This document shows, one piece after another, positions 1 through 40,984 of a stretch of DNA of 40,984 nt (position 1 is its first letter; every line of letters starts with the position of its first letter). The stretch spans positions 1 through 40,984 of the forward strand of contig JAOZKI010000018.1 of NCBI GenBank assembly GCA_029935455.1, written 5' to 3'. Made by a program: the position numbers and the translations under genes. The stretch is from Lysobacterales bacterium. GTDB taxonomy: Bacteria; Pseudomonadota; Gammaproteobacteria; Xanthomonadales; SZUA-36. The notes beneath the pieces were generated by a model. That model had not been told where the DNA came from. It ran no database searches and saw only the letters and a list, made by a program, of their open reading frames with translations.

Positions 1-1413
1 GGCGCCTCTTTGATTGCGGCCAACATCTCCGCCGAGCAGATCATCGGAATGTCCGGCTCCGCATGGGTACTGGGTATCGCCATTGGCGCCTATGAGTGGA
101 TGGCAGCGCTAACCCTGGTGGTGGTCGGAAAATGGCTCTTGCCGGTATTTCTGAAGCATCAGATCTACACCATGCCCCAGTTTCTGGAGCAACGCTATGA
201 CCATCGGGTACGCAACGTGATGGCCATCTTCTGGCTCGGCGTCTACGTGTTCGTCAACCTGACCTCGATTCTTTGGCTGGGAGCGCTGGCCGTCAATACG
301 GTCACCGGCATTGATCTTGTGTGGGGCTTAATAGGTTTGGGTGCCTTTGCTACCGCCTATTCACTTTATGGCGGGCTAAAGGCGGTAGCGCTGACCGACA
401 TCATTCAGGTGGTATTACTGATCCTGGGCGGACTGCTTATTGCCTGGATTGCCTTAGATGAGGTTTCCGGTGGCGCCGGCGTTATGGCGGGCTTCCAGGT
501 GCTGACCGAGCGTTTGCCAGAAAAGTTCGACCTGATCTTTACCCGCGATTCAGAGCACTACGCCAGCCTGCCCGGCATTTCTGTACTGGTCGGCGGGTTG
601 TGGATTATGAACCTGAGCTACTGGGGTTTTAACCAGTACATTATCCAGCGTGCGCTGGCGGCGCGCTCCGTGCGCGAAGCCCAGAAAGGCATCATGTTTG
701 CCGCCTATCTGAAGATGTTGATGCCCATCATTGTGGTTTTGCCCGGCATCGCCGCCATCGTGCTGGCACCGGAACTGGAGCTTCCAGACCGGGCCTATCC
801 CACGGTCATGAAGCTTTTGCCAACCGGTATCCTGGGCCTTGTGTTTGCCGCTCTGTTGGCGGCCATCGTGTCCTCGCTGGCTTCCATGATGAACTCGATC
901 GCAACCATCTTCACCATGGATATCTATCAGCGCCTGGGGCAAACGCAAAAATCCGAGCAACAACTGGTGCGTGTGGGACGGCTCGTGAGTCTGTCCGCCA
1001 TGATTATCGCCATGCTGGTCGCACGCCCGCTGTTAGGACAGTTTGATCAGGCCTTCCAGTACATTCAGGAATTTACCGGGTTCTTTACGCCGGGCGTCTG
1101 CGCCCTGTTCCTGATGGGGATTTTCTGGAAAGCCACCACCGCTCGGGCCGCCCTGAGCATGGCGTTGGCCTCTGCGCTTCTGTCCCTGGGTTTAAAACTG
1201 TTCTGGCCCGCCCTGCCCTTTATCGACCGCGTTGGCCTGGTGTTTGTGCTGTGCGTGGCGATCGGCATGCTGGTCAGTCGTCTGGACAGCCAATCGGGCG
1301 TCCGGCAGGCCGTGGACATGGGCGCTGTAGATACGCACACCAGCAGGGGCTATAACAGCGCCGCACTGGGTATTCTGATTCTGCTCACAGCGCTCTACGC
1401 CAGCTGGTGGTAA
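1..1413 (+). CDS. Sodium/sugar symporter, SSS family, vSGLT-like (5' end outside window)
   Basis: Inner-membrane Na+-coupled solute transporter, most likely for a hexose. The reading frame is open from base 1, so the start lies upstream; 470 residues are present, with many hydrophobic helices to the stop at 1411-1413. From memory of the Vibrio vSGLT protein, the sugar- and sodium-site signatures are kept: ANISAEQ (vSGLT Ala62, Ile65, Gln69), the Glu of AYEW (Glu88), FNQY (Asn260 and the gate Tyr263), the Lys of AYLK (Lys294), the VSSLAS sodium-site serines and FQYIQE (Gln428). The family and probable sugar specificity are therefore well supported, although the exact sugar is inferred. A hairpin follows the stop, and the next gene starts 62 bases on. 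Confidence 0.9.
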   Translation, partial: GASLIAANISAEQIIGMSGSAWVLGIAIGAYEWMAALTLVVVGKWLLPVFLKHQIYTMPQFLEQRYDHRVRNVMAIFWLGVYVFVNLTSILWLGALAVNTVTGIDLVWGLIGLGAFATAYSLYGGLKAVALTDIIQVVLLILGGLLIAWIALDEVSGGAGVMAGFQVLTERLPEKFDLIFTRDSEHYASLPGISVLVGGLWIMNLSYWGFNQYIIQRALAARSVREAQKGIMFAAYLKMLMPIIVVLPGIAAIVLAPELELPDRAYPTVMKLLPTGILGLVFAALLAAIVSSLASMMNSIATIFTMDIYQRLGQTQKSEQQLVRVGRLVSLSAMIIAMLVARPLLGQFDQAFQYIQEFTGFFTPGVCALFLMGIFWKATTARAALSMALASALLSLGLKLFWPALPFIDRVGLVFVLCVAIGMLVSRLDSQSGVRQAVDMGAVDTHTSRGYNSAALGILILLTALYASWW

Positions 1414-1414
1414 G

Positions 1415-1443
1415 GCGGCCGCACGTGCCGATAGGCAGGCCGC
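1415..1443 (+). terminator. Possible hairpin terminator after the symporter
   Basis: Two bases after the symporter stop, GCGGCC (1415-1420) pairs with GGCCGC (1438-1443), and inside it TGCC-GATA-GGCA (1426-1437) forms a second stem with a five-base bulge. The downstream run is only moderately T-rich (cttttggtt), so this is a candidate and may be weak. Confidence 0.35.
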
Positions 1444-1463
1444 ATCATGGCGGTTCTTTTGGT

Positions 1464-1469
1464 TAGAAT
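1464..1469 (+). promoter_or_regulatory. Candidate -10 element of the TPR-sulfotransferase gene
   Basis: TAGAAT lies seven bases before the ATG at 1476, which would place transcription initiation at or next to the start codon. No clear -35 hexamer and no Shine-Dalgarno sequence are visible before this ATG, so a near-leaderless transcript is possible. Weak single-motif evidence. Confidence 0.25.
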
Positions 1470-1475
1470 GCGCAG

Positions 1476-3497
1476 ATGAATTCGACCTCTGAAAGCGCAG
1501 CAGAGAGCCTGCGCAAAGCCGCCAGCGCACTGCAAGCGAACCGCCCCTTGCGTGCTGAAGAAGCCTGCCGCGACTATCTGGATCTGCATCCGGGCAGCGC
1601 TGAGCATTTGCGTCTACTAGCGCACGCGCTGATTAAGCAGAACCGCCTGCCTGAAGCGCAGGAACAACTGGCCTTCGCGCTGCAACTCCGCCCCGACCAG
1701 GCCGAGCTGCAGGAAGATCTGGGCACGGTTTTAATGCTGCAACGACGACCGCAGGAAGCCGCGCAGGCGCTGCGTAAGGCCGTCGAGCTTGATCCGACCC
1801 GACCCGAAGCGCATAAGAAGCTCGGTCGGGTGCTGGTCGCGCTGGGTGAGGGGCAAGCCGCCGATCGGGAATTTGAAGAGTTTTTTGATCGTGACCCCGA
1901 GTCCGGCGCCGTTGCCATTGGTGCCGAGCATCTGCGCGCAGGACGCACGGAAGAAGGCATTAAAACGCTCACCCAGGCCTTGCGTGACGCGCCGCGAAAC
2001 GTCGATGCCATGATGTTTCTGGCCATGGCCTATCGCAAACAGGAGACGCGACTGGATGATGCTGAAGCCTTGCTGCGTCGCGCGACTCAGGTAGCACCCG
2101 ACCACGTGCCCGCCTGGCTCAATCTGGGCGGCATTCTAAGCGAACAGAACAAGCGCGAGGACGCGCTCGAGGCCTACCGTCAGGCGACCCGACTGGAACC
2201 CGGCCACGCGGGCGCCTGGGCGTTACTGGCCAGTTGCTACGCCTTTCTCAACCTGACCGAGCAGGCCAGCCAGGCTTTTGAGAAGTCCCTGCAACTGAAA
2301 GCCGACCACCCAAATACACAGATGGGTTATGGCCATGTACTGAAGACCCTGGGGGATCAGAAAGCGGCGCTGAAGGCCTATCGAGAGGCCATTCGGCTGC
2401 GGCCAAAGTTTGGCGAGGTCTACTGGTCCATGGCGAACCTCAAGATCTTTCGCTTCGAGGATGCGGAGGTGGACGCCATGCTGGAGCAGCTTGAAAAAGG
2501 GCAGCTCAGCGATAGCGAAGAGGTCCATTTCCGCTTCGCGCTCGGCAAGGCCTATGAAGACCGGAAAGACTATGCGCAAGCCTGGCACTTCTACGATACG
2601 GGCAACCAGAAACACCGGGAGACGGTCTATTTCGATCCCAATGAAAATGAAGCCCGGCAGGTCGCCATTCGAGAATTCTTCAGTGCCGACTTTTTTGCCG
2701 AGCATGGCGATGTGGGATTTGATGCCGATGATCTGATTCTTATCGTAGGCCTGCCCCGTACTGGCTCCACCCTGGTGGAGCAAATTCTTGCCAGCCATAG
2801 CCAGGTGGAAGGCACGGCGGAGCTGCCCACACTCGGGCGTCTTTCCAACAGCATCGGGCGCTATCGCACGGACGGCATCGGCTTTCCCCGGGCCGCCGGC
2901 GATCTGCGCAAGCGGGACTGGCGTCAAATCGGCCGCCAGTATATGGAACTCACGCGCGCGTTTCGTGAGACGGATCGACCCTACTTTACCGACAAGCTGC
3001 CCAATAACTTTGCCCTGGTTGGTTTTCTGCACACGATCCTGCCGAACGCCAAGATCATTAATACGCTGCGTCATCCACTGGATACGCTGCTGGGTAACTA
3101 CAAGCAGCTCTACGGCCAGGGCCAGAACTTTACCTATGACACCTTTGACCTGGCCGAATATTACCGCCAGTACATGACCACCATGGATCACTGGCATGCG
3201 GTGCTGCCGGGGAAAGTGCTGGATGTGCGCTACGAAGACACGGTGCTGGATACGGAACAACAGGTGCGGCGCATACTGGCGCATTGCAATCTGCCGTTTG
3301 AAGACGCCTGCCTGCGGCCCTGGGAAACGGATCGCGCCGTGCGCACGGCCAGTTCAGAACAGGTGCGTCAGCCTATTTATACCGGCGCACTGGGCAAATG
3401 GCGACGCTATGAACCCCAGCTCAGTTTCTGGAAAGAATCACTTCATGATCTCCTGGAAGCACTACCGGAGCAGGTGCAAAACGCTGGTCTTGACTAA
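1476..3497 (+). CDS. TPR-repeat protein fused to a sulfotransferase domain
   Basis: A 673-residue two-part protein. Residues 1 to about 380 are tandem 34-residue TPR units with the usual A/L/Y/P spacing (for example AWLNLGGILSEQNKREDALE), a protein-protein interaction scaffold. From about residue 418 a sulfotransferase domain begins: LILIVGLPRTGSTLVEQIL is the 5'-phosphosulfate loop binding PAPS, and TLRHPLDTLLGNY resembles the 3'-phosphate binding motif. The family transfers sulfate from PAPS to a hydroxyl or amine on a protein, glycan or small molecule; the acceptor here is unknown. There is no signal peptide, so it is probably cytosolic. No Shine-Dalgarno sequence precedes the ATG. A beta-propeller-like gene converges on it from the right. 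Confidence 0.88.
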   Translation: MNSTSESAAESLRKAASALQANRPLRAEEACRDYLDLHPGSAEHLRLLAHALIKQNRLPEAQEQLAFALQLRPDQAELQEDLGTVLMLQRRPQEAAQALRKAVELDPTRPEAHKKLGRVLVALGEGQAADREFEEFFDRDPESGAVAIGAEHLRAGRTEEGIKTLTQALRDAPRNVDAMMFLAMAYRKQETRLDDAEALLRRATQVAPDHVPAWLNLGGILSEQNKREDALEAYRQATRLEPGHAGAWALLASCYAFLNLTEQASQAFEKSLQLKADHPNTQMGYGHVLKTLGDQKAALKAYREAIRLRPKFGEVYWSMANLKIFRFEDAEVDAMLEQLEKGQLSDSEEVHFRFALGKAYEDRKDYAQAWHFYDTGNQKHRETVYFDPNENEARQVAIREFFSADFFAEHGDVGFDADDLILIVGLPRTGSTLVEQILASHSQVEGTAELPTLGRLSNSIGRYRTDGIGFPRAAGDLRKRDWRQIGRQYMELTRAFRETDRPYFTDKLPNNFALVGFLHTILPNAKIINTLRHPLDTLLGNYKQLYGQGQNFTYDTFDLAEYYRQYMTTMDHWHAVLPGKVLDVRYEDTVLDTEQQVRRILAHCNLPFEDACLRPWETDRAVRTASSEQVRQPIYTGALGKWRRYEPQLSFWKESLHDLLEALPEQVQNAGLD

Positions 3498-3539
3498 CCG
3501 CACAAGGGGCCGCCCGAAGCACGACCGCTGGTCAGCAGC

Positions 3540-4463
3540 TTACCAGGGCCAAACGGCCAGGCCGTGTATGGCGTTGCGGATATCTGTGCTGATGCGCACG
3601 GACATGAGTTGACGGGACGCTTGCAGATCGTAGAGCGTTACCGTTGAAGGCGAGGAGCCACCGGCCACGACCCGCTCGGAAAGCACGCAGAGACCACGGG
3701 CAAAGCCCTGGCGCGCCAGGCGGCTGTCATCAACGCCCCGATGGGTCAATTCCGCGGGATCGTATTTGGGCACGGGCAAGGCGCGATCCTCGTCACCCTC
3801 GCCGCGACCACAATAGCGCAGCACATCGGACTGCGTATCGTTAAACAGCACGCCGTCCCGAAAGGGCTGCGCGTTGTGCGTGCCGGCCGGCAAGGTGGCC
3901 GCCATGCTCACCTCCTCACTGTTGAAATGCAGCAATCCACCGGATTTCAGCCCCGACATGTACAGCCCGCCCTCGCGGCAGGCCACGTTGTTCAGATGCA
4001 GCTTGTTTAACATCAGCGGGCCGGCTTCCTGCATCGGATCATAGACCGTGCCTTTAAAGCGGAAGCCCTGCATGTCGATGTGCAGGGCCCAGTGGAACTG
4101 CTCTCGCTCAAGATCGAAAGCAAGGATGCTGTCGTAGGCCGTGGAAGTCAGAAACAGGCTGCCCTGCCAGCAGGCGATCTCATGGCAATGTTTCAGATGG
4201 GGACAGCGCCAGGAACCGATAAGCTCAAAATCGGGCGTATAAGCGAACAACTCATCACTGGCTGCGATGTAGACACGCTCGCCGGCAAACGCGATACCGC
4301 GAAGCCCGCGATCCGCACCGCGCCCCTCCCAGTCGATATCCATGGTGTTCCAATCGATTTTCTGTTGCACCGTTTGCTGCTGCAGATCGATCAGATAAAC
4401 ACCGCCGTGACTTTGGCCCTGCTCACTGCCACGGACCACAGAGGTTGCTAATAGCTTGTTCAT
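3540..4463 (-). CDS. Beta-propeller-like protein of unknown function
   Basis: 307 residues from the ATG at 4463-4461. The open frame extends further upstream, but that extension is low-complexity and overlaps the TonB receptor terminator, so the internal MNKLLATS start is preferred. The sequence is a series of beta-rich blade-like segments (VYIAASDELFAYTP, LFLTSTAYDSILAFD, LYMSGLKSGGLLHF) with conserved-looking HCHEI and LHLNNV segments. This pattern suggests a seven-bladed propeller related to DUF4915/TIGR03032-type proteins, but I am not certain of the family. No signal peptide or membrane segment is visible. It converges on the TPR-sulfotransferase with a 42-base gap, which hints at a shared role in glycan or product sulfation but proves nothing. 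Confidence 0.7.
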   Translation of the reverse strand: MNKLLATSVVRGSEQGQSHGGVYLIDLQQQTVQQKIDWNTMDIDWEGRGADRGLRGIAFAGERVYIAASDELFAYTPDFELIGSWRCPHLKHCHEIACWQGSLFLTSTAYDSILAFDLEREQFHWALHIDMQGFRFKGTVYDPMQEAGPLMLNKLHLNNVACREGGLYMSGLKSGGLLHFNSEEVSMAATLPAGTHNAQPFRDGVLFNDTQSDVLRYCGRGEGDEDRALPVPKYDPAELTHRGVDDSRLARQGFARGLCVLSERVVAGGSSPSTVTLYDLQASRQLMSVRISTDIRNAIHGLAVWPW

Positions 4464-4488
4464 TCCGCCCTTTTGCTCAGCGAGCGCG

Positions 4489-4522
4489 CAAAAGAAAAGA
4501 GGCACGGCCGAAGCCGCGCCCC
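4489..4522 (-). terminator. Rho-independent terminator of the TonB-dependent receptor gene
   Basis: Read on the minus strand just after the receptor stop: GGCGCGGC-TTCG-GCCGTGCC forms an eight-pair stem with a stable TTCG tetraloop and one G-T wobble (plus-strand 4501-4520), followed by TCTTTTCTTT (4500-4491). This separates the receptor transcript from the beta-propeller gene that starts at 4463. Confidence 0.75.
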
Positions 4523-4545
4523 TTTTGCTCGTACCAGCGCTGGGA

Positions 4546-6951
4546 TCAGTAGAAGCCCTTGCGCACGGACAGACCGTAGTGACGCGGCCGCGAGACCCAT
4601 TCGATGATGCGGTAGTCCGGCACCCCGAAGAAGTCTGACGCATAGGCGTTGCTCTGACGGCCGTTCACAATCCGCTCGTCAGTGAGGTTGCGCACAAACG
4701 CGGTAATGGTCCAGTCGTTTGGCAAACTCAAACCCAACTGCAGATTGGTGGTATTCCAGTCCGGAATCAAACCGTCCGGATCACGACTGATGGCCGAGCC
4801 AGTGGAATCCCACCATTCGTCGCCGTAGGAATAATCCGCGTAAAGCCACAAGTCGCCGCCCATCACTTCCATGGGGAAGGTGTAGTCGGCCGATACCCAC
4901 CAGGAAAGCTCCGGTGCATTCGGCAACGGGTCACCCGGACGGATCACATCGCCATTCAGGAACTCATAGAAGGATTTGGATTCGCCCTTCAGACTGGTGA
5001 TGTTGCCCTGCAACTGCAGATTATCGGTGGCTTGCCAGACCACAGATGCCTCGACACCTTTGGTTTCCGTATCACCGCCATTAATGGTACCCCGCAGCCA
5101 CCACTGGCCATCAACACCGCCTTCATTGAACTGGCGGTCTTTCCACTCCAGCAGGAAGAAGTTGATATTGAACACCAGGGAGTTATCAAACCAGCTGGTT
5201 TTGGCACCAATCTCGTAGTTGTCGAGAAAGTCGGGCTGATACTCGGGCGGGATCAAGCCGGTCCGGGCCGCACGCTCGGAGTTGTCGCCACCGAGGCGGA
5301 AACCCTGACTGAACAGCGCATAGGCCATGATGTCATCGTTAAAGAAGTACTGAGTGGACAGCTTGTAGACCGTATCGCTGTCCTTACTTACCGAACGAAC
5401 CACCCCGCGGGATTCACCGCTATTGGGTGGCGGCAGACCCTCAGGGAACTGGTTCTGATCAAAGAAATCCTGCTTGAATTGGAACCAGCGCGCGCCACCG
5501 GTAACCCACCATTTCTCGGTCAGTTCGAAGGTCACCTCGCCGAAGAATGCCAACTGCTCATCGGTACGGTCCAGCCGGTTGGTGTAGCCAAACGTGGTCG
5601 GGGCCAACGGATAGGCCACATCATAACCCTGATAGTAGGCCTGGAAGTAGGCATAGGCGTTGGCTGTGGCCCAGGCCTGCGTGTTCATCAGATCCGGGTT
5701 GGTTGCACCATAGAGCCACTTGTCATTGATCTTCTCGTAGAAGGCACCGACCATCCAGCTGAAGCGGCTGTCCGTGTCAGAGGTCAGGCGCAGTTCCTGC
5801 GAGACCCGGTCTTGCGTTTGGTCGTTAAAGATCCAGCCGTAGGTGTATTCCGAGTTATACAGTCCATAGCCCAGATAGTTACCGAAGTAGCCGTCCTTGT
5901 ACTGCTCGTACACCATGTTCTCAAATTCGTAGGTAATCTCGCGATCGAGATAGGTGGTGCTGCTGGTCAGGGTGGCAAAGCCCAGATCACCTTCGATTAG
6001 CAGCGACGCGTTCCACCATTCATCGTTGCGGTTTTCCTTGTGGAAGTAGGCATGCTGGTAATCAGGCAGGTTGGTATCGTCGCCCCAAGAGCCCTCGCTC
6101 TCGTTGCGCTCTGAGATAAGCGCCACGATGGCTTCCCAGTTGTCGTTCACATTCCACAGCAGGGATGCCCGGCCGCCAGAAAGCTGATACTCGTTGTAGT
6201 TGTCTTCCACCAGCGCCGCGTTATTACCGGCGGAGATGAAGCTCGGGTCGGGCTGCACAAAGGTCTCGCCGTAGACGTTGTCAATCCAGCCACCCTCATC
6301 TCGGGTATGACCGACCACGCGCAGCGCCAGCGTATCGTCGATGAGCGGGATGTTGATCCAGCCATTTAGCGCGTAGCTGCCGTCGCCGCCCTTGGTATCG
6401 AAATATTCACCATAAACCTCGCCATACATGGCGGAGGGGTCTGGCTTGTTTGTCACCACGCGCACGGTGCCGGCCAGGGATGATGAGCCGAACAGCGTAC
6501 CCTGCGGCCCCGGCAGGGCCTCAATGCGCTCGATATCAACCATGGCGGGCCACAGCTGCTGCGAGTTGAAGGTCAGCGGCGTCTCATCGAAATAGATCGC
6601 GCTGGTGCTACCGGTGTAGTACTCGCCGGTACCCGTGGAGATGCCACGGAATTTGACCGAGTTTCGACCCGGCTGCGTAGTGATCAGCGACAGGCTGGGT
6701 ATGGCGTTGGCCACGTCCGTAAAGCTGGTGAAAGCATTGCGGATGATATCGTCACTGGTGAAAGCCTGCAGACTCTGCGGCAAGTCCTGCATGGACGCTT
6801 CGCGGAGCGTGGCGGTCACGATCACTTCTTCCAGGACGCGATCCGCATCCGCCTGCTCCTGGTCCTGAGCGAGCGCGCCAGCGCCTGGTGCCATGGCGGC
6901 CGCAATGGCCGTACTCAATGTGGTTCTAGGAAACTTGCGATTGGTGCTCAT
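4546..6951 (-). CDS. TonB-dependent outer-membrane receptor
   Basis: 801 residues, a typical length. An N-terminal signal peptide (basic MSTNRKFPR, hydrophobic core, ALAQ cleavage region) is followed by a TonB-box-like EEVIVTA near residue 44. The plug domain follows, with the usual SLSLITTQPGRNSVKFRGIS and GPQGTLFGSSSLAGTVRVVT segments. The rest is a 22-strand-type barrel rich in aromatic residues with YALFSQGFRLGG and NLTDE motifs, ending in the terminal aromatic expected for an outer-membrane barrel. It imports a large or scarce ligand using TonB energy. The ligand is not readable from sequence: there are no siderophore synthesis genes nearby, and the sugar symporter and serine hydrolases suggest a nutrient rather than iron. 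The ATG at 6951 is preceded by GGGGAA. A dedicated terminator follows. Confidence 0.95.
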   Translation of the reverse strand: MSTNRKFPRTTLSTAIAAAMAPGAGALAQDQEQADADRVLEEVIVTATLREASMQDLPQSLQAFTSDDIIRNAFTSFTDVANAIPSLSLITTQPGRNSVKFRGISTGTGEYYTGSTSAIYFDETPLTFNSQQLWPAMVDIERIEALPGPQGTLFGSSSLAGTVRVVTNKPDPSAMYGEVYGEYFDTKGGDGSYALNGWINIPLIDDTLALRVVGHTRDEGGWIDNVYGETFVQPDPSFISAGNNAALVEDNYNEYQLSGGRASLLWNVNDNWEAIVALISERNESEGSWGDDTNLPDYQHAYFHKENRNDEWWNASLLIEGDLGFATLTSSTTYLDREITYEFENMVYEQYKDGYFGNYLGYGLYNSEYTYGWIFNDQTQDRVSQELRLTSDTDSRFSWMVGAFYEKINDKWLYGATNPDLMNTQAWATANAYAYFQAYYQGYDVAYPLAPTTFGYTNRLDRTDEQLAFFGEVTFELTEKWWVTGGARWFQFKQDFFDQNQFPEGLPPPNSGESRGVVRSVSKDSDTVYKLSTQYFFNDDIMAYALFSQGFRLGGDNSERAARTGLIPPEYQPDFLDNYEIGAKTSWFDNSLVFNINFFLLEWKDRQFNEGGVDGQWWLRGTINGGDTETKGVEASVVWQATDNLQLQGNITSLKGESKSFYEFLNGDVIRPGDPLPNAPELSWWVSADYTFPMEVMGGDLWLYADYSYGDEWWDSTGSAISRDPDGLIPDWNTTNLQLGLSLPNDWTITAFVRNLTDERIVNGRQSNAYASDFFGVPDYRIIEWVSRPRHYGLSVRKGFY

Positions 6952-7099
6952 TCAGCGATTCCCCGCGTTTGCGTTTTATCTCTCACTGGTCCTGCGTCCA
7001 GGCCAGCCTGTTTCAGTACATTGACCATAACCAGTGGTGGTTCGGGTCACTTCCTTCCTTGCAGGCACGGACACGCTTTCATCACGAGGCCTTCACCTG

Positions 7100-7154
7100 A
7101 ATTTAACAACTTCAACTGGGCCGCACAACCCAATGGTTACCGATGTTGCGGCCC
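7100..7154 (-). terminator. Candidate terminator after the first serine hydrolase
   Basis: Just past the stop at 7162 on the minus strand, GGGCCGCAAC pairs with GTTGTGCGGCCC (plus 7118-7154; seven GC-rich pairs plus three more beyond a two-base bulge), with a roughly 15-base loop. The following minus-strand sequence (AGTTGAAGTTGTTAAATTC) is T-rich but not a clean run. The rest of the 210-base gap up to 6951 must hold the TonB receptor promoter, but I see no convincing -35/-10 pair there. Confidence 0.45.
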
Positions 7155-7161
7155 CAATCCG

Positions 7162-8466
7162 TCACTCTCCGCTCGCATCTTCGTCCGGCCACAGCCCAGC
7201 CCAGATTTCACGAATCATGGGCAGCACACTGATATTGCCACCCTCCTCATCGTAATAACCGGTCCAGACAGCCACCAGATCTTTGCGCGGATTAATCATC
7301 AGGCCCTGACCAGCCCAGCCGCCCTTCATAAAGTCATCGTTACTGTAGACCGCGTCCCACTGATAAACGTTGTGACGCAGATAATCAGGCCGAACATTGC
7401 CCCAGGCCGTGTTTTCCATGAGGCTGCCGCGGCCACCGTTAAGGATCATGTCCAGGTAGCGCGGGGAAATGATTTCCTGATCACTGACCACCGCGCGGCT
7501 CGGCGTAAAGAGAAGCCCGAAACGGCCCATATCCCGCACGGTACTCATAAGGCCACCACTGGTCAGCGGGATGCCGTAACGCCCCGCCCAGATCACCGCA
7601 TCAGCCTCGGCACCAATATGACGCCAGACCTCGCGCGTCAGCACGTCCTGAAACGGCATGCCAGTCAGGGTCTCCACCAGCCAGCCGATGACAAACGTAT
7701 CCACTCCGGAATAGTTGTAGCCGACACCGGGCTCGGCCCAGCGTTGTTCAGGACTGAGGGACGCAATGTAGTCGTAGGGATTGTCAGCGGAACCGGGCGG
7801 GCGATGCCCTTCGCCGATAGACGAAGAGTAGCGGTAATAACAACTGTCCCAACTCTCGTAGCTGTCTCCACAGTCAACGCCGGAGGCCATATCCAGCACG
7901 TCGCGAACGGGCACCCCTGCGTAGGCCGAGCCTTTGAGCTTGGGAATGTAATGATCGATGGGCAGACTCACATCCACTTCGCCACGATCTTCCAGTATGG
8001 CCAGCACGGTCGCCACATAGGCCTTGGTGACGGACCAGAACAGGGGTTTGTCGTGCGGCTGCTGGCGGGGATAGTTCTCATAGACGATCTTGCCCTGATG
8101 CAAAATCATGACCGCCATGGTGGTAGCCGCATCACTGGCCAGAAACTGATCAAAGGCCATGGGCCCGCTCGGCGTCTCCACTTCGAAGGCACCGATGGCC
8201 GCATTGGGTGCCAGCGCAAGCTCCCGCACCGGCCCATCGCGGTATACGGTGACCGTTGGCACAAACTTCTGCAGGTTCAGATTGTTCCAGCGCATGGACT
8301 CGCCATTGACGGTCCACCAAATATCGTCACTGGGCAGCTTTTCAAACTGGGCGCGCGTCTCTGCCACGCTGGTGGTCGGGGTGTAGTCCCTGTCAGCAAG
8401 CGCCCCGCCCCCCATAAAGATCAGGGTCAGGGCGGCGGCAAGGCGAGGTAAACGCGCGGCAGACAT
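7162..8466 (-). CDS. Secreted serine hydrolase, class C beta-lactamase/esterase family
   Basis: 434 residues from the ATG at 8466, chosen because GGAG lies seven bases upstream and because the protein then begins with a clean signal peptide (MSAARLPRLAAALTLIF, ALAD cleavage region); the longer open frame adds an arginine-rich unlikely extension. The family nucleophile motif SxxK is present as S145-V-T-K148. GYNYSG supplies the YxN-type tyrosine region, and GGLMSTVRDMGRFG and KGGWAGQG are further family blocks. Related periplasmic enzymes include esterases, D-aminopeptidases, 6-aminohexanoate-dimer hydrolases and penicillin-binding-protein-like enzymes, so the substrate is open. It lies upstream of the TonB receptor on the same strand but is separated by a candidate terminator. 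Confidence 0.88.
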   Translation of the reverse strand: MSAARLPRLAAALTLIFMGGGALADRDYTPTTSVAETRAQFEKLPSDDIWWTVNGESMRWNNLNLQKFVPTVTVYRDGPVRELALAPNAAIGAFEVETPSGPMAFDQFLASDAATTMAVMILHQGKIVYENYPRQQPHDKPLFWSVTKAYVATVLAILEDRGEVDVSLPIDHYIPKLKGSAYAGVPVRDVLDMASGVDCGDSYESWDSCYYRYSSSIGEGHRPPGSADNPYDYIASLSPEQRWAEPGVGYNYSGVDTFVIGWLVETLTGMPFQDVLTREVWRHIGAEADAVIWAGRYGIPLTSGGLMSTVRDMGRFGLLFTPSRAVVSDQEIISPRYLDMILNGGRGSLMENTAWGNVRPDYLRHNVYQWDAVYSNDDFMKGGWAGQGLMINPRKDLVAVWTGYYDEEGGNISVLPMIREIWAGLWPDEDASGE

Positions 8467-8593
8467 AGGCGGCTCCAGCAGGGTCAGCATCTCATTCTGG
8501 CCTAGCCCATGCAGCAGCGGGTTGAGTTTTTTAGAAGCAGCGGCAGGCTTGGAGCGCAATCGCCGGACGCGAGGCCACCGGTTTAGCCGGGCC

Positions 8594-8615
8594 GGCACCG
8601 GCTTGTGCCGGTGCC
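8594..8615. repeat. Perfect 9-bp inverted repeat (hairpin) after the Rieske oxygenase gene
   Basis: GGCACCGGC-TTGT-GCCGGTGCC is a perfect nine-pair stem with a four-base loop, ten bases past the Rieske stop at 8626. No T-run follows on either strand, so it is not a canonical Rho-independent terminator. It could protect the 3' end of the mRNA or be a short dispersed palindrome. The remaining sequence up to 8466 holds nothing else I recognise. Confidence 0.5.
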
Positions 8616-8625
8616 ATGGCAGGCT

Positions 8626-9825
8626 TCAGGCACGCAGCGCATCCTGATACCAACTGAGGAATTCCCAGGTGAACGCCTCCATAAAGCTGAGCGGACCCGG
8701 CTCGTAGAAGCGCGAGTTCACCCCTTCCGCGTTGCGCTCGATGATGCGTTTGTCCGCCTCCGTGGTCACGTCCCAGAGCCAGACCAAACGATCATGGTCG
8801 TAATCTTTGCCCGCTTCCGCATCACCGCGTACCAGCCAGGTGATGTCGCAATCTGAACGGCCATGCGACAGCGGCTTGAAAGCGTATATCACCACATAAT
8901 CGCAGTAGGCCAAGGCAAAGGTCACGGGGCCGACCTGAAAATCCGTGCAACCACCAAAGTAGTCCTTGATCGTTCCCATTAAGGGCGCTACCGGCTGACC
9001 GTCTTTACTTCCGGTCAGATGTCCACGCACCAGGGGATAGCGTTCATAGGTGTAGCAGGTTCCAAATCCAGGCGCGTCAGCATAGTTCTTATCCGCCTGC
9101 CGTTGCGACAAGCCACAGCTGACGGCTTGCTGGTGCACACGTTCGTAAGCCTCGGCATGCTTCTGGTCCGGATCCGCCAGCGCATGCCCACGGGAATATT
9201 CCGGATGCGCCGGCGCACAGTGGTAGCACTCGCAATAGTTTTCTACCGCCAGTTTCCAGTTGGCGGTCATGGGATAACTCTGACGATGGGCCACTTTGGC
9301 ATTGCGCAGATCATAGGGCTCCAGACAAGCACCGAGATCATCAATGGTCGGCTGCAGGGAAGCCGCGTCGTCCGCAAAGTTGATGTAAATCATGCCGGCC
9401 AGCAGCTCGCATTGCACCTGGCGCAGACGAATCTCGGACTTGTCAAAGTCCTCATCCATGTGCGCCGCCGCCCGCAACTGGCCTTCCATGTCATAGGTCC
9501 AGCCGTGGTAGAGGCAAGTCAGACGCTTACTACGGCCCTTGTGCTCAAGGCACAGGCGTGAGCCCCGGTGACGACAAACATTCACCAGCGCATTCACTTT
9601 GTCCTCCGCAGCCCGGATGATGATGACCGACTCACCGTCCAACTCATAGAGGAACCAGTCACCGACGCGGGGAATCTCGCTGATATGGCCGGCATAGAGC
9701 CAACTGCGCATGAAGATTTTTTCCATCTCCAGGCGGTAAATCCCCTCGTCCGTGTAGAAACGCTGATCCATCGACCGCATGGTCGGCTGTGCAGCGATCA
9801 GCTGTTCAATCTCATGCTGCTCCAT
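8626..9825 (-). CDS. Rieske non-heme iron oxygenase, alpha subunit, quaternary-amine type
   Basis: 399 residues. The N-terminal Rieske domain holds the [2Fe-2S] ligands C84-R-H86 and C104-L-Y-H107. The catalytic domain carries ENYCECYHCAPAH, placing the mononuclear iron ligands at H202 and H207 and a bridging acid at E199. A glutamate at this bridging position, rather than aspartate, is a feature I associate with CntA/GbcA-like enzymes that oxidise carnitine, glycine betaine and similar quaternary amines. The expected reaction is O2- and NADH-dependent hydroxylation leading to N-demethylation or C-N cleavage. It is the last gene of the tetR-acyl-CoA dehydrogenase-Rieske operon (17-base gap). 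The required ferredoxin/flavin reductase is not in the window. The substrate is inferred from family and the BetI-like regulator only. Confidence 0.92.
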   Translation of the reverse strand: MEQHEIEQLIAAQPTMRSMDQRFYTDEGIYRLEMEKIFMRSWLYAGHISEIPRVGDWFLYELDGESVIIIRAAEDKVNALVNVCRHRGSRLCLEHKGRSKRLTCLYHGWTYDMEGQLRAAAHMDEDFDKSEIRLRQVQCELLAGMIYINFADDAASLQPTIDDLGACLEPYDLRNAKVAHRQSYPMTANWKLAVENYCECYHCAPAHPEYSRGHALADPDQKHAEAYERVHQQAVSCGLSQRQADKNYADAPGFGTCYTYERYPLVRGHLTGSKDGQPVAPLMGTIKDYFGGCTDFQVGPVTFALAYCDYVVIYAFKPLSHGRSDCDITWLVRGDAEAGKDYDHDRLVWLWDVTTEADKRIIERNAEGVNSRFYEPGPLSFMEAFTWEFLSWYQDALRA

Positions 9826-9842
9826 CGTGCTTCAAACTCCTA

Positions 9843-11009
9843 TCACATCTCGTCCAGGCCACGCTTGGCCAGTTGTCGTGCAATGATCAGGCGCTGTAAT
9901 TCGCTGGCGCCCTCCCAAATGCGGTCCACCCGCAGCTCCCGCGTAAAGCGCTCAGCGCAATTTTCTCGCATGTATCCACGCCCACCAAAAATCTGCACGG
10001 CCCGGTCCGCAATGCGCCCCGCCGCTTCCGAAGCATAGAGTTTGGCCAGCGAACAGCGCGTGTGCAGTGCTTTCACATCTTCCCCACGATCGTGGGCGGC
10101 TGCTGTTTCAAAGGTCATGAGGCGTGCCGCCCAGAGTTCGGTCACGCTGTCGGCCAGCATGGCTTGCACCAGCTGCTTGTCCATCAGTTTGCCGCCGTCC
10201 ACAGCGCGTTCCTTGGCAAAGACCGTTGCCTCTTCGATCAGGCGTGCGGCGGCGCCACAGTTGCGCGCGGCAATCATCAGCCGTTCCCGTCGAAACCAGG
10301 CATGGGTGTAGCCCATACCACCGCCTTCACTGCCAACCAGGTTCTCCTCAGGCACAAACACGTCCTTGAACGCGATTTCCTGATGATGGTGATCAAAGGT
10401 GTGACTGAAGGGCGGCGTCCGCAACACCTCAATGCCCTCTGAATCACTGTCTACCAGCAGCAGCACGTCCTCACCGGCATGCGCGCCCTCGGTGAGCCGG
10501 GCCTGAACAAACAGGTAATCGGCCAGATTGGCGCTGGTGACAAACCACTTCTCGCCAGAGACACGGTAGCCGCCGGCCACGCGCTCGGCTGTGGACTCGA
10601 TAACCACATCCGAGCCGGACTCGCGCTCCGTGATGGCGTAGCATTCTTTTCGCTCACCGCGCATGAGCGGCAGGATATAGCGCTGGAGCTGCTCCTCACT
10701 GCAGGCATCAAACATCCACTGATGCGGTTCTGAAAAACACCAGCAAAGCGCGTTGGTCACCCGGCCCAGCTGTTCCCACACGGCCACCTGATCAACATTT
10801 CGCAAGCCCAGGCCACCGTACTCTGGTGCCACATCCATGGCGCTGAAACCCAGCTTGATGGCCTCCGCCTTGTGCGCCTTGGCTACATGAGCAGGCAAAC
10901 GGCCCTCGTTCATTTCCGCTTCCACCTCCCAGGGGATCAGGGTCTCTTCGGCAAAACGCCGGGCCGTACGGGACCACTCACGGGTGGTGGAATCCATGGG
11001 GATTTTCAT
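9843..11009 (-). CDS. Acyl-CoA dehydrogenase
   Basis: 388 residues from the ATG at 11009-11007, which overlaps the TGA of the upstream tetR gene as ATGA; this overlap fixes the start, as the longer open frame runs back through tetR. FAD-dependent alpha,beta-dehydrogenation of an acyl-CoA thioester is expected. Family blocks are AITERESGSD, EKWFVTSA, the FGGRGYMRENCAERFTRE segment and IWEGASELQRLIIARQL, where E366 occupies the usual catalytic-base position. Electrons would go to electron-transfer flavoprotein, which is not encoded here. With the NDP-forming acyl-CoA synthetase of the divergent operon it could form an activation/dehydrogenation pair acting on a carboxylated, perhaps trimethylammonium-bearing, acyl chain, as in gamma-butyrobetainyl-CoA chemistry. 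That pairing is inference. Confidence 0.93.
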   Translation of the reverse strand: MKIPMDSTTREWSRTARRFAEETLIPWEVEAEMNEGRLPAHVAKAHKAEAIKLGFSAMDVAPEYGGLGLRNVDQVAVWEQLGRVTNALCWCFSEPHQWMFDACSEEQLQRYILPLMRGERKECYAITERESGSDVVIESTAERVAGGYRVSGEKWFVTSANLADYLFVQARLTEGAHAGEDVLLLVDSDSEGIEVLRTPPFSHTFDHHHQEIAFKDVFVPEENLVGSEGGGMGYTHAWFRRERLMIAARNCGAAARLIEEATVFAKERAVDGGKLMDKQLVQAMLADSVTELWAARLMTFETAAAHDRGEDVKALHTRCSLAKLYASEAAGRIADRAVQIFGGRGYMRENCAERFTRELRVDRIWEGASELQRLIIARQLAKRGLDEM

Positions 11010-11662
11010 GACGCAGCGCGAACCTCTTCGGCATTCTGAAAGTGTTTGGGAAATAGGTGTGACAGATAACTCATGGATACATGCAGCGCGTGCTTGCGAC
11101 TCATGGCGCGCGGGCTCAACAACATGTCCAGCCACAAGCCCTCTGTCAGCGCCGCCAGACCCCGCGCTGCCGTGGGCGGATCGATGGTGCGGTAGCCGCC
11201 CTCCTGAACCAGCGTTTGGCACAGGCGAAGCAAGGCGCGGTCATAGCCCTGGTCGCGGGCGGCGCACAGCGTGCGGTAGGTCGGCCGGGCCCGGGACTCA
11301 CCCCAGAAAGAAAACCACACGGCCAGCTTGTTGCGGTCACAGACGGACGGGTGGAAATCTACCCGCACCAGCGCCGCCAAACCTTCAGCAGGATTCGGGC
11401 CCGCTGCCTCAAGGGCCGCCTCCCAGCGATTTTGATACTCATCCACGACGCGTTCCAGCGTGCACAGCAGGAGCTTCTCTTTGGTCTCGAAGTGAAGATT
11501 AATAATGCCCTGACTCAAACCCGCTTCGCGCGCCACCGTGGCCATGGTGGTATCGGAAAGCCCGTGGCTGGCAATGGAACGTATTGTCGCCTCAATTAAC
11601 TGGGAGCGACGCTCTTCCTTACTCGCGGTTCGGGAGACCGTAGATTTTTCTTTTACACTCAT
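11006..11662 (-). CDS. TetR-family transcriptional regulator, BetI-like
   Basis: 218 residues. An N-terminal TetR helix-turn-helix (about residues 20-66: RRSQLIEATIRSIASHG, then TVAREAGLSQGIINLHF) precedes a ligand domain whose segments WFSFWGESRARPTYRTL and GLAALTEGLWLDMLLS match the pattern of BetI, the choline-responsive repressor. The regulator therefore probably senses a choline-, betaine- or carnitine-like compound. It is the first gene of the minus-strand operon and faces the aminotransferase operon across 110 bases holding an 18-bp palindrome, the expected layout for autoregulation and control of both operons. No clear Shine-Dalgarno sequence precedes the ATG. Confidence 0.9.
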   Translation of the reverse strand: MSVKEKSTVSRTASKEERRSQLIEATIRSIASHGLSDTTMATVAREAGLSQGIINLHFETKEKLLLCTLERVVDEYQNRWEAALEAAGPNPAEGLAALVRVDFHPSVCDRNKLAVWFSFWGESRARPTYRTLCAARDQGYDRALLRLCQTLVQEGGYRTIDPPTAARGLAALTEGLWLDMLLSPRAMSRKHALHVSMSYLSHLFPKHFQNAEEVRAAS

Positions 11663-11694
11663 GGGCTTGCATGCTTAAGGCTAAAAATATCCAC

Positions 11695-11712
11695 TGAATG
11701 ATCGTTCATTCA
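11695..11712. promoter_or_regulatory. Palindromic operator for the BetI-like regulator
   Basis: TGAATGA-TCGT-TCATTCA is a perfect seven-base inverted repeat around a four-base centre, midway between the divergent starts at 11662 and 11773. Its size and TGA(A/T)TGA...TCA(T/A)TCA pattern resemble BetI-type operators as I remember them. A TTATAG hexamer (11721-11726) just to its right could be the -10 of the aminotransferase operon, which would put the palindrome over the -35 region. Binding is inferred. Confidence 0.65.
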
Positions 11713-11772
11713 TATGGACATTATAGACACACTATGGGAGACTCCGCACCTGTTTTACAGGAATAAGAACAC

Positions 11773-13119
11773 ATGACCATGGCCGCCAAGCGCCGCTCAT
11801 TAGCGCGCTCCAATGCGCATTTCGCCAAAGCTTCGCAGGCTCTGCCGCTGGGCGTTTCATCCAATTTTCGCTATTGGGGCGACGAGCACACGATCTACAT
11901 CAAGCAGGGTCGCGGTGGACGCATCACCGACATTGATGACAACCGCTATGTGGACTACCGCATGGGTTATGGCCCCGGCATTCTCGGTTATGCGGACGAA
12001 CGGGTCGATGCGGCCGCGCGCGATGGGATGCATGTTGGCGGCGTCTTCGCCCTGTCCACCGAGCGCGAGTACGAGGTCGCCCAGCGCATCAGCAAAATGG
12101 TGCCCGCGGCAGAGCTGGTGCGCTTTTCCAATTCCGGCACGGAGGCCGTGATGGCTGCCTTACGCCTTGCGCGTGCCTTTACCGGCAAGGACGGTCATAT
12201 CATCGTGGAAGGTGGCTATCACGGCATTTTCGATTCGGTGCTCTGGTATGCGGACATTGAAGACTGGGCAGAAAGTGGCGGCACACCCTCGATTGAGGCG
12301 GAGAGCGCGGGCATCCCGGGCATGCTCAAGAAGCTGGCGCATTTCACACCCCTGAATGACGCCAACTATCTGGAAGACCTGCTTAAGAAACACCACAAAG
12401 ATATTGGCGCCTTCTTAATTGAGCCCATGATGGGCAACTGCTGCTCCATTACGGCCACGCGCGAATATGTGCAGGCGGCCCGGGAACTCTGCGACCGCTA
12501 CGGCGTGATTATGATCGTCGACGAAGTAAAAACCGGATTCCGCGTAGCCCGCGGTGGGGTGCAAGAACTTATGGGCTTCAAGGCAGATCTGTGCACTTTT
12601 GCCAAAGCCGTGGGCAATGGTTACCCCATCTCCGTGGTGGCCGGGCGTGCGGACATCATGCGCCAGGTGGGCAAAGGGGTGGTGCACGGCGGCACCTATA
12701 CCTGCCATTCCGTGTCGCTGGCCGCTGCCGCGAAAACTCTGGAAATTCTCGACGAAACCGACGCGCTGGAGACGATCGCTGATTATGGAGCCCGCCTGCA
12801 GGCCGGCATGAGCGAGATTCTCAGTGCGCGTGATATTCCCCACAGCTTTGTGGGGCACCCCAGCATGGGCGGACTGTTTTTCAAGGAAACAGCCCCCAGC
12901 AACTATCGCGACTGGCTGGATTCGGACTACACTTTTTACGACACCATGGCGCCTGAACTGCATGAACTGGGCGTGCTTTGCGAACCCGATTCGCGCGAGC
13001 CATGGTTTGTCTGCGAAGCCCATGCCAAAGACGACAGTCTGGAGCACACGCTGCAGGCCTTTGCGACCGCCGTGGACCTCACGAGCGAAAAAATAAAGCG
13101 GCAGGCCAGCAACGGCTGA
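11773..13119 (+). CDS. Class III PLP aminotransferase, glutamate-1-semialdehyde aminomutase-like
   Basis: 448 residues, first gene of the plus-strand catabolic operon. Fold-type I class III signatures: SNSGTEA (119-125, phosphate binding), IVDEVKTGFR with D250 contacting the PLP pyridine nitrogen, and TFAKAVGNGYP with K278 as the Schiff-base lysine. The N-terminal half resembles the glutamate-1-semialdehyde aminomutase group, but this is not a heme-pathway setting. The likely role is transamination or amine transfer on an omega- or beta-amino substrate made in the pathway. AGGA lies ten bases before the ATG; a second ATG two codons in is an alternative start. The next gene follows after 20 bases. 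Confidence 0.92.
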   Translation: MTMAAKRRSLARSNAHFAKASQALPLGVSSNFRYWGDEHTIYIKQGRGGRITDIDDNRYVDYRMGYGPGILGYADERVDAAARDGMHVGGVFALSTEREYEVAQRISKMVPAAELVRFSNSGTEAVMAALRLARAFTGKDGHIIVEGGYHGIFDSVLWYADIEDWAESGGTPSIEAESAGIPGMLKKLAHFTPLNDANYLEDLLKKHHKDIGAFLIEPMMGNCCSITATREYVQAARELCDRYGVIMIVDEVKTGFRVARGGVQELMGFKADLCTFAKAVGNGYPISVVAGRADIMRQVGKGVVHGGTYTCHSVSLAAAAKTLEILDETDALETIADYGARLQAGMSEILSARDIPHSFVGHPSMGGLFFKETAPSNYRDWLDSDYTFYDTMAPELHELGVLCEPDSREPWFVCEAHAKDDSLEHTLQAFATAVDLTSEKIKRQASNG

Positions 13120-13139
13120 ACCCGAACCGGAGAACGACT

Positions 13140-14756
13140 GTGAAGAAATATGACGCCATCGTGATCGGCGCTGGTCACAACGGCATCGCCAACGGCGCCT
13201 TTCTCGCCAAGGCAGGGCTCAACGTCCTGATGGTCGAGAAAAACGACTGGATCGGCGGTGCGACCGTCAGCCGAAATCTGCATGAGGACTGGATTTACTC
13301 CAACTGTTCCTACGTTTGCAGCTTGCTGCGTCCGGAAGTGTATCGCGCTCTGGATCTGGCCAAATATGGCCTTCAGGTCGTGCCCTATGGGGGTTCGGTC
13401 ACCATTTCCCAGAACGGCGACTACTACGCCTCCTATGTGGATGGAGATGCGTCACGCCGGGAGATGATGCGCCACAGCCACCGTGACGCGGACGCGGAAC
13501 ACCGTTTCGAACGGGACATCATGCGCCAGTGTCGCTTTATCCGTCAGTTTCTGCTGCGCACCGCGCCAGACCCGGCCTCCTTCAAGCCCCGGGACCTGAT
13601 GGAGCTGTTACACATCGGCCGCAAATTCTGGGATCTGGGCGAAGAAACCATCTACGACACCATGCGCTTCTACACCATGAGCATCGCCGAGTTCCTGGAC
13701 GAGTACTTCGAAAGTGATCTTATAAAAGCCTCCCACGCAGGTAGCGGCATTATCGGCTCGGCCATGGGCGTCATGTCGCCCGGCACCGCCTACGTGCTGC
13801 TGCATCACGCCATGGGCGATGTGGACGGGACCGCTGGCGCCTGGGGCTTTGCCCGGGGCGGCATGGGAGCGATTGCCAAGGCCATGCACCTGTGCTTTGA
13901 AGACCACGGCGGTACCACCGTTTCCGGCTCCGGCGTAGAACAGATTCTGGTCAAGAACGGCAAGGTTACCGGCGTCGCGCTGGAAAATGGGGATGAATAC
14001 GAGGCCGATATCGTGGTCTCCAATATGACCCTGCCACGCACCTTCCTGGAATGCATGGATCCCAAGGATCTGCGCCCGGAATTCCTGGAGAAATGCCGCA
14101 ACTTCAAGATCCGCGGCTCCTCCGGCAAGATCAATGTGGCACTGGAAGGCGTGCCCCAGTTCACGGCGCTCAAGGGCAACACGGAGATCATGCGCTCCGA
14201 TATGCATCTGATTGACTCCATCGAGCGCCTGGAACGGGCCTATGACGACTGGAAAGATGGCATCTGGTCCCGCGACCCCTACATCGACATGCTGATTCCA
14301 TCGCTCACGGATCCGACCATGGCACCGCCGGGCAAACATTTTATGTCGCTGTTTATCCAGTATGTGCCGCCCAAGGTACGCGGCAAAGACTGGACCGATG
14401 AAGACCGTGACGCGTTTCGCGACACGGTCTTCAATCAAATCGAAGAATATGCCCCGGGCTTCAAGAATTTGGTGGCGCATGCGGAGGTCCGCACGCCGCG
14501 TGAACTGGAGAACGAAGTGGGGCTGACCGAAGGCAATATTTTCCAGGGCGAACTGACCATGGATCAACTGCTCTTCAACCGCCCCATCCCTGGCTATGCG
14601 CAATATCGCGGCCCGGTGAAGGGGCTGTGGATGTGCGGCTCTTCCAACCACCCTGGCGGCGGCGTAATGGCGGCCCCGGGCGCCAACGCGGCGCGTGAGA
14701 TTTTGATGGATCTGAAGAAACCCAACACGGTACCGGAGGGCTGGGCTGATGACTAA
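13140..14756 (+). CDS. FAD-dependent oxidoreductase, PYROXD2/phytoene desaturase-like (copy 1)
   Basis: 538 residues from a GTG at 13140, chosen because GGAG sits seven bases upstream and the dinucleotide-binding motif begins immediately after (YDAIVIGAGHNGIANGAFL, then a glutamate and WIGGATVSR). The C terminus has GLWMCGSSNHPGGGVMAAPG, the FAD-binding block of the CrtI/PYROXD2 group. Despite the carotenoid-style name, members with the GHNG motif are found in many non-carotenoid clusters and their substrates are mostly unknown. There is no phytoene synthase nearby, so carotenoid synthesis is unlikely. Its stop overlaps the start of a second, diverged family member by eight bases, suggesting the two act together or as a heteromer on a pathway amine or acid. 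Confidence 0.88.
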   Translation: MKKYDAIVIGAGHNGIANGAFLAKAGLNVLMVEKNDWIGGATVSRNLHEDWIYSNCSYVCSLLRPEVYRALDLAKYGLQVVPYGGSVTISQNGDYYASYVDGDASRREMMRHSHRDADAEHRFERDIMRQCRFIRQFLLRTAPDPASFKPRDLMELLHIGRKFWDLGEETIYDTMRFYTMSIAEFLDEYFESDLIKASHAGSGIIGSAMGVMSPGTAYVLLHHAMGDVDGTAGAWGFARGGMGAIAKAMHLCFEDHGGTTVSGSGVEQILVKNGKVTGVALENGDEYEADIVVSNMTLPRTFLECMDPKDLRPEFLEKCRNFKIRGSSGKINVALEGVPQFTALKGNTEIMRSDMHLIDSIERLERAYDDWKDGIWSRDPYIDMLIPSLTDPTMAPPGKHFMSLFIQYVPPKVRGKDWTDEDRDAFRDTVFNQIEEYAPGFKNLVAHAEVRTPRELENEVGLTEGNIFQGELTMDQLLFNRPIPGYAQYRGPVKGLWMCGSSNHPGGGVMAAPGANAAREILMDLKKPNTVPEGWADD

Positions 14757-16302
14757 GGCAGTGAAGAGCGCCCTGATAATCGGCGGCGGTCATAACGGCC
14801 TCGCCTGCGCCGCTTACCTGGCCCGGGCTGGCGTCCAGGTCACGGTGCTGGAAGCCGCTGAGCGCTTCGGCGGCGCGGCGGTAACACGAGAATTTGCACC
14901 GGGTTTTCAGATTTCCGCCGGCGCGCATTTGCTGTTCGCCCTGGACGAGAAAATCCGCAGTGAACTGCAGCTGGAACAGCACGGTCTGGAGATGGCAGCC
15001 ACGGCGCTGGAAACCATTGGACTGGATGAAGACGGCGACTATGTGAGCATTGCCGGCGGCACCCTTAGCGGACCGGGCGCACTGGACGAAGACAAAACCG
15101 CCATGACGCGCTATCAGCGCCAGATGAACCGCTTCGCCGATGTTATCTGGGGCCTTAAGGATCAACTGCCACCCCGTATGGGCACCACCGCCAAGGATGA
15201 CCTGCTCAGCCTGGGCAAACTGGGGCTGAAAATCCGCAGGCTCGGCACGGAAGATATGCGTGAGTTCCTGCGTATCACTGGCATTAATGTCTACGATATT
15301 TTGCAGGAGCGCTTCACCAGTGAGCACCTCAAGGGCGCGCTGAGCGTGGATGGTACGCTGGGCACGTTCCTGGGCACACGCTCCAATAACAGCGTGTTCT
15401 GCGCGCTCCACCGCTTTAATCGGGGCCGCGATTACGCGCTTCCCAAAGGCGGTATGGGCGCGGTCAGCGAAGCGCTGGCTGCCGCAGCCAAGGCCGCTGG
15501 CGCCACGCTGCGGACCAACGCGACGGTGGCCAGCATCACCATGGACTTCGATCGCGCCAGCGGCGTCACATTGAGTGATGGCGAAACGCTGGAAGCGGAT
15601 GTGGTGATTTCCAACGCGGATCCAAAAACCACATTTTTCAAGCTGCTCGGCGCGCGCCATCTGGAAGCCGGCTTTGCCAATCGCGTGCACCATCTGCGCA
15701 CTCGTGGCTGTGTGGCCAAGCTGCACCTGGCCCTCGACGGCCTGCCCGGCTTCACCGGTCTGGATGAGACCCAGCTGGGCAAACGGCTGCTGATCGCTGC
15801 CGACATGCAGTATGTGGAACATGCTTTCAACCATGCCAAATACGGCGAGTACGCGCAGGAACCGGTGCTGGAAATCACCGTACCCAGCGTCCATGACGCA
15901 ACGCTGGCGCCGGCGGGTCAGCATGTACTGTCAGCCAATGTGGCCTGGGCACCTTACGACCTTAAGGGTGGCTGGACCGAGGTGGCCCGGGCGGACTTCC
16001 TGGAACGTTGCCTGAGCGTGCTGGAGCGCTATGCGCCGGGGCTGCGCGGGCAGATCCTGCACAGCGAACTGCTGACTCCGGTGGATATGGAACAGGAATT
16101 TGGCATGACGGGCGGCCATTGGCACCACGTGGAACTGGCCCTGGATGCCTTCCTCATGATGCGCCCGACCCCGGGTGCGGCGCAGTATGCAACACCGGTA
16201 AACGGACTCTACCTGTGTGGCGCCGGATCGCATCCGGGCGGCAACGTGACCGGCTGTGTGGGCCGCAATGCAGCCAAGGCTGTGCTGAAAGGACAAGGAT
16301 AA
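14749..16302 (+). CDS. FAD-dependent oxidoreductase, PYROXD2/phytoene desaturase-like (copy 2)
   Basis: 517 residues. The ATG at 14749 overlaps the stop of copy 1 by eight bases (ATGACTAA). N-terminal motif ALIIGGGHNGLACAAYLARA with FGGAAVTREF binds FAD; C-terminal GLYLCGAGSHPGGNVTGCVG completes the cofactor site. Overall layout matches copy 1, but the sequences differ along most of their length, so this is an old duplication or two subunits rather than a recent tandem copy. Expected chemistry is FAD-dependent dehydrogenation of a C-C or C-N bond. Conserved middle segments include ALPKGGMGAVSEALAAAAKA. It is followed after ten bases by the GcvT-like gene. Confidence 0.88.
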   Translation: MTKAVKSALIIGGGHNGLACAAYLARAGVQVTVLEAAERFGGAAVTREFAPGFQISAGAHLLFALDEKIRSELQLEQHGLEMAATALETIGLDEDGDYVSIAGGTLSGPGALDEDKTAMTRYQRQMNRFADVIWGLKDQLPPRMGTTAKDDLLSLGKLGLKIRRLGTEDMREFLRITGINVYDILQERFTSEHLKGALSVDGTLGTFLGTRSNNSVFCALHRFNRGRDYALPKGGMGAVSEALAAAAKAAGATLRTNATVASITMDFDRASGVTLSDGETLEADVVISNADPKTTFFKLLGARHLEAGFANRVHHLRTRGCVAKLHLALDGLPGFTGLDETQLGKRLLIAADMQYVEHAFNHAKYGEYAQEPVLEITVPSVHDATLAPAGQHVLSANVAWAPYDLKGGWTEVARADFLERCLSVLERYAPGLRGQILHSELLTPVDMEQEFGMTGGHWHHVELALDAFLMMRPTPGAAQYATPVNGLYLCGAGSHPGGNVTGCVGRNAAKAVLKGQG

Positions 16303-16312
16303 GGATAAGGGT

Positions 16313-17518
16313 ATGAAAACCTTCAATATCGACTCCCCCATGCACCACAAAACCAAGGTGTTTCCGAGTCCGTTTCATAGCCGTCAGGCCGAATGGAACG
16401 AGAATAAGGAATGGTCGCGCTGGTATGACTACCTGTCCGTACCGTCCTACACGGACGAGACCATGGAGTACTTTGCCGGACGCAATACCTGTGGCGTTTT
16501 CGACATCACGCCCATGACCAAACACCTGATCACCGGTCCCGATGCGCTGCCGTTTATGAACCGGCTGGTCACCCGCGATGTGAGTAAACTCAAACCCGGA
16601 CGGGTGGGCTATTCGGTCTGGTGCGATGATCGTGGTCAGGTCATTGACGACGGCACGATCTTTCATCTGCAACAAGGCCAGTACCGCCTCTGCTCCCAGG
16701 AGCACCAGATTGACTGGCTCATGATCAATGCGCACGGCTTCGATGTCAGTATCGTCGAGGACACGCACGATGTGGCGGGGCTGGCACTGCAGGGCCCCAC
16801 TTCCTGCGCCGTGTTGCGCAAGATGAATCTGCCGGGCATCGAAAACCTGACGCCCTTCGGCATGGCCAGCTTTGACTTCGAAGGCACGCAGCTGATGATT
16901 TCCCGCACCGGCTTCACCGGCGACCTCGGCTATGAGCTGTGGATTGACCCGGACCACGCAGAGGTGCTCTGGGACCGTCTGTTTGCCGCTGGCGAACTGC
17001 ACGGCATACGACCCATGGGGTCTGATGCGCTGGAAATGTTGCGCATTGAAGCCGGCTTCATAATGGCCGGGGCGGACTTTGCACCAGCGCTGCACACGGT
17101 GCGCTCCAAAAATACACGCTCCCCCTTTGAACTGGGTCTGGACTGGCTGGTGGATTTCAAAAAACCGGTCTTCAACGGCCGCCAGGCGCTGCTGAAAGAG
17201 CAGCAGCAGGGCTCGCGTTATGCCTTGGTAAAACTGGATATCGAGGACAACAAGGCCGCTGAGCACTCCTATGTTTACGACACGCGGGAGCGCAATATCG
17301 GCTGGGTGACCTCCGCCATGTGGTCGCCCTCGGCGAAGAAGAACATCGCCCTGGCCACGGTGAAACGGCCCCATGGTAAGGTCGACGAGCGCATGCTGGT
17401 GGAAATCTACTACCAGCGTGAGTTGGCCTGGTCGCGAAAGATGGCCCAAGCCGTGGTGGTGGAGCAGCCCTTCTGGGATCCACCACGTCGCCGTCAAACG
17501 CCTCCGGCGGACTGGTAA
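16313..17518 (+). CDS. GcvT-like folate-dependent aminomethyl/methyl transferase
   Basis: 401 residues, about 30-40 longer than typical glycine cleavage T protein. The GcvT fold signatures are clear: FDITPMTKHLITGPDA, the DDRGQVIDDG segment (residues 105-114) corresponding to the GxxxDD region with the catalytic acid, and SRTGFTGDLGYELW. C-terminal GCV_T_C-like sequence includes GWVTSAMWSPSAKKNIALA. No gcvH, gcvP or lpd gene is nearby, so this is not the glycine cleavage system. Stand-alone relatives remove methyl or methylene groups onto tetrahydrofolate, as in dimethylglycine/sarcosine metabolism and DmdA-type DMSP demethylation. In this operon it is a good candidate for the demethylation step, but the donor molecule is unknown. 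Confidence 0.88.
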   Translation: MKTFNIDSPMHHKTKVFPSPFHSRQAEWNENKEWSRWYDYLSVPSYTDETMEYFAGRNTCGVFDITPMTKHLITGPDALPFMNRLVTRDVSKLKPGRVGYSVWCDDRGQVIDDGTIFHLQQGQYRLCSQEHQIDWLMINAHGFDVSIVEDTHDVAGLALQGPTSCAVLRKMNLPGIENLTPFGMASFDFEGTQLMISRTGFTGDLGYELWIDPDHAEVLWDRLFAAGELHGIRPMGSDALEMLRIEAGFIMAGADFAPALHTVRSKNTRSPFELGLDWLVDFKKPVFNGRQALLKEQQQGSRYALVKLDIEDNKAAEHSYVYDTRERNIGWVTSAMWSPSAKKNIALATVKRPHGKVDERMLVEIYYQRELAWSRKMAQAVVVEQPFWDPPRRRQTPPADW

Positions 17519-17549
17519 GCCCCATGAATGGTCACCTGCAGGTTCCCCT

Positions 17550-19658
17550 GTGACACACCGGCTGGACCCCCTGCTGCGCCCGCGCTCTATCGCCGTCATT
17601 GGCGCCACGGAGCGGGCCGATGCCGTAGGCCGTCTGGCCATAGAGAATCTGCAGCATGGGGACTTCAGCGGACCCATCTATCCCATTAACCCCCAGCGCG
17701 ACAAGGTACTGGGGCTATCCTGCTACCCCCATTTTTCAGCGCTACCAGAGCTGGCAGAGCACGCCATTTTTTGCGTTTCTGACGCGCGGGTTGAGACCGC
17801 ACTGGAAGCGGCCATCGAACATGGTTGCAAGGCCATCACCATCATGTCTCAGCTACTGCTGGAGGGCGATCGTGAGCTGGCCCAACGCGTGGCCAAGCGT
17901 ATTGAGGAAGCTGGCCTGCTGCTGTGCGGCCCCAACGGCATGGGCTTCTATAACGCCTATGACGGCGTATGGGTCAGTGGCTTTGATACGCGCAATAACC
18001 ACCGTCGCGGTGGCAATGTCACCTTGATCACCCACTCCGGCGCCGGCATGTGCGGCATCGTCGACTGCGAGGAGCGCATCGACTTTAATCTGGCCGTCAG
18101 CGCCGGCCAGGAGATGAACGTGGGCATGGCCGACTACATGGACTTTGCCATGGAGCAGCATGACCCGGCCGTGATCGGTTTGTTCATGGAAACGGCGCGT
18201 GACCCACAGGCACTCAGCGCGGCCCTGGCCAAGGCCCAGCGTCGCAAGATTCCCGTGCTTGCGCTAAAGGTGGGGCGCACGGAACTGGCGGCGCGCATGG
18301 CCCAGTCGCATTCCGGCGCCATCGCCGGGGAAGACGCCGCCTACGCCGCCCTGTTCGACCGTTACGGGGTGCAGCGAGTGAAGGATATGGATGAATTAGC
18401 CACGGCGCTGATTCTTTTTGCACAGCCCCATCCCCTGGGCCCTGGCAGTCTGGTAACGCTGCATGACTCGGGCGGCGAGCGACAGCTACTGATCGATCTG
18501 GCCGATGAACTGGGTACGCCGCTGGCCAAATTAACCGATCGCAGCGAGCAGGCACTAGAGCGCTTGCTGGACCCGGGCCTGCCCGCCATTAACCCGCTGG
18601 ATGGCTGGGGTACCGGCGGGGCCGATGCCGACCAGACCATGGCCGCATGCATGAGCGTACTACTGGCGGATCCAAACGCCGCCATTGGCGCCGTGGTGCA
18701 TGATCGCGCACCCTACGGCGCCATCTATCCGGGCTACATTGAGTACATGCGCGCGGCCCATGCCGCCACCGGCAAGCCCATCTGTCTGGTGGCCAATCGC
18801 CAGGGCACGGGCAGCGACCCGCAAGTGCTGGCCGCCACCCGCGAAGGCTTCCCGGTGCTGGACGGCTTGCGACCTTTTTTGAGCGCCGTACGCGCACTGC
18901 TGGAATGGCGGGATTTTCAAGCCCGCCCTGCTGATCCGGCACCCATGCTGGAGCCGACTCAGATCGCGACGGCCCGCACCCGCCTGGCCGGTACAACAGG
19001 CCTGGATGAGTACGAATCGCTTCGGTGGCTGGGAGATATGGGGCTACCCTGCAGTCCGGGCATCATTGTTGAGACCGAAATGGAAGCCCTTCAGGCAGCG
19101 GCGGAATTTGACGGCCCCGTGGCACTCAAAACAGCCATGCCAGCACAGGCCCATAAAAGCGAGCAGCGTGGCGTACATCTTGCGCTGGGTGACGCCAGCG
19201 CTGTGTCCCATGCCTGGAACGATCTTAATCTACGCTTGGGGCCACGCGTGCTGGTCGCACCCATGGCCCCGGCCGGTGTCGAGATGGTGCTCGGCATGGT
19301 GCGGGACCCCCAGTTTGGGCCGCTGGTCATGCTCGGCTTCGGCGGCATTGGCATTGAGGCCATGAAAGATACGGTATTCGCCCTGCCCCCCTTTGGCGAG
19401 GCCACGGCCCTGCGCCTGCTGGATCGGCTCCAACAGCGACCGCTGCTGGACCTGGCCCGAGGCCAGAAACCACCTGACGTGGCAGCCTTCGCCCGCATGG
19501 CCGCCCAGTTTTCAGCGCTGGTTGCGGCGCTCGGCGACCAGCTCGCCGAAATCGATATGAACCCGGTGATTGTGCATGGAGATGGCTGTGTTGCCGTCGA
19601 TGCACTGGTGCTCACGTCTGGCGAGCATGACACCACGAAAAGGAGAGAATCAACATGA
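17550..19658 (+). CDS. NDP-forming acyl-CoA synthetase (ADP-forming acetate-CoA ligase family)
   Basis: 702 residues from a GTG at 17550; earlier in-frame sequence is inside the GcvT gene and tryptophan-rich, so it is not coding in this frame. Domain order: CoA-binding Rossmann domain (RPRSIAVIGATERADAVGR, residues 9-130), two ligase-CoA domains with SHSGAIAGED, where H254 fits the phosphohistidine, and a C-terminal ATP-grasp domain (about 470-690; VALKTAMPAQAHKSEQRGV, then AEIDMNPVIV). Single-chain alpha-beta arrangement. It would join CoA to a carboxylate with ATP cleavage to ADP. The ATP-dependent DMSP lyase DddX belongs to this superfamily, so a lyase-type reaction on a betaine-like substrate is an alternative. 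The stop overlaps the aldehyde dehydrogenase start as ATGA. Confidence 0.9.
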   Translation: MTHRLDPLLRPRSIAVIGATERADAVGRLAIENLQHGDFSGPIYPINPQRDKVLGLSCYPHFSALPELAEHAIFCVSDARVETALEAAIEHGCKAITIMSQLLLEGDRELAQRVAKRIEEAGLLLCGPNGMGFYNAYDGVWVSGFDTRNNHRRGGNVTLITHSGAGMCGIVDCEERIDFNLAVSAGQEMNVGMADYMDFAMEQHDPAVIGLFMETARDPQALSAALAKAQRRKIPVLALKVGRTELAARMAQSHSGAIAGEDAAYAALFDRYGVQRVKDMDELATALILFAQPHPLGPGSLVTLHDSGGERQLLIDLADELGTPLAKLTDRSEQALERLLDPGLPAINPLDGWGTGGADADQTMAACMSVLLADPNAAIGAVVHDRAPYGAIYPGYIEYMRAAHAATGKPICLVANRQGTGSDPQVLAATREGFPVLDGLRPFLSAVRALLEWRDFQARPADPAPMLEPTQIATARTRLAGTTGLDEYESLRWLGDMGLPCSPGIIVETEMEALQAAAEFDGPVALKTAMPAQAHKSEQRGVHLALGDASAVSHAWNDLNLRLGPRVLVAPMAPAGVEMVLGMVRDPQFGPLVMLGFGGIGIEAMKDTVFALPPFGEATALRLLDRLQQRPLLDLARGQKPPDVAAFARMAAQFSALVAALGDQLAEIDMNPVIVHGDGCVAVDALVLTSGEHDTTKRREST

Positions 19659-21184
19659 GTTCTATGGCTTTCGATGACTACAGCAAAGATCAGTGGCATG
19701 CCGCCGCAACACGCTATGGCAGCCGTGTGGAAACCCGGCATTTCATCAACGGCGAACTGCGCGACAGCATCGATGGCGAACGCTTTGAAAGCGTGAACCC
19801 GGCCACGGGGGAAACACTTACCGCCATGGCAGCCGGCAATCACAAGGACATTGATCTGGCGGTAGCGGCTGCCCGCAAAACCTTCGAGTCCGGCGTGTGG
19901 TCCAAAATGGATCCACGCGCACGCATGAAGGTGCTGTACCGTTTTGCCGATCTGGTGGAAGCCAACACGGAGGAACTGGCGGTACTCGACAGCCTGGATA
20001 TGGGCAAACCGATCAGCGATATGATCAGCGTGGATGTGCCCCTGGTGGCGGAAACGATTCGCTTTATGGCCGAGTGCATCGACAAGGTGGATGGCTCCGT
20101 AACCAATACCCAAGCCGACCAGCTGGGCCTGATTCTGCGCGAGCCGCTGGGTGTGGTCGGCGCCATTACGCCCTGGAACTATCCGCAGCTCATGGCTGCC
20201 TGGAAATTCGCGCCGGCTCTGGCCGCTGGCAATACGGTGGTGCTGAAGCCGGCGGAACAATCGCCCATGAGCGCCGTGCGTCTGGCCCAGTTGTTTATGG
20301 AAGCCGGTGGTCCTGCCGGCGCTTTCAATGTGGTGAATGGTCTGGGCGAGGCAGCTGGTAAGCCCCTGGCCCTGCATATGGACGTGCGCAAAATATCTTT
20401 TACCGGCTCCACGGCCGTGGGCAAGCTCATGATGCAGTACGCGGGCCAATCCAACCTCAAGCATGTGGGGCTGGAATGTGGTGGCAAGTCACCGCAAATC
20501 TTCCTGAGCGACCTGCCCGATATGGGCGCCGCCGTGGAGGCCGCCTACGGTGGTATCTACGAAAACATGGGCGAGGTCTGCAATGCCGGTTCGCGCCTGC
20601 TGGTGGAACGCAGCATCTACGACGAGTTTGTGGAACGCTTCGCCGCCGAGGGCCAGCATGCCTACGTGCCCGGGGACCCGCTGGATCCGGAGACCAGCAT
20701 GGGGCCACTGGTAAGCAAGCAGGATCAGCAACGCGTGCTGGGCATGATTGAGGCTGGCAAGGCCGAGGGTGCACGTCTGGTCTTTGGCGGGGATGCGCCG
20801 GCCCATCTGGAGCCTGGCGCCTTCGTCAATCCCACCCTGTTTGCGGACGTTAATAACCAGATGGGCATCGCCCAGCAGGAAATCTTCGGGCCCGTGGCCA
20901 GCATGATTCCCTTTGACAGCATTGAAGAGGCCCTGAGTCTGGCCAATGACACCATCTATGGCCTCGCCGCCAGCGTCTGGACCAGTGATATCGATCGCGC
21001 CATCCGGCTCACGAAAGGAATCGAAGCGGGCATGGTTTATGTCAATGCCTATGATGCCGGCGATTTCACCCAGCCCTTCGGCGGCTACAAGCAATCGGGC
21101 AACACCCGCGATGCCTGCCTGGACAGCTACAAAAACTATACCCAGCAAAAAGCCTGCTGGATTCAACTGTCCGGACCTGCCTGA
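19655..21184 (+). CDS. NAD(P)-dependent aldehyde dehydrogenase, PuuC-like
   Basis: 509 residues with a strong AAAAGGAGAG ribosome site and an ATGA overlap with the preceding gene. All aldehyde dehydrogenase landmarks are present: GVVGAITPWNYPQ, KPAEQSP, FTGSTAVGK, LECGGKSPQ with the general base E274, and GEVCNAGSR with the nucleophile C309. The overall pattern, including VNAYDAGDFTQPFGGYKQSGNTRD near the C terminus, resembles gamma-glutamyl-gamma-aminobutyraldehyde dehydrogenase (PuuC) and betaine-aldehyde dehydrogenases. It would oxidise an amino- or trimethylammonio-aldehyde made by the oxygenase or the flavoproteins. Placement next to a PuuA-like ligase favours a gamma-glutamylated intermediate, but a free aldehyde is equally possible. 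Confidence 0.93.
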   Translation: MSSMAFDDYSKDQWHAAATRYGSRVETRHFINGELRDSIDGERFESVNPATGETLTAMAAGNHKDIDLAVAAARKTFESGVWSKMDPRARMKVLYRFADLVEANTEELAVLDSLDMGKPISDMISVDVPLVAETIRFMAECIDKVDGSVTNTQADQLGLILREPLGVVGAITPWNYPQLMAAWKFAPALAAGNTVVLKPAEQSPMSAVRLAQLFMEAGGPAGAFNVVNGLGEAAGKPLALHMDVRKISFTGSTAVGKLMMQYAGQSNLKHVGLECGGKSPQIFLSDLPDMGAAVEAAYGGIYENMGEVCNAGSRLLVERSIYDEFVERFAAEGQHAYVPGDPLDPETSMGPLVSKQDQQRVLGMIEAGKAEGARLVFGGDAPAHLEPGAFVNPTLFADVNNQMGIAQQEIFGPVASMIPFDSIEEALSLANDTIYGLAASVWTSDIDRAIRLTKGIEAGMVYVNAYDAGDFTQPFGGYKQSGNTRDACLDSYKNYTQQKACWIQLSGPA

Positions 21185-21224
21185 GGCGTGATTTGAACCC
21201 TGAGGGGAACAAGGAAAAGAAACC

Positions 21225-22598
21225 ATGAATGACATTTCGCCCGAAAACGAACTTGAAGCTTTTCTAGAACAGCACCCGGACACGCGCTTTATGGACGTGT
21301 TCGCCGCCGATATCAATGGCGTGCTACGTGGCAAGCGAATTCAGCGCGACGACTTCAAAAAGCCATTCCGCAAAGGCTCCAACTTCTGTGCTGCCTCAAC
21401 GGTCATGAACGTCCGTGGCGAATCGCCTGAAAGTGTTAAATACGGCGCCCATGACGGTGACCCGGATATCCGGAGCGTCGCCGTCCCCGGTTCCCTGGCG
21501 CCTGTACCCTGGGCCAGCGTCCCCACGGCCCAGTGCATGCTGGAGCTACAGGAATTTGATGGCACGCCGTATTTTCTCGATCCGAGGAATGTGCTGAAGC
21601 GCGCCATGCAGCCCCTGCTGGACCTGGGCCTACAGCCGGTACTGGCCACGGAGCTGGAATTCTATCTGGTGGAATACGATGGTGACACCTTTGTGCCGCG
21701 CATGCCCAAAATCCCGGGTTCTGACTGGGATCAACTGGGCGTCCAGTTCGCCAGCTTTGATGATCTGGACGATGTGGAACCCTTTCTCGTGGATCTGGAT
21801 AAGTTCTGCCGTCAGCAACAGGTGCCAGCCGGCGCAGCGCTGGCGGAATATTCCCCGGGGCAGTTTGAAGTCAATCTGAATCACATCGCGGACCCGGTGG
21901 TGGCCTGCGACCATGCCCTGTTACTCAAGCGCGCGGTCAAAGCCGCAGCGAAAAAGAACGGGCTCACCGCCTCGTTTATGGCCAAGCCTTTCCAGGAACA
22001 TGCGGGCTGCGGGCTGCATATTCACCTCAGCCTGCTGGATCAGGATGGCAACAACATTTTTGCCGGCAGCAGCACCGATGGCGACTGGTCCGACCGCCTG
22101 CGCCACGCCATTGGCGGCATGGCCGCAACCATGACCGAGTCCATGGCCGTATTCGCACCTAACGCCAACTCCTATCGTCGCTATGCCCCCGGTTTTTTCG
22201 TGCCCGCAACCCCGAGCTGGGGGCCCAACCATCGGGACCTGGCCCTGCGCATCCCGGTATCCCGAGCACAAAACCGGCGCGTGGAACACCGGGTGTCCGG
22301 CGCAGATGCCTGCCCCTACCTGGTGGTTGCTGCCATTCTTGCCGGCGTCCATCACGGGCTGACGCAACGCTGCGAACCGGAAGCCATGACGCCGGAGCGT
22401 GAGGATGTGGATTACCAGGTCAGTCTACCGGTGCGCTGGTCCCAGGCACTGGATGCCTTCGAGGCCGGTAGGATTCTGCCCGAATACTTTGGCCGGGAGT
22501 TTCACCAGGTCTATGGCCAGGCCAAGCGCGAGGAGTGCAACCTATTCCACGCAGAGATCACCGACCGTGATTACGAGTGGTACCTGCGGGCCGTCTAG
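21225..22598 (+). CDS. Glutamine synthetase-fold gamma-glutamyl ligase, PuuA-like
   Basis: 457 residues, last gene of the catabolic operon, 40 bases after the aldehyde dehydrogenase with an AAGGAAAAG ribosome site. Beta-grasp N terminus (FMDVFAADINGVLRGKRI) is typical of gamma-glutamylpolyamine synthetases. The catalytic core shows ELEFYLVE, NLNHIADPV, MAKPFQEHAGCGLHIHLSL, the ATP-site block NANSYRRYAPGFFVPATPSW and the ADACPYLVVAAILAG segment. The family ligates glutamate's gamma-carboxyl to an amine such as putrescine or ethanolamine using ATP; true GlnA is less likely given its N terminus and operon. It may mask a primary or secondary amine before oxidation, or capture methylamine or ammonia as a gamma-glutamyl amide. 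Confidence 0.9.
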   Translation: MNDISPENELEAFLEQHPDTRFMDVFAADINGVLRGKRIQRDDFKKPFRKGSNFCAASTVMNVRGESPESVKYGAHDGDPDIRSVAVPGSLAPVPWASVPTAQCMLELQEFDGTPYFLDPRNVLKRAMQPLLDLGLQPVLATELEFYLVEYDGDTFVPRMPKIPGSDWDQLGVQFASFDDLDDVEPFLVDLDKFCRQQQVPAGAALAEYSPGQFEVNLNHIADPVVACDHALLLKRAVKAAAKKNGLTASFMAKPFQEHAGCGLHIHLSLLDQDGNNIFAGSSTDGDWSDRLRHAIGGMAATMTESMAVFAPNANSYRRYAPGFFVPATPSWGPNHRDLALRIPVSRAQNRRVEHRVSGADACPYLVVAAILAGVHHGLTQRCEPEAMTPEREDVDYQVSLPVRWSQALDAFEAGRILPEYFGREFHQVYGQAKREECNLFHAEITDRDYEWYLRAV

Positions 22599-22621
22599 GC
22601 AACGCCCGTGACCAAGCACTG

Positions 22622-22657
22622 CCCGCAGCTCACGCCTACGGAGGGGTGACCTGCGGG
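22622..22657. repeat. Hairpin with nested TGACC/GGTCA palindrome before the halogenase gene
   Basis: CCCGCAG (22622-22628) pairs with CTGCGGG (22651-22657), and TCAC (22630-22633) with GTGA (22646-22649), giving an 11-pair interrupted stem with a 12-base loop. The right arm is itself part of the palindrome TGACC-TGCG-GGTCA (22647-22660). No T-run follows. It may end the upstream operon or act as an operator over the -35 region of the halogenase promoter. Confidence 0.4.
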
Positions 22658-22674
22658 TCAGGCTTGGCTAAGAT
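22646..22674 (+). promoter_or_regulatory. Candidate promoter of the halogenase gene
   Basis: GTGACC (22646-22651) and TAAGAT (22669-22674) are separated by 17 bases and each matches four of six positions of the sigma-70 consensus. Transcription would begin near 22681 and leave a leader of about 37 bases. The palindrome TGACCTGCGGGTCA overlaps the -35, which would suit a repressor site. Confidence 0.35.
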
Positions 22675-22717
22675 AAAGACCTTCCCGCCGTAGGCAACTA
22701 CGTAACCCAGACATCGC

Positions 22718-24229
22718 ATGACCCCACCACGCAAAATTCTTATCGTCGGCGGCGGCACCGCCGGCTGGATGGCCGCCCTGCATATGCAGCATCTCTGGGG
22801 CGACCGCGACATGGAAATCACCCTAATTGAATCGGCCCGCATTGGTACCGTCGGCGTCGGTGAAGGCACCACGCCGCTGATTAAGGAGTTCTTCGACCGG
22901 CTCGGCATTCCCGAGAGCGAGTGGATGCCCGAGTGCGCAGCCACCTATAAATGTGGCATTGCCTTCCCGGACTGGTCGACCGTTGAAGGGCATGAAACCT
23001 ATTTCCATCCCTTTTTCTCGGAGCAGGACCGGGCCCACGTTAGTCATTTCTGGGACAACTGCAACCTGCGACGGGACGGCTTTGATATTCCCGCCCATCC
23101 GGACGACTATTTCGTCTCCACCGCCATGGTGCGGCAAAACCGCTGCCCTATAGCGCAGACGCCGGGCGTACCGAACGCGGTCTATGGCTATCACTTCGAT
23201 GCCGCGCTCATGGGCCAGTATTTTCGCAAGAAAGCGATTGAGTTGGGTGTGCGCCACGTTGAGGACACGATCGAGCGCGTGCGACTGGGAGAGGACGGCC
23301 ATATCGCTGCCGTGGAGACCGAACAGCACGGCGCCCTGGAGGCGGATTTCTTTGTGGACTGCACCGGCTTCCGGGGCCTGCTGATCCGCGAGGCCCTGGG
23401 CGAGGAAATGCGCTCCATGCGCGACTACATGTTTAACGACGGTGCCATTGCCATTCCCACGCCGCATGAGGAGGGCCAGGCGCTTTCCTCGGAAACCGTT
23501 TCCAAGGCCCTGAGCCACGGCTGGTGCTGGCATATCCCGCTGGTCACCCGTATGGGTAATGGCTACGTGTTCAGCACGGATTACATCAGCCATGATGAGG
23601 CAGAGGCAGAGTTTCGTGAGTACCTGGGCGAGCGCGCCGAAGGACGCGAGGCCCATCGCCTGTACTGGAAACCGGGACGCTTGGACAATCATTGGCAGAA
23701 AAACTGCCTGGCGGTGGGCCTGAGTCAGGGCTTTCTCGAGCCCCTCGAGGCACTCATGATTAATGTCATCCAGAGCACCATTGAGAGCTTTACGACCTGT
23801 TTTGAACAGGGCGATTTCACCCATCAACAGCAAGACAGGTTCAATCAGAACGTGAACCTCTTTATCGACGGCATCCGCGACTACCTGCAATTGCATTACA
23901 AGATCAATACGCGCAGCGATAGCCAGTACTGGATTGATACGCGGGAGAATCCGCACATGTCCGATCACCTGCGTACGATTCTGGAGGCCTGGGACAGCAA
24001 CGCGGATTTTGACCGCGTTCTCTTCGACCATATCAATCAGCAGATTTACCCGCGCACCAGCTGGTATTGCATGCTGGCCGGCATGGGGCGCTTTCCCGAG
24101 GCCAACAAACACGCCATGCGGGTTCCCGTAAGACACCAGCAGCGCGCCGCTGCCGCCAGCCAACAGCAAGCCATGGACTTCTGGCCCCATCAGGAGTATC
24201 TGCAGCAGATTTACGCCGCCAAGGCCTGA
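22718..24229 (+). CDS. Flavin-dependent halogenase, tryptophan halogenase family
   Basis: 503 residues. Compared from memory with PrnA: the FAD motif GGGTAGWMAA is at residues 11-20, GVGEGTTP follows, and K78 in TYKCGIAF aligns with the catalytic PrnA Lys79. The family signature WxWxIP is present as GWCWHIPL (about 267-274), and FLEPLEALM places E344 at PrnA Glu346. The residue after it is alanine instead of the PrnA serine. The catalytic apparatus for chlorinating or brominating an aromatic substrate with FADH2, O2 and halide is thus intact. The required flavin reductase is absent from the window. Many environmental family members sit near TonB receptors and their substrates are unknown; a tie to the NRPS locus 11 kb away is possible but unproven. 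Confidence 0.92.
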   Translation: MTPPRKILIVGGGTAGWMAALHMQHLWGDRDMEITLIESARIGTVGVGEGTTPLIKEFFDRLGIPESEWMPECAATYKCGIAFPDWSTVEGHETYFHPFFSEQDRAHVSHFWDNCNLRRDGFDIPAHPDDYFVSTAMVRQNRCPIAQTPGVPNAVYGYHFDAALMGQYFRKKAIELGVRHVEDTIERVRLGEDGHIAAVETEQHGALEADFFVDCTGFRGLLIREALGEEMRSMRDYMFNDGAIAIPTPHEEGQALSSETVSKALSHGWCWHIPLVTRMGNGYVFSTDYISHDEAEAEFREYLGERAEGREAHRLYWKPGRLDNHWQKNCLAVGLSQGFLEPLEALMINVIQSTIESFTTCFEQGDFTHQQQDRFNQNVNLFIDGIRDYLQLHYKINTRSDSQYWIDTRENPHMSDHLRTILEAWDSNADFDRVLFDHINQQIYPRTSWYCMLAGMGRFPEANKHAMRVPVRHQQRAAAASQQQAMDFWPHQEYLQQIYAAKA

Positions 24230-24253
24230 GCACGCGCACAGCAGCAACAAAAA

Positions 24254-24288
24254 CGCCCGGCGAACCGGGCGAGCTTTTTTTCTTTTTA
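24254..24288 (+). terminator. Rho-independent terminator of the halogenase gene
   Basis: CGCCCGG-CGAA-CCGGGCG (24254-24271) is a perfect seven-pair stem with a CGAA tetraloop, followed after three bases by TTTTTTTCTTTTT. It starts 24 bases after the halogenase stop and isolates that gene from what follows. Confidence 0.9.
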
Positions 24289-24337
24289 TTGATGTATTGC
24301 TTTTATTATGAGCGGCTCCCTCAGGGACCAGGCAAGC

Positions 24338-24535
24338 CTAGTCCGTCCGCCTTCTTATAGTTTGCAAGTAAAGCCCGCCGGCCAGCAGTAGCAGGAGCCC
24401 CGCAGCCCAAAAAGGGGCAGGTTGTACCAGGGACCAATCGTCGCTCCACGCCAGCGGCGCAAAGCCTGAAAAACTGAAAAAGAGCACGGGAAGGAAGCGC
24501 CGGCGGCCGGAAATAGTTGACGCTGATGGTCTCAT
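24338..24535 (-). CDS. Small two-hydrophobic-segment membrane protein, hypothetical
   Basis: 65 residues. RRRFLPVLFFSFSGFAPLAWS looks like a signal peptide with a possible cleavage site near WSD. A short polar stretch follows, then a C-terminal transmembrane helix (FWAAGLLLLLAGGLYLQ) and a basic tail (TIRRRTD). The layout superficially recalls sorting-signal tails of the PEP-CTERM type, but no PEP motif is present. GAGG lies about 11 bases before the ATG at 24535. A second minus-strand frame overlaps here but has no such organisation. I recognise no family; whether it is expressed is uncertain. The 174 bases up to the next gene hold nothing I can identify. Confidence 0.4.
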   Translation of the reverse strand: MRPSASTISGRRRFLPVLFFSFSGFAPLAWSDDWSLVQPAPFWAAGLLLLLAGGLYLQTIRRRTD

Positions 24536-24709
24536 GGGGCTGGGATCCTCTACTCATCAGGCACGCGCTCTCTTGTAAGAACTGCGTACGGACCCCCTCC
24601 GACTGGCGGGAATTGTGCAGGAAAGCAGTAGCACATGCAAACGCCGCGTTTTAAGCCCCGGTATCCTTCTGATTTCTCCAGCGTCGACGTCATGCAACGC
24701 GGCCTCTCT

Positions 24710-25669
24710 TCAGGCCCTCTGCTGATCCAGCCAGCAGGCCAGACCCTGAGCATTCAGCGCCACATCGTGAGCCAACAGCGCCTCGATGGTGGTCGCGTCC
24801 AGACCCACTTCCTGCGCCTGCGCTGCGCCAAGAAAACGCGCCATCATGGCCGCCGCCATGGCAGCCTCGCGATGTTCCCGCTGCGCACAGTCGCCGGCGA
24901 TAGCGACCAGACCATCGATATGGGCATGCAAGTCACTGGCCAGACGCGCACTCGCCGCAATGCGTCCGAAGTGCGTGAGGTACATGCAGTCCGGCGATCT
25001 TGCCATCAGCAGTGCGATTGAAGCTTGTAGTGCAGGCGGATCAAACTGCACCGGCGTGGTGGTCGGCACGACAAAGGGACCCTGCGGACCATCAAATCCC
25101 CGATAGCACAGGCCAAAGGTGTCGCCGGTAAACCAGCCCCGCGTGCGCGCATCCCAGATGCAAAAATGATGGCGCGCGTGGCCGGGAGTATGTCGAAACT
25201 CTAAGGGACGGTCGCCCACCGACAGGCTGGCGCCATCTTCCATGGCCAGCACCCGCTGCGCAGGAACGGGTATCAGAGTCCCATAATCGCGATCAAAAAC
25301 CGCATCGCCATAGACCTGGCGCACGCTGGCCTCAAGACGCTCAGGCGCCACCATGTGACGGGCGCCACGCGGATGCACGACCAGTTGGGCTCGTGGACAC
25401 CGGGCCATCAATGCACCTGCGCCACCGGCATGATCCAAATGCACATGGGTCACGATAATGTAGCTGACCTGATCCAATGACCAACCCCGCGCCTGCAACA
25501 GGGCCTGAATGCGCGGCACACTGTGATTGGTGCCCGCTTCAATCACCGCCACCGAGCCCTGCCCCTCAAGCAGGTAGCAGGCGGCCATGGCCGGCCGGCC
25601 CAGACCGCTGTCCAGAGCGATCACGCCATCTCCGTAATCCCAGCACTGCGGCTCGGCATCCTGATGCAA
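24710..25669 (-). CDS. Metallo-beta-lactamase-fold hydrolase
   Basis: 319 residues from a TTG at 25669-25667. The frame is open further upstream, but that part has no family similarity and overlaps the divergent serine hydrolase gene; GGAG stands seven bases before this TTG, deciding the start. The zinc-site motif HxHxDH is present as H75-V-H77-L-D79-H80. Further metal-binding landmarks follow as HTPGHARHH, WFTGDTFGL and LTHFGR, in the order seen in glyoxalase II-like and lactonase-like enzymes. The N-terminal ALDSGLGRPAMAACYLL is a beta strand pair typical of a family of soluble hydrolases. No signal peptide. The substrate is unknown. It diverges from the second serine hydrolase across about 130 bases. 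Confidence 0.85.
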   Translation of the reverse strand: MHQDAEPQCWDYGDGVIALDSGLGRPAMAACYLLEGQGSVAVIEAGTNHSVPRIQALLQARGWSLDQVSYIIVTHVHLDHAGGAGALMARCPRAQLVVHPRGARHMVAPERLEASVRQVYGDAVFDRDYGTLIPVPAQRVLAMEDGASLSVGDRPLEFRHTPGHARHHFCIWDARTRGWFTGDTFGLCYRGFDGPQGPFVVPTTTPVQFDPPALQASIALLMARSPDCMYLTHFGRIAASARLASDLHAHIDGLVAIAGDCAQREHREAAMAAAMMARFLGAAQAQEVGLDATTIEALLAHDVALNAQGLACWLDQQRA

Positions 25670-25680
25670 TGGTGTACTCC
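25667..25680 (-). promoter_or_regulatory. Ribosome site and TTG start of the metallo-hydrolase gene
   Basis: On the minus strand GGAG-TACACCA-TTG gives a strong Shine-Dalgarno at a seven-base spacing to TTG. No ATG or GTG in this frame lies in a better place between here and the first conserved residues. Confidence 0.55.
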
Positions 25681-25800
25681 ATCTTCGCAAGGGCTGCTGG
25701 CCCGCACAGGGGCAGTCTACGCCAGCGAGCAAGGCCTGCACAGCAGGCTGACAAGAAAAGCTCCAGCACCTATGCTGACCTTTTAGGGAGCACCCGTGCC

Positions 25801-27477
25801 ATGCCCCGTTTACCCCGCCTTGCCCGCGCGCTGGCGCTGATTCTCCTGCTAGCCGGCAACGTGCAAGCGCGAGCGGACACGCTACCGGCGGCGACAATCG
25901 ATGCGATTTTTGCCGCGCATAACAGCCCCCGGGAGCCGGGCTGTAGCCTCGGGATCTATCAGCACGACAAGCTGAGCTATGCACGTGGCTACGGCATGGC
26001 CAATCTGGAGTACAGCCTCCCCAACGGACCCGACACGGTCTTCCGCATCGCCTCGGTCTCCAAACAGTTTATGGCCACCGCCATCGCCCTGCTGGACGAG
26101 GCCGGACAGCTGTCTCTGGATGACACGCTGGATCAGTACTATCCAGCCATGGGTGATTACGCGCGGCAGATCACCCTGCGCCAGCTCGTCTACCACACCA
26201 GCGGTATCCGCGATTATCTGGAACTGGCGGATATGGCGGACTGGGGCGAGTGGTACACGGTGGATGAGGCCCTGGCGCTGATTCTCAGACAACAGACCAC
26301 CAACTTTGTGCCGGGCGAAGAATCGATCTACTCCAATTCCGGCTATCTTCTGCTGGCCGATGTTCTGCAGCAAGTGACCGGCATGCAGCTGCATGACTGG
26401 GCGGAACACCACCTGTTTGCGCCGCTGGGCATGGCACACACCCTGTTTCAGGATGACCATTCACGACTCATCAGCAAGCGCGCCGACGGCTACCGGCGCG
26501 GCGAAGATGGTGCCTGGCATCGCGCCGTAACGCAGCTGGATATGGTCGGTGATGGCGGTATCTACACCACCGTGGAGGACCTGCTGCAGTGGCACAAGAA
26601 TTTCACGGACAACCGGCTGGGGCAGGGCCGACAGACGTTGATCGAGCTACTGGAAACCTCTCATGAACTGCCGGACGGCACCAATATTCATTACGGCTTT
26701 GGACTGAGCGTGAACGAATTCATGGGCCAGCGCGTGGTGGAACACGGTGGCTCCTGGGTAGGCTACCGAGCGCACCTGCAGCGTTATCCGGAAGTGGGAC
26801 TGGGCATCGCCGTGCTGTGCAACGCAGGCGATGCCAGCCCGGGCGCACTGGCCCGACAGGTAGCGCAGCTATTGCTACCGAACGCGCAGGAACCGGCGCC
26901 TGCGCCAGGGCCGGCCAACAGGCCTGAGACCCCAGACCTCAGCCGGCAGCAGATGGAGCGCTGGCTTGGTCGCTATTGGAATGAGCAGGACCTTGAGCTG
27001 GGTGAGATTGTGCTGGATGGAGAGACACTTGCTTACCAGGGCCCCTGGTCGAAGGTGCCGCTGGTGGCGTCTAGCCCCTCGCGATTTTACATGGACGCGC
27101 CGGGTTGGCAGCCCTACACGCTTTACTTTGAGGAAGACGCGGACGGAACGCCAACCTTGCGCATGGAGGCGCCCGGGGAAACCGCCATCCGCATGCAGCA
27201 GTTAGCCGCCTACGCGCCCAGCGCAAACACATTGCAGGAATTGGTCGGCGCCTACCACAGCGCGGAGCTTGCCCACGTTGCGCAGCTGCGCGCCACAGAA
27301 AATGAACTGCTGCTGATTCGCCGCGCCGGTGCGCGCTCACTGAGTCCTATCCGACCTGATCTGTATCAGCTGGACGGCACCATGACGCTGGCTTTCCAAC
27401 GCGATGAAAAGGGACAGATCAATGGCATGCAGATGCATTCCGGGCGGGTACGGGGCATCCGCTACAAGCGCCGCTGA
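25801..27477 (+). CDS. Secreted serine hydrolase, class C beta-lactamase family, with C-terminal domain
   Basis: 558 residues from the ATG at 25801, preceded by AGGGAG and followed by a clear signal peptide (MPRLPRLARALALILLLAG, cleavage near VQARA). The beta-lactamase-type catalytic domain spans about 30-350: S85-V-S-K88 is the nucleophile motif, YSNSGYLLL gives the YxN motif, and VVEHGGSWVG supplies the HxG motif. A proline/alanine-rich linker (EPAPAPGPANRPE) leads to a C-terminal beta-rich domain of about 190 residues, a common companion in this family that may bind or position substrate. It is unrelated in detail to the serine hydrolase at 7162-8466. Peptidase, esterase and amidase activities all occur in the family. 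Confidence 0.88.
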   Translation: MPRLPRLARALALILLLAGNVQARADTLPAATIDAIFAAHNSPREPGCSLGIYQHDKLSYARGYGMANLEYSLPNGPDTVFRIASVSKQFMATAIALLDEAGQLSLDDTLDQYYPAMGDYARQITLRQLVYHTSGIRDYLELADMADWGEWYTVDEALALILRQQTTNFVPGEESIYSNSGYLLLADVLQQVTGMQLHDWAEHHLFAPLGMAHTLFQDDHSRLISKRADGYRRGEDGAWHRAVTQLDMVGDGGIYTTVEDLLQWHKNFTDNRLGQGRQTLIELLETSHELPDGTNIHYGFGLSVNEFMGQRVVEHGGSWVGYRAHLQRYPEVGLGIAVLCNAGDASPGALARQVAQLLLPNAQEPAPAPGPANRPETPDLSRQQMERWLGRYWNEQDLELGEIVLDGETLAYQGPWSKVPLVASSPSRFYMDAPGWQPYTLYFEEDADGTPTLRMEAPGETAIRMQQLAAYAPSANTLQELVGAYHSAELAHVAQLRATENELLLIRRAGARSLSPIRPDLYQLDGTMTLAFQRDEKGQINGMQMHSGRVRGIRYKRR

Positions 27478-27534
27478 GTCAGCCACGCTAGACTCAAAGC
27501 ACTATCATCCAAAAAAACGCTGGAGATCGCCGCC

Positions 27535-28182
27535 GTGTTCGCAACCCGTTTCCTGTCTTACTGCCCGCTACTGCTTCTGCTCAGCGCTGCTCAGAGCCTG
27601 CGCGCCGATACGGCGCAAGCGCATTGTGATATCTATCCCGCCGGCGAGGACCGGGCAAGCAGTGCCCTGGACTGCACCTTCTCCCAGCGACAAGGCTATA
27701 TCACCCTTGTTCGCAGTGATGAGGTGGTGCACGAACTCAGCCCCACCGGCGAAGCGGTTGGAAACTTTCGTGACCAAAATGGGCGCACCGTCTATCGCCA
27801 AAGCGGCCTGGGCCGTGCGGGCCTGATCTTCCGTTTCCCGGACGAGTCAGTCTATGTCTATTGGGGCCCACGAGCGCAAGAGGACTCCGCCAGCCTGTTC
27901 AGCACCGAGGACTATGACGCAGTGACCCGGTTGCGCTGCACGGCAGCCAGCGAGGAAGCATACGGCCTGTGTCCGGCCGGTGTGCTGCGCATGGATCAGG
28001 GGCAGGCCTCCATCGTGGTACAGGAAGCCTCGGGCGAGCGCTACACCGTTAATTTCATGACCGACTACGTCAATGCCACGCGCGGTGACCTTCAGGCAGA
28101 TCTGGAAAACGACGTTTGGATTCTGCGCTTCACCGACGGCGCCCGACTCGAAGTACCCGTCGCCGCCATCGACGGCGGCTAG
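27535..28182 (+). CDS. Periplasmic hypothetical protein with four cysteines
   Basis: 215 residues from a GTG at 27535 with GGAG nine bases upstream. A signal peptide (hydrophobic YCPLLLLLSAAQ, cleavage near SLRA) is followed by a beta-rich mature domain of about 190 residues. Mature cysteines occur in HCDIY, LDCTF, LRCTA and GLCPAG, a number and spacing that suggests two disulfide bonds. Distinctive segments are NFRDQNGRTVYRQSGLG and FRFPDESVYVYWGP. I recognise no named family. It follows the serine hydrolase by 57 bases on the same strand and may be co-transcribed with it, so a role in the envelope is likely but undefined. Confidence 0.75.
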   Translation: MFATRFLSYCPLLLLLSAAQSLRADTAQAHCDIYPAGEDRASSALDCTFSQRQGYITLVRSDEVVHELSPTGEAVGNFRDQNGRTVYRQSGLGRAGLIFRFPDESVYVYWGPRAQEDSASLFSTEDYDAVTRLRCTAASEEAYGLCPAGVLRMDQGQASIVVQEASGERYTVNFMTDYVNATRGDLQADLENDVWILRFTDGARLEVPVAAIDGG

Positions 28183-28194
28183 GGCACCGCGCTG

Positions 28195-28398
28195 CTAGAA
28201 GTGGCAGATCACCTGCTCGCCTTGCAGATCAATCGCCACCTTGCCCAACTTGATCCAGTCGACCAGATGCTGCGCTTCCTCAGAGCTGAGACCCTCCATC
28301 TTGAGGTTGTCATCAGCGTGATCCTGAATTTTCGCGTTCCAGTGTTTGCCGTCGCTTGAAGTCAGCGTGACGCTGACCGCTCGATTCACTCGATTCAT
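28195..28398 (-). CDS. Small hypothetical protein, 67 residues
   Basis: The ATG at 28398 is chosen over upstream in-frame starts because AAGGGGGG lies close before it and a TATAAT promoter element sits 38 bases upstream. The product (starting MNRVNRAVSVTLTSSDGKHW) is a soluble alpha/beta-like polypeptide with no signal peptide; SSEEAQHLVDWIKLGKV looks like an amphipathic helix and AIDLQGEQVICHF a closing strand. No family is recognised. Its separate promoter and strong ribosome site argue that it is a real gene. It converges on the periplasmic protein gene with a 12-base gap. Confidence 0.65.
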   Translation of the reverse strand: MNRVNRAVSVTLTSSDGKHWNAKIQDHADDNLKMEGLSSEEAQHLVDWIKLGKVAIDLQGEQVICHF

Positions 28399-28435
28399 AA
28401 ACCCCCCTTGGTTTTTTGATTGACGTTCCGTTCTG

Positions 28436-28466
28436 ATTATAAGAGCAGCTGGGTAGCACTTGGCAA
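28436..28466 (-). promoter_or_regulatory. Sigma-70 promoter of the 67-residue protein gene
   Basis: On the minus strand TTGCCA (28466-28461) and a perfect TATAAT (28441-28436) are separated by 19 bases, slightly long. Initiation near 28429 would give a leader of about 30 bases that includes the strong AAGGGGGG ribosome site. Confidence 0.6.
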
Positions 28467-28514
28467 GCCCAGGCCGGCCTGAGGATTCCCAAAGACGCGC
28501 CGCCGCTGGCTGAG

Positions 28515-28520
28515 TATACT
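28515..28520 (+). promoter_or_regulatory. Candidate -10 element upstream of queF
   Basis: TATACT matches five of six consensus positions and lies on the strand and side expected for queF, which diverges from the small gene. No good -35 is found at the normal distance. From here the leader to the ATG at 28592 would be about 65 bases; an in-frame ATG at 28532 would be almost leaderless. Confidence 0.35.
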
Positions 28521-28591
28521 GGCGTCGCGACATGGACGGTGCGTTACTGGCGCACATGAGACCGAGCAAAAAGGCACAGGCACCCCGCATT

Positions 28592-29410
28592 ATGGCCGAC
28601 AATCTACTGGGCAAAAACACGACCTATCCGGAGCACTTTGCGCCCGAGGTCCTGTTCCCTATTCCACGCAGCAAGAGTCGGGAAGCGCTGGGCATAGCAC
28701 ATCCGCCGCCCTTTAGCGGGAGCGACCTGTGGAATGCCTATGAAATCTCCTGGTTACAACCCAACGGCCTGCCCCAGGTAGCCGTAGGCGAGCTTGTCTT
28801 TGATGCCCACAGCCCAAACCTGGTGGAGTCCAAGTCGCTGAAGTTGTTTCTCAATTCACTCAATAATGAGCGCTATGAGTCGCTCCATGCCGTTGAGGAC
28901 TTGTTGGAAAAGACGCTGGGCGAAGTCAGCGGCAAGCCCGTATCCGTCTCCTTACGAACCCTTGACGATCCTGAGCTGACCACCGCCGCGACCCTGCCCG
29001 GACGATGTATCGATGGGCAAGACCTGTCCATCAGCAGCTACCTGATTGACGCCAGTTTGCTGCGGCTTAAGCGCCACTCCGCCCCCATGGTTGAAGAGAC
29101 CTTGCACTCCCACTTGCTGCGCACCAACTGCCCAGTCACCAATCAACCCGACTGGGCCAGCGTCCTGATTCGTTATGCAGGCGCACCGATCGATGAGGCA
29201 GCGCTGCTGCGCTATCTGGTTTCCTTTCGCAACCACAGTGACTATCACGAGCAATGTGTGGAGCGCATTTATCATGATCTGCTCACCCAATGCCAACCGC
29301 AGCGCCTGACCGTGCAGGCGCTCTACACGCGTCGCGGCGGCCTGGATATCAACCCGTTTCGCAGTAACGATGTGCAAGAGCCCATTCGTACCCGGCTCTG
29401 GCGTCAATAG
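28592..29410 (+). CDS. queF: NADPH-dependent 7-cyano-7-deazaguanine reductase, long form
   Basis: 272 residues, the length of the two-domain gammaproteobacterial QueF. It reduces preQ0 to preQ1 in queuosine biosynthesis in the cytosol. The active-site cysteine is C180 in LRTNCPVTNQPDW with the partner D187. The QueF ESKS motif is at 79-82 (LVESKSLKLFLNS), and HEQCVERIYHDL and YTRRGGLDINPFRS are nearly as in the E. coli enzyme. The start at 28592 is chosen because MADNLLGKNTTYPEHF aligns with the E. coli N terminus; an upstream in-frame ATG would add 20 poorly conserved residues. It is followed after 18 bases by a sulfotransferase gene on the same strand, an unusual partner. Confidence 0.96.
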   Translation: MADNLLGKNTTYPEHFAPEVLFPIPRSKSREALGIAHPPPFSGSDLWNAYEISWLQPNGLPQVAVGELVFDAHSPNLVESKSLKLFLNSLNNERYESLHAVEDLLEKTLGEVSGKPVSVSLRTLDDPELTTAATLPGRCIDGQDLSISSYLIDASLLRLKRHSAPMVEETLHSHLLRTNCPVTNQPDWASVLIRYAGAPIDEAALLRYLVSFRNHSDYHEQCVERIYHDLLTQCQPQRLTVQALYTRRGGLDINPFRSNDVQEPIRTRLWRQ

Positions 29411-29428
29411 CGAGCAGCCAACGCGGCC

Positions 29429-30187
29429 ATGCCCATCCATCTGATCCACTGCTCATATCATAAGTGTCTGACGGTCTATTTCAGCCGCGTCATGCATGCG
29501 CTCTTCAATCGCTGCCTGCGCTGGAGTGGCGGCTATGAACACTTCAACAGCGATGCACAGGCCTTCTATGCGGCCCTGGGCAAAAACCGCCTGAGCTCCG
29601 TAAACAACCATGCACTGGACCTGCAGCGGCTCGGTGATTTCCGCCTCACCCGTTTCATCCGTGACCCACGCGACTTGCTCGTTTCCGGCTACTTTTATCA
29701 CCGTCGCGGCAGTGAACCCTGGTGCACCCTCGAAAACCCTCAGACCGCTGACTGGCAGCATGCAAATGGTCAGATCCCGTCCGGCCTGCGCCAGGCGGGC
29801 GGAAGTTTTGCTCACTACCTGCAGACCGTGGACAAGGAACAGGGATTGCTGGCCGAAATGGAATTTCGGAGCCCACACTTTGACGCCATGGAGACCTGGC
29901 CCGACCCGCAGGAGAACATTCTTCTGTTTCGCTATGAGGACATGCCGGGACGGGAAGTGGAAGTTTTTAGCGCGATTTTTGATCACTATGGATTGTCTCC
30001 GCTGGAGCAGCGTTTGGGGCGTTTTTTTGCCGATCGCTATTCCCTGGCCCGACGCCGCAAAAAGGACCGACACATTCGGAACCCCAGCAGCGGTCAATGG
30101 CGTCAGCACTTCACACCCCAGGTCACGGCCGCCTTCAATGAGCGATGGGGCCGTCTAATCCAACAATTGGGCTATCCGGAAAACTGA
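29429..30187 (+). CDS. Sulfotransferase family protein
   Basis: 252 residues. The N-terminal IHCSYHKCLTVYFSRVM occupies the place of the PAPS 5'-phosphosulfate loop, with HKCLT instead of the common PKSGT, so the loop is non-standard. LTRFIRDPRDLLVSGYFYH matches the 3'-phosphate binding motif well, and NPSSGQWRQHFTPQV is the usual C-terminal RxxGxW-like block. It probably transfers sulfate from PAPS to a carbohydrate or lipid-linked acceptor in the cytosol. It sits between queF (18 bases) and a glycosyltransferase (4 bases), so glycan or glycolipid sulfation is the likeliest setting. Confidence 0.82.
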   Translation: MPIHLIHCSYHKCLTVYFSRVMHALFNRCLRWSGGYEHFNSDAQAFYAALGKNRLSSVNNHALDLQRLGDFRLTRFIRDPRDLLVSGYFYHRRGSEPWCTLENPQTADWQHANGQIPSGLRQAGGSFAHYLQTVDKEQGLLAEMEFRSPHFDAMETWPDPQENILLFRYEDMPGREVEVFSAIFDHYGLSPLEQRLGRFFADRYSLARRRKKDRHIRNPSSGQWRQHFTPQVTAAFNERWGRLIQQLGYPEN

Positions 30188-30191
30188 TTTC

Positions 30192-31544
30192 ATGGCCGCT
30201 ATTTTGGTCGTCAGCAATGGACCCAGAGGCATGATCTACACCTGCCTCGAATTGTGTCGCCGGCTGCAAACAGCGGGGCACGAAGTGGTTTTTTATGGTC
30301 CGCAAGAACATCAGGCTCTGTGCCACAGCAACGGGCTTGCCTTCAGAGCACTGATACCTGACCAACGACAGAAGTGGCGCCAGCAAGACAGTCAGCTTGG
30401 CGCCTGGACCCGGTGGCGCAAACGCCAGCAAAGGCGGCTTGAATTGCTGGCCAGCACTCAGGTCGACTCGTTCCGGCAGGAACTGAAAGCACGGCAGCCA
30501 GACCTGGTCATGCTGGATGCGGAGATGCAGGAACATATCCTTGCGACGCTGGCCTCGGGGCAGCGCATGATGCTTCTTAATACCTTTGCTTCCATCTGGC
30601 GCCTGCCGCATAACCCCCCGCTACATTTGCCCATCCGCCCCGGGAAGGGCTGGCGAGGCAGTCCCTGTGGACAGCGATTGAGTTGGGCGGGCTATCGTCT
30701 GCACAAGCAGTGGCTGGGTGTGAGACAGTGGTTAACACGCATCGGCAGCGATCGCCGGAGCCTGCTGCGCGCGCAGGCCAGAACAGCGGGCTTCAAGCTG
30801 CGCAGGGTCACGGACGGGAGTCACTGGCTTTCGCCTTACATCTTCCCCGACCTACCGGTGTTGTGCCTGCACGCTGCAGCGTTTGATTTCGGCAGCAAAA
30901 CACCCGCATCGGTGTTGCATGCGGGGCCGCTGATTCTGGCGGAGCGGGCCGATGCCTTACGCGGCGCGGACGCGGCGCGGCTTGCGGCCGTGCTGGCACG
31001 ACATCAGCAGGCGGGGACACCGCAACGGGCACTGATCTATGTTGGCCTGGGCTCCTGCTTCACCCACCATGAGCAGTGGCTGCAGCGGCTCCTGCAGACC
31101 GTTTCACAACATCCGGGCTGGGAATTGATCCTGTCCCTGGGGGGGCAAAACGCGCCGCAGTTTCAACAGTATGCGGGAGAGCAGGTGCATATCTTCGACT
31201 GGTTACCGCAACTTACTACGCTGGCCTGTGCCGACCTGGCCGTGGTCCACGGCGGCATTAACACGATTGACGAATGCGTCATGGCCAACGTGCCCATGCT
31301 GGTCTGCAACGGCGGAATTCGTGACATGCCCGGCAACACCATGCGTGTGCTGCATCATGGCATTGGCCTGGCAGCTGATCCACAGCGTGATGACGAGAAC
31401 CAATTGATGGCCCAGTTAAGCACCTTGCTGGGCGATGCAGCGCTGCGTTCGCGTCTGCGCTCCATGCGTGAGCGTTATTTTCGCGAACGGGACCAGCAAA
31501 CGCTGGAGAAGGCGCTGGAGACCGTGTTGGCCAGCGAAGCCTAG
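30192..31544 (+). CDS. UGT/MGT-type glycosyltransferase (GT1 family)
   Basis: 450 residues with a GT-B fold outline. The N-terminal domain begins AAILVVSNGPRGMIYTCLELC, a variant of the GHxxP acceptor-site region. The C-terminal nucleotide-sugar domain has YVGLGSCF, DWLPQLTTLACADLAVVHGG and GINTIDECVMANVPMLVCNG (about 335-380), the signature block of UDP-glycosyltransferases acting on small molecules or lipids. Four bases separate it from the sulfotransferase, so the pair probably modifies one product. It ends in a CTAG whose complement is also the stop of the opposing GT4 gene. Confidence 0.87.
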   Translation: MAAILVVSNGPRGMIYTCLELCRRLQTAGHEVVFYGPQEHQALCHSNGLAFRALIPDQRQKWRQQDSQLGAWTRWRKRQQRRLELLASTQVDSFRQELKARQPDLVMLDAEMQEHILATLASGQRMMLLNTFASIWRLPHNPPLHLPIRPGKGWRGSPCGQRLSWAGYRLHKQWLGVRQWLTRIGSDRRSLLRAQARTAGFKLRRVTDGSHWLSPYIFPDLPVLCLHAAAFDFGSKTPASVLHAGPLILAERADALRGADAARLAAVLARHQQAGTPQRALIYVGLGSCFTHHEQWLQRLLQTVSQHPGWELILSLGGQNAPQFQQYAGEQVHIFDWLPQLTTLACADLAVVHGGINTIDECVMANVPMLVCNGGIRDMPGNTMRVLHHGIGLAADPQRDDENQLMAQLSTLLGDAALRSRLRSMRERYFRERDQQTLEKALETVLASEA

Positions 31545-32710
31545 CATTCCAGCAGAGTTTGAAACGCCCGCTCAGTCTTTTCCGCGACCACGGGCCAGGC
31601 ATGCGCCGCTGCCAGTACCTTGCCACCGGCGGCCAGGCGCTGACGCAGGCCAGGATCAGCCAATGCCCGCACCACGGCAGCCGCCAGCGCGCCCGCATCT
31701 TCTGGGGGCACCAGCAGGGCATTGATGCCATCATCCAGCATCTCGGGCCAGGCCCCCACTTCAGTGGCGACCACCGGCACGCCGAGGGCCAGCGCCAAAT
31801 ACAGGACGCCAGACTGGGAGATATGCCGGTAGGGCAGCACCAGCAGGTCCGCAGCGGCAAACCAGTTGGCCACCTCCGCAAAGGGCACGTAGTCAAATAG
31901 GCAAATGGCACCAAGAGTCTGCGCTCGCTCAGCCAGTGACTGTTGCTCGGCTGCGCTCAGGCGAACCGGGTCACCAGCAATCAGCAGTCGTGCCGCGGGC
32001 TGCTGCGCCTGAATCCCGGGCCAGGCATCCAGTAGCAGATCCAGCCCCTTGTAATGCCTGAGATAGCCAAAGAAAAGTGCCGTTGGAGCATCTGCTGCCA
32101 GGCCCAGAGCGTTGCGAGCCTGGTGAGGATCTTCAGCGGCCTCCACGCGGGAGAAGAAACCATAGTCGCCATGCGGAATAACGCAGCAGCGCTCTGTGGG
32201 AACCCCGAACTCCTGCTGTAGCCGCTTCTGGTCCACACGCGAGTGGGCGATCAGCAAGTCCGGCAATGCATGAATCCGACGAGACAACGCCTGCTGTAAT
32301 GGCACCGGCTCATGCGGCGTCACATTGTGCACCGTTGCCACCAGGGGAATGCCAAGACGTTTCAGCGCGGCCAGATATAGCACTGCACTACCACTGGCCT
32401 CGTGCAAATGTATGACATCTGGCTCCAGTGCTTTGGCTATTCGTAGCGTGTCGCGTACGGCACGCAAAACATCGAACTTACGGCCCATGGCAGCACCGAA
32501 ACGAGAGCGGCGCTTACCAGCATCCTGCCCAGCCCGAGCCAGCTTCTGATGGATGGTTAAGCCGGGTGGCCGGGGCTGATCTCTGAGTTCCCAGTCCGTA
32601 ACGGTAAGTAAATCCACCTGATGACCGCGCGCAGCCAGGGCGCCGGCCAAATTAAAGACGTAATGACAAAGGCCGCCACGTCCGAAGGTCTCGATTTCAA
32701 GCACCTTCAT
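31541..32710 (-). CDS. GT4-family glycosyltransferase
   Basis: 389 residues from the ATG at 32710 with GAGG nine bases upstream. GT-B enzyme: N-terminal VLEIETFGRGGLCHYVFNLA contains the Gly-rich loop. HLHEASGSAVLYLAALKRLG and VATVHNVTPHEP lie in the acceptor domain, and LFFGYLRHYKGLDLLLDAW plus ISQSGVLYLALALGVPVVAT form the donor site, with the second half of the family's E-x7-E motif changed. It is cytosolic or peripheral at the inner membrane and transfers a sugar from a nucleotide donor with retention. It is alone on the minus strand here and ends against the UGT gene with a four-base overlap. Confidence 0.9.
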   Translation of the reverse strand: MKVLEIETFGRGGLCHYVFNLAGALAARGHQVDLLTVTDWELRDQPRPPGLTIHQKLARAGQDAGKRRSRFGAAMGRKFDVLRAVRDTLRIAKALEPDVIHLHEASGSAVLYLAALKRLGIPLVATVHNVTPHEPVPLQQALSRRIHALPDLLIAHSRVDQKRLQQEFGVPTERCCVIPHGDYGFFSRVEAAEDPHQARNALGLAADAPTALFFGYLRHYKGLDLLLDAWPGIQAQQPAARLLIAGDPVRLSAAEQQSLAERAQTLGAICLFDYVPFAEVANWFAAADLLVLPYRHISQSGVLYLALALGVPVVATEVGAWPEMLDDGINALLVPPEDAGALAAAVVRALADPGLRQRLAAGGKVLAAAHAWPVVAEKTERAFQTLLEC

Positions 32711-32933
32711 AGGATGCCTCGCGGTATCGTTGATGAAAAACCAACGGTCTACTTGCGCTGGATTCGCGCTATCCTATCACCCGAAGGGCACGATGCCGTA
32801 CACTCTCGCCTGTTGCCCGCACCTGGCACCCTAGAATTTACGGTAATGACCTACGCACCCAAGAAACCGGCCATAGCCACGCCACCTGTTCCTGACGCAA
32901 CACCGCGCCGGTGGCTTCTCGCCCACCATTAAC
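32711..32933. other. Divergent spacer between GT4 and methyltransferase genes
   Basis: About 220 bases with no convincing gene. A TATCCT hexamer at 32770-32775 is a possible plus-strand -10 but lacks a -35 at normal distance. The short open frame here has no coding signature. The spacer must contain promoters for both flanking genes. Confidence 0.4.
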
Positions 32934-33713
32934 GTGGTACCGCGTCAAACAGCTCTACCCCAGGCGCCGTCCGCGGCGAGTTCGCAGTTGGTGCTGAGCA
33001 CGGCCGCACAAATTTACAGCGATGACGCCAGCCTCGCAGACTGGACCAGAAACTATCTGCGGCAACATCAGGGGAGATTAGCAACTGATCTCGATCTGGT
33101 GCTTAAAACCCTTCCAAAACAATGTCATGTCCTGGATGTCGGCGCCGCGCCATTTGTGACGTCTGCGGCCTTGCAAACGCTGGGATTTAAAGTCGAAGCC
33201 ATTGACCTTGAGCCAGACCGTTTCGCATCCGTGATCGCAGCTCTCAGACTGAAGGTGCATGGATGTGATATTGAGAAAGAAGCGCTGCCCCTGGCGGATC
33301 AGAGTGTCGATGCAGTGCTCTTTAATGAGCTGTTTGAACACCTGCGAATAAATCCGATTTTTACCCTGTCAGAAGTCTTCCGCGTGCTTAAACCCGGGGG
33401 ACATCTGTTACTTTCCACACCGAATCTGAGATCCTTTCGGGGTATTCGCAACCTCATCCTGCATGATCAGGGACATGCCGTGTCAGCAGGCGTCTACCGG
33501 CAGTATGCGAAACTTCAGTCCCTTGGCCACATGGGTCATGTGCGCGAGTACACGCGCCGGGAGACCGTCAGCTTCTTGAAGCAAATAGGTTTCGTCTCTG
33601 AAACGATCTATTTTCGTGGCGGCTACGGCCGCGGTCTCGTTGGTCTGGCCGAGAAGCTGGCGCCATCCATGCGTCCGTTCTTTAGCGTGATCGCCCGCCG
33701 GCCCGAACCATGA
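32934..33713 (+). CDS. Class I SAM-dependent methyltransferase
   Basis: 259 residues from a GTG at 32934; this start is uncertain because no strong ribosome site is visible and the first 25 residues look unconserved. Rossmann-fold methyltransferase: motif I HVLDVGAAPFVTSAAL, acidic end of strand 2 VEAIDLEPD, motif II region DAVLFNELFEHL, and LSEVFRVLKPGGHLLLSTPN for motif III. This Methyltransf_11/23 type O-, N- or C-methylates small molecules, sugars or lipids. It starts an operon with a sulfotransferase (ATGA overlap) and a GT2 glycosyltransferase. Base composition looks less GC-rich here than in the catabolic region, by eye only. Confidence 0.87.
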   Translation: MVPRQTALPQAPSAASSQLVLSTAAQIYSDDASLADWTRNYLRQHQGRLATDLDLVLKTLPKQCHVLDVGAAPFVTSAALQTLGFKVEAIDLEPDRFASVIAALRLKVHGCDIEKEALPLADQSVDAVLFNELFEHLRINPIFTLSEVFRVLKPGGHLLLSTPNLRSFRGIRNLILHDQGHAVSAGVYRQYAKLQSLGHMGHVREYTRRETVSFLKQIGFVSETIYFRGGYGRGLVGLAEKLAPSMRPFFSVIARRPEP

Positions 33714-34606
33714 CAGCCGACAGCGAAATCAGTCAGCGATTTTTTCTTGTCGGAGTGCCCCGCTCCGGAACCTCTCTGCTGCAAGCACTTTTGGCCAGCC
33801 ACACGCAGATCACCTCGTTCACGGAAAGCCATTTCTTCAGCAGGCCTTACGCTTTTCTACCACTGATGGGCGCCGTTCTGCGTCGTGATCCTGCGCAACA
33901 GGTTTTCGGTTTCCTCAACGAGAACCAGTTGTCGCTGGGCGCTGCAGCGCAGTGGTTCGAACCGCCGGCACCTTTTTTTCTGAGGTTCTCTGCAAGCCGC
34001 ACCCTGGCGAGCAGCATGGTCGCTCGCCGGCTTATTGACGTCCTTGATGAAGCAGCGCAAGAAAGAGCTTCGCCCTGCTGGCTGGAAAAGACGCCACGCC
34101 ATTTACACGCTATTGCCCTTATTCAGAAGGCTTGTGGGGCGCGTGCCAAGCCGCAGTTCATCCATCTCATCAGAGGCGGCCTGCCGACAGTCACATCACT
34201 ATATCGAGCCTCACCCCAATGGCAGAGTCCGCTCTCACTGGATGCTTGCGCCGGGCGCTGGAACCAGGACCTGGCGCTTTCACTCCGCTACGCGGGCAAG
34301 CCCAACCATCATGTTATTCGCTACGAGGACCTGACCGAAGACCCAGAACGGGTTTTACGCCAACTTTTACACGCCTTACAGCTCAACTGGTCGCCAGAAA
34401 TCCTGAACCGGTACGGCCAGACGGCGCATGCGCTACGGGCTTCGGGTGAACACTGGAAACAGGGCACTGAAAGACCTATCACACCGGCAGATACAAGCCA
34501 GGAGGTGCTTGACGCGTGCCAGCGGCAGAGGGTTGAAGCGCAATTACAGCAACCACTTTATGATGCGCTCAGCCGTCACGCGATAGGGGCAAGCCGTCGT
34601 GCATAA
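33710..34606 (+). CDS. PAPS-dependent sulfotransferase
   Basis: 298 residues, start overlapping the methyltransferase stop as ATGA. The 5'-phosphosulfate loop is canonical: FFLVGVPRSGTSLLQALLAS at residues 11-30. FIHLIRGGLPTVTSLY is the 3'-phosphate binding motif, with Gly-Gly in place of the common Asp-Pro. VIRYEDLTEDPERVLRQL is the conserved downstream block of the Sulfotransfer_3 group. It transfers sulfate to a hydroxyl or amine of a small molecule, glycan or lipid in the cytosol. This is the third sulfotransferase in the window and the one closest to the NRPS operon, so it is the best candidate to sulfate an NRPS-linked product. Confidence 0.9.
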   Translation: MTADSEISQRFFLVGVPRSGTSLLQALLASHTQITSFTESHFFSRPYAFLPLMGAVLRRDPAQQVFGFLNENQLSLGAAAQWFEPPAPFFLRFSASRTLASSMVARRLIDVLDEAAQERASPCWLEKTPRHLHAIALIQKACGARAKPQFIHLIRGGLPTVTSLYRASPQWQSPLSLDACAGRWNQDLALSLRYAGKPNHHVIRYEDLTEDPERVLRQLLHALQLNWSPEILNRYGQTAHALRASGEHWKQGTERPITPADTSQEVLDACQRQRVEAQLQQPLYDALSRHAIGASRRA

Positions 34607-35369
34607 ACCCAACCAACCACTGCTATCGGTGGTCGTTCCTTTTCATAACAGCAGTAAGACCATCGAAGCCTGCATCGAATCTCTGCTTGCCTCGGCACCC
34701 GAGCCGGAAAGCCTGGAGCTAATTTTCGTCGACAATAACTCAGCCGATGAATCCCGGAACCTGGTAAACCGTTTCAGCTCCGTGACATTGCTTGATGAAC
34801 CCACACCGGGCGCCTATCCGGCCCGAAACCGGGGGGTGGAAGCCGCACGGGCGCCAATCATCGCGTTCACCGACGCAGACTGCACCGTCGACAGCGCGTG
34901 GTGCCAGGTGATTCTGGAGCGCATGAAAAACCCTGAGCTTGGGATTCTCATCGGCGCCGTGCATTTTCCCTCCAGCGCGAGCCTGCCCATGCACCTGCTG
35001 GGCGGCTGGGAGAACGCCAAAGCCCATTGGATTGCCGATCACGCTCGTGCCCAGCAGCGTATTGCCTACTGCAACAATATGGCGGTCCGCAGCAGCCTAT
35101 TCCAATCCTTGGGTCCGTTTCGAAACTGGCGGCGGGCCGGTGACAGCGAATTTGCGCAAAGAGTTGCGCTGAGGCGCCCGGAAATGACGCTCGCATTCGA
35201 CAGCAGGCTGTGCGTGGTACACCATGAATTCACCCGGCTGCGACAACGTGTTCTTCGCCTGCGGCGCTACCAGGATACGAACCAGCAAATCGAAGGCTTC
35301 GAAGAACTTTCCGCATTTCAGCGCGCCGCTGTCCTGGGTCAATGGCTCAGCGACCGGAAGCAGGGCTAG
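34599..35369 (+). CDS. GT2-family glycosyltransferase
   Basis: 256 residues from a GTG at 34599 that overlaps the sulfotransferase stop by eight bases. GT-A fold: LLSVVVPFHNSSKTIEACIE, then LELIFVDNNSADES, GAYPARNRGVEAARAPIIAF and the metal-binding DADC. The NNMAVRSSLFQSLGPF block and a downstream ED-like RRAGDSEFAQRV complete the catalytic domain. It has no transmembrane segments, so it acts at the cytosolic face. It converges on the free carrier-protein gene; both genes end in one shared CTAG. Confidence 0.9.
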   Translation: MHKPNQPLLSVVVPFHNSSKTIEACIESLLASAPEPESLELIFVDNNSADESRNLVNRFSSVTLLDEPTPGAYPARNRGVEAARAPIIAFTDADCTVDSAWCQVILERMKNPELGILIGAVHFPSSASLPMHLLGGWENAKAHWIADHARAQQRIAYCNNMAVRSSLFQSLGPFRNWRRAGDSEFAQRVALRRPEMTLAFDSRLCVVHHEFTRLRQRVLRLRRYQDTNQQIEGFEELSAFQRAAVLGQWLSDRKQG

Positions 35370-35632
35370 CGGCGCGTCGCGCTCACATAGGCAGTGAGTG
35401 CGGCAATGGTCTGGAAGTTTTCTACCCGAAAATCTGCTGGCTTCATGCCAATGGCAAACTGCTCATCGACATAGGTGGCCAGACGCAGTACCGCCATGGA
35501 ATCCAGCAGGTCACCTGCCAGCAAATCATCATCCGCATGCAGCGAGACCGGCTGCAGCAGCAATTCCTCCTGAATGTACCGGGTGATTTGCTGTTCAATC
35601 TCGTCCGTAGCGGGACCGTGTGTGTCCGTCAT
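35366..35632 (-). CDS. Free-standing acyl/peptidyl carrier protein
   Basis: 88 residues, last gene of the NRPS operon; its ATG overlaps the NRPS stop as ATGA. The carrier fold is evident: helix 1 (EIEQQITRYIQEELL), the phosphopantetheine site GDLLDSMAVLRLATYV with the acceptor serine in DSM, and a helix IV segment FQTIAALTAYV. It would be charged by a phosphopantetheinyl transferase encoded elsewhere and carry an acyl or aminoacyl group in trans, for example a fatty acid starter or a side-chain unit. Translational coupling to the NRPS makes a role in the same assembly line very likely. Confidence 0.88.
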   Translation of the reverse strand: MTDTHGPATDEIEQQITRYIQEELLLQPVSLHADDDLLAGDLLDSMAVLRLATYVDEQFAIGMKPADFRVENFQTIAALTAYVSATRR

Positions 35633-38600
35633 TTTCTGTTTTTATCCTCTCGGTCGCTCAACAGGGCTTTCAGGTGCCTGGTCCAGGCAGAAATGGTCTC
35701 CGGCCTGCGCACAAACTCCGTGTGGCTCGCTTGAAACTCATAGCTCTCCACCTCGGCGTCCAGCAGGGTTTCCCACAGCATGCGACCAGCGCTATCACGA
35801 GCCACACCTCGACCGTGATAGATGATAGCAGGCACGCCTTCGCAGGGCGTCGCCTCATAGCGTCGAAGGGCGCGATGATACACCCAACCAACATAGCTAT
35901 GACGCACTGACAGCGGCATAGGCAGACGCAGCCAGGAACACAAGGCGCCCAGCAACTGACGGAAGGTTCTCCGCACTCTGCCAACGCTTGCATTCCCTTG
36001 CTGACGCGGATCGTTACGATGCGCTTCCGTCTTGATCCGAGCGCCAGCAAACCCGGCAGCAGAGCGCATGTAACGTGCTTCATCAGGCGGGTCGAGCAGT
36101 AACAACAGTGGCACGGAAGCACCCTGCTTTTGCCACAGACGCGCCATTTCAAACGCCACCGGCGCACCGATGGAGTATCCCGCCAGCACGCTCGGTGGGT
36201 TCGTCTGCACGGCATTGATTTGCGCCAGATATTCCCGTGCCATGCTTTGAACCGTCGCCCCCGGCAACAGCGCACCCGCATCGCGATGGTCAGACAACAG
36301 ACGAACCGAGCGACCATCACCCAACAGCTCCTGCAGCTGGGTGGCTACCCGATGACCGCCATGAACCAGGCAGAGCGTAGCGCCGGCCAAGGAATGTTCA
36401 AGGACTGCAGCTTCCGGCTGCCGTGACGTGGTGGCCCGGTGCTCCCGCACTGCGGCTAACTCTCTGATGGTCGGATATTCAAAAATCTCGCTAGGTGCAA
36501 GATTTAACTCGCGCGCGCGCGCCAAAGCCACGATTCGAATGCTTTTCAGGGAGTCACCGCCGAGCGCAAAAAAATCGTCATCCAAACCGACCTGCTCCAC
36601 AGCCAGCACGCGCTGCCAGATGTCCGCCATGGCACGTTCGAAACGCGTGCCAGGTTCCCGATCGCCACCCGCACCAGGTCGCTCCATCGGTTGCAGCAGC
36701 GACAAGGCTTTTCGATCTACCTTGCCATTGGGTAAACGGGGCAAATGCTCACAGAACCCGATGCGCGCTGGCACCATATGGCGAGGCAGCTGTTCCCGGC
36801 AGTGCTCCAGTATCATTTGGTCCGTCAGCGAAATACCCGCAGCGGGAACAAGGAACGCCAGCAACTGAGGGGGCTTGCCCTGACCGGCAGGGCTTAATAG
36901 CGCTGCGGCCTCCTGAACAGCCTCATGACTGCGAAGCACCGCTTCAATCTCATTCAGTTCGATACGGTGCCCACGCAACTTGATTTGACTGTCCTGACGA
37001 CCTTTGAACAGCAGCGCCCCATGCTCGCTATAGCGCACCAGATCACCGGTTCGATAAAAGCGTGTCTGGCTATGATCCAGCGTCTGGAACGACCTTGCGC
37101 TGATATCGGGCTGTGCAAAGTAGCCAGCAGCGACACCGGCGCCGCCCACCCATAGTTCGCCATCGGCACCGATAGGAACCGGGCGCTGTTGCGGATCAAG
37201 AACCCGCAACACCGCCCCTGGAATGGGGTATCCAATCGCCGGGGCCACGCCCTTCGGGGCCGCCGTGATATCGGCCATGGTGCACCAAACGGTAGCTTCT
37301 GTTGGGCCGTATTCGTTACATACGCGCAGCAATGGCAAAGTGTTTCGTACCCGCTCCGGCAATTGCCATCCCACGGCCTCCCCAGCCACCACCAGGGTCC
37401 TCAGGGATTTCAACTTCTGCGCGGGCGCGAGTTCAATCAGGAGTTCAGCCAGGGCCGGCAGGCACAGGGTATGGCTGACCTCATAACGCTCTATAAGATC
37501 GGCCAGCGCCAGCATGTCCTGCTCCAGCGCCATTGGCGACACCAGCAAAGCCCCGCCACAGGTCAGTGGCCAGTAGATTCCGGCCACCGAGCTATCGAAG
37601 GCAAATGAGGACAGCAGCAGGAATAGGTCGGGCGCCTCGGCGTAAAACTGCTCGCGCGCCATGGTCGAAGCGAGCAGGTTTTCATGGCTGACCATGACGG
37701 CTTTGGGCTTGCCAGTGGAACCGGACGTATACATCAGGTACGCCAGATCCTGGCCCTGCAGCTCGGGTAGAGGCACAGCTTCCGGCCCACTGTGAGCAAG
37801 GGACAATGTTGCGGGCGGCAGCACACGCTCTTGCTCGAGGCCCAGCCGCTGTATCTGGGGCTCCTCGGCAATGATTTGCGCTGGCTTACAGTCCTGCAGC
37901 ATGGCCTGAATCCGCTGCACGGGATAGCTTGGGTCCAAAGGCACATAGCATGCACCGGCTCGGAGGACGCCCAGCATGGCCAGCACATATTCACCACCAC
38001 GCTCCAGCACGATAGCAACCCGATCACCAGGGCGCACCTGACGGGTAACAAGCGCCTCGGCGTAGCGCTGCGATCGTTCCCAAAGCTCGCCATAGCTGAG
38101 ACGGCCTGTCTCGACAATCAAGGCGGGTTGCTTTGGGTTTTGTCGCACCTGCACCGCAATTTGATCGAGCACGGTGGCTTGTTGCACGCCCAAAAGTTCG
38201 GGACCAAGACCCCACTGTAATAGCAATTGCTGCTCTTTGGCTGGCAATACGGGCAGGTCGGTGGCCGGGCTTTGCAGCCCATCGGACACGTGCTCGAGTG
38301 CATACGCAAATTGGTCCAGCAAGCGCCGCATGGCCGCAGGCTCGAACCGAGCGGGGTCATAAAGCGCTAGCAGCTTTGATGATGCCCCGGGCATCACAAA
38401 TATGGACAAGGCAAAATCACTTTGATCCATAGGGTCAAAATTACGGAAGCGCAACTCGCCCTCGTCACACCCGAGCTCCGGATGGTTTTCAATGACCAGC
38501 ACCGAATCAAACAGCGCGCGCCCCGCAGGAACACCACTGCAGCGTGCCACGTCCCCCAAGGGGGTGTGTTCCAGTCGCCGCAAATCCAACAAATCACGAT

Positions 38601-39558
38601 GCACCCGCTCTATCAACTCACCGAGCGTCTCGCCAGCATGGAGTTGAATGCGTATCGGCAGCGTATTGATGTACAGGCCTACGGCACGCTGAAGACCGGA
38701 TAAACCATGACCACGACCCGACAGAACCGAACCGAACACCACGTCATTGGCAGTGCCATAGGCATTCAAGACCAGCCCCCAAACCGCATAGTAAATTGCG
38801 CTGACAGTCACCTTTTTTCGCCGCGCCAGCGCGGTTAAAGCCCTATCGGTCTCCGCCGCCAGAGGCAAGCCCTGCAGCTCATGTTGCCGCTCAGCTGGCG
38901 CAGCTGCAGGAGTCGAAAACGGCAGCCTGGTCGGGTTCCTGAAGCCGTCCAGGTAGTGCTTCCAGAAGCCTTCGTTGGCAGAAAAATCCTGCGTTTGCAG
39001 CCAGGCAAGATGGGTTTTCAGTGGCGGCGCAGGCGGCAAGCTGTCTGCCTCATTATTCGACGCTGCACGATATAACTCGTGTAATTCGCGCAAGGCAATC
39101 ACCATGGACCAGCCATCCGCCAACAAATGATGACAGGTCCAAACCAGTCGATGCTGCTGGGGCCCAAGGCGCAGCAGGGCCATGCGCATGAGTGGTGCGT
39201 CCGCCAGATCAAAACCCCTGGCGCGATCCTTGTGGAGCCAGTCTTTGACCAGCCCCTCGGTTTGAGAGCCGTTATCCGTTTGCAGGTCCAGTTCCTGCCA
39301 GGGAACACTCACGGTGCCACGAATCACCTGCAGTGGCTGCTCAAGCCCCTCCCAAAGAAAAGCGGCCCGCAGTGCCTCATGACGTTGTACCACCTTCTTC
39401 CAGGCTGCCTGCAAGCGCTTGCTATCCAGGGGTCCTTCGAGATTTACGCGAATTTGCAGCACATACAATCCCGCAGCGGGATTTTCAATGCTGTGAAATA
39501 GCATGCCCGTCTGCAGGGCCGAGAGCGGATAGATATCCTGAACGTTTTCCAGCGTCAT
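35629..39558 (-). CDS. Nonribosomal peptide synthetase, terminal C-A-T-TE module
   Basis: 1309 residues. Condensation domain (about 1-440): starts DIYPLSALQTGMLFHS and has the catalytic HHLLADG near 139. Adenylation domain (about 460-960): YLMYTSGSTGKPKAVMVSH near 611, NEYGPTE near 749, YRTGDLVRYS and NGKVDRKAL near 947. Thiolation domain: DDFFALGGDSLKSIRI near 1000. Type I thioesterase: LCLVHGG, then GYSIGAPVAFEM near 1128 with the nucleophile serine, and a C-terminal ESYEFQASHTEF holding the likely histidine. It adds one residue and releases the product by hydrolysis or cyclisation. Tentative specificity-pocket residues, aligned by eye to GrsA, read D-S-A-L-V-A-E-V-W; I do not assign an amino acid. 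Its ATG overlaps the upstream NRPS stop. Confidence 0.95.
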   Translation of the reverse strand: MTLENVQDIYPLSALQTGMLFHSIENPAAGLYVLQIRVNLEGPLDSKRLQAAWKKVVQRHEALRAAFLWEGLEQPLQVIRGTVSVPWQELDLQTDNGSQTEGLVKDWLHKDRARGFDLADAPLMRMALLRLGPQQHRLVWTCHHLLADGWSMVIALRELHELYRAASNNEADSLPPAPPLKTHLAWLQTQDFSANEGFWKHYLDGFRNPTRLPFSTPAAAPAERQHELQGLPLAAETDRALTALARRKKVTVSAIYYAVWGLVLNAYGTANDVVFGSVLSGRGHGLSGLQRAVGLYINTLPIRIQLHAGETLGELIERVHRDLLDLRRLEHTPLGDVARCSGVPAGRALFDSVLVIENHPELGCDEGELRFRNFDPMDQSDFALSIFVMPGASSKLLALYDPARFEPAAMRRLLDQFAYALEHVSDGLQSPATDLPVLPAKEQQLLLQWGLGPELLGVQQATVLDQIAVQVRQNPKQPALIVETGRLSYGELWERSQRYAEALVTRQVRPGDRVAIVLERGGEYVLAMLGVLRAGACYVPLDPSYPVQRIQAMLQDCKPAQIIAEEPQIQRLGLEQERVLPPATLSLAHSGPEAVPLPELQGQDLAYLMYTSGSTGKPKAVMVSHENLLASTMAREQFYAEAPDLFLLLSSFAFDSSVAGIYWPLTCGGALLVSPMALEQDMLALADLIERYEVSHTLCLPALAELLIELAPAQKLKSLRTLVVAGEAVGWQLPERVRNTLPLLRVCNEYGPTEATVWCTMADITAAPKGVAPAIGYPIPGAVLRVLDPQQRPVPIGADGELWVGGAGVAAGYFAQPDISARSFQTLDHSQTRFYRTGDLVRYSEHGALLFKGRQDSQIKLRGHRIELNEIEAVLRSHEAVQEAAALLSPAGQGKPPQLLAFLVPAAGISLTDQMILEHCREQLPRHMVPARIGFCEHLPRLPNGKVDRKALSLLQPMERPGAGGDREPGTRFERAMADIWQRVLAVEQVGLDDDFFALGGDSLKSIRIVALARARELNLAPSEIFEYPTIRELAAVREHRATTSRQPEAAVLEHSLAGATLCLVHGGHRVATQLQELLGDGRSVRLLSDHRDAGALLPGATVQSMAREYLAQINAVQTNPPSVLAGYSIGAPVAFEMARLWQKQGASVPLLLLLDPPDEARYMRSAAGFAGARIKTEAHRNDPRQQGNASVGRVRRTFRQLLGALCSWLRLPMPLSVRHSYVGWVYHRALRRYEATPCEGVPAIIYHGRGVARDSAGRMLWETLLDAEVESYEFQASHTEFVRRPETISAWTRHLKALLSDREDKNRK

Positions 39559-40984
39559 GAGTCGTCGTCAGCGGCGGACTTTCGCAGGAGCTGCGCCACC
39601 TGAGAAAGACCCGCCTGATCCAGACCGGAGAGACCGAACGGCTCACTGTCGCTATCTCCCGGCGAATCCGGCTCCAAAGGTCCAAGCGACTCCAGATGAG
39701 CCGCAAGACGCCCCAGGGTCGGGCGCTCGAAGCAATCGGCGGCCTGTAGTCGAAAACCCGCTTCACGAGCGCGTTCCACCAGCTGGATCACACCGATGGA
39801 ATCACCGCCAAGCTCGAAGAAATTGTCATCCAGCAGCACGGATTCAAGCATCAGCACCTCGCACCAGTAACCGGCCAAAGCCTGCTCCAGATCCGTCACC
39901 GGCGGCCTGTGAGCGGCGTTTTCCTGGCGCTCCGCTGCTTGCGGCGCGGGCAGTGCGGCACGGTCGATCTTGCCATTGCTGGTGACCGGGATCGCATCAA
40001 TCTCAACCAGAAAAACCGGAACCATCGCCGGTGTCAGCCGCTGCATCAAATAGGACCGTAGCTCGTCCGTACTGACACTGCCGTCGCTGGTGAAATAGGC
40101 CACCAACTGCGGTGCGGACTGGGCCTGACGGGACAGGGTAACCACTGCCTGCAGCACGCCCTGGTAAAGCGTGACGACATGCTCAATTTCGCCGAGTTCA
40201 ATGCGGTTACCGCGGATTTTTACCTGCCCATCGCGACGTCCAAGATAGTTCAGTTTTTCACCATCCCAACGCGCGAAATCACCGGTACGGTACATGCGTC
40301 CACCCGGTCGGAACGGATCCGGCAGGAACCGCTCTGCGGTTAACGCTGCGCGCTTAAGGTAACCTTGCGCCAAGCGTTCGCCGCCAATGAATACCTCTCC
40401 AACCACGCCACGGGGAACGGCGTTGAAAAAATCATCCAGTATGTAAATGGCCGCACCATGGTCCGGCAAGCCAATGGGCACGGCTGACTCCGTGTCCCGC
40501 GCCGGGTCATAACGGTGAAAGGTGCTTCCGACAATGGCCTCGGTCGGACCGTATTCATTGATCATGACCAGGTCTTCACCGAGACACTCCAGCCCCCGGA
40601 AGGCCAACTCGGTTTTGAGTTCTTCACCACTAAACAGCAGCGTCTTAATGCGTTTGACGGGCTGCGCCGAAGGCAAAGCCAGCGCCAGATGAGACGGCGT
40701 CAGCTTGACGACATCCACCGCGTCATCAGCCATAACGGCGCGAATGGAAAGGTCTGTCCCAGACATGGGCTCGGGATAAATTTTTAGTGTGCCACCGGCC
40801 ACAAAAGGCGCAAACAGCGCGTTAATGGTGAGATCAAAACCAAAGGCGGAAAACAGCGGAAAGTTGACTGCTCCCGGTGGGCAAAGCGCATGCAGTGACC
40901 AGGAAATGTAATCGGCCAGCCCTGCATGTCCCACCATCACCCCTTTGGGCCGGCCGGTGCTGCCTGAAGTGTAGTAAACATAGG
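39555..40984 (-). CDS. Nonribosomal peptide synthetase, A-T module (5' end outside window)
   Basis: The frame is open to the right edge; the edge itself encodes the adenylation core motif YTSGSTGRPKGVMV, so at least half of an adenylation domain lies outside. Visible here: INEYGPTEAIVGS, MYRTGDFARW, IRGNRIELGEIE, SNGKIDRAAL, then a thiolation domain with DDNFFELGGDSIGVIQLV. After it comes a roughly 60-residue tail with LSGLDQAGLSQVAQLL, a short helical element often seen between NRPS proteins. Pocket residues aligned by eye read D-L-N-S-L-S-E-V-G, somewhat like asparagine-type codes, at low confidence. The stop overlaps the next NRPS start as ATGA, so the two megasynthases are translated together. 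Confidence 0.93.
   Translation of the reverse strand, partial: YVYYTSGSTGRPKGVMVGHAGLADYISWSLHALCPPGAVNFPLFSAFGFDLTINALFAPFVAGGTLKIYPEPMSGTDLSIRAVMADDAVDVVKLTPSHLALALPSAQPVKRIKTLLFSGEELKTELAFRGLECLGEDLVMINEYGPTEAIVGSTFHRYDPARDTESAVPIGLPDHGAAIYILDDFFNAVPRGVVGEVFIGGERLAQGYLKRAALTAERFLPDPFRPGGRMYRTGDFARWDGEKLNYLGRRDGQVKIRGNRIELGEIEHVVTLYQGVLQAVVTLSRQAQSAPQLVAYFTSDGSVSTDELRSYLMQRLTPAMVPVFLVEIDAIPVTSNGKIDRAALPAPQAAERQENAAHRPPVTDLEQALAGYWCEVLMLESVLLDDNFFELGGDSIGVIQLVERAREAGFRLQAADCFERPTLGRLAAHLESLGPLEPDSPGDSDSEPFGLSGLDQAGLSQVAQLLRKSAADDDS

Follow-up and report, generated by a model that had tools for sequence, protein, structure and literature searches.

The prolyl/pyrrolyl starter systems PigI/PigG/PigA, PltF/PltL/PltE, AnaC/AnaD/AnaB and Bmp4/1/3 combine a free-standing A domain, a free peptidyl carrier protein (PCP) and an ACAD-type dehydrogenase. 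Bleomycin-type glycopeptides contain histidine and are characterized by PKS and bithiazole components. Sugar and sulfate decoration occur together in the suomilide/aeruginosin family of cyanobacterial nonribosomal peptides (PMC10143770); the combination of sulfation, NRPS and glycosylation, which the initial annotation of the DNA studied here considered uncommon, is therefore not unprecedented.

We compared with these systems a locus in a window of 40,984 nucleotides from a Lysobacterales bacterium (genome G000), together with its continuation on a second contig, C7. Like the prolyl/pyrrolyl starter systems, it encodes a free A domain, a free PCP and an ACAD-type dehydrogenase whose catalytic Glu is arranged in the same way; unlike them, this set would feed a conserved two-module NRPS accompanied by a HupE permease, and the free A domain lacks Asp235. 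Its predicted product resembles suomilide and the aeruginosins in carrying sugar and sulfate. However, the sulfotransferase and methyltransferase of suomilide are NRPS-embedded domains acting on glycerate, whereas the tailoring enzymes of the window are free-standing; in addition, the window has no Choi genes and its starter chemistry is unrelated. The locus shares Asn/Asp- and His-type modules and possible glycosylation with the bleomycin type but has only two modules, a sulfotransferase, no PKS or bithiazole and no identified beta-hydroxylase. The uncharacterized locus of Leptolyngbya sp. PCC 7375 (L046/L130/L131) also encodes HupE, ACAD, free A, PCP, C-A-T and C-A proteins, a GT1 glycosyltransferase, a methyltransferase and a sulfotransferase, with the same codes in both modular A domains; only the Leptolyngbya locus has an ornithine cyclodeaminase, a WbuX-like PP-loop domain embedded in module 1, extra modules and a single-operon layout.

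The window spans all of contig C46 in a genome of 2.63 Mb and 130 contigs, so the locus breaks off at an assembly edge. The initial annotation had proposed that it runs beyond the right edge, and the rest was indeed found on contig C7 (7337 bp) of the same genome, which has a second NRPS fragment at its end. The ends of C46 and C7 share a 36-bp overlap with 92% identity. Contig C419 of the sister genome G003 corresponds to window positions 40175-40984 followed by C7 positions 7337-4251 without a gap, indicating that C7 is directly joined to C46; this join rules out a hidden third module between them. The assembled order is birA, a SPOR protein gene, tRNA-Thr(TGT), ACAD, HupE, free A, C-A-T, C-A-T-TE and PCP, and this NRPS operon is convergent with the genes for GT2, a sulfotransferase, a methyltransferase, GT4, GT1 and a second sulfotransferase.

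Pfam scans confirmed the gene classes of the window (Table 1). All classes named in the initial annotation were recovered: two sulfotransferases, three glycosyltransferases from different families, a methyltransferase, a free carrier protein and at least two NRPS proteins, namely a C-A-T-TE protein and an A-T fragment cut by the contig end. The proposed start of the locus, 28592, falls inside queF. This gene, about 90% identical in G003, is probably a neighbor outside the pathway. An ORF at 35342-35734 on the forward strand was rejected as the free carrier protein because it has no Pfam match; the true gene lies on the reverse strand. The NRPS proteins contain A, C, T and TE domains, and the motifs of the condensation, carrier and thioesterase domains are intact, among them HHLLADG (C) and GYSIG (TE) in the C-A-T-TE protein. 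Every NRPS reading frame is open except for low-quality bases at the tip of contig C7, and the ACAD and HupE frames are intact.

Table 1. Genes of the locus in the window (plain numbers) and on contig C7 of the same genome (prefix C7).
Gene product	Position	Strand	Remarks
queF (7-cyano-7-deazaguanine reductase)	28532..29410	+	
Second sulfotransferase (Sulfotransfer_1)	29429..30187	+	PF00685, 8e-9
GT1/macrolide-type glycosyltransferase	30192..31544	+	EryCIII/MGT-like
GT4 glycosyltransferase	31541..32710	-	
SAM methyltransferase	32934..33713	+	Methyltransf_23/11
Sulfotransferase (Sulfotransfer_3)	33710..34606	+	PF13469, 6e-23
GT2 glycosyltransferase	34599..35369	+	
Free peptidyl carrier protein	35366..35632	-	88 aa; D-S-M phosphopantetheine site
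NRPS module 2 (C-A-T-TE)	35629..39558	-	1309 aa
NRPS module 1, 3' part (A-T)	39555..40982	-	cut by contig end
NRPS module 1, remainder	C7:5498-7337		full protein C-A-T, about 1077 aa
Free A domain	C7:3867-5471		
HupE permease	C7:2612-3844		PF13795 (HupE/UreJ_2)
ACAD (prolyl-PCP-dehydrogenase-like)	C7:1470-2615		
tRNA-Thr(TGT)	C7:1263-1338		about 130 bp upstream of ACAD gene

The best PDB match of the ACAD is the prolyl-ACP dehydrogenase 4irn (301 bits), and the prolyl-carrier dehydrogenases 6cxt and 5zw0 also rank high. Like these enzymes, it retains the 'MxxER' Glu and lacks the Glu of short-chain acyl-CoA dehydrogenases (YVGTSEIQR). The top NCBIfam models, at scores below their curated cut-offs, are the RedW and PigA prolyl-PCP dehydrogenases; together with the 4irn match and the position of the catalytic Glu, they place the ACAD in the prolyl-carrier-protein dehydrogenase type. 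Among PDB entries, the free PCP is related to pyrrolyl/prolyl carrier proteins, PltL among them, and to D-alanyl carrier proteins. The free A domain matches LgrA best, with PltF lower in the list.

Ten-residue codes of the A domains were extracted against a GrsA sequence. In related loci, the free A domain has a proline-like code (D..Y....CK) in which Asp occupies the amino-binding position, whereas that of G000 reads CFFYLAVVCK, with C at the Asp235 position; the proline code of PltF-type enzymes, including Asp235, is thus absent. The change lies in the 'PLHFD' motif, which has become 'SHHTC' (C7 around 4480-4520) and is identical in G003. A frameshift was ruled out as its cause, since G003 has the same bases and no alternative frame is open. 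Ornithine cyclodeaminase makes proline; its gene is adjacent in three of the homologous loci, and none was found in the G000 or G003 genomes. The starter in the relatives is probably proline-derived, judging from these codes and neighbors. Proline as the starter in G000 is doubtful, because the free A domain lacks Asp235 and both genomes lack the cyclodeaminase; with the PP-loop domain described below also missing, the starter, and perhaps the activity of the cluster, is uncertain in G000.

The codes of the modular A domains are conserved. That of module 1 is DLNKLSEVGK in G000 and DLTKIGE[VI][CG]K in relatives across phyla, and it resembles Asn/Asp-type codes, suggesting such a residue at this position. 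That of module 2 is DSALVAEVWK in G000, where position 278 may be L or C owing to a possible one-residue shift, and DSAxxAEVWK in all loci compared. DSALIAEVWK is a His code that is compatible with beta-OH-His (PMC12283262), and a His-like specificity would fit module 2.

The same core, consisting of ACAD, a free A domain, a C-A-T protein, an optional PCP, HupE and C-A-T-TE, was found in at least seven other loci. These belong to the cyanobacterium Leptolyngbya (L046), a Gammaproteobacteria MAG (L047), a member of the Flavobacteriaceae (L050), an alphaproteobacterium of the Rhodobacterales (L051, no ACAD match at the cut-off) and three further gammaproteobacterial genomes, of the same class as G000 (L042, L043, L044). 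All core genes of the family are present in G000. HupE, with its HX5DH motif, accompanies the core in most loci. The module-1 A domains of Leptolyngbya (L131:2877-4139) and L047 (7109-8371) contain an inserted domain between A8 and A10, which carries the PP-loop motif SGGKDS and matches the NCBIfam WbuX-type N-acetyl sugar amidotransferase model at 1e-34, below its curated cut-off. This domain and ornithine cyclodeaminase occur in several family members; module 1 of G000 contains no such insertion. Two acidobacterial loci (L048, L049) have an ACAD 48% identical to that of G000 and a free A domain beside other NRPS genes; they lack HupE and were therefore left out of the family, and may represent a broader group of NRPS loci with ACAD and free A. 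We found no description of such a cluster in the open-access papers searched, nor any relevant paper among them tying HupE, ornithine cyclodeaminase, PP-loop/thioamide or hydroxyhistidine to one.

The link between the decoration genes and the NRPS differs from gene to gene. The sole homologues of GT1 in Leptolyngbya PCC 7375 (32% identity) and in the Flavobacteriaceae MAG (27-29%) are full-length, include the acceptor half and lie within the homologous NRPS loci. GT1 was not found in the genomes G302 and G442 or in the Rhodobacterales genome, placing decoration outside the core. The Leptolyngbya locus also encodes a Methyltransf_23 and a Sulfotransfer_3 protein, which the window's enzymes match at family level only. 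A 386-aa Leptolyngbya protein that looked GT4-like by eye was rejected as a GT4, having no PDB, Pfam or NCBIfam match. Within the taxonomic family, the methyltransferase occurs in two of the 39 genomes, G000 and G003, and the Sulfotransfer_3 protein has no match at E<=1e-20 except in G003; weak matches of about 30% identity exist in three members of the order. The 3' end of the GT2 gene overlaps the convergent carrier-protein gene by 4 bp, and GT2 is tied to the NRPS by position only. GT2 and GT4 both resemble exopolysaccharide glycosyltransferases, and membership of GT4 in the pathway is uncertain. The Sulfotransfer_1 protein has a 53% identical homologue in the family member G010, where it stands alone, away from NRPS and glycosyltransferase genes, which makes its membership doubtful; it also occurs alone in three genomes of another family. 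A search of viral contigs for the sulfotransferase gave no match. A third sulfotransferase of the window, a TPR-sulfotransferase fusion (PF13469) at 1476-3497, is far from the cluster.

These observations bear on a different reading, in which the sugar and sulfate genes are a separate locus for a glycan or glycolipid of the cell surface that lies beside an NRPS island at a tRNA-Thr hotspot. The opposite orientation of these genes to the NRPS operon, the origin of the glycosyltransferases in three different families, the exopolysaccharide-like GT2 and GT4, and the solitary Sulfotransfer_1 homologues are consistent with it. However, the sole GT1 homologues in two other phyla lie within the homologous NRPS locus, the Leptolyngbya NRPS locus has a methyltransferase and sulfotransferase as well, both are missing from the rest of the taxonomic family, and a Pfam scan of the block found no flippase, polymerase or nucleotide-sugar genes. 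A single near-identical block in G003 covers the NRPS together with GT2, the Sulfotransfer_3 protein and the methyltransferase. We therefore regard a separate glycan locus as rather unlikely, albeit the best-surviving alternative. In the genomes searched, GT1, the methyltransferase and the Sulfotransfer_3 protein did not form a polysaccharide locus free of the NRPS, the Sulfotransfer_1 protein being the exception. The restricted distribution of the sulfotransferase and methyltransferase, the placement of GT1 inside NRPS loci and the Leptolyngbya counterparts make it likely that NRPS, glycosylation and sulfation constitute one pathway. The single glycosylated, sulfated product of the initial annotation is thus largely supported for GT1, the methyltransferase and the Sulfotransfer_3 protein; the Sulfotransfer_1 protein and GT4 have no demonstrated link to it, and neither does GT2.

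The block in question was delimited by comparison with G003. G000 and G003 are about 99-100% identical from the free A domain through the NRPS, PCP, GT2, sulfotransferase and methyltransferase genes, but identity drops to 76-96% in the flanks, which comprise birA to ACAD on one side and GT4, queF and beyond on the other; this indicates that the NRPS genes and GT2, sulfotransferase and methyltransferase were exchanged as a single block. The transition in identity falls within the G003 contig C90, which favors recombination of one block; MAG cross-assembly could account for part of the roughly 99.5% identity. In a third member of the genus, G002, about 7 kb carrying other genes separates the same tRNA-Thr from a homologue of the window's halogenase; thus, the NRPS and sugar/sulfate genes occupy a single interval that varies among members of the genus. 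Gene content 3' of tRNA-Thr(TGT) differs within the genus, which suggests an integration hotspot. The halogenase gene in the window (22718-24229) is flavin-dependent, tryptophan-halogenase-like, 78% identical in G002 and outside the NRPS block. Elsewhere in the window, genes for a Rieske oxygenase, an acyl-CoA dehydrogenase, a BetI-type regulator, a class-III aminotransferase, GCV_T and an aldehyde dehydrogenase (8626-21184) adjoin glutamine-synthetase-like genes (21225-22598); the whole group looks like amine or betaine catabolism.

The explanation that we favor, with somewhat better than even confidence, is a small NRPS cluster of the cross-phylum family whose peptide is decorated by GT1 and probably by the methyltransferase, the Sulfotransfer_3 protein and GT2. 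We infer the substrates, the order of steps, the decoration sites and the role of HupE as follows. The free A domain would activate a starter acid and load it onto the free PCP, and the ACAD-like flavoenzyme would oxidize the carrier-bound starter. In the relatives, this starter is very probably proline from ornithine cyclodeaminase, oxidized to pyrroline or pyrrole; in G000, it may have changed, as the free A domain has lost Asp235. Module 1 would then add an Asn/Asp-type residue, and module 2 would add a His-type residue and release the peptide. The product would then receive sugar, methyl and sulfate groups from GT1 and probably from the methyltransferase, Sulfotransfer_3 protein and GT2, and HupE may be a permease tied to the pathway. 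The convergent orientation of the decoration genes, which are not co-transcribed with the NRPS operon, argues against this explanation. The product is likely an undescribed small natural product, as predicted from gene content.

The product might instead be a metallophore taken up or exported by HupE. The HupE/UreJ_2 protein with its HX5DH motif beside the core in most loci and the His-like code of module 2, which can accept beta-OH-His, a known metal-binding group in peptide metallophores (PMC12971057), point in this direction. However, no beta-hydroxylase was recognized on C7 or beside the NRPS, G000 has no adjacent TonB receptor or regulator, and no link between HupE and metallophores was found in the open-access papers searched; hence, we consider a metallophore unlikely. 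Decay of the cluster in this lineage to the point of yielding no functional product would account for the replaced Asp235 and altered motif in both G000 and G003, the lack of ornithine cyclodeaminase in either and the lost PP-loop domain, but appears improbable given the open NRPS frames (save the C7 tip), the intact C, T and TE motifs, the intact ACAD and HupE frames and a block recently exchanged or held near-identical between two species.

The favored reading, a decorated NRPS cluster of a cross-phylum family, connects the GT1, methyltransferase and sulfotransferase tailoring set, through co-occurrence across phyla, with an NRPS core that is conserved and seems not to have been described. 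More speculatively, and with considerable doubt, this could be an undescribed NRPS family in Cyanobacteria, Bacteroidota and Proteobacteria that makes oxidized-proline-Asn/Asp-His peptides handling metal through HupE, some members using the PP-loop domain to alter a carrier-bound residue, with the window as a decorated, starter-switched branch. Leptolyngbya PCC 7375 is a cultured relative in which the compound could be found, and the unusual NRPS-embedded PP-loop domain and the NRPS-linked HupE permease have testable roles. The scientific interest of the locus lies mainly in this cross-phylum NRPS family.
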